A DNA stretch of 64,000 nucleotides, taken from assembly GCA_035771175.1 (NCBI GenBank), contig CM069593.1, positions 43,089,741 to 43,153,740 of the forward strand, read 5' to 3'. The notes beneath the pieces are model-generated. The model worked only from the letters and a program-made list of their open reading frames with translations. It did not search any database and was not told where the DNA came from. Source of the DNA: Paratinospora sagittata. Lineage: Eukaryota; Streptophyta; Magnoliopsida; Ranunculales; Menispermaceae. Each line of letters starts with the position of its first letter. Position 1 is the first letter of the stretch. Positions 1 through 64,000 of this stretch are shown here, piece by piece. A program made the position numbers and the translations under genes.

Positions 1-1903
1 TCACTTGGATGATCAGGCACAAATATATATATGTTCTCAATTGAACAATTATTTAATAGCTCTACCTAATTAGCATTAACATATTGAATTCTATTTCTAC
101 ATCTCAGAATACCCAGAAGGAAAAGGAACATTCTGTTGTGTCAACTGTGCAAGAATTTGCTTTCAAGCACATTGCTACTACTTCAAAAAGGAGGATATTT
201 GCCATCAGAAATACCAAGACCTCTAGTACTCTTCCTACTAAGCAAGTAAGCATTAATTAAGTAAAGAATGAAGTATAATTAGTATGAGCTCGTTTATTAA
301 GTATTACTTATATAAATGAAAGTTCAAATTCATCTAATGATCATCCCCAAAATTTGTAGGAAACCAAGTGCGCTGATGGATTCGAATATGAGAATTCCAA
401 AAGAAAATCTCAAGAGGGCCATCACACATTGACAGCTGCAGCAAATGGTTAGTTTGTCTTCTTTTGACTTTCTTCACTTGGTAAAGTTTAATTCAATACT
501 CTATATATTATGCATTAGAGTATTGATATATTCTTACTTTATGTATATATACAGCAAAGAAACAAAAAATCAATGAGGCCACTGAACTGCAAGCAGAACT
601 CCCAAAGGAGACTGTCATTCAAGAAGATGTACAAAAGAAACCCGAAGGCCATATCAATCATGTTGACTTGGAGTGCCAGAAGAAAGAAGACATTCTGTCC
701 TTGAAGAATATTCTCTCCAACCATCATTTGCAGGTTTTTTTTCTTTTTGAACAAAGTAATATAGATGCCACTCTTAATCATTATATTTCGTGTCTATAAT
801 ACATTTCTAATGTTGTATGATTTCTTTACATGTAATATATGGTTGGTGGTTGGTTGTTTTTGTTTAAATTATTGCAGACTGAACCAGAAGTGTTGGAATC
901 ACTGAGAAAACTTCGAAAGATAGTGGACTCCAAGCAAATTCTTGAGGTTTTCGTCTATTCCTTAAAACTAATTGAAAGCAGTTTAACAGATAGGTCAGTT
1001 ATATATATAATTTGTCTTCCTCAGGAAACTATGATTGGGTACACTGTAAATTCTTTCAGAAAGACGTCCAAATCGAAGAAACTCCGTCACTTTTCCAACA
1101 ATCTCATCAAGTATGGAATTAGTAAACTTCCAAGTAACACTTTCTTCTTGATAAACTTTGAAATTTATGAATCTATAATTATAATTTACATTTAATTTGC
1201 AGGGAGTGGAAAAAACTAGTAGACAAATGGTTGGAGTTGGAGGCTTCTGCAACCACAGGAGGTAACAGTGACTCAAACATGTTGCTTTTCTTTCAACCTT
1301 CTACCTTGTCTTAACATTGAACTATCTAAATTAATTCTACATACCATTATTGGTTGCTTCAGATAACACGAAGAACAATCAAATAGAGTTGCAGAAACAT
1401 GTGTCTTGCTTCAGTGTCCCAATTCCTGATAAACAAGTAAGTATATATTATAATGATTACAATTAATCTCTCTTATTTTTAGTCCAAACACTACCAAATA
1501 CATTCTATCCATCACTCAAATCCCTCTCCCCAATATGATGATTTAGGATGAACACCACGATGATGAGAACTTAATTCTACAGAAGATTGAAGGTTCCAAG
1601 AGGAAATTATATGAAGATTATCAAAAAGCTGAAAATGGTAATTACTACTTGCCCTTCATGTTTCTTCTTCCTCCACATTTTCCTTCTCACTTTATAAATC
1701 TTTTGGAGTCAATCTAATGGGTACTTATGGCACACAGCAAAGAAGCAAAGGAGTGTAAAGTCTTTGATTTCCATGAACTCCTAGAAAAGAAGAACTCTAA
1801 TCAAGACAAAGCTCCCGACACAAGACCACGAATCCGGTACCATCCTCGACCGTATCGAAGGAAAATAAGAGTTAATATGCAACCATGCATAAAAATGTGG
1901 TGA
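1..1903 (+). CDS. TFIIS N-terminal (LW) domain protein, MED26-like, left copy: 5' part outside window, 3' frameshift
   Basis: Exons read by matching to the intact right-hand copy: 1-16 (end of an exon), 108-245, 360-447, 555-733, 878-946, 1025-1110, 1203-1261, 1363-1436, 1547-1637, 1738-1784. Exons 878-1261 encode a TFIIS N-terminal/LW domain (LRKLRKIVDSKQILE, then ETMIGYTVNSFRK, then LIKEWKKLVDKW), the fold used by MED26, TFIIS and elongin A to bind Pol II partners. Low-complexity lysine-rich linkers flank it. Introns are GT-AG except the first, which starts GC at 17-18 where the right copy has GT. One T is missing near 1771 compared with the right copy, so the last exon shifts frame and stops at 1782-1784. 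The ancestral stop is 1901-1903, and the basic C-terminal tail is lost. The gene may be an expressed truncated copy or a young pseudogene. The MED26 assignment rests on the domain only. Confidence 0.75.
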
Positions 1904-2003
1904 CAAGTTTTTTTCAGTCAAATGTTGGTTTACATGGATATGGAAGGAACTGCACATACAGTTGTGTATTATGAACATTTTGTAAAACATTGTTTGCTAA
2001 TGA

Positions 2004-2009
2004 AATAAA
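2004..2009 (+). promoter_or_regulatory. Polyadenylation signal AATAAA of the left TFIIS-N gene
   Basis: AATAAA lies about 100 bases after the ancestral stop codon and is conserved at the same place in the right-hand copy (reverse complement at 50851-50856). Confidence 0.4.
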
Positions 2010-2024
2010 TGCAATTATTTTTTT

Positions 2025-2380
2025 TAAGATCTATTGATTTATAATCACCCTTTTTTTTTTAAATCTGCATGTTTATGCTTAACCATGACAAATGTAAAGA
2101 AGGCATTTGTCAAATATATCCTAAAGAACTAAACTCGACTAACTTAACAAAACCTTTTTCCTAATTACATGGATATATTATGTCATAGTTGCTTAGAAGC
2201 CAATCTAAACCCCAAAGGGAAGTATAGTCTTGACTCAACTTCTCTCAAAAGACAAACAGCAGGCATTCCATTCACACAAACTGAACATGGTTAAACCAGG
2301 GAGTTTTTGTTTGTGTACAGCACATGTTAATTAACAAGATTTCAGTCAATCAGGGATGATTTAAAAAGAAACCCAAACTA
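2025..2380. other. Spacer present in left and middle copies, absent from right copy
   Basis: No coding potential seen. The right-hand inverted copy jumps straight from the equivalent of about 2025 to about 2380 (near 50830), so this is either an insertion on the left or a deletion on the right. Part of it (about 2290-2380) recurs inverted at about 23970-24055 in the middle copy. Confidence 0.5.
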
Positions 2381-3035
2381 TAAGACAAATTGGGTTCATT
2401 GAGAAAGACAAATGCTAAACGTACGTGGCCTCCAATGAAATTCTCACCACAAATTATATGACTAGTGAGGTGGCTTTTGAGGTGGCCTAATTTTGTTGGT
2501 TACGTTGAAAAGTTCAAAAATTTTCAACCCACTACTGGTAGTTAATGCCAAACGTAAAGTGCGACGCTAAAGGCTTTCTTTTTGCTAAAAAATTATTTTT
2601 ATTTTTATTTTTTAACAAAAAAAATGATTTTAGTATTACATTTTAAAATTACTTTCTTATTTGTATAAAAATAATTTTATTACTTAATAAAAATTAATTT
2701 TCTTATTATTAATAAAAAAAATTGTTTTTGATAAAAAATAATGTCATTGTCTTAATAAAATAATTTTAATTCTAATAAAAATTAATTTGAATATTTTAAT
2801 AAAATTACTTTTAATAATTAAAAATATTATTTTTATAAAATAACAAGTTTATATTACTATCGCTTAAAAATAATATTATTCCTCTAATAAAAATAATTTT
2901 ATTACTTTAGAAAAATACTTTTATTATTTTAAATAAAAATTAATTAAATTATTTTTATTTATAATAAAAATAATTTATCATCAAAGATTATGTTTTTCAT
3001 ACTTTAGTGTGACACATATTTTCTGCAGTGAATAC
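2381..3035. repeat. AT-rich repeat block, left copy (possible CACTA-like remnant)
   Basis: A stretch built from TTTTTATTA and AATAATTTT words, bounded by TTTAGCGTCGCAC-like sequence (reverse complement around 2555-2575) on one side and TTTTCTGCAGTG (about 3023-3034) on the other. The same block is inverted at 23166-23960 and 49920-50820. The CTGCAGTG end looks like a CACTA terminus, but no matching opposite end or 3-bp target duplication was found, so the class is uncertain. No gene is supported. Confidence 0.45.
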
Positions 3036-3800
3036 TTAAAACAAATTCATAAAAAATTTAGAAATATCAAAGAGGATGCACTGCTATGGCCAAATAACAC
3101 TGAAAGAAAAAAACAAGAACCCATTTCTATTAATCAACCTAAAACAATGTTCCATTACATAATTAAAGACAAAAACTTTATAATTCAACATGCAAACAAA
3201 AAAGCTCTACCATCTCAATTTGAAAACCACTTCTGCAAAGCACCTCACATCACATCGCCTTCTTTGTTACTACCATGTCTTTTCCATCAAACGTGGGCAT
3301 TGTAAAATGGTCGTAATTTATAATATGTTAACTCGATCAACACATAGATGAGGAAATCATAATTACAATGTACAAACCGTAATACCTAGGAGCTACCAAC
3401 ATTATGCATCAAGTCTAGAAAAGAAGACTAATGAAAGTTATAGATGCCTTCGTTGCTCCATTGTGATTGATATGAAACTTGTGAAGATACCATCATGTCC
3501 TGTATTGAAATAAGGTTGTCAAAACTTTGAGCCAAATAAGTGAATTAGTTTATGAGTATTTTAATTACCAAATGACTTGATGCTACATTGATGACTTCAT
3601 GATTGTCACTGTACTAAAGTTGGTGAACATCCTAAAAATTGTTCCCTCTACTATTATTTTGTATAAATAAATAAATAATAAAAGTAAAGCATGTCAAATA
3701 AATGTCATAAAGCACAAATAATTGCTATAAAATATTTTTTGAACATAATAATGTTACAATTATTAAACAAAAAAAAACAATTAACTGTCTTTTTCTTGAA
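3036..3800 (-). other. Non-coding flank downstream of FAR1-like pseudogene, left copy
   Basis: Single-copy-looking sequence with scattered stops, repeated inverted at 22458-23165 and, split by Ty3-B, at 38140-38262 plus 49265-49920. It may hold decayed 3' exons of the FAR1-like gene. In the middle copy a short frame at 22720-22920 has an SFDNL..IQDMM stretch, but this cannot be confirmed by reading alone. Confidence 0.4.
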
Positions 3801-4705
3801 TTATGAAATTTCCCAAAGGCTTTCAAACTCTTCAATCTCCAAAGATTCATACACCACATTTTTCGATAACATGTTCACACTCTTTGTAACCACATAGTTT
3901 TCTGGCACCTTCTTCATTATATGCCAAAAGCATACACGATGTTTAGCTTTTGGGAAAGCTCTGGATATCGTTGCTTGGATTGAAGGACATTGATCAGTGA
4001 TAAAGGCATTAGGCACTCTCCCTGACATACAAGTTAGCCAAGTAGTAAAAAGACACTTATAACTATTAATTGTCTCACTTGAAAGTGAGTGACACCCTAA
4101 TAACACAGATTGATCATGATGATTAACTTCAACAAATAAAGCAAATGGCATGCCATATTTGTTTGTTAAATATGTGGTGTCAAATGAAATAACATCCCCA
4201 AAGTAATGATACGAGGCTCTTGACCTTGCATCAGCCCAAAAACACATGTCTTAAATGACCTTCATCATCTATATCCATCACATGAAAGAAATTGGAATTT
4301 CTCTTTTGATTATGCACAAAGTATAAACGTATTGCCTCTCCATTGCCAACACCAGGTTTTAATCTCCTGACTTTTTCTACATAATTCCTTGCATCCTTCT
4401 CCCCCAAATTTAATGTTCTTGTAACCTCCAACTCTCTTAGCAAAGGTAAGATATGACTTTGAAAGCGAGATTTCTACTTCATCATTTACCTCAAGTTGTT
4501 TCATAACCCGATGATTCAACATTCGGTTGCTTCGAAAAAATCTTGTCTTTCGCGAGCTAACCAAATGATTGTGTTCAAGGTTCACACTTATCAAGTGCCA
4601 CAAACCATATCTGACATGAGCCTAACAGTTATTTGAGCTTTACAATTACACTTTGATGTAATTGTGTTTATGTACTTGTTCTTATGCTTTTGATCACATT
4701 TACTG
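3801..4705 (-). pseudogene. FAR1/FHY3-type MULE transposase pseudogene, left copy
   Basis: Minus-strand reading gives the end of a FAR1 zinc-finger region (KCNCKAQITVRL, then EHNHLV) followed by the MULE transposase core: SYHYFGDVISFDTTYLTNKY holds the first Asp, FITDQCPSIQATI the second, and KHRVCFWHI the CxxH-like motif. FAR1 family proteins are transcription factors descended from Mutator-like transposases. This copy is broken by at least two frameshifts (near 4240 and near 4400). Its N-terminal part is cut off at 4706 by an inserted LTR. Middle (20041-22457) and right (37955-38262) copies exist. It could be a MULE remnant or a dead FAR1-related gene, as no terminal inverted repeats were found. 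Confidence 0.8.
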
Positions 4706-5925
4706 TAACATCTTGTACCTCTAGTCAAACTTTTATGTCGACTTGTACATATTGTCAGACGTATTTATACGCATGTTGATGACCGTAAATTGTTGTATTT
4801 GTATGCACTCTAGGGTAATAGGAATCCCGAGACCCTAGTTGTAACATTGGAGGCATGATACTTAGGAAATTCACTTTGGACACCAAGGAGCGCGCTCCAG
4901 TGTTGGCAAACAGAGAGTGAAAATTTGAGCTTGAGTAGAAATACACTCCTTGGGGAGAAGCGCGCTCTTTGCGAGGAAACAAAGACCAAATCTGTTCCTG
5001 GGCAAGGAGGAGCACGCTCCTGAGCCTTCTGATAATTTTTTTTTATAAGTCGTTAAAGCAGTTTGCACGTAAATAAAAGAGGTTTCTGGCCCATTCTTAG
5101 CTCATTTGAGCTGGTTTGAGTTCTAAAGAAAGGGAAAATGAAGGGGAAAAGGAGAACGGAGAACTAGGGTAGCAATTCTAAGGCTTCGGTAAGTGATTTT
5201 TAGCTCAAAACTTGCGAATTTTCATTCCTTTCTTTGATTTGTTCATCATATGTGAAGTTGAACGGATTTGGTGATGGTTGAACGAAATTGTGATGGCCTG
5301 GGGTTGGCCAAATCAGTGGCTTTTGCATTTAATTATGTTTTTAATGGGTTCTTGATAGAAATTAAGATTATGGCATGTAAAATCTACAGGGAAATTGGTG
5401 TTGAGTTGAGGGTACACCCAAACCTTGTTGTATACAAAAACAGCTAAGGGTTTGAGGGTGTTCAAATGGGTGTTTATGAGATTTAAATGATGAATCTTGA
5501 CTTAAATAGGTTCTATTAGGATGTGTACATAAATTGGACGGTGAAATTGGAGGAAATTGATGTTTTGTGTTGGGAATGTCCCAACTAGGGACTGTTTAAG
5601 CTTGGAGTGGGAGTTTTGTGTGTTGTAGCTAGAAATTGTAGTTGAATGTGAATTATATTGTGATATGTACAGATTGTCATTGTGAAAGTGGCTGGCCCTT
5701 GAATGATTAGCTGGAAATCTATGAACAACTTGTGTAGGGGCTATAAAGGTGTACTTTGATGAGTGGGAAAGCATAGGATTGTACCCATTGTGAGTATTTC
5801 TTACTTTTGGTTTTATGTATGGTATTATATGTATAAATCCAATAAGTTAAATGTAAGCATGATATTGTACTTACATATGTGTTTTAAATACATGAAATAG
5901 TTTTAGTAATGGAGCATGTCTTGGG
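4706..5925 (+). mobile_element. Truncated LTR of a Ty3-like retrotransposon (family LTR-D)
   Basis: Starts TGTAACATCTTGTACC directly after TTTAC, the same insertion point (in the FAR1 zinc-finger coding region) where the middle copy has a solo LTR with a GTAAA/TTTAC target duplication. It is nearly the same sequence as the reverse complement of 36655-37954. It is cut at about 5925, where it joins the inside of a hAT MITE. It contains several imperfect GAGCGCGCTCC words at 4889-5015. Confidence 0.75.
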
Positions 5926-5985
5926 ATCCAATCACATCGGTTTGGTTCGGTTTTTCGGTTTGGTTGGTCTCGATGAACACCCCTA
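5926..5985. mobile_element. End fragment of hAT-type MITE
   Basis: Matches the last 60 bases of the MITE copies at 32611-33311 and 63264-63934, ending GAACACCCCTA, followed by CATACATT (their 8-bp target duplication). The rest of the MITE is missing at a deletion junction with the upstream LTR. Confidence 0.75.
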
Positions 5986-7536
5986 CATACATTAGACTGC
6001 CAAGTATATACGTGAATATTCTAATTGATTTTTGGGTTGCCCTTTATTCTTGATAAGATGTAAATTCACATTTATTGGTGTTTTTATAGGACTAGTATCA
6101 TATTTATTGAACTTAATCAATATTTTCTCAATATAATGAGATTGAGACAAGACTAATCCATCAAATATTTTAGAAATTTTAATCTCTAAAATAACACCAG
6201 CAATGTCCATATCTTTCATATCAAAATGTCTAGTCAACATTTTCTTGGTAAACTTTATTATAACTTTATTATTACCTATAATTAACATATCATCTAAGTA
6301 AACGCACACTATGACAGCCCTTTGGTGTGTTTTTGACATATACACATTTGTCACATTCATTGATTTTAAAACCATTGGACAACATGACATTGTCAAATTT
6401 AATATGCCATTGTTTTGGTGCTTGTTTTAATTCATATAATGATTTAACAAGTCTACACACCTTACGTTCTTGTCCAGATGCAACGAATCCTTCAGGTTGT
6501 TGCATATAAATCTCTTCTTCTAATTCACCATTTAAGAAAGCTGTTTTAACATCCATTTGACGAATTTCAAGATTGTTTATTGTAGCAATAGCAATTAACA
6601 TTCTTATGGATGTTATTCTAGTTATCGGTGAATATGTATCAAGGAAATCAAGGCCCTCTGTTGTTTAAATCCCTTGGCTACTAACCTAGCCTTATATTTA
6701 TCAATTGAATCGTCAACCTTTAATTTTCTTTTAAAAATCTATTTACACCCTAAAGGCGTCATACTTGATGGTAAATCTATCAATTCTCAGGTATGATTGT
6801 GCATGATTGATTCAATTTCACTATTTATTGCTTCCTTCCAGTAAGGAGCTTCGGGTGTTGGCATTGCCTCTTTAAAAGTTTGAGGTTCACTTTCTAACAT
6901 ATACGTTAGAAAATCAGGACCAAAATACTTTGCAACTTTAGCCTTTTTATTGCGTTTAGGTTCATCCTATAAAATTTTTATCTGGAGGATTACTACTGCT
7001 ATTTGCAGTGTCATAAATTCTTTTATTGGAACTTAGCTCTTACATATTTTTATTTGGAAAAATATGCTAAAAAAATGATGCATTTCTAGATTCCATAATT
7101 GTATTCACATGTATATTATAAAAATCTGATTTGTATACAAGGAACCTATATGCACTACTGTTATGAACATAACCAATGAATATACAATCAATGGTTTTAG
7201 GCCCTATCTTAACCCTTTTCGGTTAAGGTATTGCTACCTTAGCTAAACACCCCCACACTTTAAGTCACATATATCGTTGTGAATTAAGTCTAGAGGTTCA
7301 GTGTTTCTTTCAACTAAATGAAATGGTGTTTTAGTTAATTTTGCCTCAACACATATTTCACACTTATGATTTGGATCAATTTGATAGTTAGGTAATAATT
7401 TTAAATTTATCAATTTTCGTAATGAATTAAAATTAACATGTCCTAATCTGTCATGCCATAAACGAGAAGACTCCAAAAAATAAACAGAAGATGAATCTTT
7501 ATTATCTTCAAAGTTGCGGATTACAGGCATTATATT
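5986..7536 (-). pseudogene. Copia pol remnant, left copy: GAG-pre-integrase to reverse transcriptase
   Basis: Read on the minus strand, 7530-7243 encodes a GAG-pre-integrase/zinc-binding segment ([10 protein letters not shown], then [10 protein letters not shown]). After a degraded integrase region, 6601-5992 encodes Copia reverse transcriptase with QMDVKTAFLNGELEEEIYMQ and the catalytic motif written LDDMLI in a shifted frame (YVDDML is usual). Several stops and frameshifts are present. The element continues at 17855 beyond the nested Ty3-A insertion. Its 3' end (RNase H, LTR) is missing here because of the junction at 5926. Confidence 0.85.
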
Positions 7537-10498
7537 TGTGACGCCCCGAAAATTATTTCATCTAGCCCATAACCCAATTGTATTTTGCCCAAACTCTATG
7601 TGTTGCCTTGATATGTTTGGTGTTTGTTTGATGATTGTTTAATGTTTGTATAGTTAATGCTTGATAATGTATATAAATATATGTATCATAAATTGTATAT
7701 GAGTCATGTTAAATTAAAGTTTAATGCATATGTTATTATTTATGCATGGGCTCATTAAACCATGAATTGATATGGGTTAGGATTGATGGAATAAAAGGAT
7801 AAATGAAATTGGAGATTTGGTGTATTAAATGGATTGGACATTTAAAATACATGTGGTTGGTATGGGTAGTATGAGACCAACACATGTGAAGGTTGGTGCA
7901 TGAAAGTGGACAAGTGTCCAATGCCCACTTGTCTTCTTCAAGGAAGTGCTAGAATGAGTGGAGGGAACCAAGGAGAGGAAAACAAGGAGAGAATCAAGGA
8001 GAGAATCAAGGAGGGAATCAAGGAAGTGCTAGAAAGAGGTGAGTGGAGAGAAAAGAAAGAAGAAGAGAAAGAAAAGAAGAGAAAGGAAAGAAGAAGAGAA
8101 AGAAGGAGAGAGTTGCAGGAGTAAGAACCCTGCGAGATTTTCATCAAAGAAGTAGATCTTTGGAATTAACGGTCAGATTGAGCTCAACTTTTGTCAGCAC
8201 GTTCGTAGCTTATGGTTCTTCATTCTGGTCGGTGGAGATCTTGATCAGAGGTTTCTTCTGAGAGATCTAACCTCTCAAACAAAGCTGGCCGGAAAGTCTG
8301 GATTTCTCGCACTGTTTCGCTCAAACTTATAGATCTCCTAAATCTACCGTTAGATGGTTATCAAATTTGGGTATGTAGTTTATAACTGATATTTATACAT
8401 TCTGAACGGTGGAGATCGTAATTAGAAGCTTGTGCTAAGAGATATAATCTCTGAAACAAAGCTGGTCGGAATTTCTGGGTTTCTCGTTCCGTTTCGGTAA
8501 AACTTGTAGATCTCCTCAACGTACCGTTGGATGGATATAAAATTTGAGTATGTAGTTTACAACAGATATTTCTGTATTCTGAACGGTGGAAATATTTAGA
8601 CGTTAATTATTTTGTGTGATATAGCCATCTGAGTTTGGGTATTTGCAGCAGGAAAGGAGAAACTGTCTGATTAGACACTTGCTCATCAAAGATACATATC
8701 TTTTCGGTCCACCGTTGGATTGGGCTGATATTTGGACAGAAGGTTTGTTTCTTCACATACTTCAATCTGTACGGTTGATTTTGTGATTACATATTTCTGT
8801 TGGTAGATTGATACATCTGAACAGAATAATACATGTGAAGAATTGGTAGGGTTGTTTGTATTAGACCTACATTTAGAATATGAACTTAGACCTTTCCAAA
8901 TAGCTTGCATGTCAACTATGTTGACCTAGTTGCCATTGTGGATGAACCCATGATGCAAAATCAGTGATATACATGGCTGAACATGGCGACCTAGTGTAAA
9001 TCGACAATATGGCCTAAGTATGGAAAATTTCATATTTTAGGGCTTTTGATGCTTTTGGGTTAGAATCATTGAATTGATGCAACTTATGTTTAATTAAGCA
9101 TGATTAGGGTTGATTATGCTACTGATTTGGTGGTTGTGACCATATCATGGGTTAGGCCTACTTGTGATCAAGTGACCCAAATTTGGACATGTTTATGCCT
9201 AAGGAATTGAAAATCAGTATTTTTGATTAATAGAATGGTTTATGAATGAGAACTATGCATTAGAGGCCTAAGTCATGTGATTTGAGTTGAATGATGGGAT
9301 TAAATGGGATTTAGGCCTATTAATTATATGTGGGCTGATTTAGGGTTGATTTGTAATGTCTATGTAATTGAGCATAGAAATTGATGTATGGTAGGATATT
9401 GATGTATGTTTCAGGATCTTGATTGGGTTGATTCGGTTTGGTGGTCGTGTGTGATTAAATACTCTCGCGAGGCTTGGTTGTGAGTAGGCTTCACTTATGA
9501 TTATATCATTTATGTCATCATATCACTTATATATATTGTATGTTGAAAGCATGAATGTGTTCTAATGTTTTGAATGATGCATTGATTTGAGAAAACCTTA
9601 TGACTTTGGTTGGGCCCATCTATCTGGCTAATAGGGGGACTTGACCTTGTCATAGGAGGGTTTTAAGAAGGAAATGATTGGGATCAACGGCACGGTGAAA
9701 TAGACGTGGACTAGTAACCCAAGTAAACATGATTGGGATCAACGGCACGGCGAAATAGACGTGGACTAGTAACCCAAGGCATGTGGAATGTGGATCCAAA
9801 TTGATAAACTTCTACTTGCATCGAACTTATTATAAATGCTTGATATCTATATGTTATGAGCTTTTAATCATGCTACACATTGACATGCATACATGGTTTT
9901 TATTGATGAGTATTGATAGCATATTTGAATTCTATTCACTGGGCATCGTTGGCTCACCCTCATTTTCCTCTTTCAGGTCCTTCTGTCCCGAATAAGGGCA
10001 AGGGAGTAGTCATATCTTGAGGGCCTTGCCTGCGAGAGAATCCAAGTCCTCTATGTGAGTTGAGAGGCATTTTGATTGAATTGTGTTTTATATTATGAAG
10101 TATTATATTTTGGATTATGTAATTATAATACTTACCACATTTTAGTATGGGTGAGTTGGGACTTGCTAGATAGACCATGTGGGCACATGACGGTTTTTTT
10201 TATTTGTACCCACAATTTTGGACTTTATGTGTATGTCAATTTTTAATGGACTGTAGGAATTATGATTTTATTTATGGTTCATTTTTATGGATTATCTCGT
10301 CTTTGATGATTAATACAGTGGGTAGTTTTGTTTAGTACCTTTTGATATTATGTCGTTGTTTGAGATAAGGCTCGTAGGGTCTCAACCACCTCACGGGAGT
10401 TGAGGAGTGGTCGGAGATGCCTACGCCGGGCGTCCCGCCCCGGCATTCCGCATGCCATTCCCTGTGGGGTTGGTGGTCCGGGGCGCGGGGTCGCCACA
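7537..10498 (+). repeat. Ty3-A 5' LTR
   Basis: Starts TGTGACGCCCCG and ends GGGTCGCCACA. It has the same length as the 3' LTR, and every short open frame recurs at an exact offset of 7356, so there are no length differences. It holds a purine-rich GAGAGAAT/AAGAAGAG stretch (7950-8130), alternating AACGGT/ACCGTT words (8168-8716) and a 55-bp direct repeat (9674-9783). The short frames inside it are not supported as genes. Confidence 0.95.
9674..9783. repeat. 55-bp tandem repeat, two copies, in Ty3-A 5' LTR
   Basis: Two near-identical 55-bp units (9674-9728, 9729-9783), each starting ATGATTGGGATCAACGGCAC. The same pair occurs in the 3' LTR at 17030-17139. Confidence 0.9.
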
Positions 10499-10500
10499 GT

Positions 10501-10512
10501 TGGTATCAGAGC
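10501..10512 (+). promoter_or_regulatory. Ty3-A primer binding site, initiator-Met tRNA
   Basis: TGGTATCAGAGC lies 2 bases after the 5' LTR end. It is the usual plant LTR-retrotransposon site complementary to the 3' end of initiator methionine tRNA. Confidence 0.9.
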
Positions 10513-10653
10513 CTGATTTTACTAGGTTTGGTCTATGTATTGGACTTAGATGACTTTGACCTAGGAATTTGGTGAGAGATTTAGGTGATTAAAAAGCTTA
10601 AAGGAATTAACTTAAAAGCCTTACTATCATATTTTCTGTGTGTATTATATGAT

Positions 10654-11271
10654 ATGGGTAGTTATAAGGCGGGCACTAGTAGGGCTGAGGCTAGTGGAGC
10701 TGCAGGGGCAGCAGGACCTCAAATGGTTGTACCTCAGCCTATGCCTACACCTGCTCCTATTGTTGTGGAGAACCCCACTAATCGGCAGATCAAACTGCTA
10801 GAGAAGTTCATGAAACTAAAGGCTAAGGAATTCACTGGTGGAGTTGACTTAAAAAAAGGCCGAAGATTGGCTGAAGAATGTCGAGAAGATCAGTCGCTCT
10901 TTAGAGCTTGATGAGGAGTCTCAGGTCCTATGTGCTGCTCACACACTGGAGAGTGATGCAGAGGACTGATGGCTTTCAGTGTTGGTATGTCTACACGGGC
11001 AGCTCCAGGTGAACAGACTTCACAAGCAAAGTCTGGGGGGCAGTTCCAGACTCCGTGGAAGAAGGGAAGATGGGAAAGGAAGAGAAAGTTTTATGGAGGA
11101 GCACAGTCCGAGGGTACTCAGAGTAAGACATCCCAGGTTCAGACTGGTATGATGGCCTCACCAGTGGTTCCCTCTCCTGTCCCGATTCCTATTCAGGCAC
11201 CGAGTGCACCGAGACCCCATTCTCACAGACTGCTGGCCGAGGCAGAGATAGAGGTCGAGGAAGTTATGTGA
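10654..11271 (+). pseudogene. Ty3-A gag, internally deleted and frameshifted
   Basis: The likely start is the ATG at 10654 (MGSYKAGTSRAEASG). The first part runs to 10911 and holds a gag-like start (LKAKEFTGGVD) but shifts frame inside an A-run near 10850. Another frame then reads gag-like LELDEESQVLC and hits TGA at about 10966-10970. The large core of the gag domain (the part with paired Trp) is absent. A second open piece, 10969-11271, is a basic, Gln/Pro-rich gag tail. The copy cannot make a normal capsid protein, so any mobility would need gag supplied by another element. Confidence 0.8.
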
Positions 11272-14200
11272 CGACATCTCAGACTGGGTCATTTGCGCCC
11301 AGGGCTCCATTCTTATGTTTTCATTGTGGGCAGGCTGGGCATAGGAAGCTCGAGTGTCCGAATTTTCAGAGAGCTCAGGGATTTGTGCAGCAGTCCAGTG
11401 CCAGAGAGACAGCGAAGGCAGCTACTGAGCCAGACCCGACAGCATCCAGGACTTTGGTGGAAGGTACTCTTATTATTTGTGGTACTTCTATGCATGTATT
11501 ATTTGATGCTGGTTCTACATTATCATTCATATCTGGACGTATGGTAGATAGTTTGCATTTGACTCCCATTAGGGCTAGTACATGGTTAGTGGTGAGTACT
11601 GTAGCTGGGGAAAGGATCTACCCGAACATGATTTGTAGCCAGTGTGTGGTTCAGATTGGTGATGTTGAGATGCCTATTGACTTTCGAGTCCTAGAGTTTT
11701 TAGAGTTTGATGCAATTCTAGGGATGGATTGGCTCGCAGCTTATCATGCAATTATCGACTGTTTCACGAAGAGAATCATTTTTCAGATCCCCGGACACCC
11801 AATGTTTACACTACAGGGTAGAGCTTCAGACCAGACAGTCACAAGGGGTAGATTTGTGACTGATGGAGATAGGGAGATTTTGGCTGGGTTAGTACCTAAT
11901 GAGGAAGAGACTAGTGAGGTGATACTTGAGGATATTGCCATTGTTAGGGACTTTGAAGATGTGTTCCCTGCGGATCTTCCAGGATTACCACCGAAACGAG
12001 AGATCGATTTCATTATTGAACTAGTCCCTGGCACGAAGCCTATCTCCATGGCACCATATAGAATGGCGCCAGCCGAGTTGAAAGAGTTGCAGAAACAGCT
12101 CGAGGAGTTATTGGCTAAAGGCTTTATTTGCCCGAGTGTGTCACCCTGGGGAGCTCCAGTTCTTTTTGTGAAAAAGAAAGATGGGAGCTTGCTGTTGTGC
12201 ATCGACTATCGCCAATTGAACAGGATGACCATCAAGAACAAGTATCCTCTCCCAAGGATTGATGACTTGTTTGATCAGTTGAGGGGAGCGAGGTATTTTT
12301 CAAAGATTGATTTGCGCTCCGGGTATCATCAACTGAGGATCAGGGAGGAAGATGTGCCTAAGACAACATTCAGAACCCGCTATGGACATTATGAGTTCCT
12401 TATGATGCCATTTGGTGTGACTAATGCACCAGCGATGTTCATGGACCTGATGCAGAGGGTCTTTAGGCAGTATCTGGATAAGTTTGTCATCGTCTTCATT
12501 GATGACATATTGGTGTATTCCAAGACTCGAGCTGAGCATGAGGAACACCTTAGAGTGACTTTGCAAACCCTGAGAGAGCATAGGCTATATGCAAAGCTGA
12601 GCAAGTGCGAATTTTGGATCACCGAAGTGAAGTTCTTAGGTCATGTGGTGAGTTCTGAGGGGATTTCAGTTGATCCGTCTAAGGTTGAAGCCATTATCAG
12701 TTGGCCTAGGCCTACCACAGTGACCGAGATCAGAAGCTTTCTTGGGTTAGCTGGTTACTATAGGAGATTCGTTCAGGGATTCTCCAAGATAGCTACGCCT
12801 ATGACTAGGCTCACCCAGAAAGATGTGTCATTTGCATGGACCGAGGAGTGTGAGAATGCCTTTTTAGAGCTGAAGAAAAGATTGACATCTACGCCAGTGT
12901 TGATTTTGCCAGAGCCTGATCAGGAGTTGGTTATCTATACTGATGCCTCTCGCATCGGCTTAGGTTGCGTGTTGATGCAGAAGGATAGGGTCATTGCTTA
13001 TGCATCGAGGCAGTTGAAGGTGCATGAAAAGAACTACCCTGTTCATGACTTAGAACTGGCCGCAGTGGTTTTTGCTTTGAAGATTTGGAGGCATTATCTC
13101 TATGGTGAGAGATTCACTCTGTATTCTGACCATAAGAGCCTCAAGTACTTGTTCTCTCAGAAGGAATTGAACATGAGGCAGAGAAGGTGGTTGGAGCTCC
13201 TCAAAGACTATGATTTTACATTGGAATACCACCCAGGTAAAGCCAATGTAGTGGCTGATGCGTTGAGCAGGAAGCGGGTAGAGACAGTTATGGTAGCACG
13301 CCAGATGTCTCATGAGTGGAGACTACTTGAGGCGGCTACGGTTATGAGTGTATGTGCTACTCCTTCAGATCAGATTGTGATATGTGCTCAAATGAGAGCT
13401 CAGCCTACACAAGTCCAGGAGGTAATTGACCAACAGAGACTTGACGTTGATTATGGGATATACAAGTCTTGGGCTAAGAGCAGTGATTTTACTGATTGGC
13501 ACTTGTCATCTGATGGTGCCTTGAGATTTAGGGGACGTTTATGGGTTCCCACAGATCCACGACTTAGACAGAGTGTTCTCCAAGAGGCTCACAGATCTCA
13601 TTATGCTATTCATCCTGGCGGAACCAAGATGTATCATGATATGAAAAGAATGTATTGGTGGCCCGACATGAAGAGAGAAATAGCTCAGTTCATTCAGAGG
13701 TGTGAGATCTGTCAAAGAGTCAAAGCTGAGCATCAGAGGCCTGGAGGGCAGATGCAACCGCTTGCCATTCCTGAGTGGAAATGGGAGCATGTCACTATGG
13801 ATTTTGTTGTGGGATTACCCAACACCCCGAGGAGACATAATGCTGTTTGGGTTATTATTGATCGCTTGACCAAGTCTGCTCACTTTCTACCGGTGAACAC
13901 TAGGGATTCTATGGACAAGCTGAGCAGACTCTATATGCGGGAGATAGTCAGATTACATGGAGTGCCTGTTTCGATTGTGTCAGATAGGGATCCGAGGTTT
14001 ACATCGGTATTCTGGCAGGGGTTGCAGAGGCAGCTAGGCACTAGACTAGATCTCAGTACCGCTTTTCACCCCCAGACGGATGGCCAGTCTGAGAGGTTGA
14101 TATCGATTTTAGAGGATATGCTTCGAGCTTGTGTCCTTGAGTCCAGTGGTAACTGGGAGGAGTACATACATTTGTGTGAGTTCGCGTACAACAATAGCTA

Positions 14201-14849
14201 TCAGTCCAGTATTGGCATGGCTCCTTTTGAGGCATTGTATGGTCGACCCTGTAGATCTCCGATCTGTTGGACGGAGGTAGGGGATGTTGCGATGATGGGA
14301 CCAGAGTTTGTACAAGAACACACAGAGAATATTAAGAGGATCAAGCATAATATGAAAGTAGCCCAAGACAGGCAGAAGAGTTACACTGATGCCAAGCGGA
14401 AGACCGTAGAGTTCGAGGTGGGTGACCAAGTTTTATTGAAGGTCTCACCTCAGAAGGGCCAAACTAGATTTGGGATAAAAGGCAAGCTCGCTCCGAGATT
14501 TATTGGGCCGTTCGAGGTTTTAGAACGAATTGGCCCCGTCGCTTACCGATTAGCCTTGCCACCTCAGTTAGCAGCAGTCCACAATGTCTTTCACGTGTCA
14601 ATGCTGAGAGTATACAAGAGTGATTTTGATCACGTCTTGGACTGGAGGAACATTGAACTGAGGCAGGATGGGACTTATGATGAGGAACCTATTCAGATAC
14701 TTGACCGGAAGGTACAGAGGTTACGTAACCGTGAGATTCCGATGGTTAAGGTGAGATGGCAGTTCCATGGCGAGGAACAGGTTACTTGGGAGCGTGAGGA
14801 CTACATGATGGAGCACTTTGCCGAGTTCATGGGCTTAGGTAATTCCTAA
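11268..14849 (+). CDS. pol: Ty3-A pol polyprotein (zinc knuckle, PR, RT, RNase H, IN, chromodomain)
   Basis: An uninterrupted 1193-residue frame, overlapping the gag tail by 4 bases. Zinc knuckle: C17-x2-C20-x4-H25-x4-C30. Protease: aspartate at residue 80 in LFDAGST, where plant Ty3 proteases usually read D-S/T-G, so Ala follows the catalytic Asp. Reverse transcriptase: FIDDILVYS with Asp 412/413. RNase H: YTDAS at about 559. Integrase: H-x-H/C-x2-C zinc region at about 775-815, then D (about 844), D (about 905, SDRDPRF) and E (about 940, DGQSER). The last 60 residues are chromodomain-like ([10 protein letters not shown], then VTWERED), a feature that targets chromoviruses to heterochromatin. 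It replicates and integrates the element. The gag defect and the DAG protease variant are the oddities. Confidence 0.95.
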
Positions 14850-14869
14850 CCTTAAAACTTCGAGGACGA

Positions 14870-14892
14870 AGTTCATTCTAAGGTGGGTGTGA
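14870..14892 (+). promoter_or_regulatory. Ty3-A polypurine tract region
   Basis: AAGGTGGGTGTGA lies directly against the 3' LTR start. It follows GACGAAGTTC, the plant-chromovirus sequence often seen there. Confidence 0.7.
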
Positions 14893-17854
14893 TGTGACGC
14901 CCCGAAAATTATTTCATCTAGCCCATAACCCAATTGTATTTTGCCCAAACTCTATGTGTTGCCTTGATATGTTTGGTGTTTGTTTGATGATTGTTTAATG
15001 TTTGTATAGTTAATGCTTGATAATGTATATAAATATATGTATCATAAATTGTATATGAGTCATGTTAAATTAAAGTTTAATGCATATGTTATTATTTATG
15101 CATGGGCTCATTAAACCATGAATTGATATGGGTTAGGATTGATGGAATAAAAGGATAAATGAAATTGGAGATTTGGTGTATTAAATGGATTGGACATTTA
15201 AAATACATGTGGTTGGTATGGGTAGTATGAGACCAACACATGTGAAGGTTGGTGCATGAAAGTGGACAAGTGTCCAATGCCCACTTGTCTTCTTCAAGGA
15301 AGTGCTAGAATGAGTGGAGGGAACCAAGGAGAGGAAAACAAGGAGAGAATCAAGGAGAGAATCAAGGAGGGAATCAAGGAAGTGCTAGAAAGAGGTGAGT
15401 GGAGAGAAAAGAAAGAAGAAGAGAAAGAAAAGAAGAGAAAGGAAAGAAGAAGAGAAAGAAGGAGAGAGTTGCAGGAGTAAGAACCCTGCGAGATTTTCAT
15501 CAAAGAAGTAGATCTTTGGAATTAACGGTCAGATTGAGCTCAACTTTTGTCAGCACGTTCGTAGCTTATGGTTCTTCATTCTGGTCGGTGGAGATCTTGA
15601 TCAGAGGTTTCTTCTGAGAGATCTAACCTCTCAAACAAAGCTGGCCGGAAAGTCTGGATTTCTCGCACTGTTTCGCTCAAACTTATAGATCTCCTAAATC
15701 TACCGTTAGATGGTTATCAAATTTGGGTATGTAGTTTATAACTGATATTTATACATTCTGAACGGTGGAGATCGTAATTAGAAGCTTGTGCTAAGAGATA
15801 TAATCTCTGAAACAAAGCTGGTCGGAATTTCTGGGTTTCTCGTTCCGTTTCGGTAAAACTTGTAGATCTCCTCAACGTACCGTTGGATGGATATAAAATT
15901 TGAGTATGTAGTTTACAACAGATATTTCTGTATTCTGAACGGTGGAAATATTTAGACGTTAATTATTTTGTGTGATATAGCCATCTGAGTTTGGGTATTT
16001 GCAGCAGGAAAGGAGAAACTGTCTGATTAGACACTTGCTCATCAAAGATACATATCTTTTCGGTCCACCGTTGGATTGGGCTGATATTTGGACAGAAGGT
16101 TTGTTTCTTCACATACTTCAATCTGTACGGTTGATTTTGTGATTACATATTTCTGTTGGTAGATTGATACATCTGAACAGAATAATACATGTGAAGAATT
16201 GGTAGGGTTGTTTGTATTAGACCTACATTTAGAATATGAACTTAGACCTTTCCAAATAGCTTGCATGTCAACTATGTTGACCTAGTTGCCATTGTGGATG
16301 AACCCATGATGCAAAATCAGTGATATACATGGCTGAACATGGCGACCTAGTGTAAATCGACAATATGGCCTAAGTATGGAAAATTTCATATTTTAGGGCT
16401 TTTGATGCTTTTGGGTTAGAATCATTGAATTGATGCAACTTATGTTTAATTAAGCATGATTAGGGTTGATTATGCTACTGATTTGGTGGTTGTGACCATA
16501 TCATGGGTTAGGCCTACTTGTGATCAAGTGACCCAAATTTGGACATGTTTATGCCTAAGGAATTGAAAATCAGTATTTTTGATTAATAGAATGGTTTATG
16601 AATGAGAACTATGCATTAGAGGCCTAAGTCATGTGATTTGAGTTGAATGATGGGATTAAATGGGATTTAGGCCTATTAATTATATGTGGGCTGATTTAGG
16701 GTTGATTTGTAATGTCTATGTAATTGAGCATAGAAATTGATGTATGGTAGGATATTGATGTATGTTTCAGGATCTTGATTGGGTTGATTCGGTTTGGTGG
16801 TCGTGTGTGATTAAATACTCTCGCGAGGCTTGGTTGTGAGTAGGCTTCACTTATGATTATATCATTTATGTCATCATATCACTTATATATATTGTATGTT
16901 GAAAGCATGAATGTGTTCTAATGTTTTGAATGATGCATTGATTTGAGAAAACCTTATGACTTTGGTTGGGCCCATCTATCTGGCTAATAGGGGGACTTGA
17001 CCTTGTCATAGGAGGGTTTTAAGAAGGAAATGATTGGGATCAACGGCACGGTGAAATAGACGTGGACTAGTAACCCAAGTAAACATGATTGGGATCAACG
17101 GCACGGCGAAATAGACGTGGACTAGTAACCCAAGGCATGTGGAATGTGGATCCAAATTGATAAACTTCTACTTGCATCGAACTTATTATAAATGCTTGAT
17201 ATCTATATGTTATGAGCTTTTAATCATGCTACACATTGACATGCATACATGGTTTTTATTGATGAGTATTGATAGCATATTTGAATTCTATTCACTGGGC
17301 ATCGTTGGCTCACCCTCATTTTCCTCTTTCAGGTCCTTCTGTCCCGAATAAGGGCAAGGGAGTAGTCATATCTTGAGGGCCTTGCCTGCGAGAGAATCCA
17401 AGTCCTCTATGTGAGTTGAGAGGCATTTTGATTGAATTGTGTTTTATATTATGAAGTATTATATTTTGGATTATGTAATTATAATACTTACCACATTTTA
17501 GTATGGGTGAGTTGGGACTTGCTAGATAGACCATGTGGGCACATGACGGTTTTTTTTATTTGTACCCACAATTTTGGACTTTATGTGTATGTCAATTTTT
17601 AATGGACTGTAGGAATTATGATTTTATTTATGGTTCATTTTTATGGATTATCTCGTCTTTGATGATTAATACAGTGGGTAGTTTTGTTTAGTACCTTTTG
17701 ATATTATGTCGTTGTTTGAGATAAGGCTCGTAGGGTCTCAACCACCTCACGGGAGTTGAGGAGTGGTCGGAGATGCCTACGCCGGGCGTCCCGCCCCGGC
17801 ATTCCGCATGCCATTCCCTGTGGGGTTGGTGGTCCGGGGCGCGGGGTCGCCACA
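14893..17854 (+). repeat. Ty3-A 3' LTR
   Basis: Same length (2962 bp) and, as far as read, the same sequence as the 5' LTR, including the 55-bp repeat pair at 17030-17139. It is followed by the ATATT target duplication at 17855-17859. Confidence 0.95.
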
Positions 17855-19050
17855 ATATTCATTTTGAATAATCCCCTTTCTATGTACCATTTTTCCAAAA
17901 ATACACTATTTTAGGAAAGTACAAATTTATTGGAGTCAAAGACCATCCTAAAACCACTTTTGCTTAATAGTGAGCCTGAAACATTATTCCGGATGCCAGG
18001 TACATGCAACACGTCGATCAAGGTGAGTTCATTTCCTGAGGTCATCTTGAGAACCACCTTCCCATGACCCGTTATTGTTGGAATTACTGAATTGCCCATG
18101 ATTAGATTACTTCATCTTATTGTTGTATAAGAGGAAAACATGTTCTTATTAGCACAGACATGTCGGGGTTCATCAACCATGTTGGCTTCAAAGACCAGAG
18201 CAGATAGCATCAGGTCAGTTACATCTTCAGTCTTCTCCTCAGTCATATTGACTTGATCGTTCTTGGACTTGCCTTTCAATCGAAAATCTTTGGCTTTGTG
18301 CCCTTGTTTTTAGCAATTATAGCACTTACCATTGAACTTATGAGATTTGCCTTTCTTTTTGGCCTGACTATCACCAGAGTGCTTGCGCTTCTTATTCATG
18401 GTGTGCTTTCCCTCCACAAGGTTAACTTTAGGCTCTGCATGGTCTCTAGTTTTCTTGTCTTGACTCTTATTGTCTTGTTCAATCCGCAATCTGATAATAA
18501 GGTCCTCAAGTCCCATCTCCTTACGCTTGTGCCTGAGATAGTTCTTGAAATCTTTCCAAGTAGGTGGCAATTTCTGCATGAATCTCATGGAGAATAATCT
18601 GAGACTCTTGAACTTGATCCAACACAGTCTTTGAGTCCACCATCTTGTAATCAAGGAACCTGCTGACCACAAATTTCTTATGGCCAGCATCTTCAGTCTT
18701 GTATTTTTTATCCAAAGAATTCCAGAGTTCCTTAGCAGTACGAACTGTATTATACACATTATACAGTGTATTTTCTAGCCCATTCAGACTATAATTCTTG
18801 CATAGATAATCAAAGTGTCTCCATGCTTGAATTGCAGCAATAACATGTTTGTCAGTTTCATCATCTCTCAGTTCAGGTTCGTCTTAATTTAGCACCTTGT
18901 CCAAGTTGAGGGTGGTCAGGTAAACTAACATCTTCTGTTGCCAACTTTTGAAGTCAGTGCTAGCGAACTTCTCTGGCTTCTCAGGTTTCATAGAAGGAGT
19001 AGTTGGTTTAGGGACAAAGTCTATCTCCATTAGCATAATTGTCTTAAGAT
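17855..19050 (-). pseudogene. Copia gag and protease-region remnant, left copy
   Basis: The 5' half of the Copia interrupted by Ty3-A. The gag start is the ATG at 19030 (minus strand, MEIDFVPKP). Frames at 18757-18521 (TAKELWNSLDKKYKTEDAG, a UBN2-type gag) and 18600-18310 (ending FNGKCYNC, the start of the zinc knuckle) are in different registers, so gag is frameshifted. 18099-17911 carries protease-downstream sequence ([20 protein letters not shown]). The right copy (34880-36112) has the same layout, so the breaks partly predate duplication. Confidence 0.85.
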
Positions 19051-19743
19051 TGTTGGCTGTATGGTGGCAATAATCACTGAAAAATAGCTTTCAAAATAAT
19101 CAAATAGATTAGTCTTCAGTCTGAGTGGTGCAGTCAAAATGGTTTCGCTTAAATAACACTCTTCTAAAACAGCAAGCTGCCTCCCGTTCACTATTTTAAG
19201 GTACCAGGTACACGACTATATCTAGTTAAATTAGATCAATTACTATTCCAATAGAGTAATGACGTAGATTGAGGCTAGAGTGTAACTCTATGTCTTTAAG
19301 CAATTATGTCATACTTAGGTGCTCAAGGTATATGACACTTGTATCTAAGGATACAACAATCTCCTTTTAGTGACAACAACACTTTAACTCATCGCTCTTT
19401 CGCCCTCGCACACTCGAGCACGTGCGCGGGGTGATGTAAAACATCACTCTTGAGCCTTCATTGTGTGTGTGTGTGTTAGCTGAAATTCAAGTGTAGTATT
19501 CTAGCTACACTTATAAGTAAATAATTAGAATTTTATCTTTTCCATGTGGGACTAAAAGATTGTTTTCAAATTTTACCACTTTACATATATAAATGGGTAT
19601 AGCTAAATACTTATATATTCTTAATCTTCACATATCAAAGATTAATAATCAACTTGGACCCACCCAAAATGACTTGTGGGTCCCACTTTAATATTTAACT
19701 GAAAATGGTGAAAAACCATGTTTTATTTGCCCATTTTCCAACA
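19051..19743 (-). repeat. Copia 5' LTR, left copy (internally deleted)
   Basis: On the minus strand it starts TGTTGGAAAATGGGC and ends near TTGCCACCATACAGCC. It aligns with the 3' LTR at 56101-57276 but lacks about 480 bases of that copy. Flanking base run AGTTC (19744-19748) resembles AGTTT at 56096-56100 on the other side of the third Copia copy, as expected for one insertion event in duplicated DNA. A short TG microsatellite lies near 19465. Confidence 0.85.
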
Positions 19744-19846
19744 AGTTCAATGTTAAGACAAGGTCGAAGGTTGAAAGAAAAGCAACCTGTATGAGTTAAT
19801 ATTACCTCCAGTGGTTGCGAAAGCCTCCACTAATTCGAATGTTAAA
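19744..19846 (-). pseudogene. Fragment of the TFIIS-N gene (exon 12 end and following intron)
   Basis: About 100 bases match 51536-51640 of the intact gene in the same orientation, including the exon end at the CTCCAGTGGTTGC region and the intron that follows. Copia LTR begins exactly where the match breaks on the left, and unrelated sequence follows on the right. Confidence 0.75.
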
Positions 19847-20040
19847 GAAATTATAACTCATTTGAAGTGGATAGTTAGATTTTGAGAAATTTATGGTTTA
19901 TCTTGTGTGAATCACATGCGATGATGTAATTTATATATATTTATATCCTTTTAATTTAATTTATTTTTGTTTAGTTTTTTTAATTATTATTATTTTTGTA
20001 TTTGCTTCACTCTACTACAATGTTTGATGATTTATTTTGA

Positions 20041-22457
20041 TAACGGAAGAACTATCAACAGAAGAGCTATCTAGCAAGGAAGCAGTGGTAGAAAATGGTG
20101 AAAAATCAACTGATAAAAGAAAAAATATCGAAAGAGATAATGGGGAAGCTAGTCAAATATTATATATACAAAGTCAATGATGATCATTTAGTACCAAAGA
20201 CAGGGATGCAATTCAAATCATTACAGGATATTCAAGAGTTCTACAACGAGTATGCTCAACGCGTAGGCTTTGGTACAAAGATCAGAGGTACATGGAGAAA
20301 CGAGAAATGGTAAAAAAATAGACAAATTTTAGGATGTGGTAGAGAAGGTAAATGTCGCGACAACCTTTCATAAGGTGACGTCACGACCGACACAGAATAC
20401 CACATACGCCACACCTAGAAGTACTTGATACCCTGTCATCCTAACCTATCCACACACTGAATCATCCATTTGCATATCATACAATATCATTCTAAAAATT
20501 CTTCCATCTACTAATAATAACATATTATCAAACCATTCCATTTTATCCATTTCACATAACAACTTAGTTGTTCATCTTTATATACGTGTCCACACACTCA
20601 TCTAAATTATAAATACGTTACATAGTGTCATGTATATGTAAACAAAATACATAATGACTTCCCAAAACTCCACAAATATATAAATACATACATTTTGCAA
20701 AGATCGTAGTTACATCTCCTGTATCTTGCCTTTGCCCTTGATGTCTTGCCCTGAAAATATTGGGAGTTTGGGTTGAGCAACAACTAGCCCAGTGAATATT
20801 CTACCTATGACATTACATATGCATAGATAACAAAACATGACATTAAAACAATATTTATATCATGATGCAAGCAAGTTAATCAGTTATGAATACATGATCA
20901 ATATATGTTTCATCATATTCACGCATTTTCACGACAATGCAAAGCTCAGTATAAGACCATACTGTCCATCTCCCACCTTTTAGGTAATTACACATCCTAA
21001 TAGAACCTATTTAAGTCAAGATTCATCATTTAAATCTCATAAACACCCATTTGAACACCCTCAAACCCTTAACTGTTTTTGTATAGAACAAGGTTTGGGT
21101 GTACCCTCAATTCAACACCAATTTCCCTGTAGAATTTACATGCCATAATCTTAATTTCCATCAAGAACCCATTAAAAACATAATTAAATGCAAAAGCCAC
21201 AGATTTGGCCAACCCCAGGCCATCACAATTTTGTTCAACCATCACCAAATCCGTTCAACTTCACATATGTTGAACAAATCAAAGAAAGGAATGAAGTGCG
21301 CTTCTCCCCAAGGAGTGTACTTCTACCCAAGCTCAAATTTTCACTCTCTGTTTGCCAACACTGGAGCACGCTCCTTGGTGTCCAAAGTGAATTTCCTAAG
21401 TATCATGCCTCCAATGTTACAACTAGGGTCTTGGGACTCCTATTACCCTAGAGTGCATACAAATACAACAATTTACGGTCATCAACATGCGTATAAATAC
21501 GTCTGACAATATGTACAAGTCAACATAAAAGTTTGACTAGAGGTACGAGATGTTACAGTAAATGTGATCAAAAGCATAAGAACGAGTACATAAACACAAT
21601 TACATCAAAGTGTAATTGTAAAGCTCAAATAACTGTTAGGCTCATGTCAGATATGGTGTGTGGCACTTGATAAGTGTGAACCTTGAACACAATCATTTGG
21701 TTAGCTCGCGAAAGACAATATTTTTTCGAAGCAATCGAATGTTGAATCATCGGGTTATGAAACAACTTGAGGTAAATGATGAAGTAGAAATCTCGCTTTC
21801 AAAGTCATATCTTACCTTTGCTAAGAGAGTTGGAGGTTACAAGAACTTAAATTTGGGGAGAAGGATGCAAGGAATTATGTAGAAAAAGTCGGGAGATTAA
21901 AACTTGGTGTTGGTGATGCAGAGGCAATACGTTTATACTTTATGCATAATCAAAAGAGAAATTCCAATTTCTTTCATGTGATGGATATAGATGATGAAGG
22001 TCATTTAAGACATGTTTTTTGGGTTGATGCAAGGTCAAGGGCCTCCTATCATTACTTTGGGAATGTTATTTCATTTGACACTGCATATTTAACAAACAAA
22101 TATGACATGCCATTTGCTTTATTTGTTGAAGTTAATCATCATGATCAATCTGTGTTATTAGGGTGTCACTTACTTTCAAGTGAGACAATTAATAGTTATA
22201 AGTGACTTTTTACTACTTGGCTAACTTGTATGTCAGGGAGAGTGCCTAATGCCTTTATCACTGATCAATGTCCTTCAATCCAAGCAACGATATCCAGAGC
22301 TTTCCCAAAAGCTAAACATCGCGTATGCTTTTGGCACATAATGAAGAAGGTGCCAGAAAACTATGTGGTTACGAAGAGCGTGAACATGCTATCGAAAAAT
22401 GTGGTGTATGAATCTTTGGAGATTGAAGAGTTTAAAAGCCTTTGGGAAATTTCATAA
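20041..22457 (+). pseudogene. FAR1/FHY3-type MULE transposase pseudogene, middle copy, split by a solo LTR
   Basis: Two parts, 20041-20352 and 21558-22457, separated by an LTR. The first holds the FAR1 N-terminus (PKTGMQFKSLQDIQEFYNEY, then GFGTKIRG) and runs into GREGKC. After the LTR the reading resumes with KCDQKHKNEY, KCNCKAQITVRL and EHNHLV, so the LTR sits in the zinc-finger coding region. The transposase core follows (VISFDTAYLTNKYD, FITDQCPSIQATI, KHRVCFWHI). Frameshifts occur near 20100-20170 and 21850, with stops at about 20311 and 22203. This is the most complete of the three copies. Confidence 0.85.
20353..21557 (-). mobile_element. Solo LTR of family LTR-D with intact target duplication
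   Basis: On the minus strand it starts TGTAACATCTCGTACC and ends TGTCGCGACA. It is flanked by GTAAA at 20348-20352 and 21558-21562. At 1205 bp it is shorter than the copy at 36113-37954 (1842 bp), with an internal gap near 21000 and another near 21290. No internal retrotransposon sequence is attached, so this is a recombination-derived solo LTR. Confidence 0.9.
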
Positions 22458-24055
22458 TTCAAGAAAAAGACAGTTAATTGTTTTTTTTTTAATAATTGTA
22501 ACATTATTATGTTCAAAAAATATTTTATAGCAATTATTTGTGCTTTATGACATTTATTTGACATGCATTACTTTTATTATTTATTTATTTATACAAAATA
22601 ATAGTAGATGGAACAATTTTTAGGATCTTCATCAACTTTAGTACTGTGACAATCATGAAGTCACCAATGTAGCATCAAGTCATTTGGTAATTAAAATACT
22701 CACGAATTAATTCACTTATTTGGCTCAAAGTTTTGACAACCTTATTTCAATACAGGATATGATGGTATCTTCACAAGTTTCATATCAATCACAATCGTGC
22801 AACCAAGGCATCTATAACTTTCATTACTCTTCTTTTCTAGACTTGACGCATAATGTTGGTAGCTCTGAGGTATTACGGTTTGTAGATTGTAATTATGATT
22901 TCCTCATCTACATGTGTTAATCGAGTTAACATATTATAAATTACGACCATTGTACAGTGCCGCAGAAGTGGTTTTCAAATTGAGATGGTAGACCTTTTTT
23001 GTTTGCATGTTGAATTATAAAGTTTTTGTCTTTAATTATGTAATGGAACATTGTTTTAGGTTGATTAATAGAAATGGGTTCTTGTTTTTTTGTTTCAATG
23101 TTATTTGGCCATAGCAGTGCATCTTCGTTGATATTTCTAAATTTTTTATGAATTTGTTTTAAGTATTCACTGCAGAAAATATGTGCCTCACTAAAGTATG
23201 AAAAACATAATCTTTGATGATAAATTATTTTTATTATAAATAAAAATAATTTAATTAATTTTATTTAAAATAATAAAAGTATTTTTCTACACTAATAAAA
23301 TTACTTTTATTAGAGGAATAATATTATTTTTTTTATCAAAAAGTAAATTCATTGTTTATTAAAAACAATTTAGTACTAAAAATATGATAAATTAAGTTTT
23401 TTTATAATAATAATTTTACCAAAACTAAAAGAATTAGCTTTTTAAAATAGTAGAATTATTTTATTAAATAGAATTTAATTAAAAATAATATTATTTTTAA
23501 GAGATAGTAATATAAACTTGTTATTTTATAAAAATAATATTTTTAATTATTAAAAGTAATTTTATTAAAATACTAAAATTAATTTTTATTAGAATTAAAA
23601 TTATTTTATTAAGACAATGACACTATTTTTTATCAAAAACAATTTTTTTATTAATAATAAGAAAATTAATTTTTATTAAGTAATAAAATTATTTTTTTTA
23701 CATATAAGAAAGTAATTTAAAAATGTAATACTAAAATTATTTTTTTATTAAAAAAAATAGTTTTTTAACAAAAAGAAAGCCTTTAGCGTCGCACTTTACG
23801 TTTGGCATTAACTACCCATAGTGAGTTGAAAATTTTTTAACTTTTCAACGTAACCAACAAAACTAGGCCACCTCAAAAGCCACCTCACTAGTCATGTAAT
23901 TTGTGATGAGAATTTCATTGGAGGCAGCGTACGTTTAGCATTTTTCTTTCTCAATAAACCCAATTTGTCTTATAGTTGGGTTTTTTTTTAAATCATCCCT
24001 GATTGATTGAAATCTTGTTAATTAACATGTGCTGTACACAAACAAAAACTCCCTG
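22458..24055. repeat. Non-coding flank and AT-rich repeat block, middle copy
   Basis: 22458-23165 repeats the flank seen at 3036-3800. 23166-23760 is the AT-rich block, beginning CACTGCAGAAAA. 23760-23960 carries TTTAGCGTCGCAC and ACGTTTGGCATTAACT. 23960-24055 matches about 2290-2390 inverted. It ends abruptly at CTCCCTGGTT, where Ty3 pol sequence starts. No gene is supported. Confidence 0.6.
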
Positions 24056-26131
24056 GTTACTATAGAAGATTTATTCTAAATTTTTCGAGACTAGCTGAGC
24101 CTATGACAAAGCTAACAAGAAAGGATGCCAAATTTAGTTGGGATGAGAAATGTGAGAATTCCTTTCAGGAGTTGAAGAGACGATTAACCACAGCCCCTAT
24201 ATTGATCACTCCTGCAAGCGGAGTCGGTTATGTTATTTACACTGATGCTTCTAAGAATGGCCTTGGCGCTGTTCTGATGCAGGAAGGTAAAGTGGTTGCT
24301 TATGCTTCTAAGCAACTGAAGACTCATGAACAGAACTATCCGACTCATGATTTAGAATTGGCTGCTATTGTATTTTCCTTGAAGATATAGAGACATTATC
24401 TTTATGAAGAGAAATTTGATCTATACTCTGATCATAAGAGTTTGAAGTACATCTATGCACAAAAAGAGTTAAATTTGAGGCAAAAGAGATGAATGGAATT
24501 GCTGAATGATTATGATTTTCAACTACATTATCACCGAGGGAAAGCCAACGTAGTCGCAGATGCTTTAAGTCGAAAATCGTATAAGAACGATGCAGAAAAA
24601 GCCCAGATGTACCAATTGATTGAAGATTATAATTTGGGCGTACAAAATGGTGAAAATCAGATTTTCTTATATAATATGAGCTGCAAGCCAGACCTACTAC
24701 ATCAAATTAAGGAAGGCCAAGCTTAGGATAGAAAACTGATAAAATGGGTGGCAGATGCAAGAGTCAATAATGGAAAGACAAATTTCAAGATCGATTCAGA
24801 AGGGTTATTAAGGTTCAGAGATCGAATTTGTGTACCCAGAATTGAAGAAATTAAAAAGATCTTATTTGATGAGGCACATCAGACTAAATATACTTTACAT
24901 CCTGGTGGAGAAAAGATGTACCAAAATTTGAAGAAAAATTATTGGTGGAAAGGTATGAAAAGGGATGTGGCAAAATATGCGTCTAAATGCCTTACATGTC
25001 AGCAAGTTAAGGCCGAACATAAAAGACCGTCAGGATTGTTACAACCTTTAGAAATCCCTAAATGGAAATAGGATAACATAGCAATGGATTTCATTGGAGC
25101 TCTTCCTAGAAATCAGAAAGGTGAGGATAAAGTTTGGGTAATTGTGGATCGACTTACTAAAGTGGCACACTTCTTACTTATTAAATCCACAGATCCGATT
25201 AGTAAACTGGGTGAGCTGTATGTAAAAGAGATTGTGAAGCTACACGGAGTACCCAAATCGATAGTGTCAGATAGAGATTCCTTATTCACATATCAGTTCT
25301 GGCAGAGCTTACAGCGGGAATTGGGAACCAAATTAACCATGAGCACCGCCTATCATCCTCAGACAGATGGTCAATCCGAAAGGGTTATTCAGATCTTAGA
25401 GGAGATGTTGAGAGCTTGTGTACTAGATTTCAAGGGAAATTGGAGTAAATACTTACACCTAGCAGAGTTTGCTTATAACAATAGTTACCAGGCAAGTATA
25501 CAAATGGCTCCATATGAAGCTCTATATGGACGACCCTGTAGGTCACCACTGTGTTGGGTCGATTAGGAAGATAAGGTACTTACAGGACCTGATATGATAA
25601 TGGAAATGAACGAAAAAGTGAAGTTGATCAAGAAAAGGCTAGTTACTGCACAGAGTAGGCAGAAGAGCTACGAAGATAAGAGGCATCGACCTCTAGAGTT
25701 CCAAAAGGTGATAAGGTATTTATGAGAATAAGCCCTCAAAAAGGCATCATGAGGTTTGGTAAGAAAGGGAAGTTATCGCCGCGATTCATCGGTCCGTCCA
25801 AGATCAGTGATCGAATTGGTGAGAATGCTTACAAACTAGAATTACCAACTAGTTTATCCGCCATTCACAACATATTCCATGTATCGATGTTGCGAAAATA
25901 TGAACCAGACCCTTCCCACACCATCGATTGGAAAGACTTAAAAATACAAGCTGATGCCACCTATGAAGAAGGACCTTTAAAGATCCTAGATTGGAAAGTT
26001 CATAGTTTGAGAAATAAAGAAATTCCATTAGTTAAAGTATTGTGGAAGCATCATGGAGTTGAAGAAGCCACTTGGGAACCTGAAAGTGAAATGAAAGCCA
26101 AATACGCCGACTTATTCCAAAGAACACTCTA
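24056..26131 (+). pseudogene. Ty3 pol C-terminal pseudogene (RNase H, integrase, chromodomain)
   Basis: Begins inside the RT/RNase H connection at a YYRRF motif and runs RNase H ([15 protein letters not shown]), integrase zinc region (TLHPGGEKMYQ, CLTCQQ), the DDE core (IAMDF, SDRDSLF, DGQSERV) and a chromodomain (PLVKVLWKHHGVEEATWEPE). In-frame stops lie at 24388-24390, 24490-24492, 24724-24726, 25069-25071 and 25564-25566, and one base is lost near 25705. Three of the five stops replace tryptophan TGG. The upstream half of pol and gag are absent on this side. gag of the same kind of element lies beyond the single LTR that follows. Confidence 0.9.
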
Positions 26132-26234
26132 GGTTTCGAGATACAACTGGTCAACAGTGGAAAAGTTAAACGTCAGCAAGTAAGTAAGCTTACACTTTAA
26201 TTTCGGGACGAAATTTCTTTTAAGGCGGGAAGAA

Positions 26235-28985
26235 TGTAATACCCTGAAAATAAAAAATAAAAAAATAAAAAATAATCCATTTTCAAAAACCAAACAATTC
26301 AATCAAAAACCAAAAGGATCCACAAATCCAGTAAGCTTGAGAGATCAACATATAACTAAGGATCAACAAATAAAACCAAAAATTAAAGAAAAAGAAATTT
26401 ACTAAGATTCCCCAAGAAAAACTCAGTATATGAATGCTCAACCAAAAATTTCCTTATGAAAAATACACGATTTAATCTAAACCACTTATAATTTGAGAAA
26501 TCTTCCAGTTAACCGTCCAATTTATTCAAAAAAAAAGGGAGATAAACTTCCAAAATCAAAGACAGACAAATTCGAAGTATGAACTTAAATCTCTCTGGCG
26601 ACAACATCATTGAAAAGATCAAAACTCCAAAACGAGCAAGAGAATAAAAAAAAAGATCAAAAAAAAGAAGAAGAAGATTTCAAACATGATCCTGAAATCA
26701 TGCCATAAATCTCGCCGACATGTCGCCTGGAATCTCGCCGAGATCTCGCCGAAAATCTTTCACGTCTCGCTCTCTCTAAACCCAATCGCACAAGCGCTCT
26801 TTCGAAACCAACGCACAAGCCTCCTCTTCCTCTCGAACCCTCGCTCTTCTCTCTTCCTTTCTCTGCCAGCGCACACCGTGACTCATCGCCCCTGCAACTC
26901 ATCACCGCCTCTGCTCTCTCGCTCTCGCCAGGTCTCTCTCTCAACTCTCTGCTCAAAACTTCAGTGCCCGAAACCCTCATCTCGCTGCCGCGCTCTCTCT
27001 CTTCTCCACCACAGACCTCGCCGTCCTTTCTCTCTCTCTCTTCTCCGCCATCCGCCACTGCTCTCTCGATCTCTCGATCTCTCGTCCTATCGCCCTTACT
27101 TTCTTCTTCTTCTTCTTCTCCTTTTCCCCATCCTCTTTTCTTTCCCCTCCCCTGTTTTCTTCCTTCCGCCCCCTGCAACTCATTTTATTTTATTTTTATT
27201 TTTTTTCTTTCTTTTCTTTTCTTTTAAACAACAGACATGTTATATGATATATATTTATATATATATCATACATACAATACCACATATAAACTCCCCTGTT
27301 TTCTTCCTTCCGCCCGGCAACTCAAGTGTATTTTATTATTTTATTTTATTTTTTTAAGCAACCAAAATGTTATATAATATATTTATATATATATATATCA
27401 TACATACAATGCATTATTATTTATTTTTTTACATTGCAACTCAAGTGTTATTATTTTTTTAAGCAACCAAAATGTTATATAATATATTTATATATATATA
27501 TTATACATACAATACCGCATATAATATATTAGATTATGGTATATCATATTTTACGTTTTTACTATCTAGACCATCATATTATATCAGGTGGAAGTTATTA
27601 GCTAAGTTATATTATATGTATAATGTGACCACCACCATACAACATAGACATGTATGCACATTATATTAATATAATATAATACAAAACAAGTGATTAACGT
27701 GTGATTTATGCGTGGATAGGTTGATAACGTCCAACGTCGAGGAATCAATCTCAACACTTTTGGAACTTAGCTATTCAGGTGGGGATGATTTTGGGCCTTC
27801 ATAATATTTTATTTGATATATAGATAGGAATGTTTAATTAATTAGGTCCATAGTATTATTAGATTGCTTATGCATGCCTATTGTACATGATTATATATAT
27901 ACAATGTTGTGATTGTTTAGCCATGATGATATGTGTGTTAACATGAATTTTATTCTGATCAAATGATAATTGGATGCATGAAATTCATGTGGTAGTTGAA
28001 TTTATCTATAAATTATAATGCCTGATAATGAAATGTATGATTTGGAATATTGGCATAGTGAATGCGTGAACACTATTATAATTGATTTTGTGACATGATA
28101 CCATGTGTAGTGGAGTTGAATATGTTTTATGAATGCACTTATTATCGTGCTTATACCGTACGTATGGCGTGACATCACTAAAGAACACGATTAAGATAAG
28201 AATCACACATATGAGGCAGTTATTCTAAGGAATATCGCCAATGTTCTAATTTTTGGGCTGTGCCACCCTGAGTTTGGTTTTCCTAAAGGTACGTGATATA
28301 GAACGTGATGAAATTCTCGACTCAAACAATCTAATGTTGCAACGATTAATGTGTGAAACTTGTTTGTAATGTTCTTGTGTATGTATCATAATAAAATATT
28401 GTGAATTGTTTAGATGACCCACTGGGCTTTCAAGCTCATCCCTATTTTTTTTACGTGCAGGTACTTAGAAAATAAAATCGCAAGTTCGTGACATAGTTCA
28501 GTGTAGTTGGGGTGGGTTTAATTAATTAATTAGTATTATGGGGAAAGACTGAATATTTTTATTTGACTTTTAAAGGTTTATGATTTGAATGAATTGTATT
28601 GATAATCGAAATTCAATGAATATTATTACGGTTAGTAAAGACTCTGTGATTTTATTTCACGTGTGAATGTCATGGAATAGAATTCATTAATTCTATTTGA
28701 TGATTGTATTTAAATGTTGGGTCCATAATGGATGGACAAGGGCAAGTACCTCGTATGAAGATAACGATTGTATGAAGAATTAAAGGTATTCGTTTATCTT
28801 AACCAGTAAGTTGGTTGGAAGAATATAAACTCATAGTTTTGCAAATTTTATTATTTATAAAATGGTTATGGGTTAAGATAGACGGATACGAGTAACGTCT
28901 CGATTTTCAGTGATATTTTATATAAAAGTAAAATATTCATTATCTTACAAAAAAAGAAATTTAGTTTTGAAAATCGGGGTGTTAC
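26235..28985 (+). repeat. Single LTR of permuted Ty3 fragment
   Basis: Starts TGTAATACCCTG right after a purine tract (TTTTAAGGCGGGAAGAA) that follows pol, and ends near CGGGGTGTTAC just before a primer binding site and gag. It therefore serves at once as 3' LTR for the left part and 5' LTR for the right part. It contains a pyrimidine-rich CTCT stretch (26760-27180). The 223-residue open frame across that stretch is not a supported gene. Confidence 0.85.
27226..27530. repeat. About 100-bp imperfect tandem repeats, three copies
   Basis: Each unit contains (A)AC(C)A-AATGTTATAT, a run of TATATATAT and CATACATACAAT, with a GCAACTCAAGTGT block between units. It lies inside the LTR. Confidence 0.65.
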
Positions 28986-28989
28986 GGTT

Positions 28990-29001
28990 TGGTATCAGAG
29001 C
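28990..29001 (+). promoter_or_regulatory. Primer binding site of permuted Ty3 fragment
   Basis: TGGTATCAGAGC lies a few bases after the LTR end. It is complementary to initiator-Met tRNA. Confidence 0.85.
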
Positions 29002-29329
29002 TTTAGGCTTCAGATCATGGGAAGTGTTACAACGAATTATGAGAAGCTTAGTATCAATGAGTAGGTATCAAATCTTTATGAGATTAGGGTCCAACTTGAA
29101 CTAGATAAATATGTCAATCATAAACTTTATAACGTAATATCGGGAATGAAAGTACAGTGGGTCTAACAAACTCAAAACTTTTAGGACATCGGTTAGAGAC
29201 AAGAACTTGTATGAAAACTGTTTGGTTAGAATCTGAGATCAGGATGAATCTTTTATTCTTGGTTCCAAAGCGGTATGGGACGTGGAGGAATTTAAGGGTA
29301 TTTGAGGACATCGGTTAGAGACAAGGTCT

Positions 29330-30777
29330 GTGAGTGATCTCGTAAGGGACACTGATCCATCTGTGCAGACACAATCGACATCCGAATCTCAGCCGACAGA
29401 GCAAGAAAATGCAAATCAAATAGTGAATGTTGACTCTGCTGGAATAGAGAACGTCCAACCTACAACAGTTCCAACCCTTGGAATTGTTTTGGGACCAGAG
29501 ATGATGGCTGAATTTGTGAGGCAAGTCGTGGAACAGGTGACCAAACAGATGCCTCAACCTCTACTGAATCCAACAATTGTGCTGTAGAATGAAACAAGAA
29601 CTCGAAATATCAGGAGACCTGAAGAAAAGGAATGGGCAGATCAATTGAAAGACTTCCAACGTATGCATCCTTCAAAATTTGAAGGAAAACCAGACCCAAG
29701 GGAAGCTGACAAGTGGTTCCAGGAGGTTCAGGAACACTTGGAAGTTCTGGGAGTAACTGGTCCAAGAATGGTGGCAATTGCGGCTCACCAATTCATAGGT
29801 GAGGCCAAACATTGGTGGAGAATGGTTAAAGAAAGTCCTACAGTTGATGTAAATACTATGACCTGGGCAACTTTTGAAGAAATATTTTATGATAAATTCT
29901 TTCCCAAAGCGAACAGAAAAGAGCTACAATCTGAATTTGTGAGACTGATACATAGGAACATGACAGTGGCAGAATATGAGGCGAAGTTTATCGAACTTTC
30001 CAGATTTGCTCGTGAACTTGTCGCCAATGAACAGATGAAAGCTAGTAGATTTGCAGAAGGTCTCAAAATGGAGATTAGAAAGGTGGTTGTTCCAATGAAT
30101 CTGGAGACTTACAAAGAGGTAGTTGAACGAGCCCTGTTAGTAGAAAGAGAAATGAACCTACAACAAACAATACGGAGCATGAACAAAAGGCCTCAAGGAC
30201 AGAATTTTGATTACCAGGGTAATCACAACAAGAGGCAAAATCTGAATAACTTCGGTGGCAATAGTAATAATTGGAACAGAAACAAGTTCAACAATGGGAA
30301 CCAGTGGAACAGGGGGCAGAATCACAACGACGGGTCAGGAGGGTCTAGGCATAATGGTGGACAACAGATGCAGCAAAACAATATTCGTCCACCCCAACAA
30401 AATAGAAACCAAGTAGTAGATACGAGCCTTTGCTTCAAATGCAATCGATCTGGTCATTTGGCGCGAAACTGCACTATGCCAGGAGTTCGACAAAATTTTC
30501 GTCCGGGCAACTGGCAGAACAACAACAATGTGCAAGGACGAAATCAAGCCAATCGTCCGAGTTATAATCAGAACCAAATCCAAAACCAAAATCAAGGCAG
30601 AGTCTCTGCAATGACAGAAGGAAATCCTGAACAAGAAGTTGGTACAAACGAAGTGGTGGAAGGTACATTCATTTTATTTCATGTTACAGTTAAAATCTTG
30701 TTTGATTCTGGAGCATCAAGGTCTTTTATTTCTAAAAACATAGCCAGCAAACTACAACTTTCCACTGTACCTTTATC
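29330..30777 (+). pseudogene. Ty3 gag with start of protease, broken
   Basis: In one register from 29330, with an in-frame TAG at 29585-29587 (likely from CAG), then open from 29645. It contains the gag core (AIAAHQFIGEAKHWWRMVKE, WATFEEIFYDKFFP), an Asn/Gln-rich tail, a zinc knuckle (CFKCNRSGHLARNC) and the protease active site (LFDSGASRSFIS). It is cut at about 30777, where the sequence switches to a Copia LTR. The open frame continues into that LTR by chance to 30868. Together with 24056-26131 it makes a permuted element missing the protease-to-RT segment. Confidence 0.85.
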
Positions 30778-31373
30778 GGTCGATCCAATCGATTGCAATC
30801 TGATGGTTTCGGTCAGAGCATCCGATCCCACACCGTCGGATCTTCGTACATCAGACCTAGACAAATAACTACATTCATCGTATCTGGACGTTCCAGATCC
30901 GATCTTACACGGATGCATCTCATTCTTCTGATCAAAGATCGACGATGTGTACGTGCGAAGTGCAAAGTGTTGTGCGCCCAATGTACCCTAAGACCCCCAA
31001 GCGCCCTTTCGCCCTCTCACATGCGTGCGCGAGCATCACCCCTAAGCCTTCATTGTGTGTGTGTGTTTAGCTGAAATTCAAGTGTAGTATTCTATCTATA
31101 CTTATAAGAAAATAATTAGAACTCTGTCTTTCCCATGTGGGGCTAAAAGATTATTTTCAAATTTCACCACTTTACACATATCAAGTAGGCTACTTTAGAC
31201 TCAATTTCTCATTCATATATAAATGGGAATAGCTAAATACTTATATATTCTTAATCTTCACATATCAAAGATTAATAATCAACTTCGATCCACCCAAAAT
31301 CACTTGTGGGCCCTACTTTAATATTTATCTGAAAATGGTGAAAAACCATATTTTATTTGCCCATTTTCCAACA
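30778..31373 (-). repeat. Copia 3' LTR, right copy (truncated)
   Basis: Matches the inner part of the 3' LTR at 56101-57276, from about TCGATCCAATCG to TTTTCCAACA. The outer end is missing at the junction with Ty3 gag/protease sequence. Confidence 0.85.
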
Positions 31374-31967
31374 ATCCCCCACATGAATGGAAATTGAACT
31401 AATTGCACTTTCTATCATCCCCCACATAAATGGATTTTTGATGTAATTTTGAAAAAAAAATTAATGCAGACACTAGAAAGAGTACTAGTGGAACGAGTTG
31501 CATCGAGATAGGTAACTTGTGGCTTTGAACCTTCCCTGGTGAAACACTATCGAATTTGCTAGCTAATCAGCGAACACAATGTCTTGAACTGTTCAGCCGT
31601 TGATGCAATCCAAGACAATAATGTACACACAACAATTTTGGTTCTCACGGTTGTGCTCATTTTGGCCCTAAACAACTCCTGGATTCATGAGTGCTTTAGA
31701 AAATTCAAGCCTTAAAATCCTCATATAATTGGCCCAGTCCTATTAAGAGTATCCCTGCGATACCCCACATAATTAATATGTCGTAGGAATCATTAAAAAC
31801 AATGCTTATCCTTACTCATTTTACAGGCAGAACTATTGTATCATAAGAATGGGTAGGAGTGTGATTTTCCTTAGTGCTACACCAGATTTCATAATTTAGT
31901 TGCCCCTTTTGAACCTAGTTCTTGGGATCTCTAGTCATCTAGGTTGGGTTTCCAGTTTGAACCTCTA
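31374..31967 (-). other. Copia 3' untranslated region and polypurine tracts
   Basis: Non-coding. On the minus strand, ATGTGGGGGAT lies directly against the 3' LTR (31374-31386), and a second ATGTGGGGGATG lies about 35 bases away (31418-31430). The same arrangement is at 57277-57340 in the third copy. Confidence 0.7.
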
Positions 31968-32610
31968 TTAAATAGGCTTTAACCCCGTTCCCCTCGATAA
32001 ACATTGTACTTGATCTCTAGGAAAACCTTTAGTTAGTGGATCCGCAAGGTTGTCCTTTGATTTTATATAATCTATGGATATTACTCCATTTTCAAGTAAC
32101 TGTTTAATGGTGTTGTGTCTTCGACGTATATGTCTTGACTTACCATTATACATCTTATTTTGCACTCTAGCTATAGCAGACATACTATCACAATGAATGC
32201 ATATTGCTGAGACAGGTTTGAACCAACACGGAATATCCTCTAAAAAGTTACGAAGCCATTCTGTTTCTTCTCCAACTTTTTCTAAAGCTATAAATTCAGA
32301 TTCCATAGTGGATTTGGCTATACATGTTTATTTTGAGGATTTCCATGATATCGCTCCTCCTCCAATTGTGAACACATATCCACTCGTAGATTTTGTGTTC
32401 TTGGAGTCAAATATTCAATTTGCATCACTATATCCTTTTAGAACAATTGAATATCTTGTATAATGCATTTCATAATGTTGTGTGTACCTTAGATATCTAA
32501 GTACCTTAATCAAAGCTTTCCAATGAGCCTTGCCTAGATTTTTTGTAAATCGACTCAATTTATTAATTGCACATGCTATGTCAGGTCGCGTACATACCAT
32601 AACATACATT
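31968..32610 (-). pseudogene. Copia RNase H and RT end, right copy
   Basis: Minus frames 32609-32415 (RPDIACAINKLSRF, then VLRYLRYTQHYEMHY) and 32306-31968 (CDSMSAIARVQNKMYNGKSR, then KDNLADPLTKGF) are the conserved end of Copia RT and RNase H. A frame break separates them near 32330-32420. On its upstream side the frame is interrupted by a hAT MITE at 32611. Confidence 0.85.
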
Positions 32611-33311
32611 TAAGGGTGTACAAATCTCGGTTCGGTTCGATTTTTGATAAAAATCGAAACCGAACCGAACTTAGTTCGGGTTGGGTTTTTTGAAATCGAA
32701 ACCGGGCCAAACTAATACTCAAATCGAACCGAACTGAACCGAATTTGTTCGATTTGGGTTGATCGGGTTAGTTACGTCAATTTTACAGTTATAAATTTTA
32801 GACTCAACACTATTTTACCTTTTCAAAACACATTTAATCCTTTGAAAAATATAATATATAGTTTTATCACTACAATTAAAACACAAAATACATTATTACA
32901 TTTAATAATAGGAATACTGAAAGAGATTGACATGGAAAATTTCTACATGTTTTTCATTTAAAGCCTTTCTTAAGGCAATTTTTTTATGTACCTGCACGTC
33001 CAATTCCAAGTATCCAATAGTTAAACAAATAAAAATTAAAAGCAAGTTTAAAGGATATTTTAATCATGTTCCTACATATTTAAAGTTTAGGGTTATAGGA
33101 GAAATGACAGTATTGCCCTCAAGTTCAGTTCGATTTGGGTTAAATTCGATTTTTCAATGTCTAAACTGAAAACCGAACCAAACCAATCGATTTTTTTTTC
33201 ATTCCTTAAATTGAAAACCGAATCGAACTTCACAAAAACCGAACCAAACCGAACCGATCACATCGGTTTGGTTCGGTTTTTCGATTTGGTCGGTCTCGAT
33301 GAACACCCCTA
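32611..33311. mobile_element. hAT-type MITE with 8-bp target duplication
   Basis: 701 bp, with ends TAAGGGTGTAC and GAACACCCCTA (imperfect inverted repeats), flanked by CATACATT at 32603-32610 and 33312-33319. Repeated CGGTTCGG/CCGAACC words near both ends extend the inverted repeat. An 80-residue frame inside is not conserved coding. The same insertion is carried in the third Copia copy (63264-63934), so it predates the Copia duplication. Confidence 0.85.
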
Positions 33312-33319
33312 CATACATT

Positions 33320-34880
33320 AGACTGCCAAGTATATACGTGAATATTCTAATTGATTTTTGGGTTGCCCTTTATTCTTGATAAGATGTAAATTCACATCTA
33401 TTGGTGTTTTTATAGGACTAGTATCATATTTATTGAACTTAATCAATATTTTCTCAATATAATGAGATTGAGACAAGATTGAGACAAGACTAATCCATCA
33501 AATATTTTAGAAATTTTAATCTCTAAAATAACACCAGCAATGCCCATATCTTTCATATCAAAATGTCTAGTCAACATTTTCTTGGTAAACTTGATTATAG
33601 CTTTATTATTATCTATAATCAACATATCATCTACGTTAAGGCACACTATGACATAGCCCTTTGGTGTGTTTTTGACATATACACATTTGCCATATTCATT
33701 GATTTTAAAACCATTGGACAACATGACATTGTCAAATTTAATATGCCATTGTTGTGGTGCTTGTTTTAATCCATATAATGATTTAACAAGTCTACACACC
33801 TTACGTTCTTGTCCAGATGCAACGAATCCTTCAGGTTGTTGCATATATATCTCTTCTTCTAATTCACCATTTAAGAAAGCTGTCTTAACATCCATTTGAC
33901 AAATTTCAAGATTGTTTATTGTAGCAATAGCAATTGACATTCTTATGGATGTTATTCTAGTTACCGGTGAATATGTATCAAAGAAATCAAGGCCCTATGT
34001 TTGTTTAAATCCCTTGGCTACCAACCTAGCCTTATATTTATCAATTGAACAGTCAACCTTTAATTTTCTTTTAAAAATCTATTTACACCCTAAAGGCGTC
34101 ATACTTGATGGTAAATCTACCAATTCCCAGGTATGATTGTGCATGATTGATTCAATTTAACTATTTATTGCTTCCTTCCAGTATGGAGCTTCGGGTGTTG
34201 ACCTTGCCTCTTTAAAAGTTTGAGGTTCACTTTCTAACATATACGTTAGAAAATCAGGACCAAAAGACTTTGCAAGTTTAGCCTTTTTATTACGTTTAGG
34301 TTCATCCTATAAAATTTTTATCTGGAGGATTACTACTGCTATTTGCAGTGTCAGAAATTCTTTTATTGAAACTTAGCTCTTGCATATTTTTATTTGGAAA
34401 AATATGCTAAAAAATTGATGCATTTCTAGATTCCATAATTGTATTCACATGTATATCATAAATATCTAATTTGTATACAATGAACCTATATGCACTACTG
34501 TTATGAACATAACCAATGAATATACAATCAATGGTTTTAGGCCCTATCTTAACCCTTTTAGGTTAAGGTATTGCTACCTTAGCTAAACACCCCAACACTT
34601 TAAGTCACATATATCGCTGTGAATTAAGTCTAGAGGTTCAGTGTTTCTTTCAACTAAATGAAATGGTGTTTTAGTTAACTTTGCCTCAACGCATATTTCA
34701 CACTTATGATTCGGTTCAATTTGACAGTTAGGTAATCATTTTAAATTCATCAATTTTCGTAATGAATTAAAATTAACATGTCCTAATCTATCATGCCATA
34801 AACAAGAAGACTCCAAAAAATAAACAGAAGATGAATCTTTATTATCTTCAAAGGTGAGGATTACAGGCATTATATTCATT
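33320..34880 (-). pseudogene. Copia reverse transcriptase and integrase remnant, right copy
   Basis: The frame 33940-33443 keeps RT motifs: QMDVKTAFLNGELEEEIYMQ, LYGLKQAPQQWH and the catalytic VDDMLI. The integrase part (34000-34870) is full of stops, though [12 protein letters not shown] and zinc-binding segments can be recognised by comparison with 7243-7530. It ends at the point where the left copy has the Ty3-A insertion, so it shows the empty site. Confidence 0.85.
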
Positions 34881-36112
34881 TTGAATAATCCCCTTTCTAA
34901 GTACCATTTTTCCACAAATACACTATTTTAGGAAAGTACAAATTTATTAGAGTCAAAGACCATCCTAAAACCACTTTTGCTTAACAGTGAGCCTGAAACA
35001 TTATTCCGGATGTCAGGTACATGCAACACGTCGATCAAGGTGAGTTCATTTCCTGAGGTCATCTTGAGAACCACCTTCCCAAGACCTGTTATTGTTGAAA
35101 TTGCTGAATTGCGCATGATTAGATTACGTCATCTTATTGTTGTATAAGAGGAAAACATGTTCTTATCAGCACAAACATGTCGGGTGGCTTCAGTATCAAT
35201 CCACCACTCTCTGGGTTCATCAACAATGTTGGCTTCAAATACCACAGCATATAACATCAGGTCAGTTACATCTTCAGTCTTCTCCTCGGTCATATTGACT
35301 TGATCGTTCTTGGACTTGCCTTTCAATCGAAAATCTTTGGCTTTGTGCCCTTGTTTTTATCAATTATAGCACTTGCCATTGAACTTATGAGATTTGCCTT
35401 TCTTTTTGGCCTGACTATCACCAGTATGCTTGCGCTTCTTATTCATGGTGTGCTTTCCTTCCACAAGGTTAACTTTAGACTCTGTATGGTCTCTAGTTTT
35501 CTTGTCTTGACTCTTATTGTCTTGTTCAATCCACAATCTGATAATAAGGTTCTCAAGTCCCATCTCCTTACGCTTGTGCTTGAGATAGTTATTGAAATCT
35601 TTCCAAGTAGGTGGCAACTTCTGCATGAATCTCATGGAGAATAATCTGTAACTCTTGAACTTGATCCAACACAGTCTTTGAGTCCACCATCTTGTAATCA
35701 AGGAACCTGCTGACCACAAATTTCTTATGGCCAGCATCTTCAGTCTTGTATTTTTTATCCAAAGAATTCTAGAGTTCCTTGACAGTACGGACTGTACTAT
35801 ACACATTATACAGTGTATTTTCTAGCCCATTCAGAATATAATTCTTGCATAGAAAATCAGTGTCTCCATGCTTGAATTGCAGCAATAACTTGTTTGTCAG
35901 TTTCATCATCTCTCAGTTCAGGTTTGTCTTAATTTAGCACCTTGTCCAAGTTGAGGGTGGTCAGGTAAACTAACATCTTCTGTTGCCAACTTTTGAAGTC
36001 AGTGCTAGCGAACTTCTCTGGCTTCTCAGGTTTCATAGAAGTAGTAGTTGGTTTAGGGACAAAGTCTATCTCCATTAGCATAATTGTCTTAAGATTGTTG
36101 ACTGTATGGTGA
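34881..36112 (-). pseudogene. Copia protease-region and gag remnant, right copy
   Basis: The gag ATG is at 36075 (minus strand). Frames 35806-35360 (gag, ending FNGKCYN) and 35326-34928 (DEPREWWIDTEATRHVC, with WIDTEA in place of the usual protease active-site D-S/T-G, then [20 protein letters not shown]) are recognisable but not in one register. It stops at 36112, where it joins an LTR at a GGTG shared by both sequences. Confidence 0.85.
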
Positions 36113-37954
36113 TGTTACGACCGACACAAAATACCACATACGCCACACCTAGAAGTACTTGATACCATGTCATCCTAACCTATCCACGCACTGAATCATC
36201 CTTTGCCCTTGATGTCTTGCCCTGAAAATATTGAGAGTTTGGGTTGAGCAACAACTAGCCCAGTGAATATTCTACCTATGACATTGCATATGCATTGATA
36301 ACAAAACATGACATTAAAACAATATTTATATCATGATGCAAGCAAGTTAATCAGTTATGAATACATGATCAATATATGTTTCATCATATTCATGCATTTT
36401 CACGACAATGCAAATCTCAGTATAAGACCATACTGTCCATCTCCCACCTTTTAGGTAATTATGCGCATTTGCCCCTCATCATGCATCGATAAGGAGTGCA
36501 CAGTCTTCAATTTATCCATTCATAGATCTTAGGAAAGTAAGTGCTTCTTCCCCTCATTATACCCAAGGAGTGCACCGTCCCTACTTTTGCCATTTATAGA
36601 TCCTAGCCAATCGGATTCTCTTAGGAGGGCTTCTCATGTCGGTGACCTATTCAATAGATCCCAAGACATGCTCCATTTCTAAAACTATTTCATGTATTTA
36701 AAACGCATATGTAAGTACAATATCATGCTTACATTTAACTAATTGAATTTATACATATAATACCATACATAAAACCAAAAGTAAGAAATACTCACAATGG
36801 GTACAATCCTATGCTTTCCCACTCATCAAAGTACACCTTTATAGCCCCTACACAAGTTGTTCATAGATTTCCAGCTAATCACTCAAGATCCAGCCACTTT
36901 CTCAATGACAATCTGTACATATCACAATATAATTCACATTCAACTACAGTTTCTAGCTACAACACACAAAACTCCCACTCCAAGCTTAAACAGTCCCTAG
37001 TTGGGACATTCCCAACACAAAACATCAATTTCCTCCAATTTCACCGTCCAATTTATGTACACATCCTAATATAACCTATTTAAGTCAAGATTCATCATTT
37101 AAATCTCATAAACACCCATTTGAACAGCCTCAAACCCTTAGCTGTTTTTGTATACAACAAGGTTTGGGTGTACCCTCAATTCAACACCAATTTTCCTGTA
37201 GATTTTACATGCCATAATCTTAATTTCCATCAAGAACCCATTAAAAACATACTTAAATGCAAAAGCCACAGATTTGGCCAACCCCAGGCCATCACAATTT
37301 TGTTCAACCATCACCAAATCCGTTCAACTTCACATATGTTGAACAAATCAAAGAAAGGAATGGAAATTCGCAAGTTTTGAGCTAAAAGCCACTTACTGGA
37401 GCCTCAAAATTGCTACCCTAGCTCTTCGTTCTCCTTTTCCCCTTCATTTTCCCTTTCTTTAGAACTCAAACCAGCTCAAATGAGCTAAGAATGGGCCAGA
37501 AACCTCTTTTATTTACGTGCAAACTGCTTTAACGACTTATAATTTTTTTTTTCAGAAGGCTCAGGAGCGCGCTCCTCGTTGCCCAGAAACAAATTTGGTC
37601 TTTGTTTCCCCGCAAAAAGCGCGCTTCTCTGCAGGGGAGCACGCTTCTCTGTAGATCTTCAGAATGCATGCTCTTCGATTTCCACCACTAAAGTGCGCTT
37701 CTCCCTAAGGAGTGTACTTCTACTCAAGCTCAAACTTTCACTCTCTGTTTGCCAACACTGGAGCGCGCTCCTTGGTGTCCAAAGTGAATTTCCTAAGTAT
37801 CATGCCTCCAATGTTACAACTAGGGTCTTGGGATTCCTATTACCCTAGAGTGCATACAAATACAATAATTTACGGTCATCAACATGCGTATAAATACGTC
37901 TGACAATATGTACATGTCGATATAAAAGTTTGACTAGAGGTACGAGATGTTACA
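36113..37954 (-). mobile_element. LTR of family LTR-D, right copy, nearly full length
   Basis: On the minus strand it starts TGTAACATCTCGTACC (37954) and runs 1842 bp. The last about 28 bases present in the solo LTR (TGTCGCGACA end) are missing at the junction with Copia. It has repeated GCGCGCT(C/T)CT words between 37560 and 37770. It is inserted in the same FAR1 codons as the other two copies. Confidence 0.85.
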
Positions 37955-38262
37955 GTAAATGTGATCAAAAGCATAAGAACAAGTACATAAACACAATTAC
38001 ATCAAAGTGTAATTGTAAAGCTCAAATAACTGTTAGGCTCACGTCAAATATGGTTTGTGGCACTTGATAAGTGTGAACCTTGAACACAATCATTTGGTTA
38101 ATTGTTTGGAGATTGAAGAGTTTGAAAGCCTTTGGGAAATTTCATAATCCAAGAAAAAGACACTTAATTGTTTTTTTTTTAATAATTGTAACATTATTAT
38201 GTTCAAAAAATATTTTATAGCAATTATTTGTGCTTTATGACATTTATTTGACATACTTTACT
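37955..38262 (+). pseudogene. FAR1-like pseudogene, right copy, mostly deleted
   Basis: 37955-38103 matches 21558-21710 (zinc-finger part). It then jumps to the equivalent of about 22415 (TTGGAGATTGAAGAG), so about 700 bp of transposase core is deleted. The sequence continues across the Ty3-B insertion at 49265. Confidence 0.8.
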
Positions 38263-39561
38263 TGTCACACCCCGCCCGGACGCGCCTTAAACCGGCGGTA
38301 CACTCTCGGACGGGGCGCGCATTTGGAACAATCACAATGGTAATAACAGAGTGCGCAGCGAAAATACAATATACAGTACAAATCTGATTTCATATAATTC
38401 AGAATACTTTTGTACATAAAATGGTCAAGGGAACATACTCCCAAAATCCCCAATGATTCATACAAAGGGTACAAAATGTGGGCCCCATAACCTGCACCCA
38501 GTCCACCCTAATTTCCTGTGAAAGATTTGATAATATTGGAGTGAGCTTAACGCGCTCAGTGGGTAAATAGTGCATGAGTATAACAATTAATAAAGCATAC
38601 TTCAATATCAAATATCTTAAATACACATGTAAGCATCATAATCAATCAATATGTATGTATGCATGACACCGTCACGTATTAATGGTTTGATGAGCGTACA
38701 TCGCCTGAGTTCACGTACAGGTGTCCTTCCCCGGGCGTAGCCAGGTTCTCACTGTACGTCCCTCCTCAGGAACGATGCTCTGGATTCACGTACTGATGTC
38801 CCTCCCCGGCGTAGCCGAGTTCTCATGTACGTCCCTCTCCAGAGAAATAATATGAATAGTGAGCAATGCTTCTAACTATTCTATGAGTCATAAACCATAT
38901 ACGTCCCTAGGTGGTGATATGTATGATGCCAATGCATGAACTAGTTTAGTCTATTAGTCTGGTCTTTTCTTGACATTTATACTGACTTTGTCAACGTCTA
39001 GTGATCCTTATCAGGGTCGGTATCACGACGTGCAAAGTTAGGACATTCAGGTCATAAACATTATTGACATAATGCAGTGTAAATGAATAGTAGACATAAT
39101 AATAATTGAATGTAAACTTTAATAAAAGTTATGAAACACGCAAACCTATGTTTCGTTCCCCACCTTCAGATCTGGTGCTTTTCTCCGGACAGAACTTCGT
39201 TGCACCGCTTTCAGATCTGGCGCTTTCCTCCGGACAGAACTTTGTTGCACCGCACCGGGAGTCTCAAAGACTAAAAACTTAGAATGCGTGGAAAGGAGAA
39301 GAAAAATCACAAGAGAAGGTGATTTGGTGTGAGGAATGAGAAATGACGAGGTTTCTTATATAGAGATTTTTGCGCCTGAACGTTCTGGCATTGCGCCTGA
39401 ACGTTCTGGCATTGCGCCTGAACGTTCTGGCACGCGCCTGAACGTTCTGTCACGCGCCTGAACGTTCTGTCATGCGCCTGAACGTTCGGGCGTTGCCCAA
39501 ATAGTAAAAATTTCAAATAGTATTTTTTTTTTTTTTTTTTTGTGAAATACCGGGTATTACA
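38263..39561 (-). repeat. Ty3-B 3' LTR
   Basis: 1299 bp. In plus orientation it starts TGTCACACCCCGCC and ends CGGGTATTACA. It differs from the 5' LTR mainly by having 6 rather than about 17 copies of a 20-bp repeat. Confidence 0.95.
39371..39495. repeat. 20-bp minisatellite, 6 copies, in Ty3-B 3' LTR
   Basis: Units like GCGCCTGAACGTTCTGGCAT, each with the palindrome AACGTT, sit within about 190 bases of the LTR's transcription-upstream end (U3). Confidence 0.9.
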
Positions 39562-39590
39562 CTCTACCCCCCTTAAAGGGATTTCGCCCT
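39562..39590 (-). promoter_or_regulatory. Ty3-B polypurine tract
   Basis: On the minus strand AAGGGGGGTAGAG abuts the 3' LTR and follows TTTCGAGGGCGAAATCC, the same as in Ty3-C at 61150-61186. Confidence 0.85.
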
Positions 39591-39798
39591 CGAAATCAAG
39601 TCAAGTATGGATGAGGGGTATTGCTTGCGAAGTAGCCGCAGGTTGCTAAGGAGTCACGGCGTGTGTGCATCACGATATCCATTGATATGATTTTCAGATA
39701 TCTGCGTAGTTATTCAAGTGAAACAATGTATGAAGATAAGTGTAAACAATGTTTCATCCTGATATTTATAAGTGAAAATAATACAATGTATCACATCA

Positions 39799-42700
39799 TC
39801 AGGTGGTACTAGAAAACAATTCAGGGTATTTCTGTTTAATTGTGGATTCTAGTTCCCATGTAGCTTCCTCTATGCCGTGGTGATCCCAGAGCACTTTCAC
39901 AAGTGGTATGCTACGTCTCCGTAGGTCGTGAGTTTTTCTATCTAAAATATGTATTGCTTTCTCTTGATACGTATTTCCTTCCTCAACCCGAACCTCGACT
40001 AAAGGGATGATATGCGAAGGATCAGGACGATACTTGCGAAGCATAGATACATGAAAAACGTCATGAACCTTAGGCATGGACGATGGAAGGGACAGACGAT
40101 ATGAAAGTTTGCCAATACGTTCAATGATCGGAAATGGACCGATATACCGCGGGGAGAGCTTTCCTTTGATCCCAAAGCGTTTGACACCTCGGGTGGGCTG
40201 GACTTGTATAAAAACAAAGTCCCCCTTATCAAATTCCAGAGGCTGTCGCCGTTTGTCAGCATAGCTCTTCTGTCGACTTTGTGCAACACGAAGTCGTTCC
40301 TTTACTAGTGTGATCTTCTCAGAAGTCTCTTGAACTAGTTCAGGGCCCAACTGCGGTCGGTCTGCCATATCTAACCAGCATACCGAAGATCGGCAAGGCC
40401 GACCATAAAGAGCCTCGTATGGTGCCATGCCGATACTAGATTGGTAGCTATTGTTGTATGCAAACTCAGCTAGATGCAAATACTTTGCCCATCCGTCATT
40501 AAAGTCCAAAATGCAGCGTCGTAGCATGTCTTCTAAGATTTGGATAAGCCGTTCTGACTGCCCATCAGTCTGAGGGTGGAAGGCGGTGCTCATAGTGATC
40601 TTAGAACTCATTCTATTCTGGAAGCTTTTCCAAAAGTGTGATGTGAATCGAGGGTCTCGATCAGAGACGATCGTGAGTGGTATGCCATGAAGGCGTACGA
40701 TCTCTCTTTCATATAGTTCTGCAAGTTTGGCGGGATTATCCGTGAACTTTATTGGCAAGAAGTGTGCAGATTTGGTAAGTCTGTCAATGATAACCCAGAT
40801 AGCATCTTGCCCTTTATTATTACGAGGTAAGGCTGTAACAAAATCCATTGCGATGTTTTCCCACTTCCATTCTCCAATAGGTAACGGCTGGAGAAGGCCA
40901 GAGGGAAGTCTTCGTTCTGCCTTAACTTTCTGGCAAACAAGACATCGAGCAACGAAGTCTGCAATGGCCTTCTTCATTCCAGAGAACCAGAATTGTCGCT
41001 TGACATCCTGGTACATCTTGTCACCCCCAGGATGCATAGCGTATCTCGAACAGTGCATCTCAGTAAGCACGTCTTTCCGAACCTCGAGATCGTTCGGAAG
41101 ACAAAGACGTTTTTTATAGAAAATGGCTCCGTCGTCAGAGACTGACCAATGAGGAAAGTCTTGCCCGCCGAGTAGAAGTGCTCGTTTCTCCATTAACATA
41201 GGGTCATTGGCTTGAGTAGCTGAAATCTTGCGAACGAGGTCAGAGGTAGTGGACAATTGAGAGAGTCGTGGGCGTGATCCCTCTTCGTTCAGCTGGAGGT
41301 TAAAGTTGTCCATCTCTGTAGCCAACTTCCCCATTTCATAGTTAAGAGTGCAAGCAACATAAGATTTTCTACTCAAAGCATCGGCCACAACATTGGCCTT
41401 TCCGGGATGGTACTGGAGTTGGAAGTCATAGTCTTTCAAGAATTCCAACCATCTTCTTTGGCGGAGGTTTAGGTCTCTCTGAGTGTATATGTACTTAAGA
41501 CTCTTGTGATCTGAGAAGACCTCGAACCGTTCACCGTAAAGGTAATGACGCCATAATTTAAGTGCAAGCACAACAGCTGCAAGTTCCAAGTCATGGGTTG
41601 GGTAATTACCCTCATGAATCTTCAGTTGCCTGTAGGTATATGCAACAACTTGGCCGTCTTGCATTAGTACGGCACCTAAGCCTTGGAGAGAGGCATCGGT
41701 GTATAATGAAAAACTAATTCCATTTCTTGGAGTGATAAGTACAAGTGCCGTCGTGAGGCGTTTCTTCAATTCCTGAAATGATGCTTCACAGGCGGGATTC
41801 CAGATGAAGCGCACGTCTTTTCGAGTGAGCTTGGTCATAGGTTCAGCAATCTTTGAGAAGTCCTTAATGAATCGTCTGTAATAGCCAGCCAAACCAAGAA
41901 AACTCCTAATCTGAGTAACAGTGGTAGGCTGCTTCCAGTTTAAGACTGCTTCAACCTTAGAAGGATCGACCTCAATGCCATTGCCTGAAACTACATGGCC
42001 GAGGAATTGAACTCTCTGCGCCCAAAATTCGCACTTACTCAACTTTGCATACAGTTGGTGTCTTTGTAAGGTCTGGAGGACGATCTTCAAATGTAGTTTA
42101 TGGTCTTCCTCGGTTGAGGAATATATCAAGATGTCGTCGACAAAAACCACCACGAACCGGTCTAAGTATAACCTGAATATGCGATTCATCAAATCCATGA
42201 ATGCAGCAGGTGCATTTGTTAGGCCGAACGGCATAACTAAGAATTCGTAATGACCGTACCGAGTTCTGAATGTCGTCTTGGTGATGTCTGACTCCCGGAT
42301 CCGGAGTTGGTGATAACCGGACCATAAATCAATCTTAGAGAAGTATTTGGCTTCTCGAAGTTGGTCGAATAAGTCATCGATCCTGGGCAACGGATATCTG
42401 TTCTTGATGGTGACGTTATTCAACTTGCGATAATCGATGCAAAGTCGTAACGAACCATCCTTTTTGCGAACAAACAGAACTGGAGCGCCCCAGGGTGATG
42501 AACTCTTTCGGATGAAGCCATTACGCTCTAATTCCTTAAGTTGTTTGTCTAATTCGACCAGTTCAACATTTGACATTCTGTATGGTGGAATTGAGATAGG
42601 CCCTGTCCCAGGTATGAGGTTGATCTCAAAATCGAATTCCCTAACTGGAGGTAGACCAGGAAGGTCATTAAGAAAAACGGTTGGGAATTCAGATACGACT

Positions 42701-44517
42701 GGAACATCGCGTACTTCAGGTGGGTACAGAGCTGGTGATTCATTGCCGTCGCCAAGAGACAACGCTCGAAGTTGTGACTTGAGAAGGGCAACTGTGGATT
42801 TGTGTATCCATTTCCTTGTTCCCTGAATCTTGACAAACTCACCTGTAGGCAAAGTTAACTGAACGTGCTTGTTCATACCGTCGATCTTTGCATTCAGTGG
42901 TGCGAGCCAGTCCATGCCGAGGATGATGCCGAAGTCATCAAAATCCATCACAAAAAGATTGGCATATATTATCTGTTCGGACATTCGAAGCTCACATCGA
43001 GAACACTGCAAATTCACGTTAGTACCCGATCCGAACGGTAATGTGACATGGAGTGTGATGTTTGTGGGTTCAGGATGCAGGCCTAAATGTCTTACCAATG
43101 TTGATGATATAAAAGAATGCGTAGCACCTGAATCAAACAAAACATGCACCAATGTATTGAACAAAGGAAAGGTACCTTCGACGACATTATTGTCTGGGAG
43201 GGGTTGGTGAGCGATGGCATATGCTCTGCCCTGGTTCCGTTGACCCTGGTTCTGCTGGGTCTGCCTGGGTTGGGCATTAGCAGCAGGTGGTGCTTGTTGG
43301 ACTGGAATAGCAGGAATAGGGTGCTGAAGGTGCGGACAAAGATGTTTGACATGGCCCTTCTGGCCGCAATTGTAACAAGTCGGCCTGTACTGCTGATTGT
43401 GTTGCTGGCCATTCTGATAATTCTGCTGGCCTTGTTGATGGTGGTGTCGACCACCACCTCTGCCATTGCCGTTGCTACGGCCACCTCGTCCATAACGACC
43501 ACCACGGCCATGGTTGCGGAAACCCTGATGGTTAGGGGTAGAAGGTTCAGCCGCAGGTGTTGTGGCCTCAATCTTAGAAACTGGGGCTGGGAGGGCTGGG
43601 TTTTGATTGTAGTAGGGCTTTTTCTTGTTGCCCTGTTGGGAGCCTTGTTGGGAAAACGTTGCAGGCCGTTTGCCCTTATGCATTCTCTGTTCCTGTAAGA
43701 GTTTCTCTTGTTCAAAGCTCATGGCCTTGTCAACAACCTCCTTGTAAATCTTGAGATCCAAGATCGATAAGGCTTGTCGAATGTCATGGCGAAGACCATT
43801 ATAAAATTTCTCACTCTTATCTCGCTCCGTTGAGATGGTGGAGAGAGAGTAGACTGATAATTCTTTAAATTTTCCAGCATATTCTCTGACTGTTATGGTT
43901 CCCTGATATAACTTAGCAAATTCCTGGCGCTTCTGCTTTGTCACCGCGCTGGGAAAATACTCATCAATGAACATTGACTCAAACTGTTGCCAAGTCATAT
44001 CTGCTATATTGACCCTTGGGTCTTCTTTCACTGTAATCCACCATGTGTTTGCGGCACCAACAAGTTGGTAGGTTGCTAGTGGAATTTTACGAGTCTCATC
44101 GACTCCCATTGCATCAAGAGCCTTCTTGGACTCATCCAACCACTTTTGCACCTCATCAGGATCAATGGTGCCATCGAAAGTAAGAGGTTGTAGCCGCTTG
44201 TATTTAGTAATCTGATCGATTTGAGCTTCTGAGCCAAATTTTATAGATGGTTGAACTGTGGCAACTTGACTGGCGGCGGTCTCAAGAACGGCAGTTTGAA
44301 CAGTAACCTTCATCGCCTCAATAAATCCAGCGAAAAAAGTTTCAATGCTTGAAGGCATGGCAAAGGGTGCGGGTGGGGGTGGTATTGCCTGCCCAGATGT
44401 AGTGGCAGTGTTGGGTGTGGCCTGTGCTGTTGTCTGAGGCGGCGGTTCCTGAATCTCAGGAGGTGCCTCCACTGCTGGACGAACAACACGTGGCCTTCCT
44501 CTCTTCCTGGTTTGCAT
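39799..44517 (-). CDS. gag-pol: Ty3-B gag-pol polyprotein, intact
   Basis: A single uninterrupted 1572-residue frame. The gag core is at about 110-280 ([30 protein letters not shown]), with a zinc knuckle at about 380 ([14 protein letters not shown]), protease at about 460 ([12 protein letters not shown]), RT at about 792 (FVDDILIYS), and RNase H at about 940 ([10 protein letters not shown]). The integrase zinc region is at about 1155-1195 ([17 protein letters not shown]). The DDE residues are near 1222 (IAMDF), 1283 (SDRDPRF) and 1321 (DGQSERL). A C-terminal chromodomain ([18 protein letters not shown]) closes it. All key residues look present, so this copy may be autonomous. The start is the ATG in [10 protein letters not shown]. 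gag and pol share one frame with no stop or shift between them. Confidence 0.97.
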
Positions 44518-45571
44518 TGTCGCACTGGCAAAAAGAAAAGGAAAACCAAGATTTAGGAACTGTAGCCAAGGATAATGTTATAATATGCTCAGCAACAATG
44601 TCGAGAGTACTGCAATAGTAAAATCACCTATTTTTCTAAGTATAGTGGAAGGTTTTTGTTGAGGAATCAAAGAACTTATATAACTCGTATGTTTGGCCAT
44701 GGTGTAAAAACAAGGTTAGAACGTTTATATAATAAGTACAAATCCTTGCAAGTATTTAAAATGATTTGGTTGTGGTCTTTGTGAACATACATATATTTTA
44801 TTGAAAAGTCATACGAGTCATAAAAAGTCTAAGATTTGCCTTGGTAAATAACCTGATCTAACGTTCTATCGCAATCTTATGCATTCATACGCTTACTCTT
44901 AGTCTGTTCGATTATTATCCAAGTTCATATGTCTCATACCACATGAATTTAGTAATAAGGGTGGAAACCAAGTTAAGTTGTATGAACACGGTCTCTAAAA
45001 ACATTGGCAGAATAGAAGTTCACTAATAGTATCGTCCAAATTTACTCGTCCCATACCGTGTAAACTTAGTGATAATATTAGTACTGCAACTTTCTCCAAA
45101 TGTTTCTTTTCACACAAGGTCATGGGTTTTCTTACTTCCACATTTTATTTAGTATCATCCAATTTTGTTGTGTCCCATACCACTCCAAAGTTAGTGATAC
45201 AAAAGAAAGAATAGTTGTAAGTCTGCCCACCAAAGATAGTCTGTAAACAAAACAATTCATCATCACGCCTGCAGCCAACACTTGCTGACTTATCAGCACG
45301 CCCGTCACGCCTGCAGCCAACACTTGCTGACTTTTTACAACACGCTTTCCTGTTCATCCGCACGGGTGTCGGCTGTTCATTAAGACGTGCTCCTGTTCAT
45401 TAGCACGCCCCCCCTGTTCATCCGCATGATTTGTTGTTCATCCGCACGCGTGTCGGTTCATCCGCACGCTTGTTGGTTCTTTTGAGTGAGTTCTACTACT
45501 GCGAGTCTTATTTGTTTGGGGGTGGTGGAGTTGGTGATTGAGTTTCGGGGAGAAAGAAGATAAGAAATATT
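44518..45571. other. Ty3-B leader between gag start and RKD gene, with tandem repeats
   Basis: No coding frame is supported. Three imperfect copies of a roughly 115-bp unit lie at about 44910-45215, each with (T)CCCATACCN then AGTTAGTGATA-like words. A 28-bp direct repeat (CACGCCTGCAGCCAACACTT start) lies at about 45265-45335, and short GTTCATCCGCACG repeats at about 45353-45475. It would serve as retroelement 5' untranslated RNA on one strand and as RKD upstream region on the other. No clear TATA box was found. Confidence 0.6.
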
Positions 45572-46968
45572 ATGGCAGGAAGAGGAGGAGGAACAGCTCC
45601 GGCGCCGAAACAGGATGAGTTGCAGCCACATCCGGCGAAGGAGCAGCTGCCCATCATTTCTTACTGCACTACCAGCCCTCCACCATGGCGTCAGTTCCGT
45701 ACTTTTTTTTTTTTTTTTATTGTGATTCACTGTTGTTACTGATGATGATGATGAACTTCACAGCTAACAGAGACATGGTGGATATTGGAGAAGACCCATT
45801 TCTCTTCTCAAACCAATTCCACCCACTTGATTTCAGCGGTTCAAGTTTTGGTAGCAGCCCATATACGCGGGAGCCTCTTCTGGAATATGGTTTACAGCCC
45901 TTCATGAATTCTTCAATGGATGAAGATGAGCCTGAAGTTCAAAGTGAGTATCAATGCTCAATCCAGGTTATATTCTACTTTATTATTAACAGATTGGCAA
46001 TTTCATCCTCTTTGTGGTGATTAATTTGCTATTGTAATTTGTATAGGGAGTATGAGGAGCAGTAGCGGATGGGAGAAGGACTTTGGAGTTTTGAATGAAA
46101 TGAGGATTGGATTAGAAGCGGAGAAACAACAGATTGTCAGGCATGAAAATGGAGAGGGGATGATTAGTTGCAACAGTACTGGTAGTGATCATGTGGAATC
46201 GATGACGAAACTGAAGAGTGAGTCTCTATCACGCACTACCATTTCACGCTACTTCTACATGCCCATATCAGAAGCTGCAAAAGAACTTAAGGTAGGCTTA
46301 ACCTTGCTGAAGAGGAGGTGCAGGGAATTGGGCATTCGTAGATGGCCTCACAGAAAGTTGATGAGCTTGCAGACCCTTATCAAAAATGTTCAGGTATTTA
46401 TCATCATTATATATTGATCTTTATAAGTATTTTGATGTCTTAACTTGGGGAAGTTATGATTAATATAATGACTTCTTAATTAATTATGTACTGCAGGAAA
46501 TGGGTGAAGGAGAAGGGGTTGGTGGAGATATGAAGATAAGAGACGCTTTTAGGTTATTGGAGGAAGAAAGGAAATTGCATCACAGAAAGTTGATCAGCTT
46601 GCAGACCGTTATCAACAATGTTCAGGTATTTATCATCATTATAGATTGATCTTTATAAGTATGTTGAGATCGTAACTTGGGGAGGTTCTGATTAATATAA
46701 TTACTTGTTAATTAATTATGTACTGCAGGAAATGGGTGAAGGAGAAGGGTTTGGTGGAGATATGAAGATAAAAGACGCTTTGAGGTTATTGGAGGAAGAA
46801 AGGAAGTTGATGGAAGAGATGCCAGAGGTGGATCTTCAGGAGAAAACAAAGAAAGTAAGGCAGGCTTGCTTCAAGGCCAACCACAAGAAAAGAAAGGAAA
46901 CCAACTGCAAGGAAAGAAAGGAAATGATGCTAGAGTGGCACCCGGTTACTATTTCTCGTTTAAATTAA
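45572..46968 (+). CDS. RKD: RWP-RK domain (RKD) transcription factor captured inside Ty3-B, antisense to the element
   Basis: Five exons with GT-AG introns: 45572-45689, 45764-45943, 46047-46393, 46497-46625, 46729-46968. Together they give an unbroken 337-residue frame from ATG to TAA. The RWP-RK domain in exon 3 has the family order: [20 protein letters not shown], then [16 protein letters not shown], then [15 protein letters not shown] proteins are plant DNA-binding factors that control egg-cell and embryo-related programmes. Upstream of the domain is an acidic region (MDEDEPEVQ), downstream a coiled, Lys-rich tail. Exon 4 repeats the end of the domain plus the following exon because of a 232-bp tandem duplication that keeps frame. 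The gene lies between the primer site and gag of a minus-strand element, so its introns are antisense to the element's RNA. No selection test was done, so function is unproven, but nothing seen breaks it. Confidence 0.88.
46349..46812 (+). repeat. 232-bp tandem duplication in the RKD gene
   Basis: Unit 1 (46349-46580) and unit 2 (46581-about 46812) both run from CACAGAAAGTTGAT through an exon end, an intron and the next exon to GAAAGGAAATTG or GAAAGGAAGTTG. They differ by scattered substitutions. Splice sites are kept in both, creating an extra 129-base in-frame exon. Confidence 0.9.
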
Positions 46969-47724
46969 CAGTTTATCAACAATTGCTTTTTTGAAGAGTT
47001 ATCAGTAGTTACTTTTTTTGATGTTTATGCCATCATGAAATTTTTTTTATTAGTAATTGGATGCATGTATGTCGTATTCGCATATGAATAGATAGACATA
47101 TTTAATGATAACTATAGTTCCCATAAATCAACTATATATAAATCATATATAGTTGGTTTTAATCCAAATCTTAACTATATATAGAAGTCATATATATATA
47201 TAGTTTTAGATATATCAAATAAATTATTTTTCAAATTTTTATGATTATTTTGTTTTGTAATAAATTGTTTTCGAAAAATACATTTTTTTTTTTTTTTTGA
47301 AATTTTTTTTTTTTTTCGAAATTTTATTTTATTTTATTTTATTTTTTTCGAAATTTTATTGTCTTTGTTTTTCCTCGAAAAATAAAAATTTATTTCGAAT
47401 AAATATTTTTCGAATAAATATTTTTCGAAAAATAAAATTTTTTCGATTTTTTTTTTTTTTATATTTTTATACGTACCTCATATACACTAATGTATATAGA
47501 TACATATATTCAATAATAACCACACGTATAGTTTCTAATAAATTTTGACTATATGTATATTTAAATCAAACTATATAAAAATCATATAGTTTTCTAGATA
47601 TATATTTAATACAAATCTCCACTATATATAATTGATGTATGTATATATAGTTCTAGAGATATATATATCTAATAACATTTTTCTTTCCCTAATTTGGTAG
47701 ACTTGGGCGGGCCGTGGACCGTAC
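46969..47724. other. AT-rich region of Ty3-B leader, 3' of the RKD gene
   Basis: No gene. It contains a hairpin-forming CAACTATATATAAATCATA stretch (about 47128-47155), several TATATAGTT words, and a block of TTTTTTCGAAA and AATAAATATTTTTCGAA repeats (47270-47460). Similar TATATAGTT palindromes recur at 47565-47690. Confidence 0.6.
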
Positions 47725-47736
47725 GCTCTGATACCA
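47725..47736 (-). promoter_or_regulatory. Ty3-B primer binding site, initiator-Met tRNA
   Basis: On the minus strand TGGTATCAGAGC lies 5 bases inside the 5' LTR. Confidence 0.9.
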
Positions 47737-47741
47737 TTAAA

Positions 47742-49264
47742 TGTCACACCCCGCCCGGACGCGCCTTAAACCGGTGGTACACTCTCGGACGGGGCGCGCA
47801 TTTGGAACAATCACAATGGTAATAACAGAGTGCGCAGCGGAAATACAATATACAGTACAAATCTGATTTCATATAATTCAGAATACTTTTGTACATAAAA
47901 TGGTCAAGGGAACATACTCCCAAAATCCCCAATGATTCATACAAAGGGTACAAAATGTGGGCCCCATAACCTGCACCCAGTCCACCCTAATTTCCTGTGA
48001 AAGATTTGATAATATTGGAGTGAGCTTAACGCGCTCAGTGGGTAAATAGTGCATGAGTATAACAATTAATAAAGCATACTTTAATATCAAATATCTTAAA
48101 TACACATGTAAGCATCATAATCAATCAATATGTATGTATGCATGACACCGTCACGTATTAATGGTTTGATGAGCGTACATCGCCTGAGTTCACGTACAGG
48201 TGTCCTTCCCCGGGCGTAGCCAGGTTCTCACTGTACGTCCCTCCTCAGGAACGATGCTCTGGATTCACGTACTGATGTCCCTCCCCGGCGTAGCCGAGTT
48301 CTCATGTACGTCCCTCTCCAGAGAAATAATATGAATAGTGAGCAATGCTTCTAACTATTCTATGAGTCATAAACCATATACGTCCCTAGGTGGTGATATG
48401 TATGATGCCAATGCATGAACTAGTTTAGTCTATTAGTCTGGTCTTTTCTTGACATTTATACTGACTTTGTCAACGTCTAGTGATCCTTATCAGGGTCGGT
48501 ATCACGACGTGCAAAGTTAGGACATTCAGGTCATAAACATTATTGACATAATGCAGTGTAAATGAATAGTAGACATAATAATAATTGAATGTAAACTTTA
48601 ATAAAAGTTATGAAACACGCAAACCTATGTTTCGTTCCCCACCTTCAGATCTGGTGCTTTTCTCCGGACAGAACTTCGTTGCACCGCTTTCTGATCTGGC
48701 GCTTTCCTCCGGACAGAACTTTGTTGCACCGCACCGGGAGTCTCAAAGACTAAAAACTTAGAATGCGTGGAAAGGAGAAGAAAAATCACAAGAGAAGGTG
48801 ATTTGGTGTGAGGAATGAGAAATGACGAGGTTTCTTATATAGAGATTTTTGCGCCTGAACGTTCTGGCATGCGCCTGAACGTTCTGGCATGGCGCCTGAA
48901 CGTTCTGGCATGGCGCCTGAACTTTCTGGCATGGCGCCTGAACGTTCTGGCAGGCGCCTGAACGTTCTGGCATGGCGCCTGAACGTTCTGGCATGGCGCC
49001 TGAACGTTCTGGCATGCCTGAACGTTCTGGCATTCGCCTGAACGTTCTGGCATTGCGCCTGAACGTTCTGGAATTGCGCCTGAACGTTCTGGCATGCGCC
49101 TGAACGTTCTTGCATTGCGCCTGAACGTTCTGTCACGCGCCTGAACGTTCTGTCACGCGCCTGAACGTTCTGTCACGCGCCTGAACGTTCGGGCGTTGCC
49201 CAAATAGTAAAAATTTCAAATAGTATTTTTTTTTTTCTTTTTTTGTGAAATACAGGGTATTACA
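47742..49264 (-). repeat. Ty3-B 5' LTR
   Basis: 1523 bp, with ends TGTCACACCCCGCC and AGGGTATTACA in plus orientation. About five substitutions were seen against the 3' LTR, plus the larger minisatellite. Confidence 0.95.
48851..49198. repeat. 20-bp minisatellite, about 17 copies, in Ty3-B 5' LTR
   Basis: Units GCGCCTGAACGTTCTGGCAT with small variants (TGTCAC, GGAATT). It has about 11 more copies than the 3' LTR, accounting for nearly all of the 224-bp length difference between the two LTRs. Confidence 0.9.
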
Positions 49265-50835
49265 TTACTTTTATTATTTATTTATTTATACAAAATAATA
49301 GTGGAGGGAACAATTTTTAGGATGTTCACCAACTTTAGTACAGTGACAATCATGAAGTCACCAATGTAGCATCAAGTCATTTGGTAATTAAAATACTCAT
49401 AAACTATTTCACTTATTTGGCTCAAAGTTTTGACAACCTTATTTCAATACAGGACATGATGGTATCTTCACAAGTTTCATATCAATCACAATGGAGCAAC
49501 CAAGGCATCTATAACTTTCGTTAGTCTTCTTTTCTAGACTTGATGCATAATGTTGGTAGCTCCTAGGTATTACGGTTTGTACATTGTAATTATGATTTCC
49601 TCATCTATGTGTTGATCAAGTTAACATATTATAAATTACGACCATTTTACAATGCTCACGTTTGATGGAAAAGACATGGTAGTAACAAAGAAGGCGATGT
49701 GATGTGAGGTGCTTTGGAGAAGTGGTTTTCAAATTGAGATGGTAGAGCTTTTTTGTTTGCATGTTGAATTATAAAGTTTTTGTCTTTAATTATGTAATGG
49801 AACATTGTTTTAGGTTGATTAATAGAAATGGGTTCTTGTTTTTTTCTTTCAGTGTTATTTGGCCATAGCAGTGCATCCTCGTTGATATTTCTAAATTTTT
49901 TATGAATTTGTTTTAAGTATTCACTGCAGAAAATATGCCACACTAAAGTATGAAAAACATAATCTTTGATGATAAATTATTTTTATTATAAATAAAAATA
50001 ATTTAATTAATTTTTATTTAAAATAATAAAAGTATTTTTCTAAAGTAATAAAATTACTTTTATTAGAGGAATAATATTATTTTTTTATCAAAAAGTAAAT
50101 TTATTGTTTATTAAAAACAATTTAGTACTAAAAATATGATAAATTAAGTTTTTTTATAATAATAATTTTACCAAAACTAATAGAATTAGCTTTTTAAAAT
50201 AGTAGAATTATTTTATTAAATAGAATTTAATTAAAAAATAATATTATTTTTAAGCGATAGTAATATAAACTTGTTATTTTATAAAAATAATATTATTAAT
50301 TATTAAAAGTAATCTTATTAAAATATTAAAATTAATTTTTATTAAAATATTAAAATTAATTTTTATTAGAATTAAAATTATTTTATTAAGACAATGACAT
50401 TATTTTTTATCAAAAACAATTTTTTTATTAATAATAAGAAAATTAATTTTTATTAGAATTAAAATTATTTTATTAAGACAATGACATTATTTTTTATTTT
50501 TTATTAATAATAAGAAAATTAATTTTTATTAAGTAATAAAATTATTTTTATACAAATAAGAAAGTAATTTTAAAATGTAATACTAAAATCATTTTTTTGT
50601 TAAAAAATAAAAATAAAAATAGTTTTTTAGCAAAAAGAAAGCCTTTAGCGTCGCACTTTACGTTTGGCATTAACTACCTGACTAGTTGAAAATTTTTGAA
50701 CTTGTCAACGTAACCAACAAAACTAGGCCACCTCAAAAGCCACCTCACTAGTCATGGAATTTGTGGTGAGAATTTCACTGGAGGCAGCGTACGTTTAGCA
50801 TTTGTCTTTCTCAATAAACCCAATTTGTCTTCTTA
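49265..50835. repeat. FAR1 flank and AT-rich repeat block, right copy
   Basis: 49265-49920 continues the flank interrupted by Ty3-B. 49920-50640 is the AT-rich block starting CACTGCAGAAAA. 50640-50820 carries the TTTAGCGTCGCAC end. A 60-bp stretch (ATTTTTATTAGAATTAAAAT type) is locally duplicated near 50330-50500. No coding frame is supported. Confidence 0.6.
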
Positions 50836-50850
50836 AAAAAAATAATTGCA

Positions 50851-50856
50851 TTTATT
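50851..50856 (-). promoter_or_regulatory. Polyadenylation signal AATAAA of the right TFIIS-N gene
   Basis: About 100 bases downstream of the stop, conserved with the left copy. Confidence 0.4.
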
Positions 50857-50956
50857 TCATTAGCAAACAATGTTTTACAAAATGTTCATAATACACAACT
50901 GTATGTGCAGTTCCTTCCATATCCATGTAAACCAACATTTGACTGAAAAAAACTTG

Positions 50957-53886
50957 TCACCACATTTTTATGGATGGTTGCATATTAACTCTTATTTTCC
51001 TTCGATACCGTCGAGGTTGGTACCGGATTCGTGGTCTTGTGTCGGGAGCTTTGTCTTGATTAGAGTTCTTCTTTTCTAGGAGTTCATGGAAATCAAAGAA
51101 CTTTACACTCCTTTGCTTCTTTGCTGTGTGCCATAAGTACACATTAGATTGACTCCAAAAGATTTATAAAGTGAGAAGGAAAATGTGGAGGAAGAAGAAA
51201 CATGAAGGGCAAGTAGTAATTACCATTTTCAGCTTTTTGATAATCTTCATATAATTTCCTCTTGGAACCTTCAATCTTCTGTAGAATTAAGTTCTCATCA
51301 TCGTGGTGTTCATCCTAAATCATCATATTGGGGAGAGGGATTTGAGTGATGGATAGAATGTATGTGGTAGTGTTTGGACTAAAAATAAGAGAGATTAATT
51401 GTAATCATTATAATATATACTTACTTGTTTATCAGGAATTGGGACACTGAAGCAAGACACATGTTTCTGCAACTCTATTTGATTGTTCTTCGTGTTATCT
51501 GAAGCAACCAATAATGGTATGTAGAATTAATTTAGATAGTTCAATGTTAAGACAAGGTAGAAGGTTGAAAGAAAAGCAACATGTTTGAGTCACTGTTACC
51601 TCCTGTGGTTGCAGAAGCCTCCAACTCCAACCATTTGTCTACTAGTTTTTTCCACTCCCTGCAAATTAAATGTAAATTATAATTATAGATTCATAAATTT
51701 CAAAGTTTATCAAGAAGAAAGTGTTACTTGGAAGTTTACTAATTCCATACTTGATGAGACTGTTGGAAAAGTGACGGAGTTTCTTCGATTTGAACGTCTT
51801 TCTGATAGAATTTACAGTGTACCCAATCATAGTTTCCTGAGGAAGACAAATTATATATATAACTGACCTATCTGTTAAACTGCTTTCAATTAGTTTTAAG
51901 GAATAGACGAAAACCTCAAGAATTTGCTTGGAGTCTACTATCTTTTGAAGCTTTCTCAGTGATTCCAACACTTCTGGTTCAGTCTGCAATAATTTAAACA
52001 AAAACAACCAACCACCAACCATATATTACATGTAAAGAAATCATACAACATTAGAAATGTATTATAGACACGAAATATAATGATTAAGAGTGGCATCTAT
52101 ATTACTTTGTTCAAAAAGAAAAAAAACCTGCAAATGATGGTTGGAGAGAATATTCTTCAAGGACAGAATGTCTTCTTTCTTCTGGCACTCCAAGTCTACA
52201 TGATTGATATGGCCTTCGGGTTTCTTTTGTACATCTTCTTGAATGACAGTCTCCTTTGGGAGTTCTGCTTGCAGTTCAGTGGCCTCATTGATTTTTTGTT
52301 TCTTTGCTGTATATATACATAAAGTAAGAATATGTCAATACTCTAATGCATAATATATAGAGTATTGAATTAAACTTTACCAAGTGAAGAAAGTCAAAAG
52401 AAGACAAACTAACCATTTGCTGCAGCTGTCAATGTGTGATGGCCCTCTTGAGATTTTCTTTTGGAATTCTCATATTCGAATCCATCAGTGCACTTGGTTT
52501 CCTACAAATTTTGGGGATGATCATTAGATGAATTTGAACTTTCATTTATATAAGTAATACTTAATAAACGAGCTCATACTAATTATACTTCATTCTTTAC
52601 TTAATTAATGCTTACTTGCTTAGTAGGAAGAGTACTAGAGGTCTTGGTATTTCTGATGGCAAATATCCTCCTCTTTGAAGGAGTAGCAATGTGCTTGAAA
52701 GCAAATTCTTGCACAGTTGACACAACAGAATGCTCCTTTTCCTTCTGGGTATTCTGAGATGTAGAAATAGAATTCAATATGTTAATGCTAATTAGGTAGA
52801 GCTATTAAATAATATATATATTTGTACCTGATCATCCAAGTGAGAATTATGGTTTTGATGCCCCTCTTGAGATTTTGTTTTGAAATTCTCAAATTTCAGC
52901 CCAGTGAAGTTTTCATCAGTGGACTTTGCCTACAAATTGTGGGGATGATAGTGAGATGGGTGTTTAGTTAATTAATACCCATCCTCTATTTAATTAATAC
53001 TTACTTGCTTAATAGAAAGAATAGAATTCCTAATGATGAATGCCCTGTTCTTCTGTGACTTTGGTTCAGTAACTTTCGTGGTATTGGAATTTCCTTTTCC
53101 TAGTTTGTCATCGGGTAGACAAATTAATGCTAACTAGCTAAAACTGTTAAATAAGTGTTCAGTGATTATATTTTGTACTTACCAGGTTGATCATTATTAG
53201 TAGTAGTGGCAGCAGCACTAACGTTCACTACTCTCTCATATAGCATTTTGCACCATCCACTGATATTTCAAATTCAAGGGAAAATAATTAATTATTTTGA
53301 ATCAAACTAAGATAAACATGATTGCATGCATATGTAGTAACTAATTAACTTGGAACTAAAATAATAAAGAGATATTGGTAGAATTTTGCATATATTTACT
53401 TGATGATATTGCTGGCAAGGTAACGAACTTGTTTCGATTTGGATGTACATTTGATATAATCAACAGTACGTCCAATTGTAGTTTCCTGTAGAGATAAATT
53501 TATGTATTTTAACTAACTAAACTTTTCACCAAGTCTCTTAGTTTTTCACTAGAGATTTCTCTATTTTACTATTTTCAATACCACCAATAAACTAATGTCG
53601 ACAAGGATTAAAACCTTTAGATATTGCTTGGAGACTTCCATCTTTTCAAGCTTTCGTAATAATTCTACCAACTTTGTTTCAGACTGCAATATTTAATGCA
53701 AATAACCATTACAACAACGATAATCATTTAGTTGCCAACTATAATATTTTATTAATCCAAGAAATAAAAGAAGTTAAATGACACAAAAGTTAAAAGAGTT
53801 TAGGGTTTATAGGGTTAGGGTTTAAAATTTTAAACCTGAAGATGATTAGAGAGAAGATATTGGATGGTGAAAATATCTGGATTCAT
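50957..53886 (-). CDS. TFIIS N-terminal (LW) domain protein with two tandem LW domains, MED26-like, intact copy
   Basis: Fifteen exons on the minus strand give an unbroken 476-residue frame: 53886-53836, 53683-53615, 53485-53400, 53259-53183, 53099-53005, 52929-52828, 52753-52616, 52501-52414, 52306-52128, 51983-51915, 51836-51751, 51658-51600, 51498-51425, 51314-51224, 51123-50957. All introns are GT-AG. Two LW domains are seen: exons 1-4 (LLRKLEKMEVSKQYLK, ETTIGRTVDYIK, NGWCKMLYERV) and exons 9-12 (LRKLQKIVDSKQILE, ETMIGYTVNSIRK, EWKKLVDKW). The second and third exon of each domain have equal lengths (69 and 86 bases), so the gene grew by internal duplication. The C-terminus is basic (RPRIRYQPRRYRRKIRVNM). 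LW domains bind transcription elongation factors; a Mediator or elongation role is inference. Family members usually have one LW domain. Confidence 0.85.
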
Positions 53887-53959
53887 GATATTAATTCTCC
53901 TCAGGTAAAAATGTGTTGATTATTAATTGAAGAAGATGGGATTGGTGATGAAGAGAGCA

Positions 53960-54000
53960 GAGATCAGAGAAAGAGAGAAAGAGAGAAAGAGAGAAAGCAA
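53960..54000. repeat. GAGAAA microsatellite upstream of the TFIIS-N gene
   Basis: Tandem GAGAAAGA words, in the probable 5' untranslated region or promoter (CT-rich on the coding strand). Confidence 0.7.
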
Positions 54001-54068
54001 GGAATGGAAGGAAGAGCAGATTTGTAACTAATCGATGATAATACTCAATTACCTCTACTCACCTAATC

Positions 54069-54075
54069 ATTTATA
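54069..54075 (-). promoter_or_regulatory. Possible TATA box of the TFIIS-N gene
   Basis: On the minus strand CTATAAATG lies about 185 bases upstream of the start codon. It is only a motif match in AT-rich DNA. Confidence 0.3.
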
Positions 54076-54292
54076 GTTAAAAAAATAAATGTGATAACGG
54101 TTAAAAACTACAACCTTCCTCAATAACTTGAATAACTTGCCGTGTACGTTTTCAACTGTCAAGTGCGCTCTACATAGCTAACTGGGCTTGGGTTTCACAT
54201 GGAAATGGTTTGGGCTTTTCTTTTCTTGCATTATCGAATTTCCAAACTTATGTACAACAAAAAATAATAGTTGAAGCCTTTATTTCTATCAC

Positions 54293-54470
54293 CTTGATCG
54301 GCGACGTTCTCGTCGCTTTCATCGTCCTCTTCGTGGACATCTGCAGCGACATCGAAAAACTGAAGAACGCCGGGGTTTCTCCTCTTCCGGCCACTGGACT
54401 TCCCCGCAGTTTCTTTTTTCCTCTTTCCGGCCGGCGTTTTCGTCGCTACTTCTTTACCTTTCAAAGCCAT
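54293..54470 (-). pseudogene. Lone first exon resembling KTF1/SPT5-like (RDM3)
   Basis: The minus-strand ATG at 54470 opens MALKGKEVATKTPAGKRKKE, then KSSGRKRRNPGVLQFFDVAA and an acidic stretch. It ends at a plausible donor (GATCAAG then GTGATA). The basic stretch followed by GVLQFF and acidic residues resembles, from memory, the N-terminus of plant SPT5-like/KTF1 proteins, which act in RNA-directed DNA methylation. A CT/GA-rich leader lies upstream (54530-54560). No further exons follow: downstream is the TFIIS-N gene promoter. It could be a truncated duplicate or a false match. Confidence 0.45.
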
Positions 54471-54599
54471 TTTTCCGGCGAGAATCGAGTTTTAGAAGCT
54501 AAGAAGAAGAACAGCTTTTGAGAGAGAGACAGAGCATTAGAGAGAGAGAGAGAGAGAAGGTGAACGAACTACTGAGCAACAGAGAAGGAAAGAAGGCGC

Positions 54600-56040
54600 C
54601 AGGCACACGTTAATGAAGAGACGCTACAGCGGATTCTAATACTTTTCTCAAAATTGAAAACTGAGAATGCTCTTATGTTCCACGGTATTTGGATTTTCCG
54701 TACTCCCACGTTATGAGAGCGCCACGTTTTCCTTGTTCAGGTTGTCCTCCACAATCACCTTATTTAACAAATGTTTTTATCCATATAGTCCTAAAATAAT
54801 ATGTGAAAGTAGAAGGGAAAGGGAGGAAAAAACAGAGAATATGTTTGATTGATACTTAAATTATAGTCTAAATTGTATACATTATTTTTATATATTATTA
54901 GATTGTCTTAAATTATATGTAAATACATAATTTGAGATAATTTAATGATATTTAATAGTAATATATATTTTTTGGATGTATACTTTTACATTTAAACAAA
55001 TAAAAAAGGGAGATTGTTTTGAATGTATTTTTTAAAAGAAATAGTGAAAAGAAAAGAATTTATTTATATTAATTATAACTAGCACAAGTAGATGTGCGCT
55101 GCATATGATTATCATTAAAATAAAAAAAAATTTAATAAAAAAATTAGATATATATTTACCTTTTAATATAATCAAAATGTTTAAAATCATTCCAAAATAT
55201 GAATAAAAGTCATTATAAATAAAACTTAAAACCTACAAGGGTAATTTGGAGAAAAAATATTTAAAAATGTCTAAAAAGTAGAAGCCACTTAACCCACCAG
55301 CAAAATTTCTTATCTCACCTCTATTATTTTAATTCTCATTTTTTTTTTCTTTTTCACCTTTAATGAAAACGGATAGGCTTTCTATTCACATTCTTAAATT
55401 TTCAAGCTAAAAATATGTCAAACTTTTTTTTTTCTTATTTAAATTACAGCATTTCAGAGGGCCATGCTCACCAATACCATATTAAGGCTCTTGTGGCATA
55501 TATAAGCTCACAACTAATGATGGGAATAATCTCAAATAATATCATAGAAAGATGTGTGCATGCCTTTCTTTTCAGAATGTTATTCTTTTAGTACATCAGA
55601 GAGGCATCTTTTAATTACTCCTTGATAGAGTGTATAATAGCTATATAACTTGTGACTTTTCCTTGTGCTTTAATGTTTAAAAATGTTTAATTCTTAGATT
55701 TTGATTATGTTTTCTATTTTGTGAAGTAGATTGAAGAATTGCATCAAAATGAGGTTGGAATCGAATACTTAACATGATTTGAGTGAAGTCATAAATTTTG
55801 AAGAAAATTTGGAGCTCAAGACTGTGAATGATCCAGAAGAGGTTTTTGCTTAAGGCGCGGGCGCGTTCTATTTATCCAGTGCGTGCAGAGTTGAGTTCGT
55901 TCGATAGAGCGTGGACGTGCTTTACCATTCCATACAATTCCTATTTTTGGCTGTGATTTCTTGAGGAAAAGATGTAGTTGATAGCTGGAAGAGTTTTTAA
56001 TTAAGGTTATCTTTAGTTTTTAATTAAGGCCGTGATTTCA
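54600..56040. other. Intergenic AT-rich DNA
   Basis: No coding frame, repeat family or RNA gene recognised. Short GCGCGGGCGCG-containing stretches near 55855-55920 may be old LTR debris. Confidence 0.5.
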
Positions 56041-56100
56041 TTGTTTTTCGTGTTATTTGAAGCAACCAATAATAGCATGTAGAATTAATTTAGATAGTTT
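56041..56100 (-). pseudogene. Fragment of the TFIIS-N gene (exon 13 start and intron 12)
   Basis: Matches 51487-51540 of the intact gene in the same orientation and stops at the Copia LTR. The matching other half of this insertion site is seen at 19744-19846. Confidence 0.75.
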
Positions 56101-57276
56101 TGTGACTGTATGGTGGCAATAATCACTAAAAAACAGGTTTCAAAATAATCAACTAGATTAGTCTCCAGTCTAAGTGGTGGAGTCACAATGGTCTCGCTTA
56201 AATACCACTCTTCTAGAGCAATAAGCTGCCTCCCGTTCACTATTTAAAGGTATCAGGTACAAGATTATATCTAGTTAAACTAGATCAATTACTATTTTAG
56301 TAGAATAATGAGGTAGATTGAGGCTAGAGTGTAACTCTATGTCTTTAAGACAATTATGTCCTGCTTAGGTGCTCACGGTATATGACACTTGTCTCTAAGG
56401 ATACAACAATCTCCTTCTTGTGACAACAACACTTCAACCCACAAGAATAATCGAACGAAAATTGGTTGTACTCACTCACAAAAGAATGCTAAAAGCAGAG
56501 AAGAGAAGAAAATTCATAGATTTTGAAATTTTCTAGGATGATTTTCTGAGTTCTGGAATGCTCTATTTAGAGGCAAATCTTGGCTGTACATGGTGCGTGT
56601 TTCTACACCGTTGGATCGAGTCTGATCGATTTAGGCGCAATCTAACGATTCACAGCTCGTCGCAACTGACCCCGTATCGTTGGATCGCAGTCGATCCAAT
56701 CGGTCGCGATCTAATGGTCTTTATCAGCGCATCCGATCCCACACCGACGGATCTTCGTACATCGCACCTAGACAAATAACTACATTCATCGTATCTAGAC
56801 GTTCCAGATTCGATCTTACGCGGACGCATCTCATCCGTCTGATCAAAGATCGGCGATGTGTACGTGCGAAGTGCAAAGTGTTGTGCGCCCAATGCGCCCT
56901 AAGACGCCCAATCGCCCTCACACATGCGTGCGCGAGCATTACCCCTGAGCCTTCATTGTGTGTGTGTGTTAGCTGAAAATTCAAGTGTAGTATTATAGTT
57001 ATACTTATAAGTAAATAATTAGAACTTTGTCTTTCCCATGTGGGACTAAAAGATTGTTTTTAAATATTACCACTTTACGCATATCATGTAGGCTACTTTA
57101 GACTCAATTTCTCATTCATATATAAATGGATATAGCTAAATACTTATATATTCTTAATCTTCACATATCAAAGATTAATAATCAACTTGGATCCACCCAA
57201 AATCACTTGTGGGCCCCACTTTAATATTTATCTGAAAATGGTGAAAAACCATATTTTATTTGCTCATTTTCCAACA
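56101..57276 (-). repeat. Copia 3' LTR, third copy (full length)
   Basis: 1176 bp, with ends TGTGACTGTATGG and TTTTCCAACA in plus orientation. It contains CGTTGGATC words (56610-56690) and a TG microsatellite near 56960. It is the longest of the three Copia LTRs in the window. Confidence 0.85.
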
Positions 57277-57836
57277 ATCCCCCACATGAATGGAAAACTG
57301 AACTAATTGCACTTTTTATCATCCCCCACATAAATGGATTTTTGATGTAATTTTGAAAAAAAAATTAATGCAGACACTAGAGAGAGTACTAGTGGAACGA
57401 GTTGCATCGAAATAGGTAACTTGTGGCTTTGAACCTTCCCTAGTGAAACACTATTGAATTTGCTAGCTAATCAGCGAACACAATGTCTTGAACTGTTCAG
57501 CCGTTGATGCAAACCAAGACATTAATGTACACACAACAATTTTGGTTCTCATGGTTGTGCTCATTTTGGCCCTAAACAACTCCTGGATTCATGAGTGCTT
57601 TAGAGAATTCAAGCCTTAAAATTCTCATATAATTGGCCCAGTCCTATTAAGAGTATCCCTGCTATACCCCACATAATTAATATGTCATACGAATCATTAA
57701 AAACAATGCTTATCCTTACTCATTTTACAGGCATAACTATTGTATCATAAGAATGGGTAGTAGTGTGATTTTCCTTAGTGCTACACCAGATTTCATAATT
57801 TAGTTGTCCCTTTTGAACCTAGTTCTTGGGATCTCT
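57277..57836 (-). other. Copia 3' untranslated region, third copy
   Basis: Non-coding, matching 31374-31935, with two ATGTGGGGGAT-type purine tracts next to the LTR. It is interrupted at 57837 by Ty3-C and resumes at 62673. Confidence 0.8.
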
Positions 57837-58493
57837 TGTAATACCCTGTATTTCACAAAAATAAAAATAAAAATTGGGCATACGTGCCCGAAAGTCCAGG
57901 CAAGCCGCCCGGAAGTCCAGGCACATGCCCGGAAGTCCAGGCACATGCCCGGAAGTCCAGGCAAGCCACCCGGAAGTCCAGGCACATGCCCGGAAGTTCA
58001 AGCAACCTGCCCGAAGGTCCAGGCACATGCCCGGAAGTCCAGGCAACCCGCCCGAAAGTCCAGCCACATGCCCGGAAGTCTAGGCAGCCCGCCTGGACTT
58101 GCAGGCTCCAAAACATCTATATAAACCAAACCCCTCTCTTCATTTTTCACACCAAATTCACTCCAAATTGTGATTTTTCCTCCTCTTTTCACTCATTTTG
58201 AGTTTTTAGTCTTTTGAGACTCTCTGTTCGAGACTCTCGGTGTAGTGCGACGAAGTTCTGTCTGGAGGAAAGCTCCAGATCTGAAAAAGAAGAAGTTCTT
58301 ATCTGAAGGTGGGGAACGAAACATAGGTTTGCGTGTTTTATAACTTTTATTAAAGTTTACATTCACTTATTATTATATCTACTATTCATTTACACTGCGT
58401 TATGTCATATAATGTTTATACTGTCGCACTTATACCTGTACACTTGGAATTCACGTATTATACTGTTATAATGCCGGATTTGTGGTCAATCTT
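57837..58493 (+). repeat. Ty3-C 5' LTR, 3' part deleted
   Basis: Starts TGTAATACCCTG. Shares ATCTGAAGGTGGGGAACG and following bases with Ty3-B LTRs and with 61187 onward. It breaks into pol at about 58493. Confidence 0.85.
57885..58100. repeat. About 20-bp minisatellite, 10 copies, in Ty3-C 5' LTR
   Basis: Units like GCCCGGAAGTCCAGGCACAT, alternating with AAGCC/AACCC linkers. A closing inverted unit (GCCTGGACTTGCAGGC) follows. The proline-rich open frames across it are by-products of the repeat. Confidence 0.9.
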
Positions 58494-60558
58494 GACTGGC
58501 TATTACAAATGCTTCATCAAGGACTTCTCAAAGATTACTAAACCTATGACCAAGCTCACTCGAAAGGACGTGTGATTCATCTGGAATCCTGCCTATGAAG
58601 CATCATTTCAGGAATTGAAGAAACGCCTCACGACGACACCTGTACTTATCACTCCAAGAAATACAATTGGATTTTCATTATACACCGATGCCTCTCTCCA
58701 AGGCTTAGGTGTCGTACTAATGCAAGAAGGCCAAGTTGTTGCATATGCCTCGAGGCAACTGAAGATTCATGAGGGTAATTACCCAACACATGACTTGGAA
58801 CTTGCAGCTGTTGTGTTTGCACTGAAGTTATGGCTTCATTACCTATACGGTGAACGGTTTGAGGTCTTCTCGGATCACAAGAGTCTTAAGTACATATACA
58901 CTCAGAGAGACCTAAACCTCCGCCAGAGAAGATGGTTGGAATTCTTGAAAGATTATGACTTTCAACGCCAGTACCATCCCGAAAAAGCCAATGTTGAGGT
59001 TGATGCCCTGAGTAAAAAATCGTGCGTTGCTTGCACTCTTAACTTTGATACGGGGAAGTTGGCTACAGAGATGGAGAACTTTAATCTACAGCTGAACGAA
59101 GAGGGACCAAGACCACCACTCTCTCAATTATCAGCCAACTCTGAGCTAGTTCGAAAGATTTCAGCTGCTCAAGCCAATGACCCTATGTTAATGGAAAAAC
59201 GAGAACTTCTACTCAGCGGACAGGACCTTCCTTACTGGTCGGTCTCAGAAGACGGGGTCGTTTTCTATAAAAAAACGTCTCTGTCTACCGAACGATCCTG
59301 AGGTTCGAAAAGAAGTGCTTACTGAGATGCACTGTTCGAGGTACGCTATGCATCCTGGGGGTGACAAAATGTACAAGGATGTCAAGTGACAATTCTGGTT
59401 TTCTGGAATGAAAAAGGCAATTGCAGACTTTGTTGCTTTATGTCTCGTTTGCCAGAAAGTTAAAGCAGAACGAAGACTTCCCTCTAGACTTCTCCAGCCG
59501 TTACCTATTGGAGAATGGAAATGGGAGAACATCGCAATGGATTTTGTCACGGCCTTACCTCAAAACAATAAAGGGCAAGATGTTATCTCGGTTATCATTG
59601 ACAGACTTACAAAGTCTGCACACTTCTTGCCAATAAAGTTCACGGATAATCCTGCCAAACTTGCAGAACTATATGAAAGAGAGATCGTACGCCTTCATGG
59701 CATACCACTCATAATCGTCTCTGATCGAGACCCTCGATTCACATCAAACTTTTGGGAAAGCTTCAAGAGTAGAATGGGTTCTAAGATCACCATGAGCACA
59801 ACATTTCACCCTCAGACTGATGGGCAATCAGAGTGGCTTATTCAAATCTTAGAAGACATGTTACGATGTTGCATTTTGGACTTTAATGACGGATGGGCAA
59901 AGTATTTACATCTAGCTAAGTTTGCATACAACAACAGCTACCAAACTAGTATTGGCATGGCACCGTATGAGACTCTCTATGGTCGCTCTTGCAGATCCCC
60001 GGTATGCTGGTTATATATGGCAGATCGATTGCAGTTAGGCCCTGAACTAGTTCAAGAGACTTCTGAGAAGATCACACTAGTAAAGTAACGACTTCGTGTT
60101 GCACAAAGTCGACAGAAGAGCTATGTTGACAAGAGGAGACAACCTCTAGAATTTGATAAAGGGGACTTTGTTTTTCTAAAAGTTCAGCCCACAAGAGGTG
60201 CCAAACGCTTTGGGATCAAAGGAAAGCTCTCCCTGCGGTATATAGGTCCATTTCAGATCATTGAACGTATTGGCAAACTTGCTTATCATCTGTCCCTTCC
60301 ATCGTCCATGCCTAAGAGGTTCATGACGTTTTTCACGTATCTTTGCTTCGCAAGTATCGTCCTGATCCTTCGCATATCATCCCTTTAGTCGAGGAGAAAG
60401 CGATATAGATTTTAGATAGAAAAACTCAAGAACTACGGCGACGTAGCATACCACTTGTGAAAGTGCTCTGGGATCACCACGACATAGAGGAAGCAACATG
60501 GGAACTAGAAGCAACAATTAAACAGAAATATCCTGAATTGTTTTCTAGTACCAACTGA
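58494..60558 (+). pseudogene. Ty3-C pol C-terminal pseudogene (RNase H, integrase, chromodomain)
   Basis: Starts at GYYKCF in the RT/RNase H connection. RNase H ([14 protein letters not shown]), integrase zinc region ([17 protein letters not shown]), DDE core (IAMDF, SDRDPRF, DGQSEW, where the usual Arg after Glu is Trp) and chromodomain ([18 protein letters not shown]). Breaks: TGA at 58573-58575, an extra A near 59270, TGA at 59387-59389, TAA at 60086-60088, a frameshift near 60315 and a TAG near 60408. It is clearly dead and close to the Ty3-B pol. Confidence 0.92.
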
Positions 60559-60655
60559 TGATGTGATACATTGTACTATTTTCACTTATCAATAAAATGA
60601 TGAGACATTGTTTACACTTATCTTAATACATTGTTTCACTTGAATAACTACGCAG

Positions 60656-61153
60656 ATGTCTGAAAATAATATCAATGGATATAGTGATGCACACACGCAT
60701 TGGCCTCCTTGGCAACCTGTGGCTACTTCTCAAGAAGCAGAGTCAAGTCACAACTATTTTGCATCACCAACTCCGTCACCACACAGATAGCGATCATTAT
60801 CGCCAGAGCGTGCATGACTTTTTTGTAACAATCCCGTGCCCTCATCCTAGCAAGACCTTCTACCAAAATTGCCAGGCGGCAGGATTCGAGCAACTGCACG
60901 AGAAAGTATTCCACTGCTCAACTTACCTCCCCTCAAACGATGTAACCAGCACCCTCCACCACCATCTGTTATGCAAAGGTTGGAATCTTCAGAGGACGAG
61001 TCTGATTCCATTTGCTCACCATGGTTTTACGATGATGACGATTCCATCGGCCATAGTGCTATTCAGGGACCATTCAAGAACTATCCTGAACTCGCAAAAG
61101 ATGACGCCGACAGTGAATCTCAAGCAGATAACCATCATAACTACTTGAATTGA
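60656..61153 (+). pseudogene. Accessory ORF between pol and 3' LTR of Ty3-C, about 165 codons, three in-frame stops
   Basis: The frame begins at ATG 60656 (MSENNINGYSDAHTHWPP) and stays in register to TGA at 61151-61153. It is broken by TAG, TGA and TAG (near 60788, 60812 and 60851), each one C-to-T step from CAG or CGA. The product would be Pro/Ser/Arg-rich in the middle and acidic at the end (SSEDESDSICSPWFYDDDDS). No family is recognised. In Ty3-B the same place (39562-39798) keeps only the first codons, with the ATG changed and the rest deleted. It could be an extra gene of this chromovirus subfamily or a captured sequence. Confidence 0.5.
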
Positions 61154-61228
61154 TTTCGAGGGCGAAATCCCTTTAAGGGGGTAGAGTGTAATACCCTATA
61201 TTTCACAAAAAAAAAATTGGGCATACTA

Positions 61229-61345
61229 GCCCGGAAGTCCAGGCACATGCCCAAAAGTCCAGGCACATGCCCGGAAGGCCAGGCAAGTCGCCCGGAAGTC
61301 CAGGCACATGCACGGAAGTCCAGGCAGCCCGCCTGGACTTCGAGG
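61229..61345. repeat. About 20-bp minisatellite, 5 copies, in Ty3-C 3' LTR
   Basis: Same unit as in the 5' LTR (GCCCGGAAGTCCAGGCACAT), but half as many copies. Confidence 0.9.
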
Positions 61346-61734
61346 CGCCAAAACATCTATATAAACCAACCCCCCCTCTTCATTTTTCACCCCAAATTCA
61401 CTCCAAATTGTGATTTTTCCTCCTCTTTTCACTCATTTTGAGTTTTTAGTCTTTTGAGACTCTATGTTCGAGACTCTCGGTGCAGTGCGACGAAGTTCTG
61501 TCGGGAGGAAAGCGCCAGATCTGGAAAATGAAGAAGTTCTTATCTGAAGGTGGGGAACGAAACATAGGTTTGCGTGTTTTATAACTTTTATTAAATTTTA
61601 CATTCAGTTATTATTATATCTACTATTCATTTACACTGCATTATGTCATATAATGTTTATACTGTCGCATTTATACCTGTACACTTGGAATTCACGTATT
61701 ATACTGTTACAATATCAGATTTGTGGTCAATCTG

Positions 61735-61885
61735 ACTCAACTAGACCCGGTCTTGTCCTCAGTAACTTTAAATAGTGAACGGGAGGCAGCGGTCTGCTCT
61801 AGGCGATTGGTATTTAAGCAGACCTTGTGTCTCACCTCTCAACTGGAGACTGATCTAGTTGGTCTTATTGAAAGCTATCAGCTTA
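61735..61885 (+). mobile_element. Copia LTR-like fragment, inverted, inside Ty3-C 3' LTR
   Basis: TAAATAGTGAACGGGAGGCA and TCTCAACTGGAGACTGATCT match, with changes, the reverse complement of the Copia LTR at 56140-56280. It is diverged, so it is an older or different subfamily from the three Copia copies here. Confidence 0.65.
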
Positions 61886-62672
61886 TACAAGTAATACTGA
61901 ATGTCCTAACCTTGCACGTCGTGATACCGACCCTGATAAGGATCACCAGACGTTGCCAAAGTCAGTCTAAATGTCAAGAAAAGACCAGACCAGTTCATGC
62001 ATTGGCATCATACATATCACCACCTAGGGACGTATATGGTTTATGACTCATAGAATAGTTATGAGCATTACTCGCTATTCATTATATTTCTCTGGAGAGG
62101 AACGTACATGAGAAACCGGCTAGGTTCGGGGAGGGACATCAGTACGTGAATCCAGAGCATCATTCCTTAGGAGGGACGTACAGTGAGAACCTGGCTACGC
62201 CCGGGGAAGGACACCTGTACGTGAACTCAGGCGATGTACGTTCATCAAACCATTACGAGACGGTGTCATGCATACATACATATTGATTGATTTTGATGCT
62301 CACATGTGTATTTAAGATATTTGATATTGAAGTATGCTTTATTAATTGTTATACTCACGAACTATTTACCCATTGAGCGCGTTAAGCTCACTCTATTATT
62401 ATCAAAATTTTCACAGGAAATTAGGGTAGACTGGGTGCAGGTTTATGGAGCCCACATTTTGTACCCTTTGTATCATTCATTAGGGATTTTGGAGAGTATG
62501 TTCCCTTGACCGTTTCATGTACAAATTATATTCTGAATTAAATGAAATCAGATTTGTACTGTGTACTATATTTTCTGTTGAGCACTCTGTTGTTACCATT
62601 GTTATTATTCCAAATGCGCGCCCCGTTCACGAATGTACCGCCAGTTTAGGCGCGTCCGGGCGGGGTGTGACA

Positions 62673-63263
62673 TCTTTAGTCATCTAGGTTGAGTTTCCAG
62701 TTTGAACCTCTATTTAATAGGCTTTAACCCCATTCCCCTCGATAAACATTGTACTTGATCTCTAGGCAAACTTTAGTTAGTGGATCCGCAAGGTTGTCCT
62801 TTGATTTGATATAATCTATGGATATTACTCCATTTTCAAGTAACAATGAATGCATATTGTTGAGACAAGTTTGAACCAACACGAAATATCCTCTAAAAAG
62901 TTACGAAGCCATTTTGCTTCTTCTCCACCTTTTTCTAAAGCTATAAATTCAGATTCCATAGTGGATTTGGCTATACATGTTTATTTTGAGGATTTCCATG
63001 ATATCGCTCCTCCTCCAATTGCGAACACATATCCACTCGTAGATTTTGTGTTCTTGGAGTCAGATATTCAGTTTGCATCATTATATCCTTTTAGAACAAT
63101 TGAATATCTTGTATAATGCAATTCATAATGTTGTGTGTACCTTAGATATCTAAGTACCTTAATCAAATCTTTCCAATGAGCCTTGCCTGGATTTTTTGTA
63201 AATCGACTCAATTTATTAATTGCACAGGCTATGTCAGGTCGCATACATACCATAACATACATT
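62673..63263 (-). pseudogene. Copia RNase H and RT end, third copy
   Basis: Matches 31935-32610. 63262-63068 encodes RPDIACAINKLSRFTKNPGK. The RNase H part (62680-62940) has lost bases relative to the right copy near 62843 (the stretch encoding CDSMSAIARVQNK is missing). It is followed by the hAT MITE. Confidence 0.82.
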
Positions 63264-63934
63264 TAGGGGTGTACAAATCTCGGTTCGGTTCGAACCGAAC
63301 CGAACCTAGTTCGGGTTGGGTTTTTTGAAATCGAAACCGAACCAAACTAATACTCAAATTGAACCGAACCGAGCCGAATTTGTTCGATTTGGGTTGATCG
63401 GGTTAGTTACGTCAATTTTACAGTTATAAATTTTATACTTAACACTATTTTACCTTTTCAAAACACATTCAATCCTTTGAAAAATATAATATATAGTTTT
63501 ATCACTACAATTAAAACACAAAATACATTATTACATTTAATAATAGGAATACTGAAAGAGATTGACATGGAAAATTTCTACATGTTTTTCATTCAAAGCC
63601 TTTCTTAAGGCAATTTTTTTATGTATCTGCACGTCCAATTCCAAGTATCCAATAGTTAAACAAATAAAAATTAAAAGCAAGTTTAAAGGATATTTTAATC
63701 ATGTTCCTATATATTTAAAGCTTAGGGTTATAGGAGAAATGACAGTATTACCCTCAAGTTTGGTTCGGTTTTGGTTAAATTCAATTTTTCAATGTCTAAA
63801 CTGAAAACCGAACCTAACCGATCGGTTTTTTTCATTCCTTAAATTGAAAACCAAACCGAACTTCACAAAAATCGAACCAATCACATTGGTTTGGTTCGGT
63901 TTTTTGGTTTGGTCGGTCTCGATGAACACCCCTA
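63264..63934. mobile_element. hAT-type MITE, third Copia copy
   Basis: 671 bp, with ends TAGGGGTGTAC and GAACACCCCTA, flanked by CATACATT at 63256-63263 and 63935-63942. It is the same insertion site as 32611-33311. Confidence 0.85.
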
Positions 63935-64000
63935 CATACATTAGACTGCCAAGTATATACGTGAATATTCTAATTGATTTTTGGGTTGCCCTTTATTCTT
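63935..64000 (-). pseudogene. Copia RT remnant, third copy, running off the window
   Basis: Matches 33312-33380. The 5' part of the element lies beyond the window. Confidence 0.8.

Follow-up and report, generated by a model that had tools for sequence, protein, structure and literature searches.

An intron-bearing RKD gene lies antisense in the 5' leader of a young Ty3/gypsy retrotransposon

A young, complete Ty3/gypsy LTR retrotransposon (hereafter element A) lies on the minus strand at 38263-49264 of the window, by which we mean the whole 64-kb stretch of DNA that was analysed, and within its 5' leader, on the opposite strand, is a five-exon RKD-type gene whose introns and spliced reading frame are intact. 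The explanation that we favour, and consider reasonably probable, is that this element, itself probably a chromovirus, bears a whole host RKD gene in antisense, captured by an ancestral element before the present insertion.

Results

Element A is bounded by perfect TTACT target-site duplications at 38258-38262 and 49265-49269, which had been reported in the first-pass annotation of this DNA and which find further support elsewhere in the window. The flank of the element has two paralogous copies, one near 3680 (minus strand) and the other near 22570 (plus strand), and both contain one TTACT and lack the element. As these are empty sites with a single TTACT, the insertion of element A is directly proven. 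Read in its own direction, the element begins with a 5' LTR of 1523 bp (47742-49264, minus strand), delimited by LTR alignment and tandem-repeat finding, in which a TATA box (TATATAA at 48841, minus strand) neighbours an array of 21-bp tandem repeats (48851-49194, minus strand) identified by the same repeat finding. Five bases internal to this LTR is the primer binding site TGGTATCAGAGC (PBS; 47725-47736, minus strand), which is probably of the tRNA-Met type. At the other end a tract at 39562-39580 (minus strand), presumably the polypurine tract (PPT), abuts a 3' LTR of 1299 bp with TG...CA ends (38263-39561, minus strand), defined by its alignment with the 5' LTR. The aligned pair comprises 1290 matches, 9 mismatches and 224 gapped positions. 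The LTRs had been called near-identical; this is true of their substitutions (99.3% identical) but not of their lengths, which are 224 bp apart owing to a gap in the 21-bp tandem array. Three of the 9 mismatches also fall inside this array, where they could reflect variation from one repeat unit to another. The substitution divergence of 0.0070 corresponds to approximately 0.27 My at 1.3e-8 per site per year, the rate as printed in PMC10011142.

The gag-pol gene (39799-44517, minus strand) encodes 1572 residues with no stop. The open frame, Pfam profiles and motif matches delineate gag, a zinc knuckle, protease, reverse transcriptase (RT), RNase H, integrase and a weak chromodomain, with the gag, protease, RT, RNase H and integrase domains found by Pfam in one polyprotein and in Ty3 order. 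The integrase core is weak in Pfam (21.1 bits against a cut-off of 32.6), and the zinc-binding and SH3 parts of the integrase are strong. The short catalytic motifs are matched. Of 162 conserved columns in the RT-RNase H region, 5 differ from the consensus of its relatives; from 120 relatives fetched, 67 were usable, and 37% of these differ at as many columns or more. With such an ordinary number of departures, pol is not decayed. Together, the open frame, the catalytic motifs and the ordinary RT-RNase H departures bear out the earlier description of gag-pol as intact. Relatives of the RT part are approximately 65% identical and come from many plants, and the gag part has 21 distant relatives among the 7986 candidates scored, which were those sharing most words, the best by E-value being 28% identical. 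The domain order, LTRs, target-site duplications, PBS and PPT uphold the Ty3 half of the original label 'Ty3 chromovirus'. The chromovirus half is better worded as likely, since the chromodomain (PF00385; E 0.0014) scores 18.9 bits, under its cut-off of 25.1. A tRNA-Met primer site is a feature of most chromoviruses and is not used by non-chromoviruses (PMC6317226).

The RKD-type RWP-RK gene (45572-46968, plus strand) sits strictly between the PBS and gag, antisense to element A. Its exons, at 45572-45689, 45764-45943, 46047-46393, 46497-46625 and 46729-46968, encode 337 residues, and its four introns (74, 103, 103 and 103 bp) are all of the GT-AG type. An alternative donor for intron 1 at 45699 is also open, and gives 340 residues; plus-strand ORFs that begin at a start codon inside the gene reach at most 121 aa. 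Pfam identifies the RWP-RK domain (PF02042) at residues 160-207 (E 2.4e-22; 79 bits against a cut-off of 29.3; profile positions 2-49 of 49), which, judging from the exon lengths, is encoded wholly by exon 3. This is the sole Pfam domain in the protein; NLPs carry PB1. Computational splicing, Pfam and the GT-AG boundaries thus confirm what the first reading of this region had proposed, namely a five-exon RWP-RK gene on the opposite strand with an unbroken spliced frame. The part of the leader between the gag start and the RKD start (44518-45571), a possible RKD promoter or 5' UTR, holds no ORF of at least 80 aa wholly inside it, and a 90-aa minus-strand ORF (45458-45730) overlaps its edge. The part between the RKD stop and the PBS (46969-47724) is mostly very AT-rich, with a GC content of 12.5-23% in 200-base windows from 47000 to 47699.

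Among 2363 candidates scored, 475 proteins match the RKD protein at E<=1e-3; the best 120 of these 475 all bear an RWP-RK domain, and many are named RKD. In a tree with 53 relatives hand-picked from those 120, the window protein has as its sister an RWP-RK protein of Stephania cephalantha, annotated as hypothetical (support 95/92), with which it shares 63% identity over 202 columns, and the two group with proteins of Thalictrum and Coptis. Stephania belongs to the Menispermaceae (Ranunculales), and the plant that hosts element A is therefore probably of the Ranunculales too. Judged by its sequence, the cargo gene is of RKD ancestry and a member of the RKD subfamily of RWP-RK factors. A sequence comparison with solved structures gave no match for the protein at E 1e-3. 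Capture of a spliced mRNA, which would make the gene a retrogene, was also considered, and the intron loss expected of it is not seen, as four GT-AG introns are present, although some further intron may have been lost relative to the donor.

Exon 4 and intron 4 of the gene arose by a 232-bp direct duplication (46342-46805, plus strand), the two units of which (46342-46573 and 46574-46805) are 93% identical. With a length of 129 bp, exon 4 can be skipped without loss of the frame, and the 294-residue product then has the layout typical of RKD proteins. The introns of the duplicated units differ at 9 of 103 sites, versus 9 of 1299 for the LTRs (Fisher p 1.2e-6), and the corrected divergences of 0.093 and 0.0070 correspond to approximately 3.6 and 0.27 My, respectively, at the above rate. 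As the introns are some 13-fold more diverged than the LTRs, the duplication is far older than the insertion of element A, and arose either within the donor gene or within an earlier element. The differences between the duplicated exons are all nonsynonymous, whether counted over the ungapped units (8 of 8) or within the Tandem Repeats Finder array (6 of 6); with a probability of 0.20 or 0.30 that this would occur by chance, they speak for neither constraint nor excess.

Two further observations concern this duplication. It is absent from the first-pass annotation, and 14 of the 17 differences between its units are transversions (8 of them T/G), versus 4 of 9 in the LTRs, for which we have no explanation.

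The odd transversion excess in the duplicated units, together with the repeat-rich nature of the region, might be taken as a sign of an assembly or annotation artefact, in which a chimeric join placed RKD in the element. Against this, the LTRs, target-site duplications, PBS and PPT agree with one another and with the two empty sites, and all four RKD introns have GT-AG boundaries; we consider an artefact exceedingly improbable.

The gene had also been described as 'intact', and to read this as a sign of function is too strong. In simulations of neutral substitutions only, with transitions weighted 2 and both the frame and splice sites scored, the RKD frame and splice sites survived with a probability of 0.80 over the age of the LTRs, so the unbroken frame is uninformative regarding time spent inside the element A copy. 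Over one lineage since the duplication, the simulated probability of an intact frame is 0.057, which suggests either constraint or a recent capture. Relative-rate tests that compared the window protein (exon 4 skipped) with that of Stephania, using 8 outgroups, indicate no significant acceleration over the whole protein (15-23 window-specific versus 12-20 Stephania-specific changes; p 0.19 to 0.85). Within the conserved core, window-specific changes are the more numerous with 6 of 6 outgroups (10-14 versus 5-7, as raw counts). The branch leading to the window protein measures 0.54 in the tree, versus 0.35 for Stephania, and the window protein differs at 4 of 54 conserved columns, as do 5 of 120 relatives at 4 or more. 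Taken together, the relative rates, branch lengths and column departures may be a mild sign of looser constraint on the window RKD.

These results also bear on the idea that RKD is a long-standing accessory gene of the element family, which would benefit from the DNA-binding protein or from an antisense transcript, a benefit that has been suggested for the antisense ORFs of Retand and Grande. Survival of the frame since the exon duplication, at the low neutral probability given above, would be in keeping with such a role, as would the finding that, of the Retand clusters surveyed, 97% contain antisense ORFs in which a DNA-binding domain is predicted (TRP28; PMC11963269). In this comparison between proteins, however, the well-supported pairing with that of Stephania places RKD inside the Ranunculales and not in a separate lineage; moreover, the introns are host-type, and the uniformly nonsynonymous differences between the duplicated exons give no sign of constraint there. 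An accessory role of long standing is, in our estimation, quite improbable.

Whether RKD was aboard when element A last jumped is a separate matter, on which the reading-frame evidence fits capture before or after that event alike. The only sister element in the window (element B; 57837-62672) is approximately 91% identical to element A in shared pol and in a long LTR block, and less so in the tandem array. It runs from within its 5' LTR straight into pol near the RT-RNase H border, without a leader, gag, protease or RT, so that some 6.6 kb are missing relative to element A; as the relevant region is lost, element B is of no use as a leader comparison. RKD may instead have been inserted later into a resident element A, as a nested transposon, repair filler or segmental copy, and never have travelled with it. 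Only one RKD-bearing copy is seen in the 64-kb window, which is crowded with nested and duplicated repeats, and the intact frame is as expected of a recent arrival. A target-site duplication of the insert's own, set beforehand as the mark of such an event, was not found: the longest direct match between the leader parts that flank RKD is 11 nt, AT-rich and within the simulated range of 9-15, and the longest inverted match is 9 nt (simulated range 9-14). Nor is there a Helitron-like end around RKD, by the criteria set in the analysis. The leader thus offers no support for a nested transposon insertion, and a DNA-repair insertion after integration would also fit; for either, LTR divergence of 0.7% leaves little time. 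We regard later insertion as unlikely, though with an appreciable chance of being correct. Given how recently element A inserted, and in the lack of any sign of a subsequent insertion, we favour capture of RKD before the last jump of element A, with moderate confidence. Viral contigs (queried with gag-pol, RKD and the LTR-PBS junction) and prokaryote contigs (queried with RKD) yielded no relative, in collections which are not expected to hold plant DNA.

Discussion

If RKD was captured before the last jump, then we infer that it was the antisense orientation of the gene that preserved it. An ancestral element would have gained a genomic stretch containing RKD, either through antisense read-through RNA that was joined by recombination or template switching, or alternatively through DNA rearrangement beside an RKD locus. 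RNA of the element would start in the LTR at 47742-49264, pass through the antisense strand of RKD, and continue into gag. As the gene is antisense to this RNA, its splice signals would lie on the wrong strand and an unspliced copy would be reverse transcribed, such that both the introns and the gene could survive; the element would then have inserted at its present site with RKD on board. The capture route, and intron survival through antisense placement, rest on established retroelement biology. The first-pass annotation had argued from orientation to intron retention, and its reasoning, which draws on the same biology, is sound. Most likely RKD is now a passenger, whether or not its own flanks drive any expression of it.

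The same layout raises the prospect of a different function, which is compatible with every origin proposed here. The element may act as a natural silencing cassette, if its RNA, antisense to RKD, pairs with mRNA from the carried copy or the donor to generate small RNAs that damp RKD. Approximately 1.4 kb of RKD gene lies antisense and downstream of the LTR promoter with its TATA box, and regulation through double-stranded RNA formed by antisense transcripts has been suggested (PMC7264820). We consider such a cassette, predicted from the sequence layout, rather unlikely.

The identity of the cargo is of interest in that RKD factors have been associated with the identity of the egg cell and, in two crops (citrus and mango), with seed tissue giving rise to clonal embryos. 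A mobile and complete RKD copy, if true, would offer a route by which a reproductive switch could spread. RKD genes with nearby transposons had been connected to nucellar embryony in both crops, which holds for citrus, where a MITE is inserted at the RWP gene, but not for mango, where the promoter insertion is of chloroplast origin and not a transposon (as described in PMC10709545). More broadly, an autonomous family could be mobilising a whole, expressible and intron-bearing egg-cell and embryo factor under antisense protection, with each insertion able to seed an extra RKD with new flanking regulation, and such cargo could be common but missed by ORF-based surveys. Antisense intron-bearing host genes in LTR elements would escape screens for one long ORF or for intron loss, and would consequently go uncounted. 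As a whole we think this broader proposal unlikely to hold.

Several known systems resemble the present case in part, and the first suggestion, that the cargo is of a new kind, goes too far: extra ORFs in antisense, host genes captured by elements, and RWP-RK genes that overlap intact LTR elements have all been published. Within the open-licence PMC literature, no title or abstract opening among the matches listed announces an intron-bearing RKD inside an element, and RWP-RK domains go unmentioned in the section of PMC9289625 that describes a screen of 121 angiosperm genomes. In plant Ty3/gypsy elements, antisense extra ORFs (aORF/eORF) are described for Grande (gene23), RIRE2 and Retand (TRP28) (PMC7264820; PMC11963269; PMC6317226), and like these, element A has extra coding sequence opposite gag-pol. 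One survey includes a category, eORF-5'R, for the 5' reverse position (PMC6317226), and the window RKD, upstream of gag and in opposite orientation, occupies this position. The extra ORFs are, however, single open frames, mostly between pol and the 3' LTR and mostly without a clear host homologue as described, whereas here an intron-bearing gene of host type lies in the 5' leader. As ORFs were identified in that survey by getorf with a minimum of 250 codons, and the longest plus-strand ORF within RKD is of only 121 aa, a spliced RKD such as this would escape it.

Host genes within LTR elements are likewise numerous, with 1398 to 3898 per genome reported in six species (PMC5664825). Retroduplicated NLR genes of pepper and other plants are like the window RKD in this respect. 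The multi-exon NLRs in LTR elements of pepper genomes, however, all have fewer introns than their parents and are read as captures of spliced mRNA, with unclear multi-exon NLRs lacking parents left out of that account (PMC5664825), whereas the window RKD has four introns. In maize, 425 intact LTR elements with gene fragments represent at least 189 captures (PMC2774510), and transduction by Bs1 is named in PMC7264820; these too are cases of host sequence taken by LTR elements, reported as fragments in contrast to the complete gene frame here. In Phalaenopsis, a Ty3/gypsy lineage with an AlkB RNA demethylase ORF is represented by 38 and 23 consensus sequences in two genomes, and the enzyme is active in vitro (PMC9289625); there a host-type functional domain has become fixed in the lineage, whereas we have one copy, known from its sequence. 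The RWP-RK genes of pearl millet, too, lie within or overlap intact LTR elements, as in the window, and a link to family expansion is proposed for them; the description there does not specify orientation, introns, position in the element, or whether the genes are of RKD or NLP type. Set beside these systems, what is unusual in element A is a whole, intron-bearing RKD gene located in the 5' leader.

Repeats within the RKD Element and Gene

The long terminal repeats (LTRs) of the RKD element, the complete Ty3/gypsy retrotransposon that carries the antisense RKD gene, each contain an array of 21-bp tandem units in their U3 part (48851-49194 and 39370-39496). As the array comprises about 17 units in one LTR versus 6 in the other, its length has changed since, or during, insertion.

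Tandem duplication is also seen in the RKD gene itself, where the two units of a duplicated segment (46342-46805) differ by 14 transversions, eight of which are T/G, and three transitions; by comparison, the LTR pair differs by four transversions and five transitions. A second tandem duplication, of 24 bp (46877-46924), lengthens a basic stretch near the RKD C-terminus. Just upstream of the RKD start, short direct repeats (45263-45333 and 45339-45481), comprising one perfect 29-bp pair and several GTTCATCCGCACG-like units, may represent promoter or capture-border sequence.

Repeated Segments and Related Elements in the Window

The RKD element is surrounded by one of three related copies of a large repeated segment, lying in two pieces (36105-38263 with 49264-52813); the others are located at about 48-5928 on the minus strand, where a MULE transposase ORF is found (3801-4247), and at about 20371-24058 on the plus strand. 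The empty sites of the RKD element come from related copies of this segment.

Two direct repeats of 2962 bp (7537-10498 and 14893-17854), 100% identical and separated by sequence containing a pol frame (11268-14849), probably represent the LTR pair of another, very recent Ty3/gypsy element. Sequence comparison further identified element B, a plus-strand sister of the RKD element (57837-62672), for which an empty-site copy lies near 31930. Its reading frames are broken, and a deletion that starts inside the 5' LTR ends close to the RT-RNase H border. The pol sequence common to both elements is ~91% identical.
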